Under the pieces are notes generated by a model. The model saw only the letters and a list, made by a program, of their open reading frames with translations. It ran no database searches and was not told the origin of the DNA. Positions 1 through 64,000 of a DNA stretch of 64,000 nucleotides are shown here, piece after piece. Made by a program: the position numbers and the translations under genes. The DNA lies in NCBI RefSeq assembly GCF_002208115.1, contig NZ_CP020946.1:930001-994000 (forward strand), read 5' to 3'. The number at the start of each line of letters is the position of its first letter. The stretch's first letter is position 1. This DNA comes from Bdellovibrio bacteriovorus. GTDB taxonomy: Bacteria; Bdellovibrionota; Bdellovibrionia; Bdellovibrionales; Bdellovibrionaceae.

Positions 1-1
1 T

Positions 2-133
2 GACCGCTGGGAGATTGAAAGAAACCCGAACACCAAAGTGACGGGTGATCTGAAGGTCGGTCAGAAGGTGACGATTGAATACACGATGGCGGCAGATACT
101 GTGGAAGTGAAAAGCGAAGGCAAGAAAAAGTAA
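2..133 (+). CDS. 3' end of an unidentified CDS (5' truncated by window)
   Basis: The second frame is open from the first bases to a TAA at 131-133 and encodes 43 residues ending in a Lys/Glu-rich tail. The visible part has the pattern TGDLKVGQKVTIEYTM, a beta-strand/turn pattern like the end of a small OB-like or DUF5666-like beta domain. Family membership is a guess from this short stretch. About 130 bases without a clear terminator separate it from the next gene. Confidence 0.6.
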   Translation, partial: DRWEIERNPNTKVTGDLKVGQKVTIEYTMAADTVEVKSEGKKK

Positions 134-265
134 CTTCTTGTGGTTTCTTAAAGGGCTGAAATCTAGTTGATGAATTCTTAATTCTGATGCGCTGGAATGC
201 TGTTGTGTGAGGTGGGGAGCCTCGGATAAACCCTGATGTTGGTCAACAACAACAGGGGGTTCGCC

Positions 266-841
266 ATGGCGGCACTCAAAAAGGTTCTGATTTCAGCCTT
301 TATTACTGGTCACATCGTGATGATGATCACAGCGGCACTGCCGGACCGCAGTGCCGTCGGGGACCGCATCCTGCAGGCCCTGTCGCCTTATCAGGTTTTC
401 TTCGGATTGGATCAGCCCTGGAGCATGTTTGCTCCCAATCCTGCATCAGTAAATTCTTACTTAACTGCGACAATCACATTCAAAGATGGCTCGACCGAAC
501 AGTGGACCTTCCCGAGGGCTTCGCAGTTGGACAGCTGGGACCGTTTCACAGCGGGTGAACGCTATCGCAAGTATCAGCAGGATAATCTTCTGCCGATGGA
601 AAAATCAGAACTGTGGTTTGATTTGTCCCGTTATGTGGCGCGCGAAGTGGCCAAGTTGGAACAACTGGGTCGCAAGCGTGAGTTTGAACAGCTATATTTC
701 TATCGTCACACCAATACTGTACAGCCGCCGACCCAGGTGTTTATACCGCATGGACAGATGAGCACGGCCTACACCAGCGAAAGTGTTTTCCACTTTAAAC
801 CCACCGGAGGACCTCGTTATGAAGCTAACAACTCTCACTAG
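266..841 (+). CDS. HTTM-associated companion protein (DUF5819-like), copy A
   Basis: This 191-residue protein has one N-terminal hydrophobic segment (about residues 5-25), suggesting a membrane-anchored or exported protein. The conserved motif QPWSMFAPNP follows at about 50-60, then a mostly beta region with charged and aromatic residues. From memory, proteins with a W-x-x-FAPNP motif are often encoded beside HTTM-domain membrane proteins (DUF5819-like), which fits the next gene. An upstream in-frame ATG at 236 exists, but the G-rich ribosome binding site before 266 favours the later start. The 3' end overlaps the next gene by 23 bases, so translation is probably coupled. A paralogue lies at 2728-3342 in inverted orientation. 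The biochemical role is unknown. Confidence 0.75.
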   Translation: MAALKKVLISAFITGHIVMMITAALPDRSAVGDRILQALSPYQVFFGLDQPWSMFAPNPASVNSYLTATITFKDGSTEQWTFPRASQLDSWDRFTAGERYRKYQQDNLLPMEKSELWFDLSRYVAREVAKLEQLGRKREFEQLYFYRHTNTVQPPTQVFIPHGQMSTAYTSESVFHFKPTGGPRYEANNSH

Positions 842-1772
842 TGGATTGAATGAATTTTTCTTTAAGCCCCAGCCGGTGCATACCGTGGCGTTGCTGCGAG
901 TATTGTTCGGAGTCGTTTTGCTGATCAATTGGTTTATGGTGTGGAACCATCTGGACACGTTCTGGGGAGTTGAAGGGATCTTCTCTTTGGAAAGCGCTTT
1001 AAAGATGGGGAGCGCCTTCCGCTTTAGTTTGTTTGAACTGTTACCACCGGATCCGCGGGTGCCGGCGCTGCTGGCCCTGGTTCATTTGGGGGCGGTGATC
1101 GGGGTGCTATTCGGGCTTTTCACCCGCACCTCCATTGCGGTGGCATTTTTCACGCTGATTTCGTTTCATAACCGCAACGTCTTTGTTCTGAACAGCTCTG
1201 ACATTGTGATCCGCAATTTTCTGTTTTTGTTGTTCCTGACTCCTTGTGGGGACTGGTTGTCGGTGGATCGCTGGTGGCAGGTGCGACGGGGGCTGGCGCC
1301 GGAAGAACCGGTGGATAAAGCGCCATGGGGGCTGCGTTTGATGCAGATTCAGTTCAGTATCATTTACATTGCCACGGTGATGTTCAAAATGAAGGGGGCT
1401 TTGTGGGCGGACGGGACGGCAGTATACGTTGCGACCCGTCTGGATGAATTCGTGCGCATGCCATTGGGTTTGCTGAACAATCTGCTGGTGATCAAGTTTT
1501 TGACCTGGTCGACCTTGGCGGTGGAGCTGGCTTTGGGGACTCTGATCTGGATTCGAGAACTGCGCTACTGGGTGTTGCTGGCCGGTGTGGGTTTGCACCT
1601 GGGAATCGAGCTTTCAATGAATATTCCGATGTTTGAATGGATCATGATTATAGTGATGATCTGCATGGTGGACCCAGAAGATATGAAAGACTGGCTGACA
1701 CTGGCGAAAGAGGGAAGATTGTTTTCAAGTATTTTGTCCTGGAGACCGCCGATACTGGCCAAAGTTAAATAA
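819..1772 (+). CDS. HTTM-domain membrane protein (vitamin K-dependent gamma-carboxylase-like), copy A
   Basis: This 317-residue integral membrane protein has the HTTM layout. An N-terminal amphipathic stretch (FFFKPQPVHTVALLRV) is followed by several hydrophobic segments, and an IQFSIIYIATVMFK segment leads to a WADGTAVY motif near residues 180-205. K190 sits where gamma-glutamyl carboxylases have their catalytic-base lysine region. A GLHLGIELSMNIPMFEW segment follows near 255-275. The start at 819 is chosen because GGAGGA lies 7 bases upstream; the GTG at 783 has no such site. It overlaps the companion gene by 23 bases. Bacterial HTTM proteins are usually of unknown substrate, so carboxylation is family-based inference only. 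A clear terminator follows the stop codon. Confidence 0.85.
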   Translation: MKLTTLTSGLNEFFFKPQPVHTVALLRVLFGVVLLINWFMVWNHLDTFWGVEGIFSLESALKMGSAFRFSLFELLPPDPRVPALLALVHLGAVIGVLFGLFTRTSIAVAFFTLISFHNRNVFVLNSSDIVIRNFLFLLFLTPCGDWLSVDRWWQVRRGLAPEEPVDKAPWGLRLMQIQFSIIYIATVMFKMKGALWADGTAVYVATRLDEFVRMPLGLLNNLLVIKFLTWSTLAVELALGTLIWIRELRYWVLLAGVGLHLGIELSMNIPMFEWIMIIVMICMVDPEDMKDWLTLAKEGRLFSSILSWRPPILAKVK

Positions 1773-1775
1773 ATA

Positions 1776-1807
1776 AAAAAGCCGCTGGTTGCAGCGGCTT
1801 TTTTTGT
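1776..1807. terminator. bidirectional intrinsic terminator between two HTTM genes
   Basis: A perfect 7-bp stem, GCCGCTG with CAGCGGC and loop GTTG (1781-1798), is flanked by a run of A on the left and a run of T on the right. It can therefore stop the rightward HTTM gene ending at 1772 and the leftward one ending at 1815. Confidence 0.9.
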
Positions 1808-1814
1808 ATCCTAG

Positions 1815-2753
1815 TTATGTTGTTGCTGGTTCGGGATGTTTTGTGCGGGACCTGCGGTATTCCTGAAGCTTTTGAATCCATCGGTCGATGTCCCGGGAAT
1901 CCACCATGCTGATCATGACCACAATCATCGCCCATTCAAAAACCGGAATGGACATTGTGAACTCAATTCCCAGATGCAGGCCGACTCCAGCCAGCAGCAC
2001 CCAGTAGCGCAGTTCCTTCACCCACACCAGAGTTCCCAGGGCAAATTCAACAAGCAAGGTCGACCAGGTGATGTATTTGATCAGGACCATATTGTTCAGA
2101 ATTGGCAGTTCAAAACGGACAAAATCATCCAGGCGCGTGGCGATATAGACAGCGGTGCCATCAACCCAGCGGTCGCCTTTGATTTTGAATAACACCGTGG
2201 CTATATAAATGATGCAGAACTGAATCTGAATCATGCGTAAGGCCCAAGGCGCTTTTTCTGCTGGAACCTCAGGGGCTTTGCCTTTTAGGCGCAGTCGCCA
2301 GCGGTCGATGGAAAAAGCGTCACCAGACGGGGTGAACAGAAGCAGGAACAAGAAAACTCTTAAGACAGAGTCTGCACTGTTCATGATAAAACCGTTACGG
2401 TGATGAAATGAAGTCAAGGTGACAAAGGCAATTAGAATGGACATCCTTGTCCACGCGCCGAATGTCAAAGCTAGGACGGCCAGCAGATGCACGAAGGCAA
2501 TTGTGGCTGTGACTTTGTACGAGTTCGGCATGTAGTCAAATAAAGAAAAACGCAGGGGATTACCGTACTGCTGCGCAGTTTGCAATGACACAATTCCATC
2601 GGGTCCAAAAAGAACTTCCAGATCCGTATATATCATCAGCCAATTGAACAGCAGAATCAGTCCCAAGCCAATTCGCAGCAGGGCGACGCTATAGACTGGT
2701 TGCGGTTTGAACAGAAACTCATCAACGCTATTGGCGATTGTTCGTAGCTTCAT
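1815..2753 (-). CDS. HTTM-domain membrane protein, copy B (inverted paralogue)
   Basis: This 312-residue protein is clearly paralogous to the HTTM protein at 819-1772. It shares the FKPQPVYSVALLRIG start, the TSFHHRNGFIMNSAD segment, the IQFCIIYIATVLFKIKG helix with the corresponding lysine, the W-x-DGTAVYIATRLDDF motif and the GLHLGIEFTMSIPVFEW segment. The ATG at 2753 has an AAAGG-type ribosome binding site; a longer in-frame extension to 2798 overlaps the upstream gene further and lacks one. The start lies 26 bases inside the companion gene, reproducing the architecture of copy A. Transcription converges on the terminator at 1776-1807. Substrate unknown. Confidence 0.85.
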   Translation of the reverse strand: MKLRTIANSVDEFLFKPQPVYSVALLRIGLGLILLFNWLMIYTDLEVLFGPDGIVSLQTAQQYGNPLRFSLFDYMPNSYKVTATIAFVHLLAVLALTFGAWTRMSILIAFVTLTSFHHRNGFIMNSADSVLRVFLFLLLFTPSGDAFSIDRWRLRLKGKAPEVPAEKAPWALRMIQIQFCIIYIATVLFKIKGDRWVDGTAVYIATRLDDFVRFELPILNNMVLIKYITWSTLLVEFALGTLVWVKELRYWVLLAGVGLHLGIEFTMSIPVFEWAMIVVMISMVDSRDIDRWIQKLQEYRRSRTKHPEPATT

Positions 2754-3342
2754 GGCGAATCCTTTCAAAGGTCGGGGTGTAAACGAAGATCGTTTCAATG
2801 TCGTATTTGCTGCTCAGGGTGCCATGTGGAATCAGTGGGGCCTCTGGCGGAGGAGCGACTCGGCTCTGATATCGTTTGAAGGATATTTCCTTCAGGATGC
2901 GGTTCTTGCCGGTGCTTTCGGCCTGCATCACTTCTCGAGTCACAAAGCGGGAGACATCGAACCAGACAAGCTCGTTTTGATTTGGTAGCAGGGTCTCTTG
3001 GCCTAGTAGGCGATAGCGGTCTCCGGTCAAAACTTTACGGGGGCCATTGATATTCAGAGGGCGAGGCATCTTCCAAACACCTGTGGAGCCGTCGTCGAAT
3101 TTAAGGTCGGCTTCGATGAACGCATTGGTGTTCATTGGATTCGGAGCAAACATCGCCCAGGGTTGATAGAGCATAACCAGTGCTTGATAACGTTTCACAA
3201 ACGACATGAAGCGTTCTCCCAATTTGCTCTGATCGGGCAGGCCGTCAACGACCATGATGCCCACATTCAGGGTGAAGAAGCTCATGATGATGATTTTTTT
3301 TGACTGATTGAATGCAAATTGCATCTTTTCTTTCAGTGTCAC
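2728..3342 (-). CDS. HTTM-associated companion protein (DUF5819-like), copy B
   Basis: This protein of about 205 residues is paralogous to the one at 266-841: a short basic N-terminus, one hydrophobic segment (about residues 15-40), the motif QPWAMFAPNP, the strand LKFDDGSTGVWKMPRP, and ELVWFDVSRFVTREV. The frame stays open upstream to a TTG at 3504. The GTG at 3342 is preferred because AGGAG lies 8 bases upstream and it gives a length like the paralogue (191 aa). An ATG at 3324 is the alternative. It overlaps the downstream HTTM gene by 26 bases. Function unknown; context says it works with the HTTM protein. Confidence 0.7.
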   Translation of the reverse strand: MTLKEKMQFAFNQSKKIIIMSFFTLNVGIMVVDGLPDQSKLGERFMSFVKRYQALVMLYQPWAMFAPNPMNTNAFIEADLKFDDGSTGVWKMPRPLNINGPRKVLTGDRYRLLGQETLLPNQNELVWFDVSRFVTREVMQAESTGKNRILKEISFKRYQSRVAPPPEAPLIPHGTLSSKYDIETIFVYTPTFERIRHEATNNRQ

Positions 3343-3657
3343 TGTTTTTTCTCCTGTGGAGGATCCGTCCTTAAATGATATTTGCATATGGTTCTTAACA
3401 TAGAATTCTCGGAATAGTTCTTTACGCTTTTGCAAGTTTCTGAAGGTCAGCTTCCCAATTCTGCGAAGTCTGCAATGCTGATTAACATACTTTGGAAGTG
3501 TCAATTAAATGGCTGAAATTATGATTTATTTAAGTGTCAAAAATATTTTCTGCGTTCTAAAAATTCTGTCAGCTCGAAGAAAAAATTAACCGGTCGTTGT
3601 CTGTAGCGGTGGATGTCTTCCATTGCCGCGGGCGAGGGCTGCAAAAAGGAGAATGCA
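3343..3657. other. divergent intergenic region between the HTTM module and the secreted repeat-protein gene
   Basis: This gap of about 315 bases separates divergent genes. It is AT-rich in the middle. The 9-base word AAGTGTCAA occurs twice as a direct repeat (about 3495-3503 and 3532-3540). A weak promoter-like pair, TGTCAA and TAAAAA separated by 17 bases, lies at about 3535-3563 on the plus strand. A leftward open frame at 3537-3761 lies antisense to the next gene and I do not regard it as coding. Confidence 0.45.
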
Positions 3658-6438
3658 ATGGGTGGGATGTCTGGGAAAGTGATTTTCCTGGCGGGGATGT
3701 CGATGATTGCAAACGTCGCGTTTGCAAATAAACCGACAAATAATACCGTCAAGAAAGACACGCAGGTAATTGAAGTTGGGGGCCGCGGAGGATTTGTAAA
3801 TCTTAACTCTAAGGTTATTCAGGCTGTTGGGAACAACGGTAACAATGGCAACAGTGGAGTTGTCGGAAATAACGGTATTGTTGGCAGCAGCGGCAACAAC
3901 GGTAACAATGGCAATAATGGACTTGCCGGAAATAACGGTATCGTTGGCAGCAGCGGTAACAACGGCAATAATGGTAATAACGGAATTGTCGGGAATAACG
4001 GTATTGTCGGTAGCAGTGGCAACAACGGCAATAACGGAAATAACGGAAATAACGGTAACAATGCCGTCCTAGGAAACAACGGGGTTCTTGGAAGTAGCGG
4101 GAACAACGGAAGTAACGGTAATAACGGTAACAACGGTAATAACGGAGTTATCGGGAACAACGGTATTGTTGGTAACAACGGCAACAACGGCAACAACGGC
4201 AATAACGGCGGCAATAACGGCAATAACGGCAATAACGGCAACAACGGAAACAACGGAAACAACGGAAACAATGGCCATAACGGTCACAACGGGCACAAAG
4301 GTACCACCACGGGATATAGCACCGGCTATACAACGGGTTATACGACGGGTTACACCACGGGCTATACCACCGGTTATACGTCAACTGGTTATACGTCTAC
4401 AGGCTACTCCACTGGGTACACAACGGCGACGACTTACGGTCCGACGACCAGTGTAACGACTGCCACCACTTACAATCCTGACACGGCAACCACAGTAACG
4501 ACGGCAACGTCTACTTCTGTGACTACATCCACGACAGGTGAAGTGACGACGTCTTCCAGCTCGTCCAGTTCTTCCACGTCTTCAACTTCTACTTCCACGA
4601 CCGGAGAGTCCACGGCGACATCCTCCAGTTCGACTGGATTCAAAGAAGAAGAGAAAAATAAACTGCGGGCGAAATTGAAGCCTCTGTTCCACCTGAGCTT
4701 CGATTACGGTCAGTACATCGTGAATCTGACTCCGCACTTCAGAAATGTGCAACCGGCGTCCATCGTAAAGTATGACTACCGTCCAACTTCCGATACGCTG
4801 ATTTACGGCGATTATCGTGACGGTTTCCAAAAAACTGTTTACGGTGCTATCGAAGTGGGTCTGGGTGCGCAGGTGCGTTTCTGGTTCGACAATGCGACAG
4901 GTTTGCGTCAGCACTTCTGGGGCTATGTCGGCGTTCTGCCAATCATGGGTAAAGAGACAGAGTCTGTTCGCTATGTGAGCACTCTGGACAAAGCCCGTAA
5001 TATGGGTGGTCGCTGGTCTGTTCCAAAAGACGCCGCGGATCTGGACACGTGGGATCCAGGTGACAGCATCACTTACATCGGTCACGGTGGAATCATCTTC
5101 TCTGCAGGCGCGGGCTTCGGTCCGGTGGGTGCAGGGGTTGCAAAACTGGCGAACGGTACGTGGGAAACTTACGTGGAAAAAGTCGGTTCGGACCGTGCCT
5201 ACGTAAAAATGTCCAAAGGTAAGCTGAACAGCTTCTCGATGTTCACGAATGTGTCCATCCTGACGTTGAGCTTGAGTGAGTTCAGATCTTCCGATGACGG
5301 ATTCTCCTTCTTGTTCGATTTGACGACCGATACTGGCCGCAAAGCATACGAAGACGTGATCCGCGGAAACGTTTTGGCTTCAGAAACTCTGTCAGCCGAC
5401 AAACCACGAAACTTGGTTGAGCGTGCTCCAGTTGTTAAGGTTGAAACATTCAGATCTGTGGCGACGGGCCGTGTTGTCAGCAAGTCTTTGGCTTTGCCAA
5501 TCATTTGGGACAAAACGTACAGCAAGGGTAAGATCAACTCTTACACCACATCTGAAATGCATTTGGATCGCAACACTGCCGTTGTTCACTACGGAATCTA
5601 CTCTGATTCTGAAGACAGCCGCTTCTGGTTCAAGCATAAAGAAAAAGACTTCATGTTCTATGGTGCCAAGTATTCTGTTGAAAACTGGGATAGCAAAGCG
5701 CGCATGGAAAGCATGTTTGGTACTTATTCTTATGCCTTCAAGCACGAAAGCTCCAACGGCAAACGTCTAAGATCCGGTATCTATGCTTTGGTTAAGAAAA
5801 CCGGCTTGGATTCCCTGATGGTGGGCGTGCCTGATGCAGATTTGGGTTACACCGGCATTGAGTTCAACGTGAACTTCAGTGACGAAAACACCATGAGACT
5901 GATGAGAGCGGCTCAGAGCATGAGTCAGGATGCCTTCATCGACAAGTCCACGGATCAGATCTATTCCTACTTCAACGAGCGCAATGATCCTTACGATCTG
6001 TGCATGATGGATAGTGGAGCACGTCTTCCGGGTTCTTGCGTGAACGTCACGACCAAGAAAACGGCCGAGGCCGCAAGCAAAATGTACTATGCTTTGAAGA
6101 CCATGTATAAAACGATGAACTCCGATCCTAAGGCGTTTGCCGCCGCTTACGGCGCATTCGGTGAAGGTATGGCAGAGAATCTGTTCACATTCCGTGCGGC
6201 GATGTCCATTGCGGGTGCGGGCACCACAATCGACTATCTGGTTGAAGGTACTCACATCAATATGTACTTCCGTGAATGGATGGTGGATGGTTCCGGACGC
6301 TGGGTGCCTGCAGTTCAATCTCCGAACTACAAAGGTCTTCCATTCCAGCCGGCAACTCGTCACTCGAAAGTGCGCGGTATGATCATCGGAAATTCCGATG
6401 CAGGAAAAATTCCGCACATGATGCCAGTCACTTTCTAA
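3658..6438 (+). CDS. large secreted repeat protein: Gly-X-Y (GNN) stalk, TGY repeats, Ser/Thr linker and C-terminal domain
   Basis: 926 residues. The ATG at 3658 is chosen because AAGGAG lies just upstream; the frame opens at 3613 without a site. A signal peptide ending in the NVAFANK region spans about residues 1-24. Residues 58-215 form an almost uninterrupted Gly-X-Y array dominated by GNN, with GIV, GSS, GVL and a final GHN block. It has a single Gly-to-Ala position and one extra Gly. Nine TGY units follow (about 218-254), then about 70 residues rich in Ser and Thr. From about residue 330 there is a 600-residue soluble domain I do not recognise; it has two cysteines close together near residue 790. 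The gene is the first of seven consecutive genes for exported proteins. The stalk suggests an extended surface or periplasmic filament bearing a C-terminal head, by inference. No family identified. Confidence 0.85.
3829..4302 (+). repeat. in-frame 9-base (GNN codon) tandem repeat array
   Basis: The DNA behind the Gly-X-Y stalk is a degenerate 9-bp period (GG-N AA-Y AA-Y) over about 470 bases. Interspersed units encode GIV, GSS and GVL. Copy-number change by whole units would keep the frame, so the stalk length could vary between strains. Confidence 0.85.
4309..4419 (+). repeat. tandem Thr-Gly-Tyr repeat (9 units)
   Basis: Nine TGY tripeptides are spaced by one or two Ser/Thr residues ([13 protein letters not shown]). 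They lie directly after the GHN/GHK end of the Gly-X-Y stalk and before the Ser/Thr-rich linker. Confidence 0.85.
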
Positions 6439-6464
6439 CCCCGGGTTAGAGAAGTGTTCTCGCA

Positions 6465-6504
6465 AAAGGCCGTTGGTGAACACCAGCGGCCTTTCCTTTT
6501 TTTT
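6465..6504 (+). terminator. intrinsic terminator after the GNN-repeat gene
   Basis: A 14-bp stem (AAAGGCCGTTGGTG with CACCAGCGGCCTTT, one G-U pair) with a two-base loop is followed by CC and eight T. It separates the repeat-protein gene from the next six genes, so these probably start from their own promoter. Confidence 0.9.
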
Positions 6505-6639
6505 CGTCGAACATTTCTGATTGATAATTACATTCTCTTTAATTGCGGATCTGTAGTTTGAATTTCCTTTTGCCAGGTTGGTAAAAAATATTTCGCACCA
6601 AAAAAACAAATTCCAATCAAGGAATGGGAAAGGGAAGTT

Positions 6640-7170
6640 ATGAAACTCAAGGCGCTTCTTGCGGGAGTTTTGTTGGCGACAACAATGCAGGCGACTGCGA
6701 ATGAATTCGATGATGGCACTGGAGAATTCGATCCACGCCCGCTTCCTCAATATTCTGAAGCAGAGCTGCAGAAGAAAATTGAGAATGAGATGGCGATCGC
6801 CTGTTCAGGCAATCTTTGTAAGATCGTCGGCCAGGACAGCAGTGGTTCCGGATGGACCGTGCAGTTTCAGGTCGGTTACGGACGCGCCAATGGGGGCGAC
6901 GGGGATACCATCTACATCGGCGACTATGACAACGGCAATAACAACAGTAACGGCTACGCAAACATCACTGTGACATACAAGAACTACAAGTGCCGTTCCA
7001 ATCTGCTGGTTACGCCGGCGGTATATCGTTTTGTAAATACCTACCTGTACAACATGGTGAACTCCGATGGTTCTGTGAAGAGAAACTTCTCTCCAGCGGA
7101 TCAGACGGTGGTTTTGTTCTATACAACCATGCTGAACAAAGTCAGCTCATGTGGCAGCGGTCTTAACTAG
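6640..7170 (+). CDS. small secreted protein of unknown function
   Basis: 176 residues with a clear signal peptide (MKLKALLAGVLLATTMQATA). The mature part begins acidic (EFDDGTGEFD) and has a central Gly/Asn/Asp-rich stretch with GDYDNGNNNSNG. It has four cysteines: a close pair at ACSGNLCK, then single ones in YKCRSN and SSCGSG. This fits a disulphide-stabilised periplasmic or surface protein. The ATG follows AGGGAAGTT. It sits 9 bases before the next gene, and the following five genes run the same way. I recognise no family. Confidence 0.75.
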   Translation: MKLKALLAGVLLATTMQATANEFDDGTGEFDPRPLPQYSEAELQKKIENEMAIACSGNLCKIVGQDSSGSGWTVQFQVGYGRANGGDGDTIYIGDYDNGNNNSNGYANITVTYKNYKCRSNLLVTPAVYRFVNTYLYNMVNSDGSVKRNFSPADQTVVLFYTTMLNKVSSCGSGLN

Positions 7171-7179
7171 AGGTCTTAA

Positions 7180-9924
7180 ATGAATAATGCAGGGTCTATG
7201 GGCAAAACCGTGTTGATGGCAGTGATCTGGATGATGGCGATGGGTGCTGAGGCACAAACGACGGCCACCTCCCAGGCACAGTTGAATAAGTTGAGAATTA
7301 CGAATCGCGCGCAATGCGCCGTAGACTCTGAGATTCCGACCGAGTCCGCTTTTATTGTGGTGGACGGGTACAATGCCGGAAAGATGGTATATTCCCTTGG
7401 TAAAAATATCGGCTCCAATGCCGAGGCGATGAGTGCCGAGGGTATGCAGCAGTTTCGGATTGCGGTGACCCGTCTTACTAAAGTGATCATGAACAAGCTG
7501 ATGGCCGGACAGCTTCCGCTTCTTCCGACCAACCTTAAAACGTCATCTTTGACTGGCTATAACGCCATCGCTGAAAAATGTCAGAACAAGACCTACTGCC
7601 CCGAGCTGAATGGTTATCTTTCCAAGTTGTGGGATAATTCTGAAGGGGCGGGATTGCGCTGGGAAAGTCTTGATAAATTCAACGGCACCCACTTTATGTC
7701 GATGAAAAAGACCGACCGGGTTGCCTGCTTCTATGTAAAAAGATTCTCGGCTCTTCAGGAGCAGTTGAATTCCGTTGAAGTGGACAAGTCAGTCCTTTTG
7801 TCAGTGGCTCAAGCTGCACTGGCCAGAGAAAAGTATATCACAGACTGTGAAAGTGCTGATGCGACCCTGGATTCGCGTAACTCAATTATCCAGCTTGATT
7901 TGAAAATTCCCCGGGCGGTGGACTTCGCCTCGGTCGGATTCGATTTCTGGAATAGTGTAAAAATCTATCTTTCTTTTGCCTGGAGATATTCCAATATTCC
8001 ACTTCAAGTGGCACCGGAGTACGGTCAGATGTTCCGTTCCATCGCCCTTGAAGAGTCCATTATGATGATTCCCAACGGCTGTAAAAGCATTGAGAAGCCC
8101 GAATGTGACGCCGCCACTTTGTCAATGAACAGCATTCGCGAGCTGGCCCGTCCCGACGGCAATGAAACTGAGCATCGCAAAGAAGTTCCCAAAGGCCCTG
8201 AAGACGATGTCGTCAACCGCGGCCCTCGTGATGTTAATGACGACTTCCTGGGGACACGCAGCTATGAAGATGCTTCTGACTGGGTTGAAAACTTCCGTAA
8301 GAACTATGTGACGGCGCGCGGATCCATGAAAAACCGTGTGCAAAGTGCGATTCAGTTTCTGAGCATCGTGGCGGGGGCGATGACTCCGGCAGAGCTGGGC
8401 GAGTTCGTAAAACCACTGGCTTTTGCCAAGAGTTATTCCAACCAGCACCGCGACGAACTTTACTACCTCTGCACGGAAGCCCGTCTGGCCGGGGATCAGC
8501 GCCTGGACTTTATGAAAACCGGCATTGATAAGGTTCAGCAACTGGATGTCATGCAGCGTTCTTTCCACGGCTCTCAGGTTCAGTTGGCAGATGCGACTCG
8601 ATATTTTGATAAAGTCAGCGAAACAGTGGTTGCGTTCTGCGACTCCCTAGAGCGAGAGAAAATCTGGAATGTGGCTGGTTACACCGTGAACAGAAGTGGT
8701 TTCCACGCCTGGGCACGTGAACTTTTGGGTGTGGCTCCTCCGGCGACGATTGCGGCCGATATTCAGCCGATGAAGTTTGGGGCCCCGTTGCTGGTGTGGG
8801 ATGCCACTCGCGCCAGTGATCCCGGGAACTCTATTTGTGCTTCGGCGATCGACTGCACCCGTCGTCTTATCAAGTCCATGGTGGATCTTTATGCTGTGGC
8901 GAAATATGCGGATGCATTCCTTCCGGTGAATTCGACAGTTTCCACTCCGGACGTCTTTAATCCTTATGCCGATTTGAAAGCATGTAAAGTTTATGATCCA
9001 TGGTATCAGACCCGTCGTGCAAACAAACGCCTGATGGCTGATTTGGCTAGCACGGCCCTGTTTGGCTGGAATGCTTTGCCACTTTATTTGGATGTGGACT
9101 TCAAACCACCGAAAGTCACAAGCCTCAATGCGATGATCAAAAATGGAGCGGTGAAGTTTGATCCAAAAATCCAGAAAGAAAAAATGGAAATGGCCTTACT
9201 GGCGGACTTCGGTCCCTTGATGGGGGCGCCGTGTGCGGTGTCAATTGCACCCAACAGTGCCAAAGATTTCAGTTTCTATGCCTTCAACGGAATTTCCGTA
9301 AATTATTGTAAAATTCGCGACAATGGGACCACGATAGGTGAATCCAACGGAGGGCTGCAGACCAGTCCGACCGTCAGCAAGTCTTATTGCGGTGGTTGCT
9401 CCATTAACTTCGTAGGTGTTGCGGGGGGGGCGGCCGTTTCCACGGGTGGTCTGCCTCTGAATCCGATCAAACTGGGCGTATACCTGTTCCGCAGTATTCA
9501 TCGCTATATCACTGCCAAGAAAGACAAGGTTAATATTCCTCGTCTGCAGGAAGTGGACGTAAACCGGGTCGTGGAGACCTATAAAAAGTACGGCACCATC
9601 CCGGATCACTGCGTGGATCAGTTGGCCGCCGGAGTCGGCTGCTATCAGAACGTCTGCGCCGCAAAAGCTGCTGATTACTTCGAAAGATACACAGGTAAGA
9701 AAGTGAAGCATCTCGAGCTGGAAGAGCTGACGGATGCCAACGGCAATACCACACCATCTTCTGCGGTGATCATCCAGTCTGACTATTGTAACGGCAAAGT
9801 GCGCGTCAAATACAGTTGTTCAGAGGACGGGAAGAAATTCAAAACATATGAAAAATTCGGTGGCATGTACGGCATGAGCAAAGACTGTCGTCAGACCATC
9901 GGTCACAACTTCTGGGGCTTCTAG
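7180..9924 (+). CDS. large secreted cysteine-containing protein of unknown function
   Basis: 914 residues. An N-terminal signal (VLMAVIWMMAMGAEAQ) implies export. The rest is a large soluble protein with more than twenty cysteines, including SYCGGC near 730 and a Cys-rich C-terminal segment (DHCVDQ, GCYQNVC, YCNGK, YSCSEDG). A charged, Pro/Asp-rich linker near 345-370 may separate an N-terminal and a C-terminal half. TAGAGG lies just before the ATG at 7180; an internal ATG at 7198 is a possible alternative. The TAG stop shares its G with the GTG start of the next gene, so translation is coupled. No catalytic motif or family recognised. Confidence 0.8.
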   Translation: MNNAGSMGKTVLMAVIWMMAMGAEAQTTATSQAQLNKLRITNRAQCAVDSEIPTESAFIVVDGYNAGKMVYSLGKNIGSNAEAMSAEGMQQFRIAVTRLTKVIMNKLMAGQLPLLPTNLKTSSLTGYNAIAEKCQNKTYCPELNGYLSKLWDNSEGAGLRWESLDKFNGTHFMSMKKTDRVACFYVKRFSALQEQLNSVEVDKSVLLSVAQAALAREKYITDCESADATLDSRNSIIQLDLKIPRAVDFASVGFDFWNSVKIYLSFAWRYSNIPLQVAPEYGQMFRSIALEESIMMIPNGCKSIEKPECDAATLSMNSIRELARPDGNETEHRKEVPKGPEDDVVNRGPRDVNDDFLGTRSYEDASDWVENFRKNYVTARGSMKNRVQSAIQFLSIVAGAMTPAELGEFVKPLAFAKSYSNQHRDELYYLCTEARLAGDQRLDFMKTGIDKVQQLDVMQRSFHGSQVQLADATRYFDKVSETVVAFCDSLEREKIWNVAGYTVNRSGFHAWARELLGVAPPATIAADIQPMKFGAPLLVWDATRASDPGNSICASAIDCTRRLIKSMVDLYAVAKYADAFLPVNSTVSTPDVFNPYADLKACKVYDPWYQTRRANKRLMADLASTALFGWNALPLYLDVDFKPPKVTSLNAMIKNGAVKFDPKIQKEKMEMALLADFGPLMGAPCAVSIAPNSAKDFSFYAFNGISVNYCKIRDNGTTIGESNGGLQTSPTVSKSYCGGCSINFVGVAGGAAVSTGGLPLNPIKLGVYLFRSIHRYITAKKDKVNIPRLQEVDVNRVVETYKKYGTIPDHCVDQLAAGVGCYQNVCAAKAADYFERYTGKKVKHLELEELTDANGNTTPSSAVIIQSDYCNGKVRVKYSCSEDGKKFKTYEKFGGMYGMSKDCRQTIGHNFWGF

Positions 9925-10526
9925 TGAAAAAGTGGATTGGAACCATCACGACATTGATTCTGCTTCAGCCAATTTTCGCTCAAGCATTTTTGGTGGAAAG
10001 CACCTATATAAAACAACCCGGAGGCCAATATGCCAAGATGACCAAAGTCACTTGCGACACGGCATCTTCGGGGGACTGCCAAAGTCTTTGCCAGAATGCG
10101 ACGGCTTGCCAACGGCCGGAGCCGTACTGTCGTAACTGTGCGGGCACAACATCGCCGTTACTGCGTCAGCTCTTCACGGAAATTTCCCGAGTGTATGCCA
10201 TTTCGCGGGAAGTGAACGACCGCAAGGATCTGGTTCGGTTCCTGGGGACTGAGAAGTACGTAATGCTGGATTTAAAAAGTGTCTTTAACTACTACAGCCC
10301 GGTCGGCGGGGACGCCTTTACCAAGGAACTTCGCTTTTTCTGTGGAGAGACCGGAGAAAACACCCTGCTTGCCGTAAAGCTGGATGAAGTTCATCAGCCG
10401 GTTGCACTGAGCTACGTGCTTTGTCGCAACAATGTGGGCCAGACCTCTGCCTTTGAGGTGCAGCCTCGACAGCCAGGATTTGGTCAGCGTCCTTTGAGTG
10501 CACCACTTATTTTTAAAATGAACTGA
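9924..10526 (+). CDS. small secreted Cys-rich protein
   Basis: 200 residues, GTG start overlapping the previous TAG by one base. A signal peptide (MKKWIGTITTLILLQPIFAQA) is followed by a compact Cys-rich segment of seven cysteines: TCDTASSGDC, LCQNATAC, YCRNC. A mixed alpha/beta region follows with two more cysteines (FFCGE, VLCRN). The cysteine-dense knot suggests a disulphide-rich extracytoplasmic domain. Coupling to the 914-residue protein suggests they act together. Family not recognised. Confidence 0.75.
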   Translation: MKKWIGTITTLILLQPIFAQAFLVESTYIKQPGGQYAKMTKVTCDTASSGDCQSLCQNATACQRPEPYCRNCAGTTSPLLRQLFTEISRVYAISREVNDRKDLVRFLGTEKYVMLDLKSVFNYYSPVGGDAFTKELRFFCGETGENTLLAVKLDEVHQPVALSYVLCRNNVGQTSAFEVQPRQPGFGQRPLSAPLIFKMN

Positions 10527-10572
10527 TTTATCAGTTTACTACAACAACACCCTTAAATGGGAAGGAGACAAC

Positions 10573-11853
10573 ATGAAACGTTTGTTAAAAGCGATGGCTA
10601 CGACAGCCGTCACCTTGGTGGCGATGCAGGCAAACGCCATCCAGGTCAACTATAGTTTCCGAGTGAACAGCTCGGGTCCAAGCATCTATCCCTGTAACGC
10701 GGGTTTGCTGACAAAAGGCGACACCTACGGCGATAAAAAGATCTGTTACTACGAAGGCACAAACACGGCGTGTACGCCTAAGTGTGATGGCTTGGATTGC
10801 GAAGGCGGCTCTAAGCCAACACCGCAATTCATCCAGAACCTGGCTACCTGGTCCAACACACCGTTGAATACCAAGTCTGCGTGTGAAGCTGCAGGCCGTA
10901 ACTGGATTAGCACGCCGACTCACGCAAGCAACGTACCTCCGGGTGTTCTTGGTTCTGAAAAAGACCAGGCCGGTCCAGGTAAATTCGTATACTGCGACAT
11001 CACTTGTAAAACATCTGGTCACACGTTCAACTCTCAGGACAGAACTTGTTCCAACCCAGGTGGCGGCAACAATGGTGGCAACGGCAACACTTGCGTATGC
11101 TCCACTCAAGAAGGTCGTAAGTTCGGTAACTACGTTCATGCAAGCTGGACTAAGTGGGAAGACCGTCAAGATCCTCACACTGACAAAGTTTCCGGCATCA
11201 GCCCTTACTTCGCGACTCTATTCGGTGAAGTTGATGCGTTCGACAGAGTATTGGATAAATTGTCCTTCAACCTGGGCAGTGAAACATACAATGCGGCATA
11301 CTTCGTGGATATCTGCTACCGCGGTTCTCAGATTGACTACAGCCACTACAAAGCGGCTTACAAAGTCATCGCTGAAGCTTCTTTGACAGACATCGGTCAC
11401 AAGTACAACGGTAAAGGTTACAGCGACTTCGCGGACCTTGAAGTTCAAGCACACTTGATCTGTACTTCTCAGACTCAAAACTGTGAAAACGGCAACTGCA
11501 GCGACACTGATGAGCATCCAAACGGAAGCAACACTCCTCAGTTCGACAATGACATCACTGACATTGACGATCCAGTAAGCAATCACACTAAGTATCTTGC
11601 TGGTGATATCAAGGATTTGATCAGCGGCGCGAACTTCGTGCAGACGATCGATAAGAACACTCCGATCTATCTTGATAAGTACAACAAAGGTGCAGCAGCG
11701 AAATTCTGTAAAGTTCGCTACATCTTCAAGGAAAAAGACGGTCTGGGTCACTATCCTAAACTGCGCAAATGGCAAAAACACGGTGCAAACATCTGCACTC
11801 ACACGAAAATCGAAATGGCAGATCTTGATGGAAACTGCCCTAACTGCAAATAG
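10573..11853 (+). CDS. secreted Cys-rich protein, paralogue of the gene at 13476
   Basis: 426 residues with a strong ribosome binding site (GGAAGGAG) before the ATG and a signal peptide ending near QANA. The N-terminal half holds cysteine motifs (CKPKC-like spacing in TACTPKCDGLDC) and a Gly/Asn linker near 165-175. Residues from about 175 to the end resemble the 288-residue product of 13461-14327: LSFNLGSETYNAAYFVDICYRGS here matches LEVQLGSEILGAEYGFTYCYKGP there, and KFCKVRYIFKEKDG matches RFCVVEVRFKERSG. A polar linker with CENGNCSD splits the two matching blocks. Codon choice (AAC, GGT, CGT) suggests good expression. Function unknown; probably a disulphide-bonded structural or binding protein of this operon. 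Confidence 0.8.
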   Translation: MKRLLKAMATTAVTLVAMQANAIQVNYSFRVNSSGPSIYPCNAGLLTKGDTYGDKKICYYEGTNTACTPKCDGLDCEGGSKPTPQFIQNLATWSNTPLNTKSACEAAGRNWISTPTHASNVPPGVLGSEKDQAGPGKFVYCDITCKTSGHTFNSQDRTCSNPGGGNNGGNGNTCVCSTQEGRKFGNYVHASWTKWEDRQDPHTDKVSGISPYFATLFGEVDAFDRVLDKLSFNLGSETYNAAYFVDICYRGSQIDYSHYKAAYKVIAEASLTDIGHKYNGKGYSDFADLEVQAHLICTSQTQNCENGNCSDTDEHPNGSNTPQFDNDITDIDDPVSNHTKYLAGDIKDLISGANFVQTIDKNTPIYLDKYNKGAAAKFCKVRYIFKEKDGLGHYPKLRKWQKHGANICTHTKIEMADLDGNCPNCK

Positions 11854-11878
11854 CTAATTGATATCAGAAGGAACAGAT

Positions 11879-13471
11879 ATGACTAAAATTGGTGGTTCTA
11901 TGAAAAATGAGTTACGGATCTTGGGACGTCTGCTCCTTCTGATTGTATCTTTGACTATGGCAGAATCCGTTCACGCATCCGGTGGATGCGTGGCCGATAC
12001 GGATGAAAAGATCGAGATTCAAATCTCCCCGGCGAACCAAAGCTGGGGAGATTACACCGGCCGACAGTTGATTCCGTCCACCCTGGTGGACAAGTGCGAA
12101 AAGGATGCGGGTCGCTTTTTAATGATCTCCTTGGGCTCGGCGTTTTGGGATACAACCAACACGGGCATTAATACCAGTATCTTTGGTGATCATGCGGCAA
12201 GAAATTGCAGTATCAATAACTCCCACGTCTTGGGAGATTTTAAGCAGGGCAGGGCCACGGCCAGTCTACTGCGTCAGTACAAGTTTATCAGATCATGCTT
12301 TGACGTCCGTGTAGTTGACGTCGGTGGTGAACCTATCATTGCCAAAGAAAATCAGGAGTTCTGCCAGGTTCGTCGTGAAGAGGACGGAGCGGTCACCTTG
12401 ATTGGCGATATGTGCTTCTTAAAGGTTCGCGGCAGAAATAAATTTGCAATTCAACCGGTTTTCAAGGGCAAGTGCCTTGAGCCATCCTATCTTCAGGAAC
12501 TGGGAATCGAACCCCAGGACATGTATGCAAAACTAAATACTTTGATTGCTGGTGATGATACCGGAAACAGTCAGGACCTGACTCATATCGGCAGCCGACT
12601 GCTTCATTTGAATATTGCGCCAGATTCGAAAACTTTGAAATTGACAGAGGACTACGGTCCCATGACCCCGCGATTTGTCACAGACTACAGTGTCGAATCG
12701 GACATTTCTGATATCGAAATCAAGCAGCAGTCCGACACCTCAGAGCTGCAGCTCAAATTCCTGGTGTCCAACTTCGCCCCGGAAAAGTGCGTGGGGAATG
12801 AGTGCGCCAGCGCCTCGAACTATACCCAGCCCTTCTTCGGTCAAGTGGAGCTTTATCAGGTCGGAAAGAACAAGCAGACTTTGATTGATGAATGGTGGGA
12901 CGGGGGCCTGGTGCCGCCAAACTGGCAGGGGGTGGTGCCTGGGATGAAATTCAGATTGTCCGAAGGGCCCTTGGTAAAAGGGGGCCGCTACAAAATTGTC
13001 GTGACGATGCAGAATCCAACGGATGACTATTCTATTTTCCTGAGTGGCTTCAGACAAATGCTTCTGAATATGTACGCCACGGAGGATGCCGAGGTGGGGA
13101 TCGATATTTTCCCTAATATCTCGTCTTTGAGCAATCTCGGTGTTTTGCCTTCATTTGGCGGCGTGGGTTCTTTGGTCCGTCACAATCAGGGCGTGGCCCT
13201 GGGGGAAATCGTTCGCGGTTTGGATGGCATTATCAAGAGCCAAATATGGCCTCCGTATTATGACCGTGTTTGCGACGATGAATCCAGTTGCCTGAAGGTC
13301 GGCAACAAGAAATTTCACCAGAAATACGTCGTGGAGTTTGTTGTTGGGGAAAAGGATCTCGATACCGGTGCGCAGAAGCTGCTGAACCTGTCTATTTCCA
13401 AAAGAAGTGTTCTGGGTGGAAATTACGACAATAAGACCAGCGGCTTTGCCACCTTGACGTGTGAAAGATAG
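11879..13471 (+). CDS. secreted protein of unknown function
   Basis: 530 residues. The ATG at 11879 follows AGAAGGA; the frame extends to a TTG at 11858 with no site, and an ATG at 11900 is another option. The signal peptide core is LGRLLLLIVSLTMAESVHA. The mature protein begins GGCVADTDEK and looks mostly beta. Cysteines are scattered (KCEKD, NCSIN, SCFDV, FCQVRR, MCFLKV, KCLEPS, KCVGNEC, VCDDESSC), consistent with several disulphides. It lies 25 bases after the previous gene and 4 before the next. No family or catalytic site recognised. Confidence 0.75.
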   Translation: MTKIGGSMKNELRILGRLLLLIVSLTMAESVHASGGCVADTDEKIEIQISPANQSWGDYTGRQLIPSTLVDKCEKDAGRFLMISLGSAFWDTTNTGINTSIFGDHAARNCSINNSHVLGDFKQGRATASLLRQYKFIRSCFDVRVVDVGGEPIIAKENQEFCQVRREEDGAVTLIGDMCFLKVRGRNKFAIQPVFKGKCLEPSYLQELGIEPQDMYAKLNTLIAGDDTGNSQDLTHIGSRLLHLNIAPDSKTLKLTEDYGPMTPRFVTDYSVESDISDIEIKQQSDTSELQLKFLVSNFAPEKCVGNECASASNYTQPFFGQVELYQVGKNKQTLIDEWWDGGLVPPNWQGVVPGMKFRLSEGPLVKGGRYKIVVTMQNPTDDYSIFLSGFRQMLLNMYATEDAEVGIDIFPNISSLSNLGVLPSFGGVGSLVRHNQGVALGEIVRGLDGIIKSQIWPPYYDRVCDDESSCLKVGNKKFHQKYVVEFVVGEKDLDTGAQKLLNLSISKRSVLGGNYDNKTSGFATLTCER

Positions 13472-13475
13472 AAAT

Positions 13476-14327
13476 ATGAAGAACTTTATGGTCCCTTTGT
13501 TGCTTCTTCTTTTTTCACTGACTGCCGGGGCCAGCACCGGCAGTATTATGGGCTCTTCAGTGAATCCGGTGACGGGTGAAGAACTTTATGCCTGCAATGC
13601 AAAAATCCGCAGTCTTGCTTCATCGGCAGAGCAGATTTGTCTGAACCTCGGTACCGGAGAATCCTGTGATCCGACCCGAGTCGGACCGACGGATGGCCCC
13701 TGTCAGTGTTATTCCAAAGAGATGATTGGCAACCAGATCGTGGCCACTCGATCAGACGGAGCGGCCCAGGCCATTCACAGCACTTCCCAGTGGAAGCAAT
13801 TCGTGGATGACGGCAACTTGTTCAATGGCAAGCTGAACAGTCTGGAAGTGCAGTTGGGAAGCGAGATTCTGGGTGCGGAGTATGGTTTTACCTATTGCTA
13901 CAAAGGGCCTTTCGCGACTTCAGGGAATGATCAGTCTTTGGGGTCTTATGGGCTGGACTTCACTCTGCAGGGAAGCGCTTATGCGGTGGCCTTGGATTCG
14001 GTGGAAATAAAGTATGCGTGCGATCTGAGATATCGTGGGCAGAACGGAAGTCCTCGACAGCCAAATTCCAGTCCTAATTATGGGGACCTTTATTCCGACT
14101 TCGTCCGTACAGAGACGATCTATAAACGGGTGGATGAAAGAAGTCCGAAGGAAATCGGTTATCAGAAGATTAAAATGCTTTTGAATCAGGCAGCGCACGA
14201 AGTCCCACGATTTTGTGTGGTGGAAGTTCGCTTCAAAGAACGTTCGGGCAAGGATCTTAAAAGGGATGCTTTGGCCACGACGTCATTCAATGGAAGTCTG
14301 GCTATTAAAAAACAAGGCTCTATGTGA
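13476..14327 (+). CDS. secreted Cys-containing protein, paralogue of the gene at 10573
   Basis: 283 residues from the ATG at 13476, which starts a clean signal peptide (MKNFMVPLLLLLFSLTAGAS). A GTG at 13461 would overlap the previous gene by 11 bases. The body carries the same two blocks as the C-terminal half of the 426-residue protein: a strand-rich block with LGSEILGAEYGFTYCYKG, and RFCVVEVRFKERSG near the end. This one lacks the long N-terminal half. It is the last gene of the run; its TGA stop lies inside the terminator hairpin. Function unknown. Confidence 0.75.
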   Translation: MKNFMVPLLLLLFSLTAGASTGSIMGSSVNPVTGEELYACNAKIRSLASSAEQICLNLGTGESCDPTRVGPTDGPCQCYSKEMIGNQIVATRSDGAAQAIHSTSQWKQFVDDGNLFNGKLNSLEVQLGSEILGAEYGFTYCYKGPFATSGNDQSLGSYGLDFTLQGSAYAVALDSVEIKYACDLRYRGQNGSPRQPNSSPNYGDLYSDFVRTETIYKRVDERSPKEIGYQKIKMLLNQAAHEVPRFCVVEVRFKERSGKDLKRDALATTSFNGSLAIKKQGSM

Positions 14328-14338
14328 GCCTTGTTTTT
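14307..14338. terminator. bidirectional terminator overlapping the stop codon of the last operon gene
   Basis: The stem AAAACAAGGCTC pairs with GAGCCTTGTTTT around the loop TATGT. It is followed by T on the plus strand and by T on the minus strand. It serves the rightward secreted-protein gene, whose TGA (14325-14327) falls in the loop and right arm, and the leftward acyl-CoA dehydrogenase gene. Confidence 0.9.
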
Positions 14339-14347
14339 CTTTGAACA

Positions 14348-15862
14348 CTATAAATAACTTTTTACTGCAAAGCCTGCTGTCAACTCCGCAATCAGGAATG
14401 CAATGTCTCGCGCATGTGTTTCTTTTTCCTCAAGGTTCAGCGCCATGAGTTTTTTCAGGCGACTGAGTCCTTCCTGATCCGCGGTGGAACGCTCCAGGAA
14501 CTGCTCCAGAATTTGTCCGGCCTGATCCCTTTCAAACGCACGCAGCATATCCAAAGACAGAACGTTCGTGGTGCCTTCCCAGATAGAAAACACCTGCGCA
14601 TCGCGCAGCAGACGGGGAATGCCGGTGTCTTCCACATAACCCGCACCGCCGAACATCTCGACGACCTCGCTGGAGATATGGATGGATTTTTTCGCGGTAT
14701 AAAGTTTCAGAATCGGCGTCAGAACCCGCAGCAGGATTTTTTCAGAAGCAGAAGCTTCGCCCACTTCCTCTTTCCCCAAAAGATTGGCCACAAAGAAGCT
14801 AAAGGCGATGCATTTGCGGAAGTCCGCCTCCAGGGAATCCAAAGTGGACTTGTGCAGGGGATGGTCTTTCAAAAACTTTCCGAACGCCTGGCGTTTGCTG
14901 GAATAGTCTTTAGCCAGATCCAACGCACGTCGCATGTGACCGACAGCGCAGATGGAATTGTAAATGCGCGTGATATTCAAAACACTCGCTATGCGTTTCA
15001 CGCCTTCACCCACACCGCCAATCATGCGGGCCGGTGTTCCCTGCAGGCTCAGCTCTGCGGTTGGCAGGGCCTTGGTGCCCAACTTGTCTTTCAGGCGGTG
15101 AATTTGAATGTGATTCAGCTCGCCTTTGTCATTGCGAAGCTCCAGGAAGAACAGGCTTAAACCGCGGGACCCAGGTGCAGCACCATCCGGACGTGCCAGG
15201 GTCAGGGCCATCTGGGATGTCGTCGCGGAAGTAAACCATTTGGTTCCATGCAGGGAATGGGTCGCGCCAAATTCGCTGGTGCCGGTAAACGGGTGTGCAT
15301 CCGTGGAAGTTCCACTGACATCAGAACCGCCGGTTCTTTCCGTCATCCATTGACCAGCCGTCCAGAATGTTTTTGGATCCCGGGACAGCAGGTGAGGCAG
15401 GACACGGGATTTAAGATCAGGGTCCGCGTAAAGCTCCAGTGCGCGGGCTGCTCCATCGGTCATAGCCAAGGGGCATGAGAAGATCGCCGAGCTTGGGGAA
15501 TACAGATACAGCAACGCCATTTGATAGACGCGGGAAGCAGCTCCAAACCGGCGGTCGTAGGCCGTAGCCACGATGCCTTCTTCGGCGGCGACCTTTTCCA
15601 GAGCCTTCCAGCCGTGAGAGGTGCGGATGTCGTCGATTCTTCGACCCCATGGGTCAAAAGGCACGTGGACGGGTGGTTGGGATTCTGCCTCTTGGGCCCA
15701 AGTCAGCATGTCGGTGACCGCTCGTTCACCCAAGTGTTCAAGGTGAGGAAGAGCCACTTTCTGGGCGTCAGCAGGTAAGAGGGACTTCAGGATCTTTTGA
15801 AGTGTTTCGTCGGAGCGGAACGTGTTCGAAAGCTGGGGACCGTCTTGGTAAAAGTTTTTCAT
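14348..15862 (-). CDS. AidB-like acyl-CoA dehydrogenase
   Basis: 504 residues, cytoplasmic flavoprotein of the acyl-CoA dehydrogenase superfamily. The N-terminal helical region has the AidB-type FDPWGRRID motif. The middle domain has FWTAGQWMTERTGGSDVSGT, the flavin-binding loop typical of AidB relatives. The C-terminal helical domain has SSKRQAFGK and FGGAGYVEDTGI, then FSIWEGTTNV, whose Glu is at the position of the MCAD catalytic base. The length fits AidB-type enzymes rather than classic 380-residue ones. E. coli AidB binds DNA and is linked to alkylation response; whether this one does beta-oxidation or protection cannot be told. The start has no good ribosome binding site, but a promoter lies 7 bases upstream. 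Confidence 0.88.
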   Translation of the reverse strand: MKNFYQDGPQLSNTFRSDETLQKILKSLLPADAQKVALPHLEHLGERAVTDMLTWAQEAESQPPVHVPFDPWGRRIDDIRTSHGWKALEKVAAEEGIVATAYDRRFGAASRVYQMALLYLYSPSSAIFSCPLAMTDGAARALELYADPDLKSRVLPHLLSRDPKTFWTAGQWMTERTGGSDVSGTSTDAHPFTGTSEFGATHSLHGTKWFTSATTSQMALTLARPDGAAPGSRGLSLFFLELRNDKGELNHIQIHRLKDKLGTKALPTAELSLQGTPARMIGGVGEGVKRIASVLNITRIYNSICAVGHMRRALDLAKDYSSKRQAFGKFLKDHPLHKSTLDSLEADFRKCIAFSFFVANLLGKEEVGEASASEKILLRVLTPILKLYTAKKSIHISSEVVEMFGGAGYVEDTGIPRLLRDAQVFSIWEGTTNVLSLDMLRAFERDQAGQILEQFLERSTADQEGLSRLKKLMALNLEEKETHARDIAFLIAELTAGFAVKSYL

Positions 15863-15869
15863 ACCCTGA

Positions 15870-15897
15870 ATTTTATTCTTTCATAGGGAGAACTCAA
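15870..15897 (-). promoter_or_regulatory. predicted promoter of the AidB-like gene, leaderless layout
   Basis: On the minus strand TTGAGT and TAAAAT are spaced by 16 bases, and the -10 box ends 7 bases before the ATG at 15862. Initiation would therefore fall at or next to the A of the start codon. Confidence 0.5.
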
Positions 15898-15934
15898 GAA
15901 CATGTCGGTCACCCCGCCTTTTTTTAAAAAAGTG

Positions 15935-15963
15935 TTGCCGTTTGGTAAGGTCCTACATATAAG
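15935..15963 (+). promoter_or_regulatory. predicted sigma-70 promoter of the lipoprotein protease gene
   Basis: TTGCCG (15935-15940), a 17-base spacer and TATAAG (15958-15963). It lies inside the open frame that begins at ATG 15902, which argues that translation really starts at the TTG at 15989. Confidence 0.75.
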
Positions 15964-15988
15964 AGCCGCTCTTTTGGGGGAGGCACAT

Positions 15989-16885
15989 TTGAATCGTATT
16001 CTATTGGCATTGGTGGCCATTGTTTTGGCTTCCTGTGGACTTTCTAATCGTCCTCAGGTGAATACCAAGGATTCCGCGGGTATTATGGGCGGCACTTTGG
16101 TGGCGGAAAACGCGAAAATCGCATCCGGAATTGTTGGGATCATGGACTTGCAGTCCAATTCCATCTGCACAGGTTCCATTATCGCTGAAAACTATATTTT
16201 GACGGCTGCTCACTGTGTGATCGGTCTGAAGCCAAGCAAACTGCGTTTGATCTTCGGTTTGGATGTGGATGAGCTGATGGGCGCCCGCGAACAGGACATC
16301 GTTCAGATGTACACTCGCTCGGTGTCTGACTATAAAATCCATTCCAGCTACAACGAAGTGGATCAGGAAGAAAAAGAGACTGACTGGGGTGACATCGCTT
16401 TGATCAAGTTCCACGGTGCTTTGCCTCCGGGCTACAAGCCGGTTCAAATGCTGAAGGATGATACGATCCTGCGTCGTGGTTTGACGGTGACTTTGGCGGG
16501 TTATGGCGTTTCTCAGGTGGATACAGAGCCTGTGGATGCAAGAAAAGTCAAAAATCTGGATGAGGCCCTGGAATATGGCGAAATCATCTGCGATGAAGAC
16601 CTGAAGAACTGCCTGAAAGTGGACATGTCCGGTGACGGCGTTTTGCGCCAAACCAAAGCTCCGATTTCTTCTGTTCAGGAAACAGAAGTGCGTCTGGATG
16701 AATCCAAAGGTTCCGGCACTTGCGCTGGGGATTCTGGTGGTCCGGCTTATGTGGACATCAAAGGTGAGCTGTTCTTGTTCGGCGTTACCAGCCGTGGCAG
16801 CGCTCTGTGTGACAGTGTGGGTGTTTACACCAATGCCGTTTACTATGCTGACTGGATCAAGTCCACGATGCCAAAAATGCGATAG
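15989..16885 (+). CDS. trypsin-like serine protease (lipoprotein)
   Basis: 298 residues from TTG 15989, which follows GGGGGAGG. A promoter lies within the longer frame, so the ATG at 15902 is unlikely. The N-terminus NRILLALVAIVLASC is a lipoprotein signal with a lipobox cysteine at 16. An IMGGT activation-like site follows at 32-36. The chymotrypsin-fold triad is visible: H75 in LTAAHC, D135 in DWGDIALIK, S249 in GTCAGDSGGPAY. An insert between about 180 and 225 carries an extra cysteine pair (CDEDLKNC). It is probably anchored in the outer or inner membrane and acts outside the cytoplasm. Predatory bacteria carry many such S1-family proteases, so a role in prey degradation is plausible but inferred. 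Confidence 0.9.
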   Translation: MNRILLALVAIVLASCGLSNRPQVNTKDSAGIMGGTLVAENAKIASGIVGIMDLQSNSICTGSIIAENYILTAAHCVIGLKPSKLRLIFGLDVDELMGAREQDIVQMYTRSVSDYKIHSSYNEVDQEEKETDWGDIALIKFHGALPPGYKPVQMLKDDTILRRGLTVTLAGYGVSQVDTEPVDARKVKNLDEALEYGEIICDEDLKNCLKVDMSGDGVLRQTKAPISSVQETEVRLDESKGSGTCAGDSGGPAYVDIKGELFLFGVTSRGSALCDSVGVYTNAVYYADWIKSTMPKMR

Positions 16886-16937
16886 TCTCATTCTGAGACT
16901 GTCAGTTTCCTGACATCTGTAAAGCAAAAAACTTCTG

Positions 16938-16975
16938 CGGGGAAAGAGCTCATGTTCTTTCCCCGTTTCTTTTTG
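16938..16975 (+). terminator. intrinsic terminator after the trypsin-like protease gene
   Basis: CGGGGAAAGAGC (16938-16949) pairs with GTTCTTTCCCCG (16954-16965) around TCAT, with one G-U pair, followed by TTTCTTTTT. Confidence 0.85.
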
Positions 16976-17036
16976 TTCTGGGCTGGAACACCCTTTGAAA
17001 TCCTTAAGAGCTGAACCATTCTTGGAGGATTTCGAA

Positions 17037-18368
17037 ATGAAAGTGTTTAAGACTTTTGTGGGTTCTGCTGTTGTTGCATCGATGTTGTGGTCCCAGCTGG
17101 CGCTGGCCATCACTGATGAAATGCGGGATCTGGTTTTGTATGAAACCAAAGCCAATGCCGTGGCGACACGAAGTAATGAAAAGAAAGTCATTCATCATTA
17201 CGAAATCCCCCTGAAAATTTTGGAATCCGACCTGAAGATCGACGCCAATGCCGGCTACGTCAAAGCTCTGACCTTTGAACGTGATGGCGAAAAGTATGTG
17301 CGCTGGGTTTTGAATCCGGAAGACACCCGCTGGGAAAAAGCCGTGCGCGTGTTCCTGCTTCGCAATGGCATTGAACCAGTGAAAAAAGCCTACTTTGAAG
17401 GTTATATGACCGCCTCGCGCAGTTATATCCTGGTGGACCCGGTAACAGGTGCTGAGTTTTCTTTGAAAACCTCCACCAACCGCACCGGCGGTTACTGGGC
17501 CGACAAGAAACAGACCTGGGATGATGCTTCCCAGATCCGTAAAATTTCTGATTACGTGATTGAGCGTCTGAAGTCTCAGCCGCCTTTGCAGCACTCGATC
17601 GTTTTGGATGAACCGATTGCTTTTGGTATCAAGCGTTTTGATATGGGTATGATCGTGCGTTCTTACGAAGAGCTTCCGGGCACGGGCAAGCGCTATGTGC
17701 CGGGCTTCTCGATCATGCACGAAAAGCTGGGGCGTGAACTGGCCAAAGCCAATGGTTCTTCAGACCCGGCAACTTACTGGAATGAAAACTATAACAAGCC
17801 TCTGGCCCGCGCACTGGCGGAATTCTTTGTGGCGACCGGGATTCGTTATGATTCCCCGCACTCTCAGAACTTCCTGGTGGAGCTGGATGAGCGCAACAAG
17901 CCGACGGGTAAAATCGTTCTGCGCGACTTCGGTGATTCTTATCTCTACGAAAAATTCTTCAAGGCGATCAAGCGCACCGATATCATCGATATCTGGGAAA
18001 AGGGCAATATCATGAGAGGCGACATGGGTATGACTGTCGGGATTCTGCATGGTAACCAGCCGCCAAGCTGGATCGACTATCGCAACGACAAGAGTTCGGC
18101 GGACAGCTATGATAAGTGGGGCCGTGACTTCTTTGCTGAATTTGAAGCTGAGGTAAAACGTCAAACAGGTGTGGACATTCCTGCACGCACTGTGATCGAT
18201 CGCAGTATCTATGAAGACCCGGAAACCAAAGTGAAGCACAAAATGGGTTACTTCACGCGCGATTACAGCTTGTTGTCAGCGGATAATGGATTCCTGAAAA
18301 TGGTTTCCAAGGATCAGCAGCGTGAAGTGGGCGCGGCACGACTGTGCGGCCGCGTGTTTAATCACTAG
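17037..18368 (+). CDS. exported protein with IucA/kinase-like motifs, function unknown
   Basis: 443 residues from the ATG at 17037 (ribosome binding site GGAGG). The signal peptide is about residues 1-24 (VVASMLWSQLALA). Two motif groups stand out: FSLKTSTNRTGG near 141-152, and a distal pair PHSQNFLVELD (274-284, H275 and N278) with VLRDFGD (294-300). The order K...HxxN...RDFGD resembles the catalytic and metal-binding loops of kinase-like folds, and in particular IucA/IucC-type synthetases. Those are cytoplasmic ATP users, so a signal peptide here is odd. The gene stands alone; its stop interlocks with the convergent amidotransferase gene in the palindrome CTAG. The motif reading is inference; the family is not certain. 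Confidence 0.7.
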   Translation: MKVFKTFVGSAVVASMLWSQLALAITDEMRDLVLYETKANAVATRSNEKKVIHHYEIPLKILESDLKIDANAGYVKALTFERDGEKYVRWVLNPEDTRWEKAVRVFLLRNGIEPVKKAYFEGYMTASRSYILVDPVTGAEFSLKTSTNRTGGYWADKKQTWDDASQIRKISDYVIERLKSQPPLQHSIVLDEPIAFGIKRFDMGMIVRSYEELPGTGKRYVPGFSIMHEKLGRELAKANGSSDPATYWNENYNKPLARALAEFFVATGIRYDSPHSQNFLVELDERNKPTGKIVLRDFGDSYLYEKFFKAIKRTDIIDIWEKGNIMRGDMGMTVGILHGNQPPSWIDYRNDKSSADSYDKWGRDFFAEFEAEVKRQTGVDIPARTVIDRSIYEDPETKVKHKMGYFTRDYSLLSADNGFLKMVSKDQQREVGAARLCGRVFNH

Positions 18369-19030
18369 ACCTGGTACCATTGAGTCAATGTTTTAAAGAA
18401 CCAGTCCTGCATGGGCTGTTGCAAGGAGATGCTTTCGAGCATCTCCTTTTTTGTTTGTACCAGGCCCGTGTGTTCCGGTGTGACGGAGTCAGCACATTCG
18501 TGGATCCATTCCAGAGTGGACTCGGGATGAAACTGAGTGGCCACCACGTTGGTGCCCCAGCGGAAGGCCTGGTTCGGGAAGAAGTCATTTGTTGCCATCA
18601 GCTCGCCACCCGGAGGCAGATCGAAAGTGCATTGATGCCAGTGAAAGACGTTGAGTGTGTAGGGAGTGGTCTGATCTTTCATGGTCACCGGAACGAAGCC
18701 GACTTCCCACTTTCCGGCCGCATACACGCGTCCGCCCAGAACTTCCGCCAGCAACTGGCTTCCCAGGCAAAGGCCGAAGACAGGCAGACCCAGCTTCACA
18801 CATTTTTTGATAAAGACTTTTTCATCGATCAGCCACGGATGCAGATCTTCTTCAAAGGTGTCCATCGTGCCACCGCAAATCACCAAAGCTTTGATGTCTT
18901 CCGGTTTGAATGGTGCAGGTTCAGTGGCAATATTCCAGACGTGGGGTTTGAGCCCCTGTTGTTCCGCCCAAAGCAGAACCGTGCCCGGAGGAGTGTCATT
19001 TTCGTGCTGGATAATAAGAAGATCTTGCAT
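18365..19030 (-). CDS. class I glutamine amidotransferase-like protein
   Basis: 221 residues from ATG 19030; a GTG three codons earlier is possible. The class I GATase fold is shown by VICGGTMD, the nucleophile elbow GLCLGSQLL (C88) and TQFHPEST (H168, E170). It resembles stand-alone GMP-synthase-like amidotransferases or gamma-glutamyl hydrolase relatives that act without a fused synthetase domain, so the acceptor is unknown. The ATG has no Shine-Dalgarno; TATAGT lies 7 bases upstream, suggesting a leaderless transcript, although no good -35 is seen. The last part of the coding region contains the terminator of the convergent gene. Confidence 0.85.
   Translation of the reverse strand: MQDLLIIQHENDTPPGTVLLWAEQQGLKPHVWNIATEPAPFKPEDIKALVICGGTMDTFEEDLHPWLIDEKVFIKKCVKLGLPVFGLCLGSQLLAEVLGGRVYAAGKWEVGFVPVTMKDQTTPYTLNVFHWHQCTFDLPPGGELMATNDFFPNQAFRWGTNVVATQFHPESTLEWIHECADSVTPEHTGLVQTKKEMLESISLQQPMQDWFFKTLTQWYQV
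18423..18456 (+). terminator. intrinsic terminator of the 17037-18368 gene, inside the convergent coding sequence
   Basis: AAGGAGATGCT pairs perfectly with AGCATCTCCTT around a TTCG tetraloop, followed by TTTTTG. The T run is only on the plus strand, so it should stop rightward transcripts although it lies about 60 bases inside the leftward amidotransferase gene. Confidence 0.88.
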
Positions 19031-19074
19031 GGGAGGCACTATAGTCAGAAACTCTGCAAAAGGGGACGATTTTC

Positions 19075-19356
19075 TTGAAGCAGAATATTGAAATATGTTC
19101 AGGGTGCATTGCCAGATCCACGGAGGCGCGGGCGGAGAGTCCGGTCGAATCGCGCAAGCTTTTTCTGGCGGAGGTTCAGGCGGCGCTGACGGCGCGCCGA
19201 CCGGATGTGGAGTGGAATCTAAGCACCGTGTCCTGTATGCGCTTTTGCCCTGAAAACAAACTTAGCATTGTGGTGCTAAACCGCATGGGCATGACCCGCG
19301 GATCGGCAGTGGACACTATTGTTGAAGATATTCTGATCAGAATAGACCGCCCTTAA
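19075..19356 (+). CDS. thioredoxin-like [2Fe-2S] ferredoxin-type small protein
   Basis: 93 residues starting at TTG 19075, preceded by AAAGGGGAC at good spacing. The cysteine pattern C-x2-C (ICSGCI) near the N-terminus and C-x3-C (SCMRFC) in the middle, followed by PENKLSIVVLN, matches the thioredoxin-like ferredoxin or DUF1636-type small proteins that bind a [2Fe-2S] cluster or act in thiol chemistry. It is transcribed away from the amidotransferase gene; the two start codons are about 45 bases apart. The partner is unknown. Confidence 0.65.
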   Translation: MKQNIEICSGCIARSTEARAESPVESRKLFLAEVQAALTARRPDVEWNLSTVSCMRFCPENKLSIVVLNRMGMTRGSAVDTIVEDILIRIDRP

Positions 19357-19373
19357 ACAGAGCGGCTTCTTTT

Positions 19374-20504
19374 TTACAACTGCGGGCGCAGGCGCACGTA
19401 TTCATTGATGGCGCCGATGATGTGATAAAGCGAACTTGCTTTTGCCGGTTGAATTCTGAATTCGCCGCTTTCCTGCCAGGTATCAAACCACAGGCCTTTC
19501 TGCGGAGTCTCAAAAAACTTAAACAGGGTCGCCATGGCCTCATCCGCAGATTGGGCGTACTGGGCACGCTGGTCTTTCTTTTCAAGTCCCATTTGCAGAA
19601 CCGCTTTGATGCGCTCGCATTGAGGCCAGAAACGGGACGTCTTCGTTTTGGGCGATAGATCGCTCCACACTTCATCAATCACGGACTTGCGCTCGGCCCA
19701 GAGGCCGTGTTTTTCACTGAGCACGATCAGATTTTCGCGAACAGCTGTCAGGTCTTTGCCGGTGAGGCCTTGATAAAGACCCATCAACCACGCCCACTCG
19801 TATTGATGGCCTGGTTCAAAAACGAATTTGCCATTTTCCAGAATTGGGGACCAGTCGGCGTTGAAGTGTTCAGCCAGTGTTCCGGATTTGGGATCAATAA
19901 ACTTGGTCAGACACAGGTTCAGAATTTCGTCAGCCAGTTTCTTCCAAAGTGGATCACTGTCGACGGCCATCCAGGCAACCGCAGATTCAAACATGTGCAT
20001 ATGCGGATTGGCTTCGTATTGTACGCCTTTGTCGGTCAGTTCGGTGAAACCGCCCTGGGACAGGTGGCGTTCATTGTAAAGATACTGAACCAACTGGCGG
20101 GAGCGCTCTTTGTACTGCGGAAGAGGATTCACGGCATAAGCATGTGCCAGGCCGAACAGCGCAAAGGCTTGAGCATACAGATCCGGTGTGGTGTTTTTGG
20201 CTTCGCCTTCTTTGGTGGCGGAATGAATGAAGCCTCCGGATGGCAAAGAGTAATTGCGGATCAGTGCGGCGGCCCCGATGTCGATGGCTTTGCGGGATTT
20301 TTCCTGATCGCAAAGCCCCAGTTCCATGCCCAGGCGCAGACTGTAGATTTGGCGTGCCTGAACCATTGATCGCCGAGGAACGTCCTGAGGTTCGCCCTCC
20401 AAAGAGAAGGATTCAACAAAGCCGCCGCGTTCCCAATCAACCCCTTTGTTCAACCATAGGGGAAGGACGTCTTTTGAAAGCCAGTTCTTGCAGTTTTCAA
20501 CCAT
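19374..20504 (-). CDS. AGE-family (N-acylglucosamine 2-epimerase-like) sugar epimerase/isomerase
   Basis: 376 residues from ATG 20504 with CGGAG upstream; a GTG at 20510 is a weaker option. An (alpha/alpha)6-barrel enzyme of the N-acylglucosamine 2-epimerase superfamily is indicated by WERGGFVESF, ARQIYSLRLG, GGFIHSAT, DLYAQAFALFGLAHAY, NPHMHMFESAVAW and GHQYEWAWLMG, which include the conserved Arg, Glu and His residues of the barrel centre. Members include renin-binding protein, cellobiose 2-epimerase and mannose/aldose isomerases (YihS-like); the substrate cannot be settled here. Its upstream region contains a strong inverted repeat at 20551-20582. Confidence 0.85.
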   Translation of the reverse strand: MVENCKNWLSKDVLPLWLNKGVDWERGGFVESFSLEGEPQDVPRRSMVQARQIYSLRLGMELGLCDQEKSRKAIDIGAAALIRNYSLPSGGFIHSATKEGEAKNTTPDLYAQAFALFGLAHAYAVNPLPQYKERSRQLVQYLYNERHLSQGGFTELTDKGVQYEANPHMHMFESAVAWMAVDSDPLWKKLADEILNLCLTKFIDPKSGTLAEHFNADWSPILENGKFVFEPGHQYEWAWLMGLYQGLTGKDLTAVRENLIVLSEKHGLWAERKSVIDEVWSDLSPKTKTSRFWPQCERIKAVLQMGLEKKDQRAQYAQSADEAMATLFKFFETPQKGLWFDTWQESGEFRIQPAKASSLYHIIGAINEYVRLRPQL

Positions 20505-20550
20505 AAGCACTCCGGAATGTAACTAGATGTGAGCGTTCACAATATCCTGT

Positions 20551-20582
20551 CTGGTAACAGGAGTCCAGCTCCCTGTTACCAG
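20551..20582. repeat. 11-bp perfect inverted repeat in a divergent promoter region
   Basis: CTGGTAACAGG (20551-20561) and CCTGTTACCAG (20572-20582) are perfect complements separated by 10 bases. No T run follows, so this is more likely an operator or RNA hairpin than a terminator. It lies between the epimerase gene (minus) and the secreted-protein gene at 20715 (plus). Confidence 0.7.
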
Positions 20583-20714
20583 TTGAAGTGTGGGAAAAGG
20601 CAGGGGATTTCATCGAATGATATGTGTTTCGTCCGACGACTTGCCTAGTTCCACGAATTACCTCCGAATAGAGAACACGGACAATTCATTGTACGAAACA
20701 AGGAGGAAAAAAGT

Positions 20715-21260
20715 ATGAAAAAGTTGATTCTGTTTTTGGCGATCGGTCTGACGGGAGCATTTGCGCAGGCCAACACGGATGCGGTGACCATGGAAAATGA
20801 TGCCAGCATCATGGGGAATCGCCTGTGGGGTTGCGGCATGACCTTTAAAGGGACATCCAAAGGTATCAAAGTTATTGTCGGGCACTTTAAAACTGTGGCT
20901 TACGGGACACTTCACTGTAAGAGCATCAAGGGAACCCACTACAGACAAGATGTGATGGTGACGATCGGACATCATTGGATTGGCGCAACTGCGGGAATCG
21001 GCTATTTCAAACTTAAGGGCGCTTCATCCGAAATCAGTCTGTTCAATTCCAATCCTGATGTGATCCTGGGGAAATACCTGGTGGCGCAAGGTGAAGCGGC
21101 TATCATCGGCGGTGTAGGCGCATTCACAGCCGTGAAGGTGGGCTTGCCTCAGTTGGCAATGAACATCTCTTTGCAGTTGCTGAAAGGCCTGGGCGTGCAA
21201 GTCGGTGTGGATAAGCTTTATATCGAAGCGATCTCTGAACCGGAAGTGGAGCCAATCTAA
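20715..21260 (+). CDS. secreted protein of unknown function
   Basis: 181 residues, excellent ribosome binding site (AAGGAGG) and signal peptide MKKLILFLAIGLTGAFAQA. The mature part is Gly-rich and beta-like with two cysteines (WGCGMTF, LHCKSIKG). It then has a hydrophobic Gly/Ala stretch (GEAAIIGGVGAFTAVKVGLPQLAMNISLQL broken by charged residues), and ends acidic. It could be a small outer-membrane or lipid-associated beta protein. No family recognised. A strong terminator follows directly. Confidence 0.75.
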   Translation: MKKLILFLAIGLTGAFAQANTDAVTMENDASIMGNRLWGCGMTFKGTSKGIKVIVGHFKTVAYGTLHCKSIKGTHYRQDVMVTIGHHWIGATAGIGYFKLKGASSEISLFNSNPDVILGKYLVAQGEAAIIGGVGAFTAVKVGLPQLAMNISLQLLKGLGVQVGVDKLYIEAISEPEVEPI

Positions 21261-21275
21261 ATTCAGACGGGCTTA

Positions 21276-21317
21276 ACAAAAAAGGCGCCTCTCGAAAGAG
21301 GGCGCCTTTTTTGTTTG
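21276..21317. terminator. bidirectional intrinsic terminator
   Basis: An A-run, GGCGCC-TCTC, a GAAA tetraloop, GAG-GGCGCC and a T-run form a strong hairpin with one bulged base (about 21279-21312). It lies between convergent genes ending at 21260 and 21332. Confidence 0.9.
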
Positions 21318-21331
21318 TTGAACCGGCGAAA

Positions 21332-21778
21332 CTACTGTTTTTTCACGTAGGCATTCAAACGCATGCCCGGGGCGATGGAGCTGGTCAGGCTGACACTCGT
21401 GCCGCGCACCAGATCTTCTGTTGTGGTGGTGCCGAAGTCGATGTTAAAGCTGATTTCCTTGGAGCGGTCACTTGGGCAGGTGAAAGAACCTTTGAAATTC
21501 TTTTTTGCCGCTAGAATCAGGAATTCCTCATCCCAACTGACGCTGGAAAGAAGGTTGAAAGTGCCGTTGCAGACCTCATCCACATTTCCATTGGGATAAG
21601 TTCTTTGCACTTCGAATTCGGTTGTGTTGACGACGCGGAAATTCGCATAAACTTTCTGGAACCCGGCGCGGGCCTCCACTTTGTAGCGTCCCACCAGATT
21701 TCCTGGTGTCAGTTCTGCGGCCCAGGCGGGGCTGGCGGCGCTTAAGATCATTGCTGCAGATAAAAAATACTTTTTCAT
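21332..21778 (-). CDS. small secreted protein, probable beta-sandwich, unknown function
   Basis: 148 residues from ATG 21778, which lies 8 bases after GGAGG; the frame extends much further upstream without support. The signal peptide is MKKYFLSAAMILSAASPAWA. The mature protein reads as alternating beta strands: GNLVGRYKVEAR, VYANFRVVNTTEFEVQRTY, FKGSFTCPSD, ISFNIDFG. It has two cysteines (VCNGTF, FTCPSD) that could form a disulphide. This resembles small lipocalin-like or beta-sandwich periplasmic proteins common in this group, but no family is assigned. The divergent neighbour is an AraC regulator. Confidence 0.7.
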   Translation of the reverse strand: MKKYFLSAAMILSAASPAWAAELTPGNLVGRYKVEARAGFQKVYANFRVVNTTEFEVQRTYPNGNVDEVCNGTFNLLSSVSWDEEFLILAAKKNFKGSFTCPSDRSKEISFNIDFGTTTTEDLVRGTSVSLTSSIAPGMRLNAYVKKQ

Positions 21779-21796
21779 TGTCATACCCTCCATTGG

Positions 21797-21825
21797 TTGA
21801 TGAGTTTTTATACCGGGGTTATGAT
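21797..21825 (+). promoter_or_regulatory. predicted promoter of the AraC-family gene
   Basis: TTGATG (21797-21802), a 17-base spacer and TATGAT (21820-21825), placing the transcript start about 50 bases before the ATG at 21883. Confidence 0.6.
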
Positions 21826-21882
21826 AAGACGGACAAAATAAAACCCGGCTCTGTGAAGTTTTACAATGAGGAGTAATTTGAC

Positions 21883-22740
21883 ATGGCAAAGACAGCTCGC
21901 CCGATGAAGACACTTCATCCCATGAAGTCATTGGGAGTGGTCAAAGCTGAACGCGGAGATATTCGCGCCGAGCGTTTGGAAGGGCGTGTGAAGCCGTCGG
22001 TGCCCTTTCCTCATCGTCATGATTTCTTTCAATTGGTCGTTGTGGCCGGAGGCCGCGGTCAGCATGAGATCGACTTTGAAACATATCCCATCAGGGCCGG
22101 GGCGGTTTTTGTCGTGAAGCCAGGTCAGGTGCACCGCTGGGATTTGCAGGGCGCCAGGGGTTATGTGATCGAGTTTTATGTGGAATCCTTAAGTCTGGAT
22201 GCCATGGACCGCGAGTTGTTTCAGAGTCTGCATGAATTGCCAGAACACCTGAAACTGCTGTCAGCACCACAGCAGAAAGAATTCTATTTCCATTGCGAAA
22301 AGATGTGTGGCGAGTTTGCATCCCGGGACCGCGGTTATGGCAGTGCTTTAAAGAGTCATTTGAATATTCTGATTCTGTCCCTGTTCCGTCTTTCAGGCAG
22401 AACAGCGGTCAAAAAAAGTGAAGGCGCCTTCCTCGGAGACTTCGAGCGATTGATTGAACTGAACTTCAGCCGGCAGCACAACGTTGAATTTTACGCCAAG
22501 GCTTTGGGGCTTTCTCCAAAAGCACTGACCATGCGGGTGCATCGTTTGTTGGGAAAGTCCGCTCGCGAGATGATTCACGACAGATGTCTGCTCGAAGCTC
22601 AGCGCTATCTGGGATATACCACCATGCCGATTGCGGAAGTGGGCCTGAGTTTGGGGTTTCAGGATCCGAACTATTTCAGTCGATTCTTTAAGGCTAAAAC
22701 GGGATTCAGTCCGGGAGCCTTCAGGGACAGAAACAACTAG
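21883..22740 (+). CDS. AraC-family transcriptional regulator with N-terminal cupin domain
   Basis: 285 residues, ribosome binding site GAGGAG. The N-terminal half has cupin signatures (PFPHRHDFFQLVVVAGGRG, VKPGQVHRWDL), a ligand pocket with HxH. The C-terminal about 100 residues are a tandem helix-turn-helix of the AraC/XylS type: YAKALGLSPKALTMRVHRLLG, then PIAEVGLSLGFQDPNYFSRFFKAKTGFSPGAFR, the canonical signature. It probably senses a small organic molecule; targets are unknown, the divergent secreted-protein gene being a candidate. The TAG stop lies in a palindromic hairpin shared with the convergent small membrane gene. Confidence 0.92.
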   Translation: MAKTARPMKTLHPMKSLGVVKAERGDIRAERLEGRVKPSVPFPHRHDFFQLVVVAGGRGQHEIDFETYPIRAGAVFVVKPGQVHRWDLQGARGYVIEFYVESLSLDAMDRELFQSLHELPEHLKLLSAPQQKEFYFHCEKMCGEFASRDRGYGSALKSHLNILILSLFRLSGRTAVKKSEGAFLGDFERLIELNFSRQHNVEFYAKALGLSPKALTMRVHRLLGKSAREMIHDRCLLEAQRYLGYTTMPIAEVGLSLGFQDPNYFSRFFKAKTGFSPGAFRDRNN

Positions 22741-22761
22741 GTCGCAAGAGCTGCGACCTAG
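22737..22761. terminator. palindromic hairpin containing the stop codons of both convergent genes
   Basis: CTAGGTCGCA (22737-22746) and TGCGACCTAG (22752-22761) form a perfect 10-bp stem with a five-base loop. The AraC stop TAG is in the left arm and the stop of the small membrane gene (CTA on plus) is in the right arm. There is no real T run, so its strength as a terminator is uncertain. Confidence 0.6.
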
Positions 22762-22940
22762 CCTTTGATAGGAGTGTTGCCAGTGTCTTCTGATTCACCT
22801 TCGCGGTGGCTTTGTTCGGCACGCAGGGCGATCTTGCCAGTGATACCAACCCATTCAGGGAGAAACACCATAAGACAGAAGTAGATGATCACGGAGATTC
22901 CGGCAACCGCCAAAAATCCAAGTACAAACCATAATTCCAT
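22758..22940 (-). CDS. small single-pass membrane protein
   Basis: 60 residues from ATG 22940 with AAGGAG upstream. One transmembrane helix (WFVLGFLAVAGISVIIYFCLMVFL) is followed by WVGITGKIALRAEQSHREGE and a polar tail, so the C-terminal side is likely cytoplasmic. It lies about 110 bases downstream of the MFS transporter gene on the same strand and may be co-transcribed. Function unknown; the length and single helix are typical of small accessory membrane proteins. Confidence 0.65.
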   Translation of the reverse strand: MELWFVLGFLAVAGISVIIYFCLMVFLPEWVGITGKIALRAEQSHREGESEDTGNTPIKG

Positions 22941-23052
22941 GATAAAGCTCCTTTTGCTTCCTTCAATATAGAACAATTCAGAGCTTTTTACCAGAGACGG
23001 GCTTCACAATCACTAGCACAAAGGTAACAAAAAGAGGCTTTGGACCAGAGAG

Positions 23053-24546
23053 TCAATGCTGTTTCTGGGCTTCCGCTTTTTCAACTTCCAAGATGTATTT
23101 CTTAGTGGCTTCCGGCAGCTCTTTCCACATGCGCAAAGCCAGGATCAATCCCAGGCCCGCAAACGGGATCAGGAACAGGGGCCAGTAGTGCCAGTTTTTC
23201 GCCGACAGATAACCAATGGAAAGAGACTGCAGGCCGGAACCCAGATAGACGCAGCCATCGACAATGCCCGAAGCGGTCGCCGTCATTTTTTTGCCGCCAA
23301 AGTCAGCAGCGGCAGTTCCCGACATCAGGGAATGCACGCCAATCACCGCCAGGGTCATCAGCACCGCAGCCAAGCCGAACAGGGTGGGATTCTTTGTCAG
23401 GAAGAAACACATCGCAATCAAAAGGAAGATCATGATGAAGTTGTTGATCGCTGCCGGAGGTCCGCGACGGGACTGGAACAGTCTGTCAGAAACAAGGCCC
23501 GCAATAAAGCCTCCCAGAACTCCGGTCAGACACAGCAGCAAACCCCAGTTTTTGATGAAGAATTCAGATCCTGCATAAAATGCCGGATTGGTCTGTTTGG
23601 TTTCGTTGGCAAAGATCAGATACCACTGCATGATCCCGTTGCGCAAAACGCCGGAAGTGAAATCCACCAGGGCGATGGTGATCATCACCGGGTTGGCGAA
23701 GACCTTTTTGAAAATCAAGCCCATGGTGATTTTGACATCGTCGTCATCACCGGAAGAGGCATCAGCGGTGTCGAACTCATCGAAGTTGGCCTCTTTCGGG
23801 GAGTCCTTCAATAGCACCATGTCGATCAGGGCCCACACAATCAGGATGAAGGCCGGGATCGTGAAGACCAGCCAGGTTGCATCGGTGGCTCCGGTATCAA
23901 TGGCAAAGATGTGCTGGATGAAATTCTGGAACGCAGTCCGCGGACCCTCGGGATTTAGTTTCGAGGCGTCAACAATCGCCTGGCCCCAGTCGAAGGCAAA
24001 ATAGACACCGAATGAAATCAGCGTTCCAAAGATGGCGCCAAAGACTCCGCGCTCGCGCACGTGGAACCAATAAGCCTTCACTTTGATGATGGAAACGGCA
24101 CCATAACTTTGGAAGAACATGTTCAGCGCATACAAAACCGAGAAGGCCACGACCATGTTGGTTTTCAGACGGCCCATTAAATAGAGATACGTAGCGCCGC
24201 CCATTAACAGATTCATCAATGCCGAACCCAGAGTGGCGATGATGATGCCTTTTTTTCCGCCGATGCGGTCCACCAGCGGGCCGTTGATCAGGAATGACAG
24301 TCCATACACGATGGTTCCGGCGGCAAAGATGATCCCGAACTGTTCCTTGGTCATCATATCGCCCATGGCGTTCTTGGAGACATTCAGATTGTACCGGGCC
24401 ATGTACAGAAAGGCGTAGCTCATGCCCAGAGGAAACCAGTTGACGAAACGCCTGAAGATAAATTTTTTCGAGTGATTCAGAGGGTTGTTATTGAAATACA
24501 GAAAGATGACGGCGGCTAGACAGATGCTCACGAGTAATAGGGCCAT
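23053..24546 (-). CDS. MFS transporter of the organophosphate:phosphate antiporter type (GlpT/UhpT-like)
   Basis: 497 residues from ATG 24546 (GGAG 6 bases upstream; the extension to 24600 is unsupported). About twelve hydrophobic segments plus one extra at the N-terminus. The region FRRFVNWFPLGMSYAFLYMARYNLNVSKNAMG is close to the OPA-family signature (Y-x-x-RYN), followed by FGIIFAAGTIVYGLSFLINGPLVDRIGGKKG, the MFS loop 2-3 motif. OPA members exchange glycerol-3-phosphate, hexose-phosphates or similar for phosphate. In a predator, uptake of phosphorylated prey metabolites is plausible, but the substrate is not defined. A central loop rich in Asp (DASSGDDDD) is about 275 residues in. Confidence 0.88.
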   Translation of the reverse strand: MALLLVSICLAAVIFLYFNNNPLNHSKKFIFRRFVNWFPLGMSYAFLYMARYNLNVSKNAMGDMMTKEQFGIIFAAGTIVYGLSFLINGPLVDRIGGKKGIIIATLGSALMNLLMGGATYLYLMGRLKTNMVVAFSVLYALNMFFQSYGAVSIIKVKAYWFHVRERGVFGAIFGTLISFGVYFAFDWGQAIVDASKLNPEGPRTAFQNFIQHIFAIDTGATDATWLVFTIPAFILIVWALIDMVLLKDSPKEANFDEFDTADASSGDDDDVKITMGLIFKKVFANPVMITIALVDFTSGVLRNGIMQWYLIFANETKQTNPAFYAGSEFFIKNWGLLLCLTGVLGGFIAGLVSDRLFQSRRGPPAAINNFIMIFLLIAMCFFLTKNPTLFGLAAVLMTLAVIGVHSLMSGTAAADFGGKKMTATASGIVDGCVYLGSGLQSLSIGYLSAKNWHYWPLFLIPFAGLGLILALRMWKELPEATKKYILEVEKAEAQKQH

Positions 24547-24803
24547 GGCGTCTCCGATACGTTTTGCGGCCACAGTAGGACTAAAAATCCCTCTTGGCAA
24601 ACGATAGCTTGGAATGTGAACGGATCTACGAAATCCACCGGGGGATTGGGGGCATATTCTTCACTCCTACGGAAGGCTTAAATCTTACGAAAACTGTTCA
24701 GGTCATTGACAGTGCTCTCAGAATGAATGAACCACTTCGGGCATTTTTGGGTTTTTCGGCGCCCGGGTGTACATTGAGGGAAAGATTCTGCCAGGAGGGT
24801 AGT

Positions 24804-25658
24804 ATGAAAAATGTGTTCTTGAAGACAGTAAGTCTTGGCGCGATGGTGGTGATCGCCGCTTGCAGTCAGAAGGTGTCAGAGTCCCCGTCAGACTCGTCGA
24901 GTTCGGCCCTGGGACAAAGCAATGCAGAAAAGGCCGTCGTCAGTTTTAATCTGACCGATGCGCCCAACAAGGACCTGAAATCCGTGGTGGTTGATATTGA
25001 CCACATGGAAGTTGTGGTCGCCGGGGCAGGCAAAGCCGGAAGGCTTATCTTGGCCCAGGGGCTGGGGCCTGTGGATTTGCTGACTCTGCAAAACGGGGTG
25101 ACCCTGCCTTTGCAGGATGTGGAAGCGCCAGCCGGGATTCGCATTCAGCAGATTCGCCTGGTTCTGAAACCATCCGGACACTATGCCGTGAAAGGTGACG
25201 ATTCGATTTGCGAATTGAAAACACCGAGTGCGCAAAAAACGGGTGTGAAGATCATTCTGACCAACAAGGTGCAGTTTGAGGCCGGTCATCATTATAATAT
25301 TGTCGTGGACTTTGATGCGCTTAAGTCTGTGGTGGTGCAGGGAAATGGTGGATGCCTGCTAAAACCTGTCCTGAAGCTGAAGTCCGCTTTCAAAACTCCG
25401 ATCGTTCAGCCAGAGCCTCCGGTTGATAACGGTGGTGAAGAGCCGTCAGAGCCTGTTGTTGAACAGCCAGAACAACCGGGCACCGGCGAAGAAACCGGCA
25501 GCAATGAAGAATCCGGTGGTGAGTCTTCTGAAGGTGAAGAACTGGTGACCGAGCCGGAACAGAATGATCCTTCGGACGATGGTTGGGATTATACGCCGAT
25601 TGTCGACGGGGAGGACTATCCTGTTGTGACCGAGGATGAGCTGGCCCAGCTTTTGTAA
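24804..25658 (+). CDS. DUF4382 lipoprotein with acidic C-terminal tail
   Basis: 284 residues from ATG 24804 (AGGAGGG upstream). The lipoprotein signal ends in VVIAACSQ with the lipobox cysteine at 20. Residues about 45-190 match the DUF4382 pattern: VSFNLTDAPNKDLKSVVVDI, DLLTLQNG, QIRLVLKPSGHYA, and a GHHYNIVVDFDA strand near the end. The last about 90 residues are a Pro/Glu/Gly-rich low-complexity linker (PEPPVDNGGEEPSEP) ending in an acidic segment, likely unstructured. Role unknown; surface lipoprotein by inference. A terminator follows immediately. Confidence 0.85.
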   Translation: MKNVFLKTVSLGAMVVIAACSQKVSESPSDSSSSALGQSNAEKAVVSFNLTDAPNKDLKSVVVDIDHMEVVVAGAGKAGRLILAQGLGPVDLLTLQNGVTLPLQDVEAPAGIRIQQIRLVLKPSGHYAVKGDDSICELKTPSAQKTGVKIILTNKVQFEAGHHYNIVVDFDALKSVVVQGNGGCLLKPVLKLKSAFKTPIVQPEPPVDNGGEEPSEPVVEQPEQPGTGEETGSNEESGGESSEGEELVTEPEQNDPSDDGWDYTPIVDGEDYPVVTEDELAQLL

Positions 25659-25668
25659 AAATACCTGT

Positions 25669-25699
25669 GAACCCACCTTCTTCGGAAGGTGGGTTTTTT
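25669..25699 (+). terminator. intrinsic terminator after the DUF4382 lipoprotein gene
   Basis: AACCCACCTTC and GAAGGTGGGTT pair around TTCG, followed by TTTTTC and more T. Confidence 0.9.
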
Positions 25700-25708
25700 C
25701 TTTTGGGG

Positions 25709-25737
25709 TTGCCTGCATGAAATGGGGTCGGCATCAT
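25709..25737 (+). promoter_or_regulatory. predicted promoter of the MutS-like gene, leaderless layout
   Basis: TTGCCT (25709-25714), a 17-base spacer and CATCAT (25732-25737); the ATG at 25744 follows after 6 bases, so initiation would be at the start codon. No Shine-Dalgarno is present. Confidence 0.5.
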
Positions 25738-25743
25738 TAGGGC

Positions 25744-27576
25744 ATGACAGACACAGCATCCGTTCCCGGCACCCTGACTAAGTCTTTGAATAACGCCCAA
25801 GCTCTTCATCGCAAAGAGCAGCGTTTAAATCTGCTTCTGACCAGATGGCAGGCGAAACTGCAGAGTCATCAAAGTGGTCGTCTGATTTCTGGGCTGCTGT
25901 TCTTTGCCAGCCTGGTTCCCTTATCCATGAACGCAGAGGCTCGGGTTGGCTTTGCAGTTCCTGCGGTTGTTCTTTTGGTGTTCATTTACCTTGTGATTCG
26001 CACGCGCAACATCGCTCGCCATTTGCAGCATCTGCAAAGACTGCAGCAGTTCGTCGTGCGCCAGAAAAAACGCTGCCTAGGGCAGATGTCAGGCCGAAGC
26101 TGGAAGCAGGCACATGAGGCCTCTGCGGAATATCCGATGATTCGTGATCTGGGATTGGTTGGATCTCATTCCCTGTGGACGGTGCTGGATGAAACTTTCT
26201 CTGAAGGCGGTTTGCGCCGTCTTTTGCACTGGATGAGTGTTGCACCACTGAGCCCGGATTTACTGCACAAAAGACAGCAGCAGATTCAGGCCCTGCGACC
26301 GCAAACGTGGTTTTTCACCCGTCTGGGGATTCAGGCTAATTCCAACGAACTGAACCTTTCCACTTTGCAGATTCAAGAGTTTCTGAAAAGTTCTTTCGTC
26401 GGCCCGCAGTTTATGAAGCTGTTTGTGGCCAATCTGTTGCTGTGGGTTTTGACGGCGTTATTGCTGGTGTTCTCTGTGACCACAAAAACAGCATTGCCGG
26501 CAATGCTGTTCGCCGCCTTTCCGTTGCTAAGTTTGGTCAGTCTGGGGTCTGTGGGACGCGCCTTTATGCAGGGAACTGGGTTGTCCCATCACCTTTCTGC
26601 CTTGGCGCCGTTGTTCCTGGCGATTGAAAAGAAATGCGAAAGCAGTCCGGCCCTGGCCCAACTGTGCCCGCAGATTTTCAAAGTGCGCCCGTCAAAAACA
26701 TCCCAGAAGCTGGATACGGTCTTGGGCTTCGTGGGCACCCAGACGAATCCGATTTTGCATTTCATCCTGAATGCGATGTTGCCGTGGACTGTGACTTCGG
26801 TGTTTTTCCTGGAGCGTCTGCGCCAGAAAATGGTGAAGGACTTCCCGCAGTGTGTGACGGAGCTTTCTGAATTTGAGGTTTTGGGCTCTTTGCTGATCTT
26901 CGATAAATATCAGACGCAGACTTATCCGGTGCTAAGTGGTGCCATGAATCTGCAGTGTGTGCAGGTGTTCCATCCTCTGTTGGATCGCAACAAAGCCGTG
27001 GCGAATGATTTTGGATTCCCGCACAGCAAGTCTCTGGGGTTGCTGACGGGATCCAATATGTCGGGTAAATCGACGTTTCTGCGCACTATGGGGATCAATC
27101 AGATTCTGGCCAATATGGGGGCTCCCGTCTTTGCTGACAGTTATCAGACTGTGCCGATGAAAGTGGAAACCTGTATCGAAGTCAGCGATTCCCTGCGTGA
27201 TGGATATTCCTATTTTTATGCGGAAGTTCGTCGTCTGCGGGATATTCTGCAGACCGCGGCCACGGATACCCCCGTGTTGTATTTAATTGACGAGATCTTC
27301 CGTGGTACCAACAACCGGGAACGCCAGATCGGGTCGCGAGCAGTGATTCAGACTCTCGCCAACGAAAAGACGTCGTTGGGCTTTATCTCCACCCATGATC
27401 TGGAATTGACGGTGCTGGAGCAAAGCAGTCCTTCGGTGATGAATCTGCACTTCCGCGAGGACATCGACAGCTCTGGTAAAATGGTCTTCCATTATCATCT
27501 GAACCAGGGCCCATGTCCCACGACCAACGCCTTAAGAATCATGGCCGCTGAGGGTATAAAGGTGGATGAGGTCTGA
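25744..27576 (+). CDS. membrane-associated MutS-family ATPase
   Basis: 610 residues. Two membrane segments near 40-85 (GLLFFASLVPLS, GFAVPAVVLLVFIYLVI) and another hydrophobic pair near 225-270. A helical lever region follows, then a complete MutS ATPase domain: Walker A GSNMSGKSTFLR near 436-446, the signature DSLRDGYSYFYAEVRRL, Walker B VLYLIDEIFRGTNNRER near 510, and FISTHDLEL. The mismatch-recognition domain I and the connector of true MutS are missing, so it is unlikely to do canonical mismatch repair. Membrane-anchored MutS-like proteins of this build occur in several phyla; their role is not known to me. It is expressed as a single gene. Confidence 0.85.
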   Translation: MTDTASVPGTLTKSLNNAQALHRKEQRLNLLLTRWQAKLQSHQSGRLISGLLFFASLVPLSMNAEARVGFAVPAVVLLVFIYLVIRTRNIARHLQHLQRLQQFVVRQKKRCLGQMSGRSWKQAHEASAEYPMIRDLGLVGSHSLWTVLDETFSEGGLRRLLHWMSVAPLSPDLLHKRQQQIQALRPQTWFFTRLGIQANSNELNLSTLQIQEFLKSSFVGPQFMKLFVANLLLWVLTALLLVFSVTTKTALPAMLFAAFPLLSLVSLGSVGRAFMQGTGLSHHLSALAPLFLAIEKKCESSPALAQLCPQIFKVRPSKTSQKLDTVLGFVGTQTNPILHFILNAMLPWTVTSVFFLERLRQKMVKDFPQCVTELSEFEVLGSLLIFDKYQTQTYPVLSGAMNLQCVQVFHPLLDRNKAVANDFGFPHSKSLGLLTGSNMSGKSTFLRTMGINQILANMGAPVFADSYQTVPMKVETCIEVSDSLRDGYSYFYAEVRRLRDILQTAATDTPVLYLIDEIFRGTNNRERQIGSRAVIQTLANEKTSLGFISTHDLELTVLEQSSPSVMNLHFREDIDSSGKMVFHYHLNQGPCPTTNALRIMAAEGIKVDEV

Positions 27577-27887
27577 TCTGAATTTTCTCAGATAAAAAGC
27601 AGTGCTTGTTGGCAGCACAGGCACTATGTTTCCGCTTTTAGGATATACTATAAATGAAACGATGCTTTTGGAGTAGAAGCGCAAATTTGGATCTTTCTTA
27701 ATTTGTATTGCTTAAGTTTTCTATCCAGAAGTGATCGTCCGAGACGGGACTTGGCCGAAGGGTCGGGGCCCGTTTCCATTTTTGGGGGTGGTTGAGGAAG
27801 GCTCTTGCTTCCCCAAAAAGTGTCAACAATCTGCAATACCGCGTTCATAGCCATTGTTATATTGATAAAAAAAGCGGGAGGTTTGTG
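27577..27887. other. 311-base non-coding stretch with hairpin; possible small RNA
   Basis: No convincing gene. It contains an AT-rich segment with TATACT/TATAAA (27644-27654) and a stable hairpin at 27744-27773 (ACGGGACTTGGCC with GGTCGGGGCCCGT, GAAG loop, one mismatch) followed by TTCCATTTTT. The latter could end a small RNA or the MutS-gene transcript. A 68-codon leftward frame at 27648-27854 crosses the hairpin and is not supported as a gene. Confidence 0.4.
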
Positions 27888-28508
27888 ATGAGAAGAATAT
27901 CTACTCAGCTTATCTTTTTGGGAAGTGTCTATCTGATTCTGGGGGCCACGGCGCTGGCGTTTGCATCGGCGGCGACTCTGGCTTCTGTGATGGTTCTGGG
28001 CGTGGTTTTATTCTGTGTGGGGATTGCGCAAATTGTGTACGGGATTCAAGGGCGCAAGGATGGGCAACTGTGGCCTCATTTGGGTTTGGGGTGTCTGGCT
28101 TTGGTGTGTGCGGCATTGATCGCCAGAAATCCGATTGAAAACACGTTGGGTCTGACTTTGGCGGTGAGCTTCTTGCTGATAGCCAGCGGTCTGACCAAAT
28201 TTATCGGTGCGGTGACCGAACGATCCCTGGGGTGGGGCTGGCTCGCGGGCAGTGGATTGATTTCGCTTTTGCTGGGGGGACTGATTCTGGCGACGTTCCC
28301 GGTATCGGCATTCTGGACAATTGGTACGCTGGTCGGTGTGGATCTGGTGGCCGCAGGCATCGCCACCATGGGGCTGGGCATTTCGATCAAAGAGGTTCGC
28401 GAGGATCTGCGTGAAGCCGGACTTAACAGTTCTAAAATGAACACAGTCGAGCGTCGACGCTATGACCGGGACCGCGATGATGATTCTCGCACTCCGCCGC
28501 TACATTAG
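27888..28508 (+). CDS. HdeD/DUF308-family membrane protein
   Basis: 206 residues from ATG 27888 (GGGAGG upstream; the longer frame from 27792 has no site). Six hydrophobic segments arranged as three similar hairpins, with short Gly/Ala-rich helices. The length and spacing are typical of HdeD-like (DUF308) proteins: LGSVYLILGATALAFASAATLASVMVLGVVLF, then GLTLAVSFLLIASGLTKFIGA, then the last pair near LVGVDLVAAGIATMGLG. The C-terminus is a basic/acidic tail with RRRYDRDRDDD. HdeD in E. coli is linked to acid stress at high cell density; here the role is unknown. Confidence 0.82.
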   Translation: MRRISTQLIFLGSVYLILGATALAFASAATLASVMVLGVVLFCVGIAQIVYGIQGRKDGQLWPHLGLGCLALVCAALIARNPIENTLGLTLAVSFLLIASGLTKFIGAVTERSLGWGWLAGSGLISLLLGGLILATFPVSAFWTIGTLVGVDLVAAGIATMGLGISIKEVREDLREAGLNSSKMNTVERRRYDRDRDDDSRTPPLH

Positions 28509-28509
28509 G

Positions 28510-28539
28510 TTGAAAAGGCACCGGGGGCTGCATTAATGT
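28510..28539 (+). promoter_or_regulatory. predicted promoter of the HExxH-protein gene, leaderless layout
   Basis: TTGAAA (28510-28515), an 18-base spacer and TAATGT (28534-28539), then 6 bases and the ATG at 28546. No ribosome binding site precedes the ATG. Confidence 0.5.
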
Positions 28540-28545
28540 AGCCTC

Positions 28546-29496
28546 ATGGCAAAACGCACAAGTACGAAGAAGCCCATGACCGAGGCCCAAAAACAGGTCC
28601 ATGATTTCGTCAAGGATTTGCAAGTCCTTGCCCAGCAGCCTTTATCTAAAAAGCACTCCAAGCTGCTGCTGGAAGACTATCCCTTTGATGGCGCCCTGCT
28701 GAACTCCAGCTCTGTTTATCGTAAAAGCCGTGAGTTGTACCTTTCTTTGGGCGGAACCTTCACGGCGCGTGTGTGCTCAACGATGCGCTCTTTAAGTGCC
28801 CAGGATCTTTTCAAAGACAATATCGAATTCACGCCGACAGCCGCTGAATTGGGTTGGTTCCGGGATTTTCATCATGAAGTGGCGGACCCGCTGAATGAAA
28901 TACACTCCCTGATGCGTTTCAATGAGATTTCTCTTTTTCACGAACAGAATCACCGCGTGATCTGGCGTCTGTTGCCACCGGCACCGACGGAACAGCGGGA
29001 CATCAGTCGTTATTTGAATTTTGCCGAAAGCCTTGTGGTGACCCTGGATCTGGCCCTGGGGGATCAACTGGGTAAAAAGCTGTCGCCTGTCTACGAGCGT
29101 ATAAAAGTTATTTATCGTTCGGGTGGTGAACACACCTGGATGCAAAAGTCCAAAGCTGAATATCGTCAGTATCTGCTGGCGATGTTTGTGTCGACTTACT
29201 ATCTGCTTGAAATGATCAATCCCGAAGACATTCTGAAGGCGGTGGACTATGTTCTGCCAGGGCAAAAGAAAATGAACAAAGAGGCCGTTCATCGGGGGCT
29301 TGAACTGAGTGAGCTTTTCACCCGGGTCACCAACCCTTTGTGGCAGGATCGTTATTGGCAGACGGCCGCCGCCAAACTGGCAAAGATGCATGTGGACTCT
29401 GAAGAAGAGGACCTGTATCTGCCCGAGGATCCCTTGGATTTGCAGGACAGTGAGTTCTTCTTTGTTCACCGGGTCTTTGACTATTACGGTCTTTAA
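28546..29496 (+). CDS. cytoplasmic protein of unknown family with a HExxH motif
   Basis: 316 residues without signal peptide or membrane segment. A Lys/Thr-rich start leads into a helical protein. HEQNH (132-136) lies in a predicted helix (NEISLFHEQNHRVIWRLL), and a glutamate in NFAESL (161) is 25 residues downstream, the spacing expected for a gluzincin-type third zinc ligand. A second HHE stands at 109-111. The C-terminus is acidic (DSEEEDLYLPEDPLDLQD). This is suggestive of a metallopeptidase but may be coincidence; the family is not recognised. The gene starts directly after a -10 box, so a leaderless mRNA is likely. Confidence 0.65.
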   Translation: MAKRTSTKKPMTEAQKQVHDFVKDLQVLAQQPLSKKHSKLLLEDYPFDGALLNSSSVYRKSRELYLSLGGTFTARVCSTMRSLSAQDLFKDNIEFTPTAAELGWFRDFHHEVADPLNEIHSLMRFNEISLFHEQNHRVIWRLLPPAPTEQRDISRYLNFAESLVVTLDLALGDQLGKKLSPVYERIKVIYRSGGEHTWMQKSKAEYRQYLLAMFVSTYYLLEMINPEDILKAVDYVLPGQKKMNKEAVHRGLELSELFTRVTNPLWQDRYWQTAAAKLAKMHVDSEEEDLYLPEDPLDLQDSEFFFVHRVFDYYGL

Positions 29497-29643
29497 TCCG
29501 CTTTATATCAGAGAAAAGTTTTAAACAGGAACCCGGCTGGACCTGCGCGCAGTCCAGTTCCTGTGACTTGTCAGATGTAATTCACAGAAATTGCCCGGCG
29601 ACAGTTAGACTAAGAGGACAATTCTTTTTCGTGAGGGGCAAGA

Positions 29644-29838
29644 ATGGTCCGAAAGTTCAATCAACTGATGAAGCGTGTGGTGGAATTTTATGATTTCCTC
29701 AAAGCCATGGATGAAATGCCCATGCGCCGTCTGTTAGGGGATTTCTACGAGGAAAAAGAACCACGCCGCAAACCTGTCCGTCGTGAAACTAAAACCTCGG
29801 TGGAAGATCTGCGTCCATCGAAGAACTCCGAACAATAA
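29644..29838 (+). CDS. small basic hypothetical protein
   Basis: 64 residues; ribosome binding site GAGGGG at good distance. The first about 35 residues form a probable amphipathic helix (NQLMKRVVEFYDFLKAMDEMP) and the rest is highly charged (EEKEPRRKPVRRETK). Nothing identifies its role. An inverted repeat GTTGCCC/GGGCAAC at 29883-29906 follows and may end the transcript. Confidence 0.55.
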   Translation: MVRKFNQLMKRVVEFYDFLKAMDEMPMRRLLGDFYEEKEPRRKPVRRETKTSVEDLRPSKNSEQ

Positions 29839-30000
29839 CATTGCGGTAGATTACGTTCCTGCCGAGCGCCACGCATCTATCCGTTGCCCGACTGATTTTG
29901 GGCAACTGTCTCACATTCTCTTTAGCAACCAAAAATAAAACGTTCAGAATCAAACGGCACCAATGTCCTATCATCTTGATCGTCCAAGGAGGGATACATC

Positions 30001-31530
30001 ATGCGAGTGGCAGTCTCGTCACTGGTTCTGACTTTTTTTCTTGTCTCTGTGACAGCGAATGCAGCCGTTGATTATAGCTCGGCATTAAGCCAGCTAAGTC
30101 TTTCGGAAATGCGTCAGGCTGCACTGGGAATCTGGAAGCATGGTTTGAACCCGAAAGTCTACTGGAATGATCGCCTGGAAACCTTGTATCGCAACGGGGG
30201 AAATCTGGAAAAGACCCTGCGTCCTCAGGCCAACCAGGCATTTTTGCGCATGTTGAAGGACCTGCAAATTGGCAGTGTGGATCCGGTGAATGCCGGTCGC
30301 GATGTCAAGCTGGTGCGACGGGATTTTTTGACGCCCAAGCAGTTTCAGATGATCGCTCTGGCTGCGGGTAATGATGCCCAGAGCTTTGTGAATTTGGTGG
30401 CCCCGCAAAATGCCCCTTATATAGGAGTGCAGGCGGCGATGCAGAAGATTTATCCGCATTGTATGGATGGAACGTGGCAGGACATTGTGCCGCTGACGAC
30501 CCCTTTGCGTCTGTATTCGGTTCATCCGGTGATTCGCGAGATCAAAAGCCGGCTGGCATTGCTGGGCTATCCGATGAAGAACATGGATGATCGTTTTGAC
30601 GGCGATCTGCTGAAAGCGGTGACCGACATTCAGTGGAACATGCGGATTCGCCCGGATGGAGAGATTTCCCCGAAAGGAAAGGTGTGGTCTTTCCTGAGCG
30701 TGTCTTGCATGGACCGGGTTCGTCAGATTCAGGTGGATATGGAAAAGATGCGCTGGTTCCCGCAGTATTTCGAAAAGAAATACATTTTTGTGAACCTGGC
30801 GATGTCGTACTTCATCATGATGGATCAGGCCACTGACTGGCCGCGGGTGATGAGCTTCCGCACCATCAACGGACGTCCCGCCCGAAAGTCACCAACCATG
30901 CGGGATGAAATCGTCAACGTCATCATCAATCCTTTCTGGGTGGTGCCGCCGACGATCTTTTATGAAGACAAGGTCAACGATCTGAAGGATCTGACCAGTG
31001 ATCAGATTCGGGAATACTTTGATTCGCACCACTACGAGGCATGGGTCGGGGGCTTCCGACGTAAAGTGGATCCGACGACGATTGACTGGAAGGGCATTGC
31101 CGCCGGAACGGTGGATCCTGACATTATCATTCGCCAGCTTCCGCATCTGGGAAATGCGCTGGGGGTTTTGAAGTTTGATTTGACGAACAGTTTTGCGATT
31201 TATCTGCACGATACGAATCAGCGCGAGCTGTTTGATACGCCGATGCGCCAGCTCAGTTCGGGGTGTGTGCGCCTGGAAAAGCCGCTGGATCTGGCCGAGT
31301 ACCTGCTGGAGGACACTCCGTGGGACCGTCAGACCATTGCTTCGATGATGGCTCGTCCCGGCGAAGTGGTGGCAAAGCCCACCGAGATTCCGGTGCCTTC
31401 CTACAAGCGCCTGCCGGTGTACACGGCTTATCTGACTTCCATGATGAATTCAGACGAGATCGTGAGATTTGTGGATGATATCTATGGTCAGAACCCGGCA
31501 GTTCTGCGTTACCTGGATGGACGTTTTTAA
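30001..31530 (+). CDS. L,D-transpeptidase (YcbB/LdtD-type)
   Basis: 509 residues, ribosome binding site AAGGAGG, signal peptide ending near SVTANA. The layout is that of YcbB-like enzymes: N-terminal scaffold domain, a peptidoglycan-binding-like helix set near 172-232 (HPVIREIKSRLALLGYP, LLKAVTDIQWNMRIRPDGEIS), then a YkuD catalytic domain from about 260 (YIFVNLAMSYF). The active site is visible: H403 in YLHDTN and S420-G-C422-V-R in QLSSGCVRLE, with C422 the nucleophile. It remodels or cross-links peptidoglycan in the periplasm (3-3 bonds or lipoprotein attachment). In predatory bacteria such enzymes may also modify the prey wall; that is inference. Confidence 0.92.
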   Translation: MRVAVSSLVLTFFLVSVTANAAVDYSSALSQLSLSEMRQAALGIWKHGLNPKVYWNDRLETLYRNGGNLEKTLRPQANQAFLRMLKDLQIGSVDPVNAGRDVKLVRRDFLTPKQFQMIALAAGNDAQSFVNLVAPQNAPYIGVQAAMQKIYPHCMDGTWQDIVPLTTPLRLYSVHPVIREIKSRLALLGYPMKNMDDRFDGDLLKAVTDIQWNMRIRPDGEISPKGKVWSFLSVSCMDRVRQIQVDMEKMRWFPQYFEKKYIFVNLAMSYFIMMDQATDWPRVMSFRTINGRPARKSPTMRDEIVNVIINPFWVVPPTIFYEDKVNDLKDLTSDQIREYFDSHHYEAWVGGFRRKVDPTTIDWKGIAAGTVDPDIIIRQLPHLGNALGVLKFDLTNSFAIYLHDTNQRELFDTPMRQLSSGCVRLEKPLDLAEYLLEDTPWDRQTIASMMARPGEVVAKPTEIPVPSYKRLPVYTAYLTSMMNSDEIVRFVDDIYGQNPAVLRYLDGRF

Positions 31531-31611
31531 AGGTGATTACATGCCCCTTGGGGCAAAAAAGAAGCAGGAAAACTTAACAACGAAAATCACAATCGTGAAA
31601 GGGGTTCGAAA

Positions 31612-32904
31612 ATGTTAGTGAGTAGAGTACTCTTGTTCGTTTTAGCAGGTGCGCAAATCAGTTTTGCGGCGCCCGAGGTGGGCAACAAGCCGGATCTTCC
31701 AAAACCACCGGCACCGCCGTCTGAGCCGACGCCTCCTCCTGGAGAAACTCAGTATGAGGGCGTGGGCCGTATCGATCAGGTGACGCGGGACAGGGGCGGG
31801 GATTTGTATCGTCTGGATCTTATCAAGACCTTGCCGCTGGTAAGAATCGAGGCAAAATCCCGACTGGGTCGCATGAAAATTTATTCTGTGTCGCTGGTGA
31901 CGGATAAAAATGAAAAGGTGCCGGTTCGTCAGTTGATGGGTGTGAATGTGGATGAACCGATGGCTCCGATCAGTTCTGAAATCTTCCAGACCAAGACCGG
32001 CATTGTGGCAATTGAAATCCTGGCGGAAGCCATGGGTGGAGAAGCGGCTTTGGAAATCAAGGCCTTTTCCACCAAAGAAGCGCCACGACTGGCTCTGGGG
32101 TCCCGCATTCCGGCGTTTTCCTGCAAGCGCAATCTGGATGCGCTCCTGAAAGACAAACTGGATCCAGTGCAGTTATGGGTGGGACGTGCGGAAGCGGCGG
32201 CTCCGGGCTCGGTGCAGGAAAAGTTTGCGGGTAATCAGCTTCGCGATCAGGTGAAGGACTTTATCGCCACTATGAATACGGGCGGTACATTCACTTCCAC
32301 TCCGTATATTCTGACGCTGATGAACTTCTTTGTTGATCAGTACAATGCGGTTCGTGGCGGAGGTGTTTCGGAGCCAGCCTACAAGAGTCTGCTGACGGGC
32401 ACTTATGACATGCTGATCGTGTCCATTCAGAATGAACTGCCGTGCAGAAAATTCCCAAGTGCTGAATTAATCAAGATGGCAATGGATTTCAACAAAAAGC
32501 ATCAGTCCATGCCAGCGGATGCCAGAGGCCGTGCGCTGTTTGCGACAATGATGGCCAAAGTGCGTGACTATGCTCCGGATCAGTACCGCAAGGAACTGGC
32601 GGCAGCCAACATGACCTTCCGTGAAGCTGACGCTGAAGGCACCAAGTACTACAAAATGTACGTGGGCAGCAAAGACGGTGATTTCCTGAAAGACACCAAC
32701 AAGAACATGAGCGCTTACGCGTTCATGATTGCCGAGCAGGCCTTGAAAGTGGAAGTCAAAATGATGGATATCGAGCAGAAGTATCAGCTGATCGTCGAGT
32801 ATCAGGCCAAATACAACTCGAACAACGAGTTTCCGCAGGCGGTGGCGATGCGCTACTTGAACATTCTGTCTGAAGAAACCTTTGGCTATCCAATGTTCTA
32901 TTAA
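31612..32904 (+). CDS. secreted protein with Pro-rich N-terminus and helical C-terminal domain, unknown function
   Basis: 430 residues, ribosome binding site GAAAGGGG, signal peptide MLVSRVLLFVLAGAQISFA. A Pro-rich stretch (PKPPAPPSEPTPPP) follows the cleavage site. Residues about 45-150 look like a small beta-sandwich (VGRIDQVTRDRGGDLYRLDLIKTL, VRIEAKSRLGRMKIYSVSLV). From about 200 to the end the protein is helical with repeated YK/YY motifs. Two cysteines (SCKRN, PCRKF). I know no family. It sits alone after the L,D-transpeptidase gene, 80 bases away, same strand. Confidence 0.72.
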   Translation: MLVSRVLLFVLAGAQISFAAPEVGNKPDLPKPPAPPSEPTPPPGETQYEGVGRIDQVTRDRGGDLYRLDLIKTLPLVRIEAKSRLGRMKIYSVSLVTDKNEKVPVRQLMGVNVDEPMAPISSEIFQTKTGIVAIEILAEAMGGEAALEIKAFSTKEAPRLALGSRIPAFSCKRNLDALLKDKLDPVQLWVGRAEAAAPGSVQEKFAGNQLRDQVKDFIATMNTGGTFTSTPYILTLMNFFVDQYNAVRGGGVSEPAYKSLLTGTYDMLIVSIQNELPCRKFPSAELIKMAMDFNKKHQSMPADARGRALFATMMAKVRDYAPDQYRKELAAANMTFREADAEGTKYYKMYVGSKDGDFLKDTNKNMSAYAFMIAEQALKVEVKMMDIEQKYQLIVEYQAKYNSNNEFPQAVAMRYLNILSEETFGYPMFY

Positions 32905-32925
32905 CAGGTGTTGGAAGCAAAGATG

Positions 32926-32960
32926 ATGAGCAACCGGGACCTCAAGTCCCGGTTGCTCAT
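32926..32960. terminator. strong 15-bp hairpin between convergent genes
   Basis: ATGAGCAACCGGGAC (32926-32940) and GTCCCGGTTGCTCAT (32946-32960) pair perfectly around CTCAA. The T tract after it is short (TTAATAA), so this may work through stem stability in both directions. Confidence 0.75.
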
Positions 32961-32977
32961 TTAATAACGTCCTCTTT

Positions 32978-33829
32978 TTATTTCAACGCGGCGGCCAGTG
33001 TGACCGCCAGCGGTGTGGTCTTTCTGCCAATCAGCTGACTGAGCTCATGACTTTCATCGTACAGGCCACCTTGCGCTGCCGCAGAGTCGGACTGAGCCAG
33101 AATCCCGGCGAATCCCTCGGGCAAACCCACTTGAATCAAGACAGCTTTATAGTCGGCCTCGGAAAGGTTGTTGTATTTTACTTCCTTGCCGGACTGTTTG
33201 GAAATCTCCGCAGCCAGTTCCTTCAGGGAATAGCTGGTGTCACCTGCCAGCTCATAGACAGCTTTTGGATTTTGCAAAGTCAGCACTTGGGCCGCGGCTT
33301 CGGCGTAATCTTCACGCGAAGCCGAAGCAATGCGACCATCCTGAGCGGCGCCCAGAACGGCTCCATGCTCGACCGCGGACTTCGCCGAGCCGACATAGTT
33401 TTCTGTGTACCAGCCGTTTCGCAGCAGGGAATAGCGCAGACCACTGGCCTGAATCATTTTTTCAGTTTCCTTGTGCTCCTGGCCCAGCACCAGTGGGGAG
33501 GTGTCAGCACGTAGCAAGCTGGTGTAGACCAGAAGCTCGACGGTGCCGGCTTTTTTCGCGGCGTCAATCACGGCCTTGTGCTGCTGGATGCGGGAACCCA
33601 CTTCGCTGCCAGATATCAGCAGAACCTTTTGAATACCCTTTAATGTTGCAGTCCAGGCTTCGGGATTGTTGTAGTCGGCTTCACGAACCTGAATGCCCAG
33701 GTCCTTCAGGTTTTGCGCTTTCTGCACATTGCGAACGGCGGCCACAATTTCAGAGGCGGGAACTTTTTTAAGCAAAGAATGGATCACCAGTTGGCCCAAT
33801 TGGCCAGTAGCACCTGTTACGAGAATCAT
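32978..33829 (-). CDS. qorB: NmrA/SDR-family NAD(P)H:quinone oxidoreductase
   Basis: 283 residues with an AGGGG ribosome binding site. A Rossmann NAD(P)-binding start (MILVTGATGQLGQLVIHSLL) is followed by AAVRNVQKAQNLKDLGIQVREADYNNP, the atypical short-chain NmrA-type layout. Overall length and motifs (LLRNGWYTENY, YELAGDTSYSLKELAAEIS) match QorB-type (YtfG) quinone reductases. It probably reduces quinones using NADPH in the cytoplasm. The divergent LysR gene 103 bases away is the likely regulator; qorB-like genes often pair with a LysR or HxlR regulator. Confidence 0.88.
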   Translation of the reverse strand: MILVTGATGQLGQLVIHSLLKKVPASEIVAAVRNVQKAQNLKDLGIQVREADYNNPEAWTATLKGIQKVLLISGSEVGSRIQQHKAVIDAAKKAGTVELLVYTSLLRADTSPLVLGQEHKETEKMIQASGLRYSLLRNGWYTENYVGSAKSAVEHGAVLGAAQDGRIASASREDYAEAAAQVLTLQNPKAVYELAGDTSYSLKELAAEISKQSGKEVKYNNLSEADYKAVLIQVGLPEGFAGILAQSDSAAAQGGLYDESHELSQLIGRKTTPLAVTLAAALK

Positions 33830-33864
33830 AGAAAACCCCTTTTGAAGTGTTTAGGTACGTTCTC

Positions 33865-33893
33865 AGTATAGTTTCTTGATTTGTTCAGATAAA
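33865..33893 (-). promoter_or_regulatory. predicted qorB promoter
   Basis: On the minus strand TTTATC, a 17-base spacer and TATACT; the -10 (AGTATA on plus) is at 33865-33870. It gives a leader of roughly 30 bases including the AGGGG site. Confidence 0.45.
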
Positions 33894-33898
33894 TAGCT

Positions 33899-33926
33899 TT
33901 GCTGGGAATACAATGTTTCATATATT
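33899..33926 (+). promoter_or_regulatory. predicted LysR-gene promoter, leaderless layout
   Basis: TTGCTG (33899-33904), 16 bases, TATATT (33921-33926), then 6 bases to the ATG at 33933. No room for a ribosome binding site. Confidence 0.45.
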
Positions 33927-33932
33927 GAAACA
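33914..33932. promoter_or_regulatory. LysR-type operator: TGTTTCA-N5-TGAAACA palindrome
   Basis: Perfect 7-bp arms around TATAT form a T-N11-A type box typical of LysR regulators. With one mismatch the arms extend to 10 bp (33911-33935), reaching the start codon. The site covers the predicted -10 box, suggesting autorepression of the LysR gene and control of qorB. Confidence 0.75.
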
Positions 33933-34823
33933 ATGGATAGATTAACGGCAATACAGGTATTTTTAGAGGTCGCCAAGACAGGCAGCTTTACCAAGGCGGC
34001 TGACAACCTAAGTATGTCCCGGCCCATGGTCACGCGTTATGTGGGGATTTTGGAGGACTGGGTCGGCACCAGTTTGTTGCAAAGAACCACAAGGAATGTC
34101 TCATTAACTTCCAGTGGTGAAATGTACTTGGAAAAATGCCGACAGATTCAGGACATCGCTTTTGATATCGAAGTGAACTCAAAATCCGCGTTGGATGAAC
34201 CCAAAGGTGTGATTCGTGTCGCATCCAGTGTTTCGTTCGCTATGTCACAGTACCGCGAGCTGATTGCCCCGTTCATGGAGCGTTATCCTCAAATCTCGAT
34301 TGATTTTGTCGTCACCGACCGTCAGGTCAATCTGATTGAATCTAAAGTGGACTTCGCCATCCGCATCACCAACAGCCTGGATCCGGGAATTGTCTCAAAG
34401 CAATTGGGAGTCTGTCACAGCTGTCTGGTGGCCACACCCAAGTATTTGAAAGCCAAAGGCACCCCCCGCAAAGTGGAAGACCTGCGCAAGCACCGTCTGA
34501 TGGCCCACGATCACTTTAAAAATTCAAAACTTTCCTTAAGAAAAGGTGACCGCCAAGAAGAGCTCTCGTTCACCAGCGCCTTCAGTTCCAACGAAACACT
34601 TTTGTTGCTGGAGGCCGCCACGCAGGATCTGGGTATTACAATGATGCCCAGGTATCTGGTGCAGGATCATCTTAAGTCTAAGACTCTGGTCGAAGTTCTG
34701 TCTGATTGGAGTTTGCCGGAATTCGGCCTGCATATCGTTTTCACCAACCGAAAGTTCATTGCTCCGCAAGTGAGACTGTTCATTGACTATCTGTCGGCAG
34801 AAATAAAAAAGCAAAATTGGTAA
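33933..34823 (+). CDS. LysR-family transcriptional regulator
   Basis: 296 residues. The N-terminal winged helix-turn-helix (MDRLTAIQVFLEVAKTGSF, then KAADNLSMSRPMVTRYVGILE) and the periplasmic-binding-protein-like effector domain with PKGVIRVASSVSFAMSQYREL are standard for LysR; the sequence resembles the CrgA/DsdC-like subgroup that binds small redox-active or aromatic ligands. The start matches the family precisely, although no Shine-Dalgarno is present. Divergent from qorB with an operator palindrome in between. Confidence 0.92.
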   Translation: MDRLTAIQVFLEVAKTGSFTKAADNLSMSRPMVTRYVGILEDWVGTSLLQRTTRNVSLTSSGEMYLEKCRQIQDIAFDIEVNSKSALDEPKGVIRVASSVSFAMSQYRELIAPFMERYPQISIDFVVTDRQVNLIESKVDFAIRITNSLDPGIVSKQLGVCHSCLVATPKYLKAKGTPRKVEDLRKHRLMAHDHFKNSKLSLRKGDRQEELSFTSAFSSNETLLLLEAATQDLGITMMPRYLVQDHLKSKTLVEVLSDWSLPEFGLHIVFTNRKFIAPQVRLFIDYLSAEIKKQNW

Positions 34824-34828
34824 GGGAT

Positions 34829-34863
34829 TAAAGCCGGCCCCCGCAGGAACCGGCTTGTTTTAT
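34829..34863. terminator. intrinsic terminator between convergent genes
   Basis: AAGCCGG (34831-34837) pairs with CCGGCTT (34850-34856), followed by GTTTTA. On the minus strand the hairpin is followed by TAATCCC, so it works mainly rightward. Confidence 0.65.
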
Positions 34864-34869
34864 GTTCGG

Positions 34870-35250
34870 TCAGTCGACGCGCTCAACGCCACCCAGGGAT
34901 TTGATACTGCGGACTTTGAGATAGTCGCAGTCGAATTCTCCGGTCAGCTTTAGACGGATTTTTTGATCTTTTTCCGGCGAACGATAGTTGGAGCGGTCAA
35001 ACTTGATCACCAGATCGGCAATATATTCTTGGTTGTAGGACCCCGGTGTCATGACATCATAGGATGTCACTTCGATCTTGTCTTTTTTGCTCACAACAAA
35101 GTCGAAGCGGTTGGAGGTGTCCACGACATTGAAGTAGGCCTTGGTGATCTGGGCCACGCGGGCTTCACATGGAACCCCTTTGGTGTCAGTCAATGCCCAG
35201 ACATTTTGAGCAGAAAGCAGCAACCCCATTGCAATCATCATCTTTTTCAT
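34870..35250 (-). CDS. small secreted protein of unknown function
   Basis: 126 residues, GGGGAAT before the ATG, signal peptide MKKMMIAMGLLLSAQNVWA. The mature part is beta-rich (FDFVVSKKDKIEVTSYDVM, YIADLVIKFDRSNY, IRLKLTGEFDCDYLKVR) with one cysteine near each end (VPCEAR, FDCDYL), which may bond. The pattern is like that of short periplasmic beta proteins common in this genome type. No family assigned. Confidence 0.7.
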   Translation of the reverse strand: MKKMMIAMGLLLSAQNVWALTDTKGVPCEARVAQITKAYFNVVDTSNRFDFVVSKKDKIEVTSYDVMTPGSYNQEYIADLVIKFDRSNYRSPEKDQKIRLKLTGEFDCDYLKVRSIKSLGGVERVD

Positions 35251-35293
35251 AGTGATTCCCCATATATTGGATCCCCGCGGGGATCTGTTCGTT

Positions 35294-35323
35294 TTGATTG
35301 CTGAGGTTCTATCTCAATATGAG
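35294..35323 (+). promoter_or_regulatory. predicted promoter of the XRE-like regulator gene
   Basis: TTGATT (35294-35299), an 18-base spacer, TATGAG (35318-35323). It overlaps the upstream ATG at 35319, favouring the start at 35373. Confidence 0.4.
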
Positions 35324-35372
35324 ACGCCAGCGCATCTCTCAAATTTTTAGACATTCTACCGATAAGAGAAGC

Positions 35373-36185
35373 ATGGCTGAAACAGTCGGTGGAACCCTTA
35401 AATCAATCCGGAAAAAGATGGGCTATCTTAGTGCCCGTTCTTTCTATATGGCCCTGGAGGGCCGGGCCGACCTGGTTTTCAACTATTCCTATTACATGAA
35501 GATCGAAGGCGGGCAGATTGCTCCTTCGGACAAGGTGATCAATCAACTGGCGGTATTGCTGCCCCAGGCGGATGGCGATGAATTGGTTGCGGCCTATTGC
35601 CGTGAGCTTTTTCCCAAGCAGATGGACCGTATTATTTCCCCGAATGCGGCATTGAGGCCGGCGTCCAGGGCCACGGGGAAAAATTCCATAAAAGGTTTCC
35701 AGCAGGAATTGACCGAACGGCAGGTGTCCAAAGTGGGCAGGACCCGCGATCACTATTTTTTGTTTTTGCTTCTGACTTTGGCGCGGGCGCCGTTGACCAG
35801 AGCACAGATCGAAGCCTATGGCTTTGTGGATCTTGGGACTGCTTTGCAGGACTTGCAGGACGTAAAGCTGCTGATGGAAGAGGGCGGCGCCTTCAGTGCG
35901 ACCTTCCCGGAGTTTGTTTTCCCCAAAGCCAGCACGGAATCCATTAAAAAGATTTACTCCCTGCTGGATGTCTATGACCAGGAACGGGCGGCGTTTTTTA
36001 AGCTGGAGAAAGTCAAGCGCGGTTCGTTCTTCAAACGAATCTCCCCGCGCCAAAGTGATATCCTGCTGGCGCATCTTGAGCTGCTGTTTCAGACGATTCG
36101 CTCCGCGGACGAAGTCGATGTCACCTATAATACCGAGGTGATTTCATTCAACGTCAATTTGCACAAAGGCCCCGTCAAAGGTTAG
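35373..36185 (+). CDS. probable DNA-binding regulator with XRE-like helix-turn-helix
   Basis: 270 residues from ATG 35373 (AAGAG four bases upstream); an ATG at 35319 gives 288. The N-terminal 70 residues resemble an extended XRE-type domain: GGTLKSIRKKMGYLSARSFYMAL, SYYMKIEGGQIAPSDKVINQLAVLL. The remaining part is helical, without a recognised domain, ending in LLFQTIRSADEVDVTYN. From memory this group carries many regulators of this size with a degenerate helix-turn-helix and a TIGR02147-like build. Targets unknown. The stop is 3 bases from that of the convergent hydrolase-like gene. Confidence 0.6.
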   Translation: MAETVGGTLKSIRKKMGYLSARSFYMALEGRADLVFNYSYYMKIEGGQIAPSDKVINQLAVLLPQADGDELVAAYCRELFPKQMDRIISPNAALRPASRATGKNSIKGFQQELTERQVSKVGRTRDHYFLFLLLTLARAPLTRAQIEAYGFVDLGTALQDLQDVKLLMEEGGAFSATFPEFVFPKASTESIKKIYSLLDVYDQERAAFFKLEKVKRGSFFKRISPRQSDILLAHLELLFQTIRSADEVDVTYNTEVISFNVNLHKGPVKG

Positions 36186-36188
36186 CAG

Positions 36189-37487
36189 TCACAGGCTCGG
36201 GGACCAGCCACCCCAGGAAGGACAGTAGCGTGCGTGATCCGACGGACCTCGCAGCACGCCCCAGCGGTATTCACCGCGCTCATTGGGGTTGTTCGAAAGC
36301 CAGCCTAAAAACAGCCGGCGTTTGAATTCGGCCATATCCATGCTGCGACTGGCAAGATAGTTCACCACACAGACGGAATTTTCAGTGATGTTCTGAGCGG
36401 GCATCTGGCGGGCTTCGCTGGCAGGGCTTTGATTTATATAAGGAAAGATCTTAGCCAGTTGTTCCTTTTGTTCAGATGTCAGATCTCTGCCGGAATTGCG
36501 CTGCAGGATTTCCTTGTACGAGCGTCTAAGCAGCATCAGATCATCAAAAATGCGTTCATCCCGACTGGGGGAGGAGTAAATGTCAAAGGCTTCATACGAC
36601 ATGCAAGAAGGGTATTGGCGTTTGTAAGACAGGGCTTCGTTGACATAGGAAACCCGGTCTTTAAAGCCCACGCAGACGTTGTCAACCAGGCGGCTGACCA
36701 TTTCGGTGTCACCCTCTTGCTGGGTGGCCAGACGGGACTGCAGAGTCTTCGTCCATTTTTGCAATGAAATCTGGAACTGTTCGGTGCTGTAACCCGGAAC
36801 TTCCCATACCGGTCGGTTCAGGCTTGCAATCGGACGCCAGGCACGGAATCCCGCTCCGCTGGCTGAACTGTAGTTTCCTTCAAAGACCCAGTTGGCATTG
36901 GGCCAGGACTTTCTTTCCTGCATTGTGAATCCGGAGTGGGACCCCACCACTGAGTTGTAAACCAGATAGGGAACTCCGATGGGCAGAATCTCTTTGATAG
37001 TCCATGAGTGGTGGTTGACCGCGGTGGTCGCAAGAATCCCGCCAGAGCGGATCGTCTTGCGACTGATGGCAACTGGATAGGTGTCCCCGGGCAAAGACCG
37101 TGTGCTGGTGGTTTCATGCACATAAAGCAGGAAGCTGCGCACGCGTTCGATTTCGCGCAGCCGGTCCCAGCGGCTCATTTTGTTTGAGATCCGCGAACTG
37201 GAATAAGTCGGATCCTTAATGACAAAAGGCAGCCGGTGTTCATACGCAAAGATCAAGCGCATGGAATAAACAGCGTCGGCACAATCCACGCGCAGGCCAT
37301 AGTAGGGATTGGCCTGTCCGTTGGGCAAAAGCCTGCGTGAAAAGAAGTATCTGTTCCACTCACTTTTCACCCAGGCCGAGTATTGGTTTTCCCATTCTGC
37401 CGACCATTGGTTGGTGTCAGTCCAGACAGCCGCCTGTCCCGGTGAGCCGAGAAGGGCGATTGTGATCAATATCAAAATCAACTTCAT
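36189..37487 (-). CDS. secreted Cys-His hydrolase-like protein (papain/NlpC-like signature)
   Basis: 432 residues, signal peptide about 1-19 (MKLILILITIALLGSPGQA). YYGLRVDCADAVYSMR puts C69 at the start of a helix. AVNHHSWTIKEI (H159/H160) and YLVYNSVVGSHSG follow at the distance expected for the His and the polar third residue of a papain-like Cys-His enzyme (NlpC/P60 or CHAP type). The C-terminal 200 residues are helical with cysteines (VCVGF, PSCMSY, VCVVNY, YCPSW). A cell-wall or protein hydrolase acting outside the cytoplasm is inferred, not proven. It is 12 bases downstream of the beta-trefoil gene, so the two are co-transcribed. Confidence 0.65.
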   Translation of the reverse strand: MKLILILITIALLGSPGQAAVWTDTNQWSAEWENQYSAWVKSEWNRYFFSRRLLPNGQANPYYGLRVDCADAVYSMRLIFAYEHRLPFVIKDPTYSSSRISNKMSRWDRLREIERVRSFLLYVHETTSTRSLPGDTYPVAISRKTIRSGGILATTAVNHHSWTIKEILPIGVPYLVYNSVVGSHSGFTMQERKSWPNANWVFEGNYSSASGAGFRAWRPIASLNRPVWEVPGYSTEQFQISLQKWTKTLQSRLATQQEGDTEMVSRLVDNVCVGFKDRVSYVNEALSYKRQYPSCMSYEAFDIYSSPSRDERIFDDLMLLRRSYKEILQRNSGRDLTSEQKEQLAKIFPYINQSPASEARQMPAQNITENSVCVVNYLASRSMDMAEFKRRLFLGWLSNNPNERGEYRWGVLRGPSDHARYCPSWGGWSPSL

Positions 37488-37499
37488 GCTGGTGCTCCG

Positions 37500-38000
37500 T
37501 TATTGGCAGATAAATCGGAATTTTTCCCAGTTTCTAATTTGGGTCGCATCGGTGTGGATTGTGTCGGTGATTCGTCCGCCACCACCCACGGCTGTCACAT
37601 AGTGACCCGAGATGGTTTGAATCGCATAGGCTCCATACCCCAAAGAGATCAGCTTGAACTTTTCCCAAGCCTGCAATTGTGTGGCGTCGGAATGGATTAC
37701 ATCAGTGATGCGACCGCCACCTCCAACCGCTGTCAGGTAATAGCCTTTGGACGTCTTGATTCCATAGTTGATGACAGAGCTGCCATCGCACGAATCCACC
37801 AGGGTAAAACGCTCCCACGAGCCCACCTTGGTCGCATCGGTGTGAATGACGTCGGTAATGCGCCCACCACCACCGACGGCAGTAACATAGTTACCGAGAT
37901 AAGTTTTGATCACACATGAAATCGGGGCGTTGCAGGCCTGTGCTGAAGTCGCCGCCATACCCACAAACAAAAACACGGAAAGAATAAGTTTTGTTTTCAT
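37500..38000 (-). CDS. secreted beta-trefoil (fascin-like) protein with three near-identical repeats
   Basis: 166 residues, signal peptide about 1-21 (VFLFVGMAATSAQA). The mature protein is three copies of a 45-50 residue unit, each with YxTAVGGGGRITD, an IHTDAT or IHSDAT segment and W-E-(R/K)-F. Three-fold repetition of this size and the Y-(V/L)-TAVGGGG core are typical of the beta-trefoil fold of fascin/actin-crosslinking-like domains, often carbohydrate or protein binding. Cysteines at CNAPISC, SCDGSS and the C-terminal ICQ could form disulphides. It lies first in a two-gene unit with the Cys-His hydrolase-like protein, suggesting a binding subunit or partner. Upstream SD GGAG. Confidence 0.82.
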   Translation of the reverse strand: MKTKLILSVFLFVGMAATSAQACNAPISCVIKTYLGNYVTAVGGGGRITDVIHTDATKVGSWERFTLVDSCDGSSVINYGIKTSKGYYLTAVGGGGRITDVIHSDATQLQAWEKFKLISLGYGAYAIQTISGHYVTAVGGGGRITDTIHTDATQIRNWEKFRFICQ

Positions 38001-38134
38001 TGGCTTCTCCTTGGGTCATCCATGACCGCCAGGTTCTAGCTCATAGCAGGCCGAACGGGGTTTCAATATTTACCTTGGGAAAATGTCGAGATAATGCTTC
38101 GGCTCGGTCGAGTCCTGTGTCAAAATGGCGGCAT

Positions 38135-39361
38135 ATGAAACAAATTGAAAAACAACTGGTTGATCGTTTCTTTCGTTATCTGGCAGTCAGCTCACAAAGT
38201 GATGACAATGCCCTGGCTTTGCCCAGCACTCCGGGACAGCAAAAGCTCGCGGAACTTCTTGCGCAGGAACTGAAAGACCTTGGATTGCAGAATATTGTGG
38301 TTGATCAAAAAGCCACAGTCACGGCCGTGAAGCCGGGAACCAAAAAGGGCGGCCCGCGCATCGGTTTCATCACTCATATTGACACCGTGGATGTTGGACT
38401 GAGCCCGCATATTCATCCGCAGATTCTGAAATTCACTGGCGAAGATGTTTGTCTGAATAAAAAAGAGAACATCTGTCTTAAAGTTTCTGAACACCCCGAG
38501 ATTCTTCCGTATCAGGGGCAGGACATTATCTTCAGCGATGGCACCAGTGTCCTGGGGGCCGACAACAAAGCCGCCGTCAGTGTGGTGATGACCCTGCTGG
38601 CGAACCTGCGTGAGGATCAGCAGTATGGCGACATCGTGGTGGCCTTTGTGCCCGATGAAGAAATCGGCCTGCTGGGGGCTAAAGCAATGGATCTGTCGCG
38701 GTTTGATGTGGACTTTGCCTACACCATTGATTGCTGCGAACTGGGCGAGGTGGTTTATGAAAACTTCAACGCCGCGACGGCTGATATGACTTTCACCGGG
38801 GTGACCGCTCATCCGATGTCGGCCAAAGGTGTTCTGGTCAATCCGATTCTGATGGCTCAGGATTTTATGGCACTTTTTGATCGAGCGGAAACGCCGGAAA
38901 ACACCGCCGGTCGTGAGGGGTATATCTGGTTTAACGGGATGACGGCGACCCAACAGGAAGCCAAATTGACGGCTTCCATTCGGGACTTCGATCTGAACTC
39001 GTTTGCGAGACGAAAAGAGCAGATGCAAAAGGCCACTGAATCGATTCAAGCCAAGTACCCGACAGCCCGGGTGCAACTGAAGATCACCGACACCTACAGC
39101 AATATCAGTTCAGCGATCGGCGAGGACCGCCGTGCGATTGATCTGATTTTTGCGGGACTGAAGGAAATCGGCGTAGAGCCCAAAGTCATCCCCATGCGTG
39201 GCGGCACGGATGGGGCGGCACTTTCCGCGAAGGGAATTTTAACTCCCAACTTCTTCACAGGCGCATTGAACTTTCACTCCAAATACGAGTTCCTGCCCAT
39301 TCCGTCGTTTGTGAAGTCCTATGAACTGGCGGAAAAGATCTGTCTATTGGCGGCTCGCTGA
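38135..39361 (+). CDS. pepT: peptidase T (tripeptide aminopeptidase)
   Basis: 408 residues from ATG 38135; the frame from 37991 extends into the divergent gene. This is an M20-family zinc aminopeptidase. Ligand motifs are visible in order: GFITHIDTVD (His and Asp), SVLGADNKAA (bridging Asp), VPDEEIGLLGA (general base Glu pair), YTIDCCELGEVVYENFNAA, and MRGGTDGAALS. Length and motifs fit PepT, which releases N-terminal residues from tripeptides in the cytoplasm; useful for digesting prey peptides. No Shine-Dalgarno; CAAAAT lies 8 bases before the ATG. Confidence 0.93.
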   Translation: MKQIEKQLVDRFFRYLAVSSQSDDNALALPSTPGQQKLAELLAQELKDLGLQNIVVDQKATVTAVKPGTKKGGPRIGFITHIDTVDVGLSPHIHPQILKFTGEDVCLNKKENICLKVSEHPEILPYQGQDIIFSDGTSVLGADNKAAVSVVMTLLANLREDQQYGDIVVAFVPDEEIGLLGAKAMDLSRFDVDFAYTIDCCELGEVVYENFNAATADMTFTGVTAHPMSAKGVLVNPILMAQDFMALFDRAETPENTAGREGYIWFNGMTATQQEAKLTASIRDFDLNSFARRKEQMQKATESIQAKYPTARVQLKITDTYSNISSAIGEDRRAIDLIFAGLKEIGVEPKVIPMRGGTDGAALSAKGILTPNFFTGALNFHSKYEFLPIPSFVKSYELAEKICLLAAR

Positions 39362-39498
39362 TCAGAAAAGAAGAATTCTTGGGTTTTGGCTTAAGCTATT
39401 GATATTTCTATAAAATTAGAAATTGGCGGAAAGCCGTTGTCGGGCCTTACCCGATGGGGGAAAAGTATTTCCCACAGTCCGAAAGCTCAAAGAAGTGC
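39362..39498. other. intergenic segment with several short hairpins between pepT and tRNA-Arg
   Basis: It contains ATTTCTA/TAGAAAT (about 39408-39427), TCGGG/CCCGA (about 39438-39454) and TGGGGGAAA/TTTCCCA (about 39456-39477). None has a clear T run. They may end the pepT transcript or be a small structured RNA. Confidence 0.35.
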
Positions 39499-39527
39499 TT
39501 GAAAACACGGGGTAAAACCCATATAAA
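39499..39527 (+). promoter_or_regulatory. promoter of tRNA-Arg
   Basis: TTGAAA (39499-39504), a 17-base spacer and TATAAA (39522-39527), about 25 bases before the mature tRNA. This is the best sigma-70 match in the window. Confidence 0.8.
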
Positions 39528-39532
39528 GGAAC

Positions 39533-39547
39533 CTCACTTCAAGTGAG
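39533..39547 (+). repeat. 15-bp palindrome in the tRNA leader
   Basis: CTCACTT-C-AAGTGAG, perfect 7-bp arms around one base. It lies between the -10 box and the mature tRNA 5' end; candidate operator or 5'-leader hairpin for RNase P processing. Confidence 0.6.
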
Positions 39548-39552
39548 ACCGT

Positions 39553-39629
39553 GGTTCCGTAGCTCAGCTGGATAGAGCATCTCCCTTCTAAGGAGAGGGT
39601 CGTACGTTCGAGTCGTACCGGAATCACCA
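39553..39629 (+). tRNA. tRNA-Arg (anticodon TCT)
   Basis: 77-nt cloverleaf: acceptor GGTTCCG pairs with CGGAATC (one G-U), D-arm GCTC/GAGC, anticodon stem TCTCC/GGAGA with loop CTTCTAA giving anticodon TCT for AGA codons, T-arm GTACG-TTCGAGT-CGTAC, discriminator A and encoded CCA. TTTT follows. Confidence 0.96.
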
Positions 39630-39765
39630 TTTTTCCTGCCTGATTCAAGACAACTGACAATCCACTGTAAAAAGCCGTGATTCTAAGACCGGGATTTGCT
39701 TCTTTGTGCGTCCGTTTGAACCCCTGATTTCTTTGTTTCAAAGTATCGGCAAAGGGGGGCTCTGT

Positions 39766-40218
39766 ATGAAGCTCATCATTATTCTTTCGCTGATACTGTT
39801 AGGTGTTCAAAATTCCTATGCCGCTTGCGGTGATGAAACGGTTCGCGAGTTTGTGGGCGATGAGGCGGTGACGATGGCTTACAATGTTCGTTATGCGTCT
39901 TTCTCGAAAAAGAAAACCAGCGGGGACTATGTTTCGTGGTCCATCAAAAAGCTGGTGTGCGTGCAGACCAATCGCGGAATTCTGCCTGATACGATGCCGA
40001 CTTATTCCTGTTCCAGTCCCAGTGGCGTGGGAAAAATCACCGCCAAAGCCATGTGGGATTCCATGTCTGAACTGGGCGTGATGCCAGATGCGACGACGGG
40101 ACATGTGTATCACCAGGCCAAGGACATCAAATGCCAGGTTCACAAAGAGGGCGACGGCGGAACATCAGCCAATCCTCATTGTTGGGTTACGGCGGCTTGG
40201 GGAGATCAGTGCCCTTAG
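39766..40218 (+). CDS. small secreted protein of unknown function
   Basis: 150 residues from ATG 39766 (AAAGGGGGG upstream), signal peptide MKLIIILSLILLGVQNSYA. The mature part has six cysteines (ACGDE, VCVQT, SCSSPSG, IKCQVH, HCWVT, QCP), so it is probably disulphide-stabilised, and a central AMWDSMSELGVMPDATTGHVY segment. No family recognised. Its TAG stop interlocks with the TAA of the convergent YihY-like gene by four bases (TTAG). Confidence 0.68.
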   Translation: MKLIIILSLILLGVQNSYAACGDETVREFVGDEAVTMAYNVRYASFSKKKTSGDYVSWSIKKLVCVQTNRGILPDTMPTYSCSSPSGVGKITAKAMWDSMSELGVMPDATTGHVYHQAKDIKCQVHKEGDGGTSANPHCWVTAAWGDQCP

Positions 40219-41066
40219 GCCACGTGACGCTTTTGCAGGCTGGCACACAAAGCGACGCCGCCCAGAATCACGTACCACAAGGTCAGAATCCAAAGAAGTA
40301 ACAACGGCAGGGCTGCGAACGAGCCATACAGCTTGTTGTAAGCGAAGAATTTTTTAGCCAGAAGCACATAGCCTTTGTGAACTCCGAACAGGGTCACAGA
40401 GGCTAACAATGAGCTGATGAACGCCGCCTTGGCGCGCACGCGCACATCCGGCACCATTTTGTAAACCAGGAACAGCGTCCCCACCAGCACCAGGGAATTG
40501 GAAACGGTCGCCGGAATCACACGGTGAACGAACTGGAATTGCTCCAAAGATGTAAAGCCCACATAGATTGCCAGGAACACGGGGATCGCCAGAACAAGGC
40601 CCCAGTGATAGATCAGGCGCTTGTAAAAGGGTCGGGTGTTGCGCTGATTCCAGACACGGTGAATGCCCACTTCCATATCATGCAGCAGGCGAATAGAGGT
40701 AATAAACAGAAAGACGGCACCGGCGGTCCCCAGTTTTCCGGCGTTCACGTTTTTCAAAACGACTTTCATCATTTTCGTGAATCCGCTGCCTGCGGCTTCC
40801 TTCATGTTTGAAAGCAGCAAGGCTTCGACTTTGGGATAAAAGACCTCAAGGCCGCCGATAGACTGAAAGGTCGCCAGAACAACGGCGATGAAAGGGACCA
40901 AGGCCAGAGCAGTTGAAAAAGACAGGGAGGCGGCCACCAGTTGCAGCTCGCCATCGCGCATTTGTTGAATAGTGTCTTTGAGTACGCTCCAAAGTCGCTT
41001 AAACAAAATGAAGTCCAGTTCCGCGGTTGCCCGCTGCACATCCTGCGCGGATGCGCTTAAAGCCAA
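40215..41066 (-). CDS. YihY/BrkB-family membrane protein
   Basis: 283 residues. Six hydrophobic segments and the family motifs: LVAASLSFSTALALVPFIAVVL, GTAGAVFLFITSIRLLHDMEVGIHRVWN (the most conserved part), and NKLYGSFAALPLLLLWILTLWYVILGG near the end. The YihY (formerly RNase BN/BrkB) family has no clear function. The start is uncertain: TTG 41066 overlaps the preceding gene by ten bases, while GTG 41039 is an alternative. Last gene of a five-gene leftward operon with lipid genes, suggesting an envelope role. Confidence 0.9.
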   Translation of the reverse strand: MALSASAQDVQRATAELDFILFKRLWSVLKDTIQQMRDGELQLVAASLSFSTALALVPFIAVVLATFQSIGGLEVFYPKVEALLLSNMKEAAGSGFTKMMKVVLKNVNAGKLGTAGAVFLFITSIRLLHDMEVGIHRVWNQRNTRPFYKRLIYHWGLVLAIPVFLAIYVGFTSLEQFQFVHRVIPATVSNSLVLVGTLFLVYKMVPDVRVRAKAAFISSLLASVTLFGVHKGYVLLAKKFFAYNKLYGSFAALPLLLLWILTLWYVILGGVALCASLQKRHVA

Positions 41067-41962
41067 AATCTGTTTTTAACGGCAAAGTCGTTTCCTTGTC
41101 TTTCAATCTGAGCAGCATCGCAGTAAGGATCGTGCTCAAAGAAAAGATACCATGATTGGTCGGCCGCTTCACCTAGATACTTCTGTTTTTCTTCGATCAG
41201 AGTCAGCGGGTGCAGGTCGTAACCCATCACCCACGGCAGTTTCACGTGCGTGCTGGTGGGAACCATGTCGCCACAGTAAAGCAGTGTCGTTGTGCCGTCA
41301 GTGACTTTCACCACCTGCTGCGCCAGTGTGTGGCCGTTGCTGATAATGGCAGAAATGCCCGGAAGGAAATTATCTTTGGCGCCGTCCATGACGTTCAGAA
41401 CACCTGCATCTATCAACGGCTGAAAATTCGCAGCATAGTAGCTGGCTTTTTCGCGCACATTCGGATGGCTGGCGGTTTCAAGGTTGCCTTTTTGCACCCA
41501 GTACTTGGCATTCGGGAAGGTCGGGACCAGCTTCCCGTTTTTTTCGGTCGTAGCGCCGCCGGCATGGTCGAAATGCAGGTGAGTCAGAATGACGTGATGA
41601 ATGTCTTCCGGTTTCAAGCCATGGAATTGCAATGACTTCAGCAGGGACGGGCCGTCGGACTGGATGTTGAACAGGTCGGCAAACTTGCTTCCCATTTTGT
41701 CGCCGTATTTCGCAACAAAGTCGCCACCATTGCCGGTGTCGATCAGGATGTTGCAACCAGGGGACTTCAGCAGCAACCCGCGGGCTTCCATCGAAATGCG
41801 GTTCTTTTCATCCGGGGGATTGCTTCTTTCCCAAAGGACTTTGGGAACAGTTCCGAACATCGCGCCGCCATCCAGGCCGAAAAGACCTGTGGGGATCGGG
41901 CACACTTCATAGGGCCCGATTTTCAGCTTCTTGTTTTCAATTTGAATCGTTGTCTGGCTCAT
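41057..41962 (-). CDS. MBL-fold metallohydrolase
   Basis: 301 residues from ATG 41962 (GGAGG upstream), which starts inside the previous gene. The metallo-beta-lactamase fold shows as ILIDTGNGGDF, VILTHLHFDHAGG (zinc site HxHxDH), ISNGHTLAQQ, LLYCGDMVPTSTHVKLPW and the terminal FFEHDPYCD. Sequence features resemble lactonase/AHL- or quinolone-type members, but the substrate is unknown. Cytoplasmic. The context (PlsC, CdsA) suggests a phospholipid-linked or signalling hydrolysis, by inference only. Confidence 0.87.
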   Translation of the reverse strand: MSQTTIQIENKKLKIGPYEVCPIPTGLFGLDGGAMFGTVPKVLWERSNPPDEKNRISMEARGLLLKSPGCNILIDTGNGGDFVAKYGDKMGSKFADLFNIQSDGPSLLKSLQFHGLKPEDIHHVILTHLHFDHAGGATTEKNGKLVPTFPNAKYWVQKGNLETASHPNVREKASYYAANFQPLIDAGVLNVMDGAKDNFLPGISAIISNGHTLAQQVVKVTDGTTTLLYCGDMVPTSTHVKLPWVMGYDLHPLTLIEEKQKYLGEAADQSWYLFFEHDPYCDAAQIERQGNDFAVKNRFWL

Positions 41963-42707
41963 GAGGTTTTTCCTCCATCGGAACGGCTGGGAAAGCATCG
42001 GGATTGATCGTCAGCACCCAGCTCTTATAAGCAGCATACACCTCTTGGATCGGACCTGGGGGATGAACCGGACCTACGTGCAGGATCAGCTTTCCCGGGC
42101 GGGGCATGGATTGACCTTTAGGCCAAAGCTCCATCACGCCATCCAGATAGGTGAACAACAGCGGTGTCTGCGTGCGCTCTGAAAATATGGATACGCCACG
42201 TTTGAATTCCTGAATTTTACCGTCTTTGGAGCGGGTGCCTTCCGGGAAGATGATCAGCCACATGCGGGGCAGTTCAGTCAAAAGCTTCAGGATCAGATTG
42301 ATGGCTTCACCTTTACGGTCTTTGCGGTCAATCGGAATGGCGCCCAGGCAGTGCTGGGAAAAGAACATGAACACCGGGTTGCTGAAAAAATAATCCTTCG
42401 CCGCGGCGATGTACAGATTCAGCCAGTAACGTCTTGGGATGGAGGCTGCGATAGACACCGCGTCCAGATGGCTGGCATGGTTGCTGATGATGATCAGCTT
42501 CGGCTGGGTCTTGTAGATTTCCGCAAACGGGGTGCCGCGGACTTCCAGGCGGATATAGAACTTGTACAGAATGTTCTTCAGGATCACGGACCACAGAAAA
42601 CGCATGCACACACTGAAAAGATCAATGTGGCGGGTGAAAAGCGGCAGATGCTTCAGATAAGTGGGAAGCTTGGTCCACTGTTCGTTTTCGTAGTTCCAGT
42701 CCTTCAT
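41937..42707 (-). CDS. 1-acyl-glycerol-3-phosphate acyltransferase-like protein (PlsC family)
   Basis: 256 residues. A hydrophobic patch (FSVCMRFLWSVILKNILYKFYI) near 31-52 is followed by the acyltransferase block I ISNHASHLDAVSIA (NHx4D), block II-like LGAIPIDRKD, and block III FPEGTRSKDGKIQEFKRG. These define the PlsC/LPLAT family that puts the second acyl chain on lysophosphatidate. It overlaps the CdsA-like gene by ATGA and precedes the MBL gene, so phosphatidate made here could feed the CdsA-like enzyme. Substrate range is not settled. Confidence 0.9.
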   Translation of the reverse strand: MKDWNYENEQWTKLPTYLKHLPLFTRHIDLFSVCMRFLWSVILKNILYKFYIRLEVRGTPFAEIYKTQPKLIIISNHASHLDAVSIAASIPRRYWLNLYIAAAKDYFFSNPVFMFFSQHCLGAIPIDRKDRKGEAINLILKLLTELPRMWLIIFPEGTRSKDGKIQEFKRGVSIFSERTQTPLLFTYLDGVMELWPKGQSMPRPGKLILHVGPVHPPGPIQEVYAAYKSWVLTINPDAFPAVPMEEKPHEPDNDSN

Positions 42708-43648
42708 AGAATTACCGTCATCACGTAATAATAAATTGGCGCCACAAAGATCAGGCGATCCATGCGGTGCAGGAAGTCCCCACGGCCGATGATGAACGGA
42801 CCCACGGTTTTCATGCCCGCATCACGACGAACCACGGTCATCAGGTAATCCCCAACGAAACCACCCATGGACGCCACAAGCCCAGAGGCCAACCAGTATT
42901 TTTCAGAACCGTCCGGCAAAAGGAAGCGCATGCAACCCGCCAGGAACAGCGTCAGCAGCGCCGACACAATGGTACTTCCGACTGTACGTCGCGGGTTGAT
43001 ACCCGGGAACATTTTCCAGCCGCCGATGTAACGGCTGACTGCCAAGTTCGTGTTATCGCAGAATTCTGTCAGGATCACCAGGTACATCACCTGGAAAACA
43101 CCATTGGGCATTTTCATGATCAGGCCCAGATGCATGAACGACCATCCCAGGAAGATGAAAGCCAGCAACGTCAGGGAGATATACTGAATCATGCGCTTGT
43201 AAGAGTTCTTCACCAGCGGCACAAGGCAGGAAATCCCCAGCACCACCATCGGCATGGCATTGTAAATATCCAGACGGTCGTACCACGCGCAGACACCCAG
43301 TCCGATAATGCCCGCATAACAAATCATCACGAAGTAACTGCGATGGAACATCCCCATGATCTGGAAGAAAATCTTTGCGCCTAGAATCGCCAGGGCAGTC
43401 AGGGCCACCAAAGGCCAAGGCTCAGGCATACCCATGGCAAGAAACATCAGTGGGGCGGCAATCAGCCAGGATTTGATGCTGGCCCATGATTGAACAAAGT
43501 AATAGTTTTTCTGGCGGAAGAAAAAGACGATCAGGCCGGATGCAAAGATGATCGACAGAACGATCAGAACTGTCTGGCGGTAAATGTGGTTTTCCCAAGC
43601 CGTCGGCATGGCAATACGGATGGGAAGATCCAGATCAAAAAAATCCAT
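42704..43648 (-). CDS. phosphatidate cytidylyltransferase-like membrane protein (CdsA family)
   Basis: 314 residues with about eight hydrophobic segments. The C-terminal part holds the family signature: TVGSTIVSALL, FVGDYLMTVVRRDAGMKTVGPFIIGRGDFLHRMDRLIFVAPIYYYV, where GRGDFLHRMDR corresponds to the CdsA signature (G-x-GG-x-LDR-x-D). It would make CDP-diacylglycerol from phosphatidate and CTP. The ATG overlaps the TAA of the regulator gene (TAATG), and the stop overlaps the PlsC-like start. The signature is slightly altered (H instead of D before R), so it may be a divergent member with another substrate; the genome may have a standard cdsA elsewhere. Confidence 0.85.
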   Translation of the reverse strand: MDFFDLDLPIRIAMPTAWENHIYRQTVLIVLSIIFASGLIVFFFRQKNYYFVQSWASIKSWLIAAPLMFLAMGMPEPWPLVALTALAILGAKIFFQIMGMFHRSYFVMICYAGIIGLGVCAWYDRLDIYNAMPMVVLGISCLVPLVKNSYKRMIQYISLTLLAFIFLGWSFMHLGLIMKMPNGVFQVMYLVILTEFCDNTNLAVSRYIGGWKMFPGINPRRTVGSTIVSALLTLFLAGCMRFLLPDGSEKYWLASGLVASMGGFVGDYLMTVVRRDAGMKTVGPFIIGRGDFLHRMDRLIFVAPIYYYVMTVIL

Positions 43649-45006
43649 TACGAAGGTTCCTCTTCAATTTTGTAGTCTTTGATTTTCTTGTACAGGCTGG
43701 AACGCGAGATTTGCAGGATGCGCGCCGCCTCTTCGATGTCCTTGGTTTGTTTCAGGCAGGTCTTGATGGCGTGGGCTTCAAATTCCTCCACCAGCGTATT
43801 TAAACCCTTGTTGAAATCAATGACCGTGTAAGACGGGGCACTGGTTGCGGTGGCCGCAGGCTTCAGCCAGGCCGCCACATCCTCACCACGAATGAACGGA
43901 AGTGGGGATGTCAGGCTCAGTTGTTCGCACACGCGCTTGAGTTCACGCACATTTCCAGGCCAGTTGTATTTTTTCAAAGCCTCCAGGCCGTCTTCAGTAA
44001 AGGACTTGTTACGGCGCGGGCGTTCGGCATCCAGGAAGTGGGCTGCCAGTTCGTTGATGTCTTCAAGACGGTCCCGCAGCGGCGTCAGTTGAATGCGCTG
44101 GGATGCCAGACGATACAAAAGGTCTTCGCGGAATTCTCCGGCCGCGACCATTTTTTCCAGCGGCTTGTTGCTGGCCACGATCACGCGGGTTTTCACCTGT
44201 GTTGTTTCTTTGGCGCCCACTTTGCGAACTTCACCGGTTTCCAGGAAGCGCAACAGTTTTGCCTGCTGGGTCAGGGGCAGGGCCTCGATTTCATCCAGGA
44301 ACAGGTCGCCGCCGTGGGCCGCTTCAGTCAGGCCCACTTTGTTTTGATCTGCGCCCGTGAAGGCGCCTTTGATATGACCGAACATTTCGGATTCAAAAAG
44401 ATTTTCCGGAATGCTGGCAACGTTTACTGCGATGAACGGGCGTTCGCCCTCTTGTTCATGCAGCAGACGGGAAACAACTTCCTTGCCGCAGCCGGTTTCA
44501 CCCTCGATCAGAACAGGACTGGTTTCGCCACGCAGATCGGCAATGCGTTTTTTGATTTTTTGTGAAGCTTGGGAGGTTCCCACCCAACGCGTGGATTTGC
44601 GGTTGGCGGCAGGATCCACACTGCGCAGATCCCACAGGGCTTCGATTTTTTCCAGCACCAGCAGAATTTCTTCCGGCATCAGGGGCTTGGCCAAAAATCT
44701 TTGCGCTCCGGCTTTCAGACAGCTTTCCATCAGGGGACGGCTCAGGTCCCCGGACATCGCGACGACTTCCAGTTGGTTGTTGTGCTTGACCAGCTTTTCA
44801 ATCACTGTCGGACCCACGGCTTTGGTAGAGCCCGGCTCCAGATGCATATCGACGAAAGCCGCATGATAAAAACGCTCGTATTGAATGGCTTCCAAAGTGG
44901 GAGCTGAGAAAACCTTCCAATGGTTCGGCAGGGACAGCTTCAAGGACTGATGGATCAGTGGATCATCATCCACGATAAGTAGAGAGAATACTCGAGTTGT
45001 TGCCAT
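43648..45006 (-). CDS. NtrC-family sigma-54-dependent response regulator
   Basis: 452 residues. Receiver domain 1-115 with acidic D13-D15, phospho-acceptor D53 (FVDMHL) and K107. The AAA+ domain has Walker A GETGCGKE (169-176), the sigma-54 contact loop GAFTGAD (214-220), Walker B GGDLFLDEI (232-240) and the Arg region EDLLYRLASQRI. The C-terminal Fis-type helix-turn-helix is at about 420-446 (EEAARILQISRSSLYKKIKD). It activates sigma-54 promoters after phosphorylation. No sensor kinase gene is next to it. It heads the lipid operon and may be co-transcribed with it, which is unusual. Confidence 0.93.
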   Translation of the reverse strand: MATTRVFSLLIVDDDPLIHQSLKLSLPNHWKVFSAPTLEAIQYERFYHAAFVDMHLEPGSTKAVGPTVIEKLVKHNNQLEVVAMSGDLSRPLMESCLKAGAQRFLAKPLMPEEILLVLEKIEALWDLRSVDPAANRKSTRWVGTSQASQKIKKRIADLRGETSPVLIEGETGCGKEVVSRLLHEQEGERPFIAVNVASIPENLFESEMFGHIKGAFTGADQNKVGLTEAAHGGDLFLDEIEALPLTQQAKLLRFLETGEVRKVGAKETTQVKTRVIVASNKPLEKMVAAGEFREDLLYRLASQRIQLTPLRDRLEDINELAAHFLDAERPRRNKSFTEDGLEALKKYNWPGNVRELKRVCEQLSLTSPLPFIRGEDVAAWLKPAATATSAPSYTVIDFNKGLNTLVEEFEAHAIKTCLKQTKDIEEAARILQISRSSLYKKIKDYKIEEEPS

Positions 45007-45117
45007 AGGACTTTAGCATACCCCACAGCCCTTAATTAGCCATCATTAGCACGCCTCGTCACCACGAATAGTGACGAAGGACGGGAACAGAGTTACCATT
45101 TTTAGAGTGGAGGCCCT

Positions 45118-46323
45118 ATGAGCGCTCAAAGAATCTTGTTGGTTGAAAACATTCACACCGTCGCAAAGGAAAGGCTGGAGGAAGAAGGCTACAAAGTCGA
45201 TCTGATCGCTCATGCGCCTTCCGAAGACGAACTGCTGAAACTTCTGCCAAACTACGACGTGCTGGGCATTCGCTCCAAAACGGAAATCACAAAAAAAGTT
45301 CTGGATTCGAGCAAACATCTGGTGACCATTGGTTGCTTCTGTATTGGAACAAATCAAGTGGACCTTCTGACCGCGCGCGAGAAGGGGATTCCGGTGTTCA
45401 ATGCTCCTCATTCGAACACTCGTTCCGTGGCCGAGCTGGTGATCGCGGAAATGATTTCCCTGTCCCGTCAACTGGGCGACCGAAACACTCAAGCGCATTT
45501 GGGTGAGTGGGTGAAGTCAGCGGTGGGCTCTAAGGAAGTCCGTGGCAAAACTTTGGGGATCGTCGGTTACGGCCATATCGGAAGCCAGGTCAGCATCCTT
45601 GCTGAATCCATGGGGTTGAAGGTGCTGTTCTTTGACGTGCTGAAAAAACTTCCTCTGGGAAATGCCATGGTACAGAACACTCTGGATGATCTTTTGCGAA
45701 ATTCTGATTTTGTGACTTTGCACGTGCCAGAGACTCCTGAAACCAAAGACATGATCGGCGCCCGCGAACTGTCGATGATGAAAAAAGGCAGCTTCCTGAT
45801 CAACGCCAGCCGCGGCACGGTTGTTGTGATTGACGATCTGGTGAAATCCCTTCAGGAAAAACATCTGGCGGGTTGTGCGATCGACGTGTTCCCGGAAGAG
45901 CCGGCATCAAACAAGGAAAAATTCAAATCCCCGCTGCAGGGAATTCCCAACGTCATTCTGACTCCGCACATCGCAGGCAGCACAGAGGAAGCGCAGTATG
46001 CCATCGGCCTGGAAGTGGCCGAAAGCTTCCGCCGCTACCTGAAGATCGGCTCTTCGCCGGGGGCGGTGAATTTCCCGAATGTGGATCTGCCAGTGAAGCA
46101 GGGGACGTCGCGTATTTTGAACGTTCACCGCAATGAACCTGGTGTCCTGGGTGAAATCAATGGTCTTATTTCCAAGGCCGGTGCCAATATCGAAGGGCAG
46201 TACCTGTCGACAGATGAAAAAATCGGTTATCTGGTGATGGATCTGCATTCCAGTCAGGCGCACACGCTGGCGGCGGATATCGAGAAGCTGTCCCGTTCCA
46301 TCCGCACACGTGTGGTTTACTAA
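45118..46323 (+). CDS. serA: D-3-phosphoglycerate dehydrogenase
   Basis: 401 residues, ribosome binding site GTGGAGG. NAD-dependent D-2-hydroxyacid dehydrogenase fold: GKTLGIVGYGHIGSQVS, INASRGTVVV, AIDVFPEEPAS, and ILTPHIAGSTEEA with the catalytic His. The C-terminal part (about 325-401) is an ACT domain (LNVHRNEPGVLGEINGLISK), as in E. coli SerA, where serine feeds back. It catalyses the first step of serine synthesis from 3-phosphoglycerate. Length equals E. coli SerA type (410 aa). The stop interlocks with the convergent lipoprotein gene by four bases. Confidence 0.95.
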   Translation: MSAQRILLVENIHTVAKERLEEEGYKVDLIAHAPSEDELLKLLPNYDVLGIRSKTEITKKVLDSSKHLVTIGCFCIGTNQVDLLTAREKGIPVFNAPHSNTRSVAELVIAEMISLSRQLGDRNTQAHLGEWVKSAVGSKEVRGKTLGIVGYGHIGSQVSILAESMGLKVLFFDVLKKLPLGNAMVQNTLDDLLRNSDFVTLHVPETPETKDMIGARELSMMKKGSFLINASRGTVVVIDDLVKSLQEKHLAGCAIDVFPEEPASNKEKFKSPLQGIPNVILTPHIAGSTEEAQYAIGLEVAESFRRYLKIGSSPGAVNFPNVDLPVKQGTSRILNVHRNEPGVLGEINGLISKAGANIEGQYLSTDEKIGYLVMDLHSSQAHTLAADIEKLSRSIRTRVVY

Positions 46324-49118
46324 TTTTGAGTCGTCAGCGCTTTGACTTCTGAAGTGGAAAGCTCCTGATCAAAAATCAGGAGTTCTCTTATGTAGCCTTT
46401 GATTGGCAAAGTCGTCCCTGACGTCCCGCCTGAGAAAAGATAGGCATCCGCATTTGTGGAAGGCTCGTATCCCGATAGAGTTCCTGTTGAAGTCGTTGGG
46501 GTTGCTGTTGTTGCCGTGGAAGTGATCAGATTTCTTTTCGCCGACCCGCCAGTATTCAGTATCATCGCCTGGCCAGGCGAACTTGTGCTCAAGGCGGGGC
46601 CGCTGGTCGTTTCTAGTGTAGAGGAGTTCAGTGCTGAAGTGACTGTCCAGGCACCTCCGGCCGTGCGACCAATTTCAAACCCTTCCAGCCCCAGGGCCTC
46701 TTTTTTTCCAAATGACAAAAGTGAAGCTGCGGTCGCCTGGGTGGTAAAGGTAAAATGTGTATAAACCGTCATCGCAGTTGGCGTCGGAAAATCAGGAACA
46801 GTCATGGAATCATCAACACCATCGGCTGTGATGCGCAGAATTCCGCCGGACAGGGTGACGACGGGCTGGCGATTCGGATCTGTCTGGTAGGCGTGTTTTC
46901 CCTGAGAACCCTGGTCGTACCATGTCACCAAACGTCCGGTCGTGCCCGCAAAGGTTGTTAAATACGGGTCGACCATTCCATGTGAATCAAAATAGATGTC
47001 AGTGGTGTTATTGTCGGAGATGCGACGTACCGTCAGTGCCGGACCAGAATAGTTGCCACGTTTTCTCCAGGAGTAGATTCGGCTCGGAGTCGGCAGGGCC
47101 TGCATGCTGATGTTCAGAGTGCGGGTTGCTTGGCCGTCAGTGGCATTCAGCAGGATACCGGATTGTCCGTAGATTCCGGGGCTGGATGCAATTGAAACAG
47201 AACAATTCAGTCCTGAACCACCCATAGAGATATTTCCGTTGGGTATGACTCCGGTGTTTGAGCTGGTCGCAGAGGTGCCACTGCAGTCAATGGTGTCTTC
47301 GGGATCCGGGTCCGCAATAGTGAATTTTCTGGTGTAGGTGTCACCAAAAGTAACGGCATTAAAGGCTGTGTTTATGGCCAATGCCGGACCTTGTATCGTG
47401 ATGTTTGGCTGCGTGCTGACAGGAGTGGCGGATTGGCTTGCAGAGGCGGTGGTCCCATATGCATTTACAGCTTCAGCGCGGAAATAGTAAAGGGTGCCAT
47501 TGGTCAGATTTTCGACAATGTACGGTGAGGTGGCAGAGGTTGAAGCCACAGTTGTGGGTGGATTCGTGGTGCCATATTTAACCGTGAATGAGTTTGAGCC
47601 ACTTCCGCCGGTCCAAGTGAGTGTGATCTTTTTGTTGCCAATACTGCCGCCTGTAATCGAAGAAAGTGTAACGGCCGCCGGCGCGGCAAGATTGCAGGAG
47701 ATATTGCTGGTGGCAGGACCTGTGCCGACAGAATTGATGGCTTCAATCGTGTAATTGTAAGTCCCGCCGGAAAGACCTTCTTCCGAGCAGGTTCTGGTTG
47801 ATATGTTTTCACAAATAACAACATTCACACTTGGATTCACAATGCGGCGAACGGTGTAGGTGATCGGCGGGGCACCGCTGGCCGGGGGCATCCAGTTCAA
47901 GGTGCATTTGCCAACCTCGGGAACTGTCACCGTCGGACTCAGTGGCACTGTCGGGGGAATGTTCGGAGTGGCGCTGAGTGTGTTAGTGGAATTTTTTGAT
48001 CCCTGCGCATTGGTCGCCGTCACCGAGAAGTGATAAGGAACCATGTTCGTCAGGCCAGTCACCGTGTACGGTGATGTGGCGGCCGCAGAGGCGACGGTTG
48101 AAATATCACCGGCACTGGTGCCGTAACGAACGGTGTAAGCAGTGGCAAGACTGCTGGCTTCCCAGGTCAGTGCCACGGTTCCATTGCCCGGAGAAGCCGT
48201 CAGCATCTGGAAAGCTCCTGGCAGGCCCACACTACACGACACGGCGCTTGATTTGGCCCCGGTGCCAGAGGTGTTGGTGGCCTCCACTGTGTATTCGTAA
48301 GTGCCAGCGGCAATGGTTTCTTCGCAAGTCAAAAGGGGAGTGTTAGTACAAACTGCAACGTCAGTGGTGGGGCTGGTGATGCGACGGACGGTGTACAGGA
48401 AGGGAGCCGTTCCAGTTGTCGGTGCTTCCCAGGTAAGTGTGCATTTGCTGGAGTCTGCCGTCGCCGTCAGGTTCAGGGGGGCGGACGGCGGAGGGCTGGG
48501 TGTGGCGCTCAGGGTGTTCGTTGAAGTGGCTGTGCCGGCGGCGTTTTTCGCAGTGACCGAGAAGTGGTAGGTCGTGCCGTTGGTCAGGGCAGTGATGGTC
48601 TTCGCCGTTGTCAGCGAGGTCCCGGCCGAGGTGGTGATGTTGCTTGCGCTGGTGCCGTACATCACGGTGTAGGACGAAGCTTCCGGGCTGGCGTCCCAGG
48701 TCAGCGTCACTTCGGTGTTTCCTGGGATCACAGTCTGCAACTCAAAGGCGCCGGGCGCGCCCATGTACGGATAACTTTTTTCAGAGGTGGAATCCACCGT
48801 GCCGATATCATTGCTGGCCGTGACGCGGAAATAGTAAGTCGTGCCCGGCACAAGTCCGCTTTCAATCACCACCGGGGATTTGGTGGCTTTGATGGAATTG
48901 GTGTAAGTACCAGCGGCAGTTCCGTATTTCAGTTCGTAAGAAGAAGCGCCTTTGGATGTGCTCCAGGAAACCAGCAACTGGTGATCAAAACGCTGAATGG
49001 TCGCAAGATTGAATGCGCCCGGAGCTTCGCTGGAAGGTTGATTTAACGGATCTTCCTCACCCAGAGGTTTGGTACACGAAACGCACAACAAAAATAGAAG
49101 AAGTATAAACTTACGCAC
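46320..49118 (-). CDS. large fibronectin-III lipoprotein with arabinofuranosidase-B-like C-terminal domain
   Basis: 932 residues from GTG 49118. Lipoprotein signal MRKFILLLFLLCVSC with the lipobox cysteine at 15. At least six fibronectin type III-like modules of about 85-95 residues follow, each ending with a YxFxVxAxN-type strand. Modules 2 and 4 are cysteine-free, 3 and 5 carry four cysteines each; 2-3 and 4-5 look like a duplicated pair. A cadherin-like module with DPDPEDTIDC follows near 575-680. The last 250 residues start with the YSGPALTVRRISDNNTTDIYF and VTWYDQGSQGKHAYQ patterns, which recall the catalytic domain of alpha-L-arabinofuranosidase B/concanavalin-like lectins. A surface adhesin or glycan-binding protein is inferred. 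Confidence 0.85.
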   Translation of the reverse strand: MRKFILLLFLLCVSCTKPLGEEDPLNQPSSEAPGAFNLATIQRFDHQLLVSWSTSKGASSYELKYGTAAGTYTNSIKATKSPVVIESGLVPGTTYYFRVTASNDIGTVDSTSEKSYPYMGAPGAFELQTVIPGNTEVTLTWDASPEASSYTVMYGTSASNITTSAGTSLTTAKTITALTNGTTYHFSVTAKNAAGTATSTNTLSATPSPPPSAPLNLTATADSSKCTLTWEAPTTGTAPFLYTVRRITSPTTDVAVCTNTPLLTCEETIAAGTYEYTVEATNTSGTGAKSSAVSCSVGLPGAFQMLTASPGNGTVALTWEASSLATAYTVRYGTSAGDISTVASAAATSPYTVTGLTNMVPYHFSVTATNAQGSKNSTNTLSATPNIPPTVPLSPTVTVPEVGKCTLNWMPPASGAPPITYTVRRIVNPSVNVVICENISTRTCSEEGLSGGTYNYTIEAINSVGTGPATSNISCNLAAPAAVTLSSITGGSIGNKKITLTWTGGSGSNSFTVKYGTTNPPTTVASTSATSPYIVENLTNGTLYYFRAEAVNAYGTTASASQSATPVSTQPNITIQGPALAINTAFNAVTFGDTYTRKFTIADPDPEDTIDCSGTSATSSNTGVIPNGNISMGGSGLNCSVSIASSPGIYGQSGILLNATDGQATRTLNISMQALPTPSRIYSWRKRGNYSGPALTVRRISDNNTTDIYFDSHGMVDPYLTTFAGTTGRLVTWYDQGSQGKHAYQTDPNRQPVVTLSGGILRITADGVDDSMTVPDFPTPTAMTVYTHFTFTTQATAASLLSFGKKEALGLEGFEIGRTAGGAWTVTSALNSSTLETTSGPALSTSSPGQAMILNTGGSAKRNLITSTATTATPTTSTGTLSGYEPSTNADAYLFSGGTSGTTLPIKGYIRELLIFDQELSTSEVKALTTQN
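46362..46382 (+). terminator. possible serA terminator inside the convergent lipoprotein coding region
   Basis: CTCCTGA (46362-46368) and TCAGGAG (46376-46382) pair around TCAAAAA, followed by TTCTCTT. It lies about 40 bases into the convergent gene; the T tract is interrupted, so it is weaker than the one at 18423. Confidence 0.45.
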
Positions 49119-49179
49119 AGCTCTTTCAGTCTATCAGTGCAGACGGGAAAGAGCCATGGCAGCAGGTCCTAGGGTGGGT

Positions 49180-50565
49180 CTAGATAACTTTGCCCGGATT
49201 GATGATGTTGTCCGGGTCGAAGACTTTCTTAATCCCGCGCATAAGCTGGATTTCAGCTTCAGAACGAGTGTAGTTCAGGAAGGACTTTTTGGTCAGACCC
49301 ACACCGTGTTCGGCAGAGATGGATCCTTTGTACTTTTTAACCGCATCAAAGACCATCACGTCGACCTTGCGGCATTCCTTGACGAATTCTTCCTTGGTCA
49401 TGCCCTCGGGGCGCAGGATATTGATGTGCAGATTCCCGTCGCCAATGTGGCCGAACCAGACCACTTCCCAGTTCGGATAAGCCTTGGACAGGACCTGGTC
49501 CAGGTCTTCCATGAACGGCGGCACCTTGGAAATCGCCACAGCGATATCGTTTTTGTACGGGGAATATTTCGCCAAAGATTCAGAGATGTCCTCGCGGTAT
49601 CTCCAGAAGGTCTTGGCTTGAACTTCCGATTGGGAAATCACGCCATCCAGAACCCAGCCTTCTTCCAGGCATTTTTCAAACACACCCAAAGCGTGTTCCT
49701 GGTCCTGTTCGTTGCGGGTTTCAACTTCCGCCAGAACATAGAACGGGCACTCGGTCGCCAGCGGAGCCGACAAGCCTGTGCTGTCCAAAACCTTGCGCAA
49801 AGCTTTGTCCGAGAACATCTCAAAGGCCACCAGCGGAGTTTTGGTTTTGAATTCCGCAAAGATTTTCATCACGGCATCAAGCCCGGTCACACCCATCACC
49901 AGAACATTCATTGGTGGGGGATTGGCAGCAAGCTTGATGGTGGCTTCAGTGATAAAGCCCAAAGTTCCTTCAGATCCGATGAACAGGTGGCGCAGATCAT
50001 AGCCCGTCGCATTTTTCACCAGGCCGTTATTCAGCTCCAGAACTTCGCCCGTGCCAGTCACTACAGTCAGGCCGACAACCCAGTCACGAGTCAGGCCGTA
50101 ACGAACGACTTTGATGCCACCAGCATTGGTTGCGATGTTGCCACCCATTTGGGAGGAACCGCGGGCTGCAAAATCCACTGGATAGAAAAGCTGTTTTGAG
50201 TGCGCGAACTGCTGCAAAGCCTCCGTTACGACACCCGGTTCAATCACCACGGTTTGATCCACGGAATTGAACTCTTTGATTTTGTTCATTTGATCAAAAG
50301 ACACGACCACTTCGCCGTTGGTGGCGACCGCAGCCCCGGAAAGACCCGTGCGGCCTCCGGAAGGGATCAGAGCGATTTTGTTTTGACGGGCCCATTGGAC
50401 CAGCGCAACCACATCGGCGGTGGAGTGAGGGAAAACAATGGCGCTGGCTTTGATGTCGAAATAGGTTGTCCAGTCCCGGCCCCAGTATTTCAGACTCTCT
50501 TCGTCGGTTTTGATTTGGTCTTTCTTCAAGATGCTTTCAAGGTCGCGGAGAGCTGTGGTGGACAT
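49180..50565 (-). CDS. FAD-linked D-2-hydroxyacid dehydrogenase (GlcD/D-2-hydroxyglutarate dehydrogenase-like)
   Basis: 461 residues. PCMH-type FAD domain: ALIPSGGRTGLSGAA, VVIEPGVVTEAL, FAARGSSQMGGNIATNAGGIKVVRYG, HLFIGSEGTLGFITEATIKL. The C-terminal cap has VVWFGHIGDGNLHINI and SAEHGVGLTKK, and ends NIINPGKVI. These place it with D-lactate/glycolate/D-2-hydroxyglutarate dehydrogenases; the sequence looks most like the last. D-2-hydroxyglutarate is a side product of SerA, and serA lies 3 kb away, which makes this substrate attractive though unproved. It lies 12 bases downstream of the DUF2892 gene in the bolA-grxD operon. Confidence 0.9.
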   Translation of the reverse strand: MSTTALRDLESILKKDQIKTDEESLKYWGRDWTTYFDIKASAIVFPHSTADVVALVQWARQNKIALIPSGGRTGLSGAAVATNGEVVVSFDQMNKIKEFNSVDQTVVIEPGVVTEALQQFAHSKQLFYPVDFAARGSSQMGGNIATNAGGIKVVRYGLTRDWVVGLTVVTGTGEVLELNNGLVKNATGYDLRHLFIGSEGTLGFITEATIKLAANPPPMNVLVMGVTGLDAVMKIFAEFKTKTPLVAFEMFSDKALRKVLDSTGLSAPLATECPFYVLAEVETRNEQDQEHALGVFEKCLEEGWVLDGVISQSEVQAKTFWRYREDISESLAKYSPYKNDIAVAISKVPPFMEDLDQVLSKAYPNWEVVWFGHIGDGNLHINILRPEGMTKEEFVKECRKVDVMVFDAVKKYKGSISAEHGVGLTKKSFLNYTRSEAEIQLMRGIKKVFDPDNIINPGKVI

Positions 50566-50576
50566 GTGCTACAATC

Positions 50577-50783
50577 CTATTCTTCGTTGATCGGGCGGTG
50601 ATAATCTTTCAGAGTTCTGATTCTAAAGAAAGCATAGACGGGACACAAGCCCCAAGCGGCCGTGATCAGACCATAGACCCCAATGTACGCCCAGAAAGGA
50701 CCGCCTGCCACAGCGTAAGCGGTCAAACCCACGCCGAACAGAAATCTTAGAATGCGGTCCCACAGGGCGACATTGCATCTCAT
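50577..50783 (-). CDS. DUF2892 (YgaP-like transmembrane) small protein
   Basis: 68 residues. The N-terminus RCNVALWDRILRFLFGVGL and the two short helices separated by GGPFWAYIGVYGLITAAWGLCPVYAFFRI match the DUF2892/YgaP inner-membrane domain, usually fused to or next to rhodanese or sulphur-metabolism genes. Here it is stand-alone and one base after the grxD stop, so translation is likely coupled. Function unknown. Confidence 0.85.
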   Translation of the reverse strand: MRCNVALWDRILRFLFGVGLTAYAVAGGPFWAYIGVYGLITAAWGLCPVYAFFRIRTLKDYHRPINEE

Positions 50784-50784
50784 A

Positions 50785-51090
50785 CTACTTCAGAAGTTCC
50801 TGAAGTTCGCCGGACTGGTACATTTCCATCATGATGTCGCTGCCGCCAACCAACTGGTGGTTGATGTAAAGCTGTGGAATTGTCGGCCAGTTGCCGTACT
50901 CTTTGATGCCCTGACGGATTTCGTCGTCATCAAGTACGTTCACATCGTGGAACTGAACGCCCATATCCTGAAGGATTGCGCATGCACGAGCAGAGAATCC
51001 GCACATAGGGAACTGTTGAGTCCCTTTCATGAACAATACGATTTTGTTACCTTTAACAATCTGATCAATTCTTTCGTGAGTCGTTGCCAT
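50785..51090 (-). CDS. grxD: monothiol glutaredoxin, Grx4 family
   Basis: 101 residues, ribosome binding site AAAGGA. The active site CGFS (PMCGFSARA) and the WPTIPQLYINHQLVGGSDIM glutathione-binding segment define Grx4/GrxD. Such proteins bind a [2Fe-2S] cluster with glutathione and deliver it, often together with BolA, which is encoded 14 bases upstream. Cytoplasmic. Confidence 0.95.
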   Translation of the reverse strand: MATTHERIDQIVKGNKIVLFMKGTQQFPMCGFSARACAILQDMGVQFHDVNVLDDDEIRQGIKEYGNWPTIPQLYINHQLVGGSDIMMEMYQSGELQELLK

Positions 51091-51104
51091 TTTTACGGTC
51101 CTTT

Positions 51105-51335
51105 TTATGATTTAATCTTAGTCTTGATTGAAAGGGCATGAACCTCTCCGGTCTTCAATTCTGGACCAAAGCAAGCCATGACGTTCTGGTGCTGCTGAAT
51201 GCGGGTCATGCCGGCAAATACAGTGCTTTCCACGAACACTTCCCAGTGATCCTGAGTTCCGGTCAGATCGAAAACTTCGATCGTGGATTGAGGATAATGC
51301 TTCTCTAAACGCTCTTTCATTTGTTCTGCTGTCAT
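51105..51335 (-). CDS. BolA-family protein
   Basis: 76 residues from ATG 51335; the frame extends to 51383 without a site. The BolA fold is indicated by MTAEQMKERLEKHYPQSTIEVFDLTG, HWEVFVESTVFAGMTRIQQHQNV and the C-terminal VHALSIKTK, with the conserved His of the VHALS motif. It lacks the N-terminal extension of E. coli BolA, so it is closer to IbaG/BolA1. BolA proteins form [2Fe-2S] complexes with monothiol glutaredoxins, encoded next in this operon. A promoter is predicted eight bases before the ATG. Confidence 0.88.
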   Translation of the reverse strand: MTAEQMKERLEKHYPQSTIEVFDLTGTQDHWEVFVESTVFAGMTRIQQHQNVMACFGPELKTGEVHALSIKTKIKS

Positions 51336-51343
51336 AGAACGGG

Positions 51344-51372
51344 AAACTAGCAGAGGGCGCCCTCCCTGTCCA
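51344..51372 (-). promoter_or_regulatory. predicted promoter of the bolA-grxD operon, leaderless layout
   Basis: On the minus strand TGGACA, 17 bases, TAGTTT, then 8 bases to the ATG at 51335. No Shine-Dalgarno precedes this ATG. Confidence 0.45.
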
Positions 51373-51436
51373 GCCTTCGCCAAGGCTTCGGTGGGCAGCC
51401 AGCGGTCCCATCCGGCAAAGCCTTAGCGACGGCGGA

Positions 51437-51465
51437 TTGATTGATGCAGGCCGTCGATGTACTAT
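51437..51465 (+). promoter_or_regulatory. predicted promoter of the LTA-synthase-like gene, leaderless layout
   Basis: TTGATT (51437-51442), 17 bases, TACTAT (51460-51465), then 6 bases to the ATG at 51472. This favours ATG 51472 over the in-frame ATG at 51457. Confidence 0.5.
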
Positions 51466-51471
51466 AGGCCC

Positions 51472-53409
51472 ATGTTTGGACCGTCCTTCCGCCTGATTAA
51501 GATATTCTCTCTGGTATTGCTGACTGTGCTCTTCTATTTCTTCGCAAGAGCCGAGTTCCTTATTTGGAATTGGAGTTTATTCAAAAATAAACCCGCTCAG
51601 GACATTTTGTGGTCCTTCATAGTGGGCCTGCGCTTTGATGTGGCGGCCATTCTGACTTTGACGGCACCGTTGCTGTTGCTGGCCTTCGTGCCCTGGCCAC
51701 GGGCCTGGAACGGTCTTTGGGCCACGGTCACCTGGGTGGCTTTCAGTGTTTTGCAGGTGCCATTCCTGATTCTGAACCTGGGCGACACCGAATTCATCAA
51801 CTTCGTGGGCCGTCGTTTCACTTTTGACAGTCTGTTTGTGGTGAACGAAATCCCCGGTAAAGTCTGGAACTTCGTCAGCAGCTACTGGCTGCTGTTTTTG
51901 GTGAACACACTCATTGTGTTGCTGTTCGTGCTTTTGGTGCGCAAGGTGACACTTGCTGGCTTTGAAAAACTGCAGTGGACCGTGCACAGCCGAAAAGACA
52001 AAGCCAAACTGTGGCTGGCTCACGGGTTTCTTTGTTTTGTGGCGCTGGCGATTTCAGTGATCGGAATTCGCGGTGGTCTTCAGGCCAAACCCGTCAGCTT
52101 CGTGAACGCCAATGTATTCACCGCCCCTTTGTTGAACAATCTGGTGCTGAATTCCACCTTCACCTTTATTAAAAGCTACGGAGCCAAGGGTCTTAGCAAA
52201 GACAAGTACTTCAACGACCAGCATGAAATGCTGTCATTGCTGAATGGATCTTTGCGTGGCTCCCTGATGGAGGGCCGCCGTCCGAAAGCCCCGCAAAATG
52301 TGGTGATCATCATTCTGGAAAGCTTCGGGGAGGAATACATCGGCCCGGTGAACGGGAAGTCCTACACGCCGTTTTTGGATTCTTTAAAGGCCCAATCCCT
52401 CAGCTTTGAAAACGCCTATGCCAATGGCCGCCGCTCCATCGAAGGGGTGGGGGCGATCATGGGCGGGATTCCGGCGCTGATGAATGAGCCGTTTATTTCC
52501 TCGCACTTTACTTCGAACTATTTCCTGGGTTTGGGGACTCTACTGACGCCGGCGAAGTATTCGACGAGCTTCTTTCATGGCGGTCACAACGGAACGATGT
52601 ACTTTGATTCCTTCATGCAAAGTGCCGGGGTTGAAAAATATTTTGGTGCGCGCGAATACGGTAACGGCGCCGATGACGATGGTGTGTGGGGTATCTGGGA
52701 TGAGCCCTTCCTGCAGTGGATGCTGACAGAAGTAGACCAGTTGCCTCAGCCGTTTATGACTTCGGTGTTCACGTTGAGCTCGCATCAGCCCTACAAGATT
52801 CCGGCTCAGTATCAGGACCGTTTCAAAGAAGGTCCGATCGAGATTCTGAAAACGGTGGAATACACGGACTTTGCCCTGGAAAAGTTCTTTGCCGAGGCCG
52901 CGAAAAAGCCGTGGTTCAAAAATACATTGTTCATTGTGACAGCGGACCACGCTTCCATGCACTACCGTCCCGAATATGAAAATGAACAGGGAAGCTATCG
53001 CATCCCGCTGTTCCTTTATCATCCGGGGTACAAGTTCCCGGAAGTGGACACGAAGATGGTGGTGCAGCAGATCGATGTTCTGCCGACGGTTTTGGATTTC
53101 CTGGGAATTTCTGACAAGGATCAGAACTATCTGGGCAGTTCCATCTTCATTCCTGGCGACAAGACCGCGGTGAATTTCATTGATGGTCGTTATCTGTTGT
53201 TTGCAAAAGACTATTTCCTGCGCTGGACACCGGGACACGGCGAACCACAAATGTTCGCCATGTCCGACCGTGCGACCGAGCACGAAATCCCGGCCGATCA
53301 GCCGGGCACTTCGCCGCGCCGGCAGGCGCTGGAAAAAAAGCTGAAGGCCACCATCCAGTACTTCAATGAAGGCATGTGGGACAATAAACTTTATTACCCT
53401 TCAAAATAG
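51472..53409 (+). CDS. LTA-synthase/sulfatase-family phosphoglycerol (or phosphoethanolamine) transferase
   Basis: 645 residues. Five N-terminal hydrophobic segments within the first about 210 residues, then a periplasmic alkaline-phosphatase-type domain. Motifs: VVIIILESFGEEYIGP (metal-binding Glu), ENAYANGRRSIEGVGAIMGG, FFHGGHNGTMYFDSF, and FIVTADHASMHYRP (Asp-His metal site). The nucleophile position, Thr in LtaS, appears to be Ser here. In Gram-negatives, relatives (OpgB, EptA-type) decorate glycans or lipid A; in this organism type it may modify envelope polymers. Single gene with its own promoter and terminator. Exact donor and acceptor unknown. ATG 51457 is an alternative start (650 residues). 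Confidence 0.87.
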   Translation: MFGPSFRLIKIFSLVLLTVLFYFFARAEFLIWNWSLFKNKPAQDILWSFIVGLRFDVAAILTLTAPLLLLAFVPWPRAWNGLWATVTWVAFSVLQVPFLILNLGDTEFINFVGRRFTFDSLFVVNEIPGKVWNFVSSYWLLFLVNTLIVLLFVLLVRKVTLAGFEKLQWTVHSRKDKAKLWLAHGFLCFVALAISVIGIRGGLQAKPVSFVNANVFTAPLLNNLVLNSTFTFIKSYGAKGLSKDKYFNDQHEMLSLLNGSLRGSLMEGRRPKAPQNVVIIILESFGEEYIGPVNGKSYTPFLDSLKAQSLSFENAYANGRRSIEGVGAIMGGIPALMNEPFISSHFTSNYFLGLGTLLTPAKYSTSFFHGGHNGTMYFDSFMQSAGVEKYFGAREYGNGADDDGVWGIWDEPFLQWMLTEVDQLPQPFMTSVFTLSSHQPYKIPAQYQDRFKEGPIEILKTVEYTDFALEKFFAEAAKKPWFKNTLFIVTADHASMHYRPEYENEQGSYRIPLFLYHPGYKFPEVDTKMVVQQIDVLPTVLDFLGISDKDQNYLGSSIFIPGDKTAVNFIDGRYLLFAKDYFLRWTPGHGEPQMFAMSDRATEHEIPADQPGTSPRRQALEKKLKATIQYFNEGMWDNKLYYPSK

Positions 53410-53419
53410 CGAAACATAA

Positions 53420-53449
53420 GAAAGGACCCCGTTGAGAGGTCCTTTTGTT
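53420..53449. terminator. intrinsic terminator between convergent genes
   Basis: AAAGGACC pairs with GGTCCTTT around CCGTTGAGA, followed by TGTTTT. It lies between the transferase gene and the CBS-protein gene. Confidence 0.7.
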
Positions 53450-53863
53450 TTAATGGGAAACGTTGGACAAAATTTCGTGGGAAAGATTTTGATCGCGGGC
53501 TTTGCTGGCGATGTCGCCCAGGCTGAGCATGCCAACCAGGCGTTTGCTTTCGTTGATCACTGGCATGCGACGAATTTTCTGCGACGCCATCAGTTCTCCC
53601 ACTTCCAACAGATCATCTTCTTCAAAGCAATATTCAATTCCCTTGCTCATGCATTCGCTGACTTTGGTGACGTTCGGATCCAGGCCCTTGGCGACCACAC
53701 GCAGGGTGATATCGCGGTCCGTAATCATGCCGATCATCCGGTCATTTTCCTCAATAGGCAGGCAGCCATAGTCGCCTTTTGCCATCATTTCGGCGGCCTC
53801 GCGCACGGTGCGGTCGCGGTTGATGTAATCAGCATGTTCATGCATGACGTCTTTTACTTTCAT
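53450..53863 (-). CDS. CBS-domain pair protein
   Basis: 137 residues, ribosome binding site AAGGAG. Two CBS domains: MKVKDVMHEHADYINRDRTVREAAEMMAKGDYGCLPI with MIGMITDRDITLRVV, then VSECMSKGIEYCFEEDDLLEVGELMASQKIRRMPVI with LVGMLSLGDIA. Such short stand-alone proteins bind adenine nucleotides and sense energy state. No partner is adjacent. Cytoplasmic. Confidence 0.93.
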   Translation of the reverse strand: MKVKDVMHEHADYINRDRTVREAAEMMAKGDYGCLPIEENDRMIGMITDRDITLRVVAKGLDPNVTKVSECMSKGIEYCFEEDDLLEVGELMASQKIRRMPVINESKRLVGMLSLGDIASKARDQNLSHEILSNVSH

Positions 53864-53952
53864 GGGAAACTCCTTGTTGGTTGAGTCCTCATGATATTTC
53901 TTTTGCTGAATCAGCAGTGGTGTATTTTGTCATTGATGTTCGCAGGAAAAAG

Positions 53953-53982
53953 TTGACTGACACAGACGGAATGATTTTAAAT
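53953..53982 (+). promoter_or_regulatory. predicted promoter of the DUF4337 gene
   Basis: TTGACT (53953-53958), 18 bases, TTAAAT (53977-53982), then 8 bases to ATG 53991; no ribosome binding site. Confidence 0.45.
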
Positions 53983-53990
53983 CTGTCGTC

Positions 53991-54599
53991 ATGTCAGACG
54001 ATAAATCTTCCAATTTTGAAATTCGTTGTGGTGTTGTGATCGCTGTTTTTGCTGCGGTCATGGCGGTGAGTGATCTGGTTGCAGGCAAGTACGGGGATGA
54101 TGAGATTATCGGAACCAATGAAAAAGCCGCAGCTTACATGTGGTACCAGTCCAAAAGCGTGAAAGAAACGCTGGTCGAAGGGGAAAAGTCCCTGCTGGAA
54201 AGCCTGAAACAAGCCGGTGCTTTGAAGCCAGGCACGGAAAAGGCCATCGACAGTCATCTGGTCAATTTGCAGAAACGCATTCTGCGCTATAAGAAAGAAA
54301 AGAATGAAATCCTTCGTGGGTCGCAGACGGTGGGGCAGGATAACTGGGTTCAGGATATCAATGGCGAACTGGGCAAAATCATCGGTGCCCAGGAAATGGA
54401 AGCCCATCTGGCGACCTTGTCGGTGGCCGGGGACCGTTTTGATATGTCCAGTTTGTTCTTTCAGTTGTGTCTGGTCCTGGGGGCGATGAGCCTGATCCTG
54501 AAAAAAGAAAGCCTGCAAAATGTGTTTTTTGCAGGCATGTGTGTTTTGGGAATGGTCGGCACGGGGATTTCCCTGTGGGCTTATCTGGGTGTGGCTTAA
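53991..54599 (+). CDS. DUF4337-family membrane protein
   Basis: 202 residues. One N-terminal transmembrane helix (CGVVIAVFAAVMAVSDLVAG), then the family motif NEKAAAYMWYQSKSVKETL, a coiled-coil-like helical segment (residues about 55-140), and two C-terminal hydrophobic segments (FFQLCLVLGAMSLIL and NVFFAGMCVLGMVGTGISLWAYLG). This matches DUF4337 proteins of unknown function. Its stop interlocks with that of the convergent PilZ gene by four bases (TTAA). Confidence 0.8.
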   Translation: MSDDKSSNFEIRCGVVIAVFAAVMAVSDLVAGKYGDDEIIGTNEKAAAYMWYQSKSVKETLVEGEKSLLESLKQAGALKPGTEKAIDSHLVNLQKRILRYKKEKNEILRGSQTVGQDNWVQDINGELGKIIGAQEMEAHLATLSVAGDRFDMSSLFFQLCLVLGAMSLILKKESLQNVFFAGMCVLGMVGTGISLWAYLGVA

Positions 54600-55282
54600 C
54601 CTGTACGACGGAAATAAATATCGCGTTGCAAATCAGTGAGGGAGGCCACAATCTTGCCCTCGCTGGCATTGGCCATATGATTGAATTCCACGCCTAATAC
54701 CAGGGTCTCGTCATTTTTCACACGGATATTTTTGATCAGGCCCTGAACGACGATGGGCTCTCTGTCTCCCAGAAAGATTTCTGCTTCCACCAGATCTTCC
54801 AATTGCAGATTGGCTTCAGTCTGGGGAATCTCCACAGCACAACCTTCTGTGGACAGGTCCAGCAGGCGGCAGGTGTGGGAACAAACGGCCTGATTCAAAT
54901 ATGTCACCACAAACTCGGCGGAATAATCTGCCGGAATCACGTAGCGATAGTTTTTTCTTTTTTGCAGATGGAACAGGTTCAGCACTGTCAGGGTGACATT
55001 GTTTTCGTTGATCACCGGATGAGTTTCAAACAGGTACTTTTCGCCTTTGATGGAAAAGCTGGCCGTGAACGTCGCTGAATCCTCGGTGTTCATGGCGGTG
55101 GATTCCGGCGGGTGGCATTTGATCTGTAGTTTGTCATTCACACCCATGGTGCGAAGAGTGATGCTGCGATCGAATTTGTCTCTAAGGACAATCGACTCAT
55201 TGCTGTTCACCAGACGCTGTAACAGCGTCTGCTTTTCGGCTTCATTATGAATGGCTTTAAAGACGACCAGGGATTCGCTCAT
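54596..55282 (-). CDS. PilZ-domain protein (c-di-GMP receptor, YcgR-like)
   Basis: 228 residues. An N-terminal beta domain (residues 1-105, YcgR-N-like, LRTMGVNDKLQIKCHPP) precedes a PilZ domain with the c-di-GMP-binding motifs: RxxxR as R109-KNY-R113 and DxSxxG as D142-L-S144-TE-G147. The protein should bind c-di-GMP and may control motility or regulatory targets. The ATG is one base downstream of the TGA of the cNMP-binding gene, so both are coupled and probably link cAMP-like and c-di-GMP signalling. Confidence 0.9.
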   Translation of the reverse strand: MSESLVVFKAIHNEAEKQTLLQRLVNSNESIVLRDKFDRSITLRTMGVNDKLQIKCHPPESTAMNTEDSATFTASFSIKGEKYLFETHPVINENNVTLTVLNLFHLQKRKNYRYVIPADYSAEFVVTYLNQAVCSHTCRLLDLSTEGCAVEIPQTEANLQLEDLVEAEIFLGDREPIVVQGLIKNIRVKNDETLVLGVEFNHMANASEGKIVASLTDLQRDIYFRRTG

Positions 55283-55283
55283 G

Positions 55284-56426
55284 TCAGGCCGCCGCAGTCA
55301 TCTTATGGCCACATTCGTGGCAGAACTTGGCGCCAGCCTGAACCTCGGCACTGCAGGCCGGGCAGGATGGACCGCTGGATTTTTTCTTGGGCTTTTCCTC
55401 TTTTTCGTCCATGTCGACGAAGCCTTTTTCATTCCATTTTTCAATCTCGCGCAGCATCTTCCAGCTTTGCAGGATGGAGCGGAATTCTTTGACTTCAAAT
55501 TGCAGGACCACTCCGGTGCCGGCATTTTTGCGTTTCATGAAAACGCCTTTGCCTTCCAGACGGGCAAAGTGGTCGTTGTTCAGGTTGATGCCGATTTCCT
55601 CTTTGCAGAATTCACTGAACTTGGCGAAATCAACTCCGACGATGCCGAAGCGATCCGGCTGTTCATTTTCTGAAAGCTTCAAAATCGCCCCCAGCATCTG
55701 CACACACAGTTCATCGACTTTCAAAAGGTCGGAACGGCCGCCTTTGAAATAGTAGTACTGATAGAATTCAAAGAAGCTTTCCACCAGGCCCAGATCCAGG
55801 AAGTGAACCTTCTGGATTTCTTCCGGGCCATCAGGATTAGTGGGGTCTTTGCCCATTTCATACAAAGCCAGTTTCAGCTTCACCAGAATGTTGATGGCCT
55901 GTTCGATGCGTTTCGGGGAATCGCCCATCACGCGCTGGGAATACTGCTTCATCATGTTCCAGTCCACGATCACACGACCGGCCTGGGATCTGTCGCCCTT
56001 GTGGTTGGCCGTGTGGAAGACGGCGCCGTACACCTTGGCCACCTGATCTTCCGGGCAAGGCGACGAGTCTTTTTCCATTTTACTGGAACGAACATCATTC
56101 ATCGCCAGACGCAGACGGTCCGCCAGTGATTTGATGATCACCTTCAGCATCTGAGGTGCGCCTTCATATTGCTGCTTCAGGGTTTCAACCGGAATTTCCA
56201 GCACCTTGGTTTCAGTGGTCGCAACAGCGGATGTGGGGTGAGTGGCTTGCCCCAGAATCACCTGATCACCAAGAATATGAGAAGAACCCAATTGGAAAAG
56301 GTCGATGGTTTTTTTACCGCGGATCAGACATTGATTCGCACCACCGGATTGGATCAGATAAACGGCCGTAATTTTATCGCCGTCTTTATAGATCACTTCG
56401 CCTTTTTTAAAGGTTTTTACAGACAT
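55284..56426 (-). CDS. cyclic-nucleotide-binding-domain protein with C-terminal zinc ribbon
   Basis: 380 residues, ribosome binding site AAGGAG. A cNMP-binding (CRP-like) domain occupies about 1-115 (FKKGEVIYKDGDKITAVYLIQSGG, LGDQVILGQATHPTSAVATTETKVLEIPV). No CRP helix-turn-helix is evident; the middle (120-345) has two helical/strand blocks that may be degenerate winged helices (VIVDWNMMKQYSQRVMGDSPKRIEQA, VDFAKFSEFCKEEIGI). A Lys-rich linker (KEEKPKKKSSG) leads to a zinc ribbon with C355-x2-C358 and C370-x2-C373. The role may be nucleotide-responsive regulation through protein partners, by inference. Operon with the PilZ gene. Confidence 0.88.
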   Translation of the reverse strand: MSVKTFKKGEVIYKDGDKITAVYLIQSGGANQCLIRGKKTIDLFQLGSSHILGDQVILGQATHPTSAVATTETKVLEIPVETLKQQYEGAPQMLKVIIKSLADRLRLAMNDVRSSKMEKDSSPCPEDQVAKVYGAVFHTANHKGDRSQAGRVIVDWNMMKQYSQRVMGDSPKRIEQAINILVKLKLALYEMGKDPTNPDGPEEIQKVHFLDLGLVESFFEFYQYYYFKGGRSDLLKVDELCVQMLGAILKLSENEQPDRFGIVGVDFAKFSEFCKEEIGINLNNDHFARLEGKGVFMKRKNAGTGVVLQFEVKEFRSILQSWKMLREIEKWNEKGFVDMDEKEEKPKKKSSGPSCPACSAEVQAGAKFCHECGHKMTAAA

Positions 56427-56500
56427 AGCATCCCACTCCTTAAAGAAATCACATGGTTATATCGGCTGAAAGGGCCCTAAAATTGAGTTCGGGCGGGGGC

Positions 56501-56529
56501 TTGCGAGGTCCAGTTTCATACGTTATAAC
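56501..56529 (+). promoter_or_regulatory. predicted promoter of the HNH nuclease gene, leaderless layout
   Basis: TTGCGA (56501-56506), 17 bases, TATAAC (56524-56529), then 7 bases to the ATG at 56537. It supports this start over the longer frame from 56453. Confidence 0.6.
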
Positions 56530-56536
56530 GGTGCGG

Positions 56537-56866
56537 ATGGATTACTTCTTTTCGGCCGCTCCTCCGGAGCATCAAAAACGTGAAAAAGCCAAAGCCCGCG
56601 AGCTGCGCCAAAGCCAATGGTGGAAGCAGGAGCTGGGCAAAGGTCTGTGCTATCACTGCGGTGAACGTTTCAAGCCGGCCGATCTCACAATGGATCACCT
56701 GATCCCCATCGCCCGCGGGGGCAAATCCAATAAGAACAATTGCGTTCCATCCTGCAAGGACTGCAACAGCAAAAAAGGTTATAAAACCCGTGCAGAAATG
56801 GCTCTGGAGGAATTGAAGAATTCCTCCACTCCGGCCCCGGAATCTGACGACGAAAGTCAGGAATAA
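56537..56866 (+). CDS. HNH endonuclease-type protein
   Basis: 109 residues from ATG 56537. A basic N-terminal helix (EHQKREKAKARELRQSQWW) is followed by an HNH fold: CYHCGERF (first zinc Cys pair), TMDHLIPIARGGKSNKNNC with the catalytic His, and CVPSCKDCNSKKG (second Cys pair and Asn). The tail is acidic and probably disordered. Small stand-alone HNH proteins cut or nick DNA in repair, phage or mobile contexts; no partner is nearby. A terminator follows at once. Confidence 0.88.
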   Translation: MDYFFSAAPPEHQKREKAKARELRQSQWWKQELGKGLCYHCGERFKPADLTMDHLIPIARGGKSNKNNCVPSCKDCNSKKGYKTRAEMALEELKNSSTPAPESDDESQE

Positions 56867-56868
56867 CA

Positions 56869-56891
56869 GCGCCCCTCAAGGGCGTTTTTTA
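56869..56891 (+). terminator. intrinsic terminator after the HNH gene
   Basis: CGCCC (56870-56874) and GGGCG (56880-56884) pair around CTCAA, followed by six T. The T run abuts the stop codon of the convergent gene. Confidence 0.8.
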
Positions 56892-57563
56892 TTAGGGCAG
56901 TCGGCTTGTCGCCACCGTGAGGATGTACGAGTCCCCTTTGGTCAGAGACTGTAACGGACTTAGCCAGAATATTTGTGTGATGATTTCATCCCGTTCCAGG
57001 GCGCCCAGAGCGCGGATGGTGTGTTCCGGCGCTGTTGCCTGAAGGGTTTTCAGGGGATTTTGTGAATAGTACTTGCCGATGTCGGCTTCCAGATTTTCCT
57101 GATCCTGTGTGGTGCGTTGGTACAGGTGGTACCACTTGCGGCAATACAGATCTTCAAGGGAATAGCTGCACACTTCAAAGAATCTCAAGCTGCGGAAGAT
57201 CTGAGTATGCGCTTGCGTGTAGATTTCAATCAGGTGATGGGGGTGAATTTGTTCCAGAATAAACGGATCCACGCTGACGCCCAGGCGGTGGATGGCTTTT
57301 TCCGTGAACAATCGGGTGTCTTTCAAGCTGCCGTTCTGGGATTTCACGTCGGTGCAGACTTGAAAATAAACCAGGATGTCTTTCAGAACCTGTTCTTGTT
57401 CTTCGGCGGTTAAAAGATTGAAGTAAGGCAAAGTGGTGTGCCCGTAGGGGCGAACCAGAAGTCCCTCTTCTTCGATGAGCACACTGATGTTTTCGCTCAG
57501 GATTTTAAAACGTGCATGACGACTGAGCCCGGATGACGACTGCATATGACTCAGTTTAGGCAT
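56892..57563 (-). CDS. unknown protein encoded directly behind the S74 fibre gene
   Basis: 223 residues from ATG 57563 (AGGA upstream; the frame is open to 57620, inside the fibre gene). No signal peptide or membrane segment. It is mixed, with FKILSENISVLIEEEGLLVRP, LTAEEQEQVLKDILVYFQVC and EKAIHRLGVSVDPFILEQIHPHHLIEIYTQ, a His-rich helix. The family is not recognised. It starts 20 bases after the fibre stop codon, so co-expression with the fibre is likely; a fibre assembly factor or regulator is possible but unproved. Confidence 0.6.
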   Translation of the reverse strand: MPKLSHMQSSSGLSRHARFKILSENISVLIEEEGLLVRPYGHTTLPYFNLLTAEEQEQVLKDILVYFQVCTDVKSQNGSLKDTRLFTEKAIHRLGVSVDPFILEQIHPHHLIEIYTQAHTQIFRSLRFFEVCSYSLEDLYCRKWYHLYQRTTQDQENLEADIGKYYSQNPLKTLQATAPEHTIRALGALERDEIITQIFWLSPLQSLTKGDSYILTVATSRLP

Positions 57564-57583
57564 AAGTTCCTGAGCTTGCCAAG

Positions 57584-60500
57584 TTACATACAGAATGGAG
57601 CCGAAGGATCTTTCTGGCAAAGATAGGACTTCATTTCCTGATTTTCTTTTTCAAGGCGTTCAGTGCGTGCTTTTAAGGCAGAGACTTCTTTTTGGGTGCC
57701 CATAAGCTCTGAATAAATTTCTTTGACAGCGTTGATGAGAGGAGCAACAAGAGTCGAATAAGTCACTGCCAAGTATCCATCCGGACTTTTTGTGACAGCT
57801 TCGGGAAAGACCTTCTGTACATCCTGAGCAATCACGCCGATCTGGCGACTTGTTCCGCGACTCTCATCTTTCCAGTCGTAGGTGATGCCTTCAATCTGTA
57901 AAATTTTGTCCAGGCTTGAAGGGATGCGTTCGATGTTCTTTTTTAGGCGAATGTCTGACGACGAAGACCACGCATTGGTCAAAAAACCACTCCCGTCGGC
58001 TTTAACATAAAAACGTGTGTTGCCGTTCGAGCGCCCCATAAGGATGTTATTGCTGGCCGCAGCTCCGTTCAGATAAATATTCACACCATGAGCATCCGCC
58101 GCGCTTGAGGAGTTTATGAATTGCCCCGCATAGCCCCCGGCCGCAGCTTCGATATTCAATGCCATTGCAGAAACACCGGTGCCTCCTGGGACGGCAATCG
58201 TTCCGGTGTCACCCGGATTGGCCTGACTGTTGCCAATAAGTCCGGCGCCGCCCACAAAGAAACGGCGATACCAGGTGGATCCGTTGGTTACACCGACAGC
58301 AAAGGTGTCAGAGGCTGATAATTGATCGTCCCCGATATTCACCCGCAGATCAGTGTTGTTTGGAACACCTGAAACATTATAGCGTGCGATCCACAAAGGA
58401 TCCGTGTTTGAATTGGCGCCCAGGAAATACAATTTTTTACCGTAAGTCGCTTCACGGGTGGCAAGATCTGTGTCATCCACACCCACGCTGACATCCCCAC
58501 GAGTGACCAGGCTCACATTCGCAGTGGACGAACCAACATTTAAAGAGGTTTCGGTAAGGCTCAACAGATAGTTGATGGCTGCGGTGTTCGTGGAGGAATC
58601 GGCCTTCCATACGTTAAAAGAATTGTTCGATGCTGTTGCCCCGATGCCAAACTTGTTGTTGGCTGCCAGGTCAAATTCGATGGCCGAGCTTCCCGCTCCG
58701 CTGAATTTTAGAAATTTGTTCCAGTTCACGGTCGTCCAAAGGTTGCTTTTTGAAATCTCAAGACCCGTGGTCGGAGAGCCATTGCCGATACCCACGTAAC
58801 CCGCATCATCAATCAGCATGCGAGTGGACCGAGCAGTGCCGCCGATCGGAGTCGTGGCAAAGTCAATTTTGGTTCCGTTCGCTGCGGCGGTGAAGGGCTC
58901 GGCCGCCAAAAATTGAATCGCGGCGACGTTGCCACTAGTGCCAGGGCCGGAGTGATAGCCCATGCCATAAAGACCCATCAGGCGATCTCCAGTAGTGACA
59001 GCAGCCGGAGAGGCCACTGTGCCCCGGGTTTTTACAAAACCCACCGCCGGACCATTGTTATCATTGGAAGATTGCTGCAAGCGGACCCAGGCACTGGAGT
59101 CCTTGGTTATATCCAGCGGAGCCGTCGGCGTGGTTGTGCCAATACCGACCTCGCCAGCAGCGCTGACAGTCATACGGGGAAGGTCCGCCGTCAATAGATG
59201 TATCGGTGCAGCTCCTCCATTCCCAAGAATCATGCTTGATACGGGGGTGGTGCTGAAGCTGCGAATCAGGAAAGAGTCGGCCCCGTCAATTCCACCAAAG
59301 GTTTGGGTGTTGGCGGTGCTGAGCACGGCCATTTCCACTTCGGCACCATCAGATTTGGCAATGAATCCGGCTTTGGAGGCTGTATCTGCCGTGGTGTTAT
59401 CAGCCTTAAAGAATGTTCCGCTGTTCTGATGGTTCGTCACGTGCAGTTCTTCACTTCCAGTAGCACCCACAAACAAGCGACCTGACGTGTCCAGCGTCAT
59501 CCGGGACACGTTGTTTGTTTTGAAACTCAAAGCATTGCCGTCATTGGTGCCGATGCTGGTGGCCGCACCAAAGCTGTTGCCGCCATTCTTAAAGTAAGTG
59601 TTGTCATAGGCATTGGCCGGAAGATCACTGGAGGCCAGAGAACGGAAGCTGGGCGCTCCAGCACCCCCGGAGGCGGGACCGGCAAAGATCAGATTCTGAC
59701 CTTTCGAAGCATAGGTGATCTGCGAGTCCTCCACCGAAATCGTGGTGCAGGCGAGTTTGTCTGTTAAAGAAATCCAAGTCAGCGTCTGTTTGGGCGTGCA
59801 GGAGGTCGTCGGAAAGGCGGTGTCCGTTGGAACAACGCTGGAATGAATGTCGCTGAGACTTAAGAAGCCTGGTGCGTACTGCGTTGAGCCATCATAGCGC
59901 AGAACATGCCCCGCTGAAGAGGGAGTGGTGGTGGACACGGTAATGTTTTGAATCTTTGCCACTTTTGTAACACCGGCATTCGTCAAAGAAATGTCACCTG
60001 AGGGGGAAACTGCTGTAGCGACACCGCTGCCATTGCCGATCCAGATGGACCCATTGGCCAGAGATGTTCCCAGTTTGCCATTGAAAATGGCAAAGTCTGT
60101 CGCCGCCAAATATCCGTCTACTGATCCCGTGGCTTTCGGAATACCAATCGTCGGATTGCCCCCACCTGAAGATGTCAGTGGAGCAGACACAGAAACGCCC
60201 GTCATGGTGCTGACGCTGGCAATAACCACCCAACTGCTGCCGTTGTCGGAATAAATCCGTTGCGTGTCCGTGGCCAAGTAAATGCGACCCGCCGTGCCGG
60301 CAGTTCCTTTTGCGGCATCGGAACCGGTTTCCAAAGACACCGTGCCGCCGGCATTCTTCACGGCATCAGCGATTCCATAACCCGCAAGAGTTGTTGGCAA
60401 GCCAGATGTGATTTTACTCCAGGGAAGATTTGGAACTGATCCCACCGCCACAGTGCCGCTGAGGTCTGAAGCCAGCAGTGGAGAATTCGCAAAAGCGGAA

Positions 60501-61369
60501 CCATCATGGCGTATATACTGGCCTGAGGTTGGCGTGGTCAGTGTCAAAGTCGTGCCTTGCAGCTTGCCAATCGTTGGATTGGGATAACTGCTGGCAAGAT
60601 CGCCGCCGGCAGCTCCGGTGGGAATGCGCGCGTTGGTGAAGCGGCTGTCATCACCGGCAGCTACCGTGTTGGCAGCAGTACCGACATTCAAAGTCAGTTG
60701 CGGGGTGGATGTTCCGTTGGTGATAGACAGATAGCTGTTGGCACTTGTGACGTCGGTGACGGTTCCACCGCTTGCACCAGACACCGCCGCACACGTCAGA
60801 ATTGCTCCGTTATAGGTTAGGAAAGTTCCGGGGCCGCAGGAAGGCAAGCCCGCTTTTAGCAGGAAGTCAGATGCGGCATAGCCCCCGACAGTGCCGGCAT
60901 TGGCCGCTGAGGTCGCATGATGTGCATAGGGAACGGAGCGAATGATCGAATCTGGCGAGATCTGTTTCCAACCACTGCCGTCATAGAATTGAACTTTCAG
61001 GACGCGGCCGTCTTCGGCCAGGGGATTGTAGGGACTGCCACCTTCACAAGTCAGAGAGGTGGTGTTGGCGAATGCTGCCGACAGCTTAAATGGCGGCGCT
61101 GGGTATTGCATTGAACCTGATCCGATCGGCACGTCAAACACCCCGCCGGAGTTCACCATGTTGATTCCATTTTTTTGTTCACGATAAAGAATACAGGAAC
61201 CATTGGGACTGGCGATTTCAAAAATAAAGGACACGTTGTTGTATTCCAGCGGAGCGCCATCCGCCTTCAGAATACGACCTTGATATGTCAGTTGATTGGG
61301 CGCAGCCCAAGCCAGGATGGAAGCCATAAATATGGCCGAAAAAGAAAGAAAAACCCGTGACGTTCCCAT
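57584..61369 (-). CDS. trimeric adhesive fibre protein with C-terminal peptidase S74 chaperone domain
   Basis: 1261 residues. A signal-like N-terminus (SFSAIFMASILAWA) precedes NQLTYQGRILKADGAPLEYNNVSFIFEI, the N-terminal domain typical of Bdellovibrio surface fibres. The long middle is beta-repeat material with Gly, Ser, Thr, Asn, resembling phage tail fibres (LKWNGSQWTP-like spacing, IGIPKATGSVDGYL). The last 126 residues are an S74 intramolecular chaperone: SSSDIRLKKNI with Ser1138 and Lys1143 as the self-cleavage dyad, GVIAQDVQKVFPEAV, then a coiled coil (EVSALKARTERLEKENQEM). Proteins of this build are described in predatory Bdellovibrio as mosaic trimeric fibres that bind prey. The exact ligand is unknown. 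Confidence 0.88.
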   Translation of the reverse strand: MGTSRVFLSFSAIFMASILAWAAPNQLTYQGRILKADGAPLEYNNVSFIFEIASPNGSCILYREQKNGINMVNSGGVFDVPIGSGSMQYPAPPFKLSAAFANTTSLTCEGGSPYNPLAEDGRVLKVQFYDGSGWKQISPDSIIRSVPYAHHATSAANAGTVGGYAASDFLLKAGLPSCGPGTFLTYNGAILTCAAVSGASGGTVTDVTSANSYLSITNGTSTPQLTLNVGTAANTVAAGDDSRFTNARIPTGAAGGDLASSYPNPTIGKLQGTTLTLTTPTSGQYIRHDGSAFANSPLLASDLSGTVAVGSVPNLPWSKITSGLPTTLAGYGIADAVKNAGGTVSLETGSDAAKGTAGTAGRIYLATDTQRIYSDNGSSWVVIASVSTMTGVSVSAPLTSSGGGNPTIGIPKATGSVDGYLAATDFAIFNGKLGTSLANGSIWIGNGSGVATAVSPSGDISLTNAGVTKVAKIQNITVSTTTPSSAGHVLRYDGSTQYAPGFLSLSDIHSSVVPTDTAFPTTSCTPKQTLTWISLTDKLACTTISVEDSQITYASKGQNLIFAGPASGGAGAPSFRSLASSDLPANAYDNTYFKNGGNSFGAATSIGTNDGNALSFKTNNVSRMTLDTSGRLFVGATGSEELHVTNHQNSGTFFKADNTTADTASKAGFIAKSDGAEVEMAVLSTANTQTFGGIDGADSFLIRSFSTTPVSSMILGNGGAAPIHLLTADLPRMTVSAAGEVGIGTTTPTAPLDITKDSSAWVRLQQSSNDNNGPAVGFVKTRGTVASPAAVTTGDRLMGLYGMGYHSGPGTSGNVAAIQFLAAEPFTAAANGTKIDFATTPIGGTARSTRMLIDDAGYVGIGNGSPTTGLEISKSNLWTTVNWNKFLKFSGAGSSAIEFDLAANNKFGIGATASNNSFNVWKADSSTNTAAINYLLSLTETSLNVGSSTANVSLVTRGDVSVGVDDTDLATREATYGKKLYFLGANSNTDPLWIARYNVSGVPNNTDLRVNIGDDQLSASDTFAVGVTNGSTWYRRFFVGGAGLIGNSQANPGDTGTIAVPGGTGVSAMALNIEAAAGGYAGQFINSSSAADAHGVNIYLNGAAASNNILMGRSNGNTRFYVKADGSGFLTNAWSSSSDIRLKKNIERIPSSLDKILQIEGITYDWKDESRGTSRQIGVIAQDVQKVFPEAVTKSPDGYLAVTYSTLVAPLINAVKEIYSELMGTQKEVSALKARTERLEKENQEMKSYLCQKDPSAPFCM

Positions 61370-61433
61370 GAGCTACTTATCGGAATTTTAACCAGAAATT
61401 GAAGAGGTGTTCCCATTTTGAAACAATGAGATC

Positions 61434-62657
61434 TCACTTTGACCCGTTTATCTGAAAGTCCTTTTGAAACTTCGCAATCCACGAGTTGGGAAAGAAACTT
61501 GAATAAGTCAGGGGTTTTTTGCAGACGTTGGTGGCGGCAACCAGAGGTTGCCACTGGCTTTCGCCCTGATAGCGCACGGGCACCGTCAGATCTGCCTGCA
61601 GAATCGACGAATCTTTGGCGCTCCACTGGCAGAGGTGCTCTGCCAACCGCATGTAAACCAGGGGATCACAGGCAGTGCGGGTCATCAGCCAGGGAGGTGT
61701 CAGCGGCACGGTTTCTTTGCTTTGATCTTTTTTCCACAAGGTCACATGAGGTTCGCACTGCACACGCCCGTCGTACATGATCAGCGCATACATGCGCCCT
61801 TCGCCCGTCAATGCGGCATCGCCGGGCAGATAGTATTGCGGCAACTGCAAGGCCAGGAAGATCACCGTCAGAATCACAGCGCTTCGCAGGGCAAAGACTT
61901 TTTGGAATGTGGCTTTGATGCTCCAGTCGGAAACCAGGGGCCGTGTGATCAACAGTGTTCCCAGCAGCAATAACATCACGGATGGATAAAAGAATCGGGT
62001 CAGGTGCCAGGAATAAAGGTGAAAAATCACCAACTGCGAAAACACGAAGTAAAACCATCGATTGTTTTTGGCAAACAATAGAAAAATCAATCCCAGTTCC
62101 AGAACCAGCACATACCAGACACCCAGTTCAGTGAACAAGGCCGGGAGCAGTCGTTCGTTGATGGCCGAGCCACTCAGCCACTGGCTGTTCAGCTTTAATA
62201 ATCCGGCCGTAAAATACAAAACGAAGAATGCCATCGGCAGGGACCGGGCGCGATCCGGGATCAGCAGGAATGCGAATGTTATCAGTGTGGGAATGTAGTG
62301 ATAGTTCCCGGTCAGACGATAATCCAGAAGAATGAACCCCAGTTTGAACAGCAGCAAAGCCCAAAGCAGTCCGACGGCCCATTGGGGCTTCTTTTTCAGG
62401 GCCCACAGAGCCGATGAAATCACGGCCAGCACAGCATAAGTGCCCAGCAGCATCTGCAAAAGCTCGGGACCGGGTTTGAAAGCGTCACATTGTGAAAACA
62501 ACGGCCAGCAAACCGAGGGCGTTGACGGAGAAAGAATCAACAGCAGGGGTCTTTCGCTCAGCCAGAAAAAAACAGTCAGCAGGTGTTCAAGACTTAAAAT
62601 AACCCCAACAATCCACAAGGCAGGCTGTTTTTGCAGCTCGGACTTTAGGGTCTTCAT
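61434..62657 (-). CDS. polytopic membrane protein, HTTM-like
   Basis: 407 residues with about nine hydrophobic segments in the first 280 residues. The segment FFVLYFTAGLLKLNSQWLSGSAI matches the HTTM pattern (YFxAGxxKLxxxWxxG) with the equivalent lysine. The C-terminal 125 residues form a soluble domain with cysteines (RVQCEPH, RTACDP, HLCQWS, NVCKKP). The protein differs strongly from the HTTM pair at 819-2753. Coupled by ATGA to the upstream pentapeptide gene and followed by the fibre gene. Possible envelope enzyme; substrate unknown. Confidence 0.72.
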   Translation of the reverse strand: MKTLKSELQKQPALWIVGVILSLEHLLTVFFWLSERPLLLILSPSTPSVCWPLFSQCDAFKPGPELLQMLLGTYAVLAVISSALWALKKKPQWAVGLLWALLLFKLGFILLDYRLTGNYHYIPTLITFAFLLIPDRARSLPMAFFVLYFTAGLLKLNSQWLSGSAINERLLPALFTELGVWYVLVLELGLIFLLFAKNNRWFYFVFSQLVIFHLYSWHLTRFFYPSVMLLLLGTLLITRPLVSDWSIKATFQKVFALRSAVILTVIFLALQLPQYYLPGDAALTGEGRMYALIMYDGRVQCEPHVTLWKKDQSKETVPLTPPWLMTRTACDPLVYMRLAEHLCQWSAKDSSILQADLTVPVRYQGESQWQPLVAATNVCKKPLTYSSFFPNSWIAKFQKDFQINGSK

Positions 62658-63091
62658 CGCTCTTCTCGCATTCCCAAAGACCGGGCAGTCTCGGATGAAA
62701 AGGGCAGACGGGTGCCGGAGTCAAACAGGGCTCCTTGCAACTGGCTTCCGTAAAGCAGCGCCTCCGAAAGGTTGGTGCCTTTCAGATTCGCGTTTCGTAA
62801 ATCTGCAAAGCTCAGATTTGATTTTGAAAGGTTTTTTCCTGAAAGATTCTGATCTCGCAAAACTGCAAAGGGCGCAAACAGATTTTCCTGCAGGATAATG
62901 TCAGCCGCGGGAAACTGAGGCACGGTGCCGGGGGCCAGCACTGGCAAAGCGGGATTGAAAGTCTGCTCGACAGAGGGAAAATTCAGCGTGCGAACTTTCG
63001 GAGCCGGAAACAGTTCGTGGCCATGGGGAAGAAGGTATCCTCCCAGAATGACCACGCAGATGATGAGATAATAGGAAGTCAGTGATTTCAC
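62654..63091 (-). CDS. membrane-anchored pentapeptide-repeat protein
   Basis: 145 residues, GTG start at 63091. One N-terminal hydrophobic segment (YYLIICVVILGGYLL) anchors it. After a Pro-rich stretch, pentapeptide repeats of the A(D/N)LxX type begin near residue 80: LSGKN LSKSN LSFAD LRNAN LKGTN LSEAL LYGSQ LQGAL. Such repeats form a right-handed square beta-helix. It lies three bases after the stop of the fibre gene at 63095 and overlaps the next gene, so it belongs to a fibre operon. Function unknown. Confidence 0.8.
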   Translation of the reverse strand: MKSLTSYYLIICVVILGGYLLPHGHELFPAPKVRTLNFPSVEQTFNPALPVLAPGTVPQFPAADIILQENLFAPFAVLRDQNLSGKNLSKSNLSFADLRNANLKGTNLSEALLYGSQLQGALFDSGTRLPFSSETARSLGMREER

Positions 63092-63094
63092 AGT

Positions 63095-64000
63095 TTAGAA
63101 ACCGTCGCCGTCACCGTCACAGCCGTTGGGAACCAGAACTGTACCGATGGAAACGTTGCCGCCGTTCAAACATTGTGTCACTGCGGCTGTTCCGCAGTTG
63201 ACCGCCAAAGTGATTCGTCCGTGCGGCGTGCCCCCGCAGGCAGCACCGGCAGCAACAGCCACGTTACTGACAGCAGTGATGCGCCCTTGAGCATCGACGT
63301 AGAACGTCGGAATAACCGTGGAGCTTCCGTACCAACCGGCACCGACACCGGTATTGGTCAGTCCCAGTGAAACCGCACCGGAAGAACCACCACCGGTCAG
63401 ACCGGTACTGGCCCCAACACTGGTGATCGTACCGCCCGAGTTGTTATCCGCCTGCGGTGTCCATTGAGACCCATTCCATTTCAAAACCTGACCAGCTCCC
63501 GGTCCGACGTTGGCAACGGACCGGCCTTGCAGGGCGGTGACCACGGTTGAGCTTTGCCCGCCGGTGACATCACCATTTAAAGACCCATAAAAACCTGCCG
63601 CATTGCCAGGGATGTTGCCGGTCACTTTGCTGCCGGAAACAGAATTGATTTTTGCATCGGTCACGTTGCCGTCGGCAATTTTAGCCGTCGTGATGGCATT
63701 GTTGGCAAGATCGGCAGTGACAATGGTCCCGTCATCAATCTTGGCACTGGTTATCGCAGAGTCTGCGACATCGGAAGTTACAATTGTGCCGTCAGCGATC
63801 TTCGCGCTGGTTATTGCGGAATCAGCCATGTCGGCGGTGACAATACTGCCATCCAGAATTTTGGCAGAGGTGATGGCGGAATCCACGATCTTGGAAGTAC
63901 TGATGGCGCCGTTGGCAATTTTATTAAACGTGATTGCACCATCGGCGATTTTGGCGTTGGTGACGGACATGTTCATCAGCTTGTCAGAAGTAATGGCCTC
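63095..64000 (-). CDS. mosaic adhesive fibre protein (5' end beyond the window)
   Basis: At least 301 residues, open through the window end. The visible N-terminal part is a run of 10/20-residue repeats (ADSAITSAKI-ADGTIVTSDV type), typical of elongated trimeric beta-helix fibres. A SLNGDVTGGQSSTVVTALQG and VLKWNGSQWTPQ stretch follows, common in the Bdellovibrio fibre family. It ends without the S74 chaperone: GAACGGTPHGRITLAVNCG, CLNGG and a C-terminal NGCDGDGDGF tail with acidic DGDGDG. Four cysteines near the end. It should be exported; a prey-binding or scaffold role is inferred from family. Confidence 0.8.
   Translation of the reverse strand, partial: EAITSDKLMNMSVTNAKIADGAITFNKIANGAISTSKIVDSAITSAKILDGSIVTADMADSAITSAKIADGTIVTSDVADSAITSAKIDDGTIVTADLANNAITTAKIADGNVTDAKINSVSGSKVTGNIPGNAAGFYGSLNGDVTGGQSSTVVTALQGRSVANVGPGAGQVLKWNGSQWTPQADNNSGGTITSVGASTGLTGGGSSGAVSLGLTNTGVGAGWYGSSTVIPTFYVDAQGRITAVSNVAVAAGAACGGTPHGRITLAVNCGTAAVTQCLNGGNVSIGTVLVPNGCDGDGDGF

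Follow-up and report, generated by a model that had tools for sequence, protein, structure and literature searches.

The window analysed here, a stretch of 64,000 nucleotides, comprises bases 930001-994000 of the 3,769,537-base chromosome of Bdellovibrio bacteriovorus SSB218315, which is the published chromosome size of this strain (PMC5941755). Near its left end lie seven consecutive rightward open reading frames with Sec-type N-termini, just where a preliminary description of this DNA had placed them. The first (3658-6438, + strand) encodes a collagen-like stalk protein of 926 residues with GNN repeats, and the remaining six, called A to F here and likewise on the + strand, encode exported proteins: A (6640-7170; 176 residues), the most conserved small subunit, with four invariant cysteines; B (7180-9924; 914 residues), a putative core component with 22 conserved cysteines; C (9924-10526; 200 residues), with a GTG start and eight invariant cysteines; D (10573-11853; 426 residues), all-beta in a low-confidence model; E (11879-13471; 530 residues), with 12 conserved cysteines; and F (13476-14327; 283 residues), which is homologous to D. 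As previously reported, A and B are separated by nine bases and B and C share one base (TAGTG at 9922-9926). The C-D gap is 46 bases and the E-F gap four, and D and E are 25 bases apart if E starts at 11879, or 46 if it begins instead at a later ATG, at 11900.

Between the stalk gene and A there is, as had been claimed, an intrinsic terminator (6465-6494, + strand; 13 pairs, -21.9 kcal/mol, z -5.0), which forms the upstream limit of the unit. Its downstream limit is a bidirectional intrinsic terminator at 14308-14338 that overlaps the stop codon of F and is common to F and a converging acyl-CoA dehydrogenase gene; a simple terminator scanner missed this element, which was revealed by its folding energies of -18.7 and -19.7 kcal/mol (z -6.2 and -7.4). 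Genes A to F (6640-14327) are one operon between these two terminators, and the seven-gene cluster originally described resolves into an independent stalk gene and a unit formed by the remaining six. The genes flanking this region encode HTTM proteins, the acyl-CoA dehydrogenase and a trypsin-like protease. HTTM proteins are a family of relatives of the vitamin-K-dependent gamma-carboxylase, and next to the stalk gene (236-3504) two HTTM-domain genes lie in opposite orientations, each paired with a small gene, one of which matches DUF5819 below cut-off. The trypsin-like exported protease (15902-16885, + strand), just beyond the dehydrogenase, has a dN/dS of 0.09-0.15, the highest among the genes compared.

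Judged by sequence, A to F represent six protein families unmatched in Pfam, NCBIfam and PHROGs, and no known system was matched. None of the six products scored above cut-off against Pfam or NCBIfam or matched PHROGs at an E of 0.1, nor did any member of the alignments of B, D/F, E and G, a gene found in related loci, exceed the Pfam cut-offs; the same Pfam and NCBIfam searches revealed no catalytic family or motif in A to F, and sequence profiles of B, D and E gave no convincing match to PDB chains. The earlier statement that these proteins have no recognisable family thus holds for A to F but not for the stalk, whose repeats match Pfam Collagen (PF01391) at 74.2 bits against a cut-off of 27.2. 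The AlphaFold2 model of B, built from 31 sequences (mean pLDDT 83.7, pTM 0.80), is a large alpha/beta protein for which no PDB or viral model was matched with an E below 0.001 (best Z 5.7), the matches falling mostly on one helix pair and sheet; lists of structural matches of this kind, for B as for D, do not exclude a family. Since no known family, system or fold was matched (the last in comparisons of the B and D models with PDB and viral structures), A to F are classed as new. Within the set, the two related proteins already noticed are D and F (hhalign probability 99.9%, E 1.3e-34), and no hidden homology was found between D and either E or A.

Cysteine richness had been attributed to five of the seven proteins, which understates the case: all six A-F proteins contain 2.3-4.5% Cys, and the stalk has only two cysteines. 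In the family alignments of A, B, C, D, E and F there are, respectively, 4, 22, 8, 10, 12 and 4 columns with at least 90% Cys, an even number in every family, as expected of disulphides, and DsbA-type proteins are encoded in the SSB218315 genome. Nearly all family members, including 19 of 19 for A, begin with a signal-peptide-like segment as called by a simple hydrophobicity rule rather than by SignalP. An internal membrane span occurs in a single D-family member, and no anchor in the form of a lipobox, beta-barrel or membrane span is evident in A to F, so that soluble periplasmic and secreted proteins are equally compatible with the data.

The six genes travel together. Across 293 Bdellovibrionota genomes, B is found in 63, all of which carry D and 62 of which carry E, and among the other 230 genomes D and E are each found in four, in some cases through weak hits or at the ends of draft contigs. 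For the co-occurrence of B with D and of B with E, Fisher p is about 1e-57 to 1e-59. Inheritance of B, D and E is in essence all-or-none, and synteny and co-occurrence together show A, B, C, D and E to be encoded together and co-inherited. A genome-wide scan for B by two peptide patterns, by which very distant relatives could be missed, returned 33 loci, all of them in Bdellovibrio, Bdellovibrionales, Bacteriovoracaceae, Halobacteriovorax and the like or in metagenome-assembled genomes named Oligoflexia or Proteobacteria, and found no relatives in other phyla. Within the genus Bdellovibrio the block is present in 17 of 24 genomes and absent from seven, so it is accessory and not required for predation as such.

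Conserved synteny in relatives, the absence of which the preliminary description had named as a point that would count against it, is found in many of them, far beyond chance: many Bdellovibrionaceae loci repeat the order A-B-C-D-E-F, and G often comes next. Bacteriovoracaceae have the halves swapped, giving D-E-(D/F)-A-B-C; the neighbours there, recognised by eye from sequence, include housekeeping genes such as uvrB, and additional D-like genes occur. The SSB218315 chromosome itself carries a second copy at 3.06 Mb, in the same order, with two further genes, G and H. Upstream of this copy (locus L004, 3624-17997) lies a putative aminopeptidase (PF10023) gene, and converging on it downstream are apparent genes for glucose-6-phosphate isomerase, for an FHA-GGDEF protein (dgcB) and for a sigma factor of the RpoE type. 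For comparison between strains, two genomes of the set (G006 and G002) are presumed to be HD100 and Tiberius. The second copy of HD100 is found beside counterparts, identified by gene content, of pgi (Bd0741), dgcB (Bd0742), the RpoE-like sigma factor gene (Bd0743) and Bd0745. An intact orphan B in the kdesi genome (locus L045, 6150-8918) stands among genes similar to those around a complete block in genome G020, which suggests that all other block genes were lost around a retained B.

The HD100 counterpart of the flanking acyl-CoA dehydrogenase (93% identical) is assumed to be Bd2924, which PMC6851490 describes as a structure target, and the HD100 block should therefore start at about Bd2925, if the numbering is as we infer. 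In open-access papers, supplementary tables excepted, the only mention found within Bd292x-293x was Bd2924, and none was found of Bd0746-0751 or Bd075x. No open-access paper was found that names the A-F genes. The module is previously undescribed, and the suggestion of an undescribed exported multi-protein system is supported by its six new families, conserved synteny, all-or-none inheritance and conserved disulphide-type cysteines.

Comparison of strains reveals that the operon is divided into two parts with different histories. In global alignments between HD100 and the window, the acyl-CoA dehydrogenase is 93% identical, A 95% and B 92%; C stands at 76%, D at 56%, E at 43% and F at 40%. Nucleotide identity is 82-96% as far as approximately 10700, inside D after some 43 codons, where it falls to about 50% (82 to 52% at the step itself); it recovers (83%) after approximately 14440, the flanks being at 83-94% and the boundaries sharp. 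The segment exchanged relative to HD100 therefore spans about 10700-14440, running from around the 43rd codon of D to slightly beyond the end of F (limits approximate), such that the first 43 or so codons of D are conserved and the remainder is replaced. Fast evolution of D, E and F was considered in place of exchange and rejected, since the kdesi genome is farther from the window in B (76%) than HD100 is (92%) yet closer in D (88%) and E (81%); its F is 69% identical. The E protein of HD100, for its part, is 57-58% identical to those of the more distant genomes G022 and G023 versus 43% to that of the window strain. The B tree groups the window strain with Tiberius and HD100 (100/100), and the D and E trees group it with Tiberius and kdesi (100/100); AU tests reject each constrained alternative (p 2e-38, 4e-10 and 2e-7), and a tree shared by all is rejected. 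A and B thus follow the flanking genes, and most of D, with E and F, has been exchanged as a sharply bounded cassette.

A second replacement has probably taken place in copy 2 of kdesi. Its E is 33% identical to E of its copy-2 relatives, where a similar divergence of B is accompanied by 65-68%, and its G is 43% identical to theirs; the relatives are 63-70% identical among themselves, and this G is 60% identical to that of another lineage. The case is built on these identities and on G, because the copy-2 E tree alone does not reject a species-like grouping of kdesi. Between the window strain and Tiberius, dS amounts to 0.23 for D but to 0.55-0.93 for the other operon genes, which suggests that D itself was exchanged recently. 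No positive selection was seen in the pairs compared (dN/dS 0.01-0.08), and values low throughout point to allele replacement rather than point-by-point diversification.

How might such an operon work? A constant core joined to an exchanged part, outside the cytoplasm of predators, suggests recognition of a variable partner, and the joint exchange of D, E and F argues that these three proteins work together. It is quite possible, and is the reading we prefer, that A to F make up an extracytoplasmic complex with a conserved core, A-B-C, and an exchangeable recognition part, D-E-F. The operon would then serve a disulphide-stabilised multi-protein assembly outside the cytoplasm of predatory Bdellovibrionota, whose components would be exported by means of Sec signal peptides, with DsbA-type enzymes oxidising them. 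The core would consist of B together with A and C; the related all-beta proteins D and F, together with E, would form the exchangeable part; and the conserved first 43 or so codons of D, which cover the signal peptide and first strand, may tie the variable part to the core. D, E and F would move between strains as one allele block because, we propose, they must fit together and also match an external partner that varies; the likeliest such partner is a structure on the prey surface, a phage or a competitor being the alternatives. Physical association, a location at the cell surface (or in the prey compartment) and a role in recognition are all predicted from the genes, and the exchange of the D-E-F cassette favours the last of these; the surface filament or attachment apparatus originally suggested is likewise putative. 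Speaking against this reading are the low dN/dS, which gives no sign of positive selection on surface residues in the pairs compared, the weak model of D, the lack of an evident anchor and the seven Bdellovibrio genomes that do without the block.

Many relatives' operons add G, in which an Asp-Cys-Ala-Asp motif and a His are invariant across the 13 members aligned (Cys64 and His166). This arrangement resembles papain-like and NlpC-type hydrolases, but G reaches no curated family cut-off, its only matches being weak ones to DUF4846 (best E 5e-4); G could perhaps act in processing or wall remodelling. A relative of G lies in the window at 36189-37487 (- strand), far from the block (profile E 1.2e-76), and beside it (37500-38000, - strand) is a gene for an exported protein of 166 residues whose repeats resemble, by eye, a fascin-type beta-trefoil and for which Pfam gives only DUF7910, below cut-off. 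A different interpretation is that A to F, along with G, enter the prey periplasm as secreted parts of a joint enzyme or binding complex for digestion or wall remodelling, the exchanged cassette then reflecting different prey substrates. It would suit six soluble Sec substrates that lack evident anchors and are limited to a largely predatory phylum, and the many copies accompanied by G with its invariant residues, yet we consider it doubtful, as A to F have no catalytic family or motif, the fold of B has no enzyme match and the operon in the window has no G.

The homology of the beta proteins D and F, together with the further D-like genes of Bacteriovoracaceae, brings to mind a new fibre or pilus built from D and F as related subunits, with A-B-C as its assembly platform and E as an adapter or tip. 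The AlphaFold2 model of D is a low-confidence all-beta sandwich (pLDDT 62.9), and its nearest structural neighbours include the adhesins and pilins SdrG, PilB and TasA, the first two being representatives of Gram-positive MSCRAMM adhesins and basal pilins. However, the best of these matches, which are also those that bear on the DEv-IgG domains of MSCRAMM adhesins, has a Z of 4.7 with an rmsd of 4.9 over 122 residues at about 7-10% identity, from a model of pLDDT 63; such values lie within noise, are too low to carry meaning, are explained by a common beta arrangement and are not counted as evidence of membership. Pfam finds neither usher nor chaperone genes among A to F of the window, in distinction from a chaperone-usher pilus, and the flanks hold the unrelated HTTM, dehydrogenase and protease genes; sortase and prepilin features are likewise absent, and B is neither a pore nor an usher by any search. 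A fibre or pilus is thus unlikely.

Somewhat less likely again is a device directed at other predators or at phages, acting in self-recognition, superinfection exclusion or avoidance of phage receptors, with exchange driven by phages or rival Bdellovibrio and not by prey. Such a role would accord with alleles that are replaced in the absence of positive selection, with the uneven occurrence of the block in the genus, and with duplication and partial loss, as in the orphan B of kdesi. Against this, Pfam, NCBIfam and PHROGs give no match of A to F to families for toxins, immunity or defence, and no phage homologues were found, B having no homologue in IMG/VR, 50,697 phage records or 72,556 plasmids.

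The stalk was part of the apparatus as first conceived, and its own features and distribution bear on that idea. It contains three Gly-X-Y runs of 26, 16 and 10 triplets, and its scores against the curated collagen-like adhesins SclA, SclB and Lcl (58.7, 77.3 and 63.2 bits) fall below the cut-offs of 400, 325 and 500; any likeness of the locus to such adhesins resides in the Gly-X-Y repeats of this neighbour, which lies outside the unit, and not in A to F. The repeat region (3832-4380) is a tandem array with periods of 63, 27, 18, 12 and 9 bases, and the open reading frame varies from about 680 to 1200 codons among species around a conserved C-terminal domain. The unique C-terminal part (591 residues) is present in 21 of 24 Bdellovibrio genomes, including six of the seven that have no A-F block. 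Stalk and block adjoin only in SSB218315, Tiberius, HD100 and kdesi; in G005, G011, G012, G020, G022 and G023 they are at least 80 kb apart. That the stalk and A to F form one apparatus is very improbable and largely refuted by distribution, for even though they are adjacent, on the same strand and all exported in those four genomes, the stalk has its own terminator, occurs without the block and mostly at a distance from it, and is missing from the second A-F copy of the same chromosome.

Returning to the extracytoplasmic complex with an exchangeable recognition part, two parallels come from known predator proteins. The mosaic adhesive trimeric (MAT) fibres of Bdellovibrio are single long trimeric beta-helices related to phage tail fibres (PMC10769870). 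Like D, they are exported predator proteins with a conserved N-terminal and an exchanged C-terminal part, and they are thought to recognise prey (PMC10769870); D, which keeps codons 1-43 and is replaced beyond them, behaves in the manner of a MAT without belonging to that group, since A to F are six separate disulphide-rich proteins with no match to PHROGs phage fibres or to Peptidase_S74. The combination of a constant core and an exchanged part therefore recalls phage tail fibres and MAT fibres by analogy only. The MIDAS-family adhesin Bd0875 of B. bacteriovorus, which is located at the prey interface and needed for invasion (PMC11003981), differs in that Pfam detects no von Willebrand A/MIDAS domain in A to F.

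Overall, the A-F set looks like an exchangeable recognition device. With slightly more reserve than we attach to the complex itself, we suggest that it may represent a new class of predator extracytoplasmic machine, made of six families unrelated to known ones and including a new fold, that of B; its constant core, A-B-C, would carry a horizontally exchanged, strain-specific recognition cassette, D-E-F, that sets what the predator binds or resists. Six families are in any case added to the predatory gene set, one of them confidently modelled yet unmatched among PDB and viral folds. The module, exported and co-inherited and with sharp limits to its exchangeable cassette, offers a concrete candidate for the means by which Bdellovibrio and its relatives distinguish prey and for the differences between strains.
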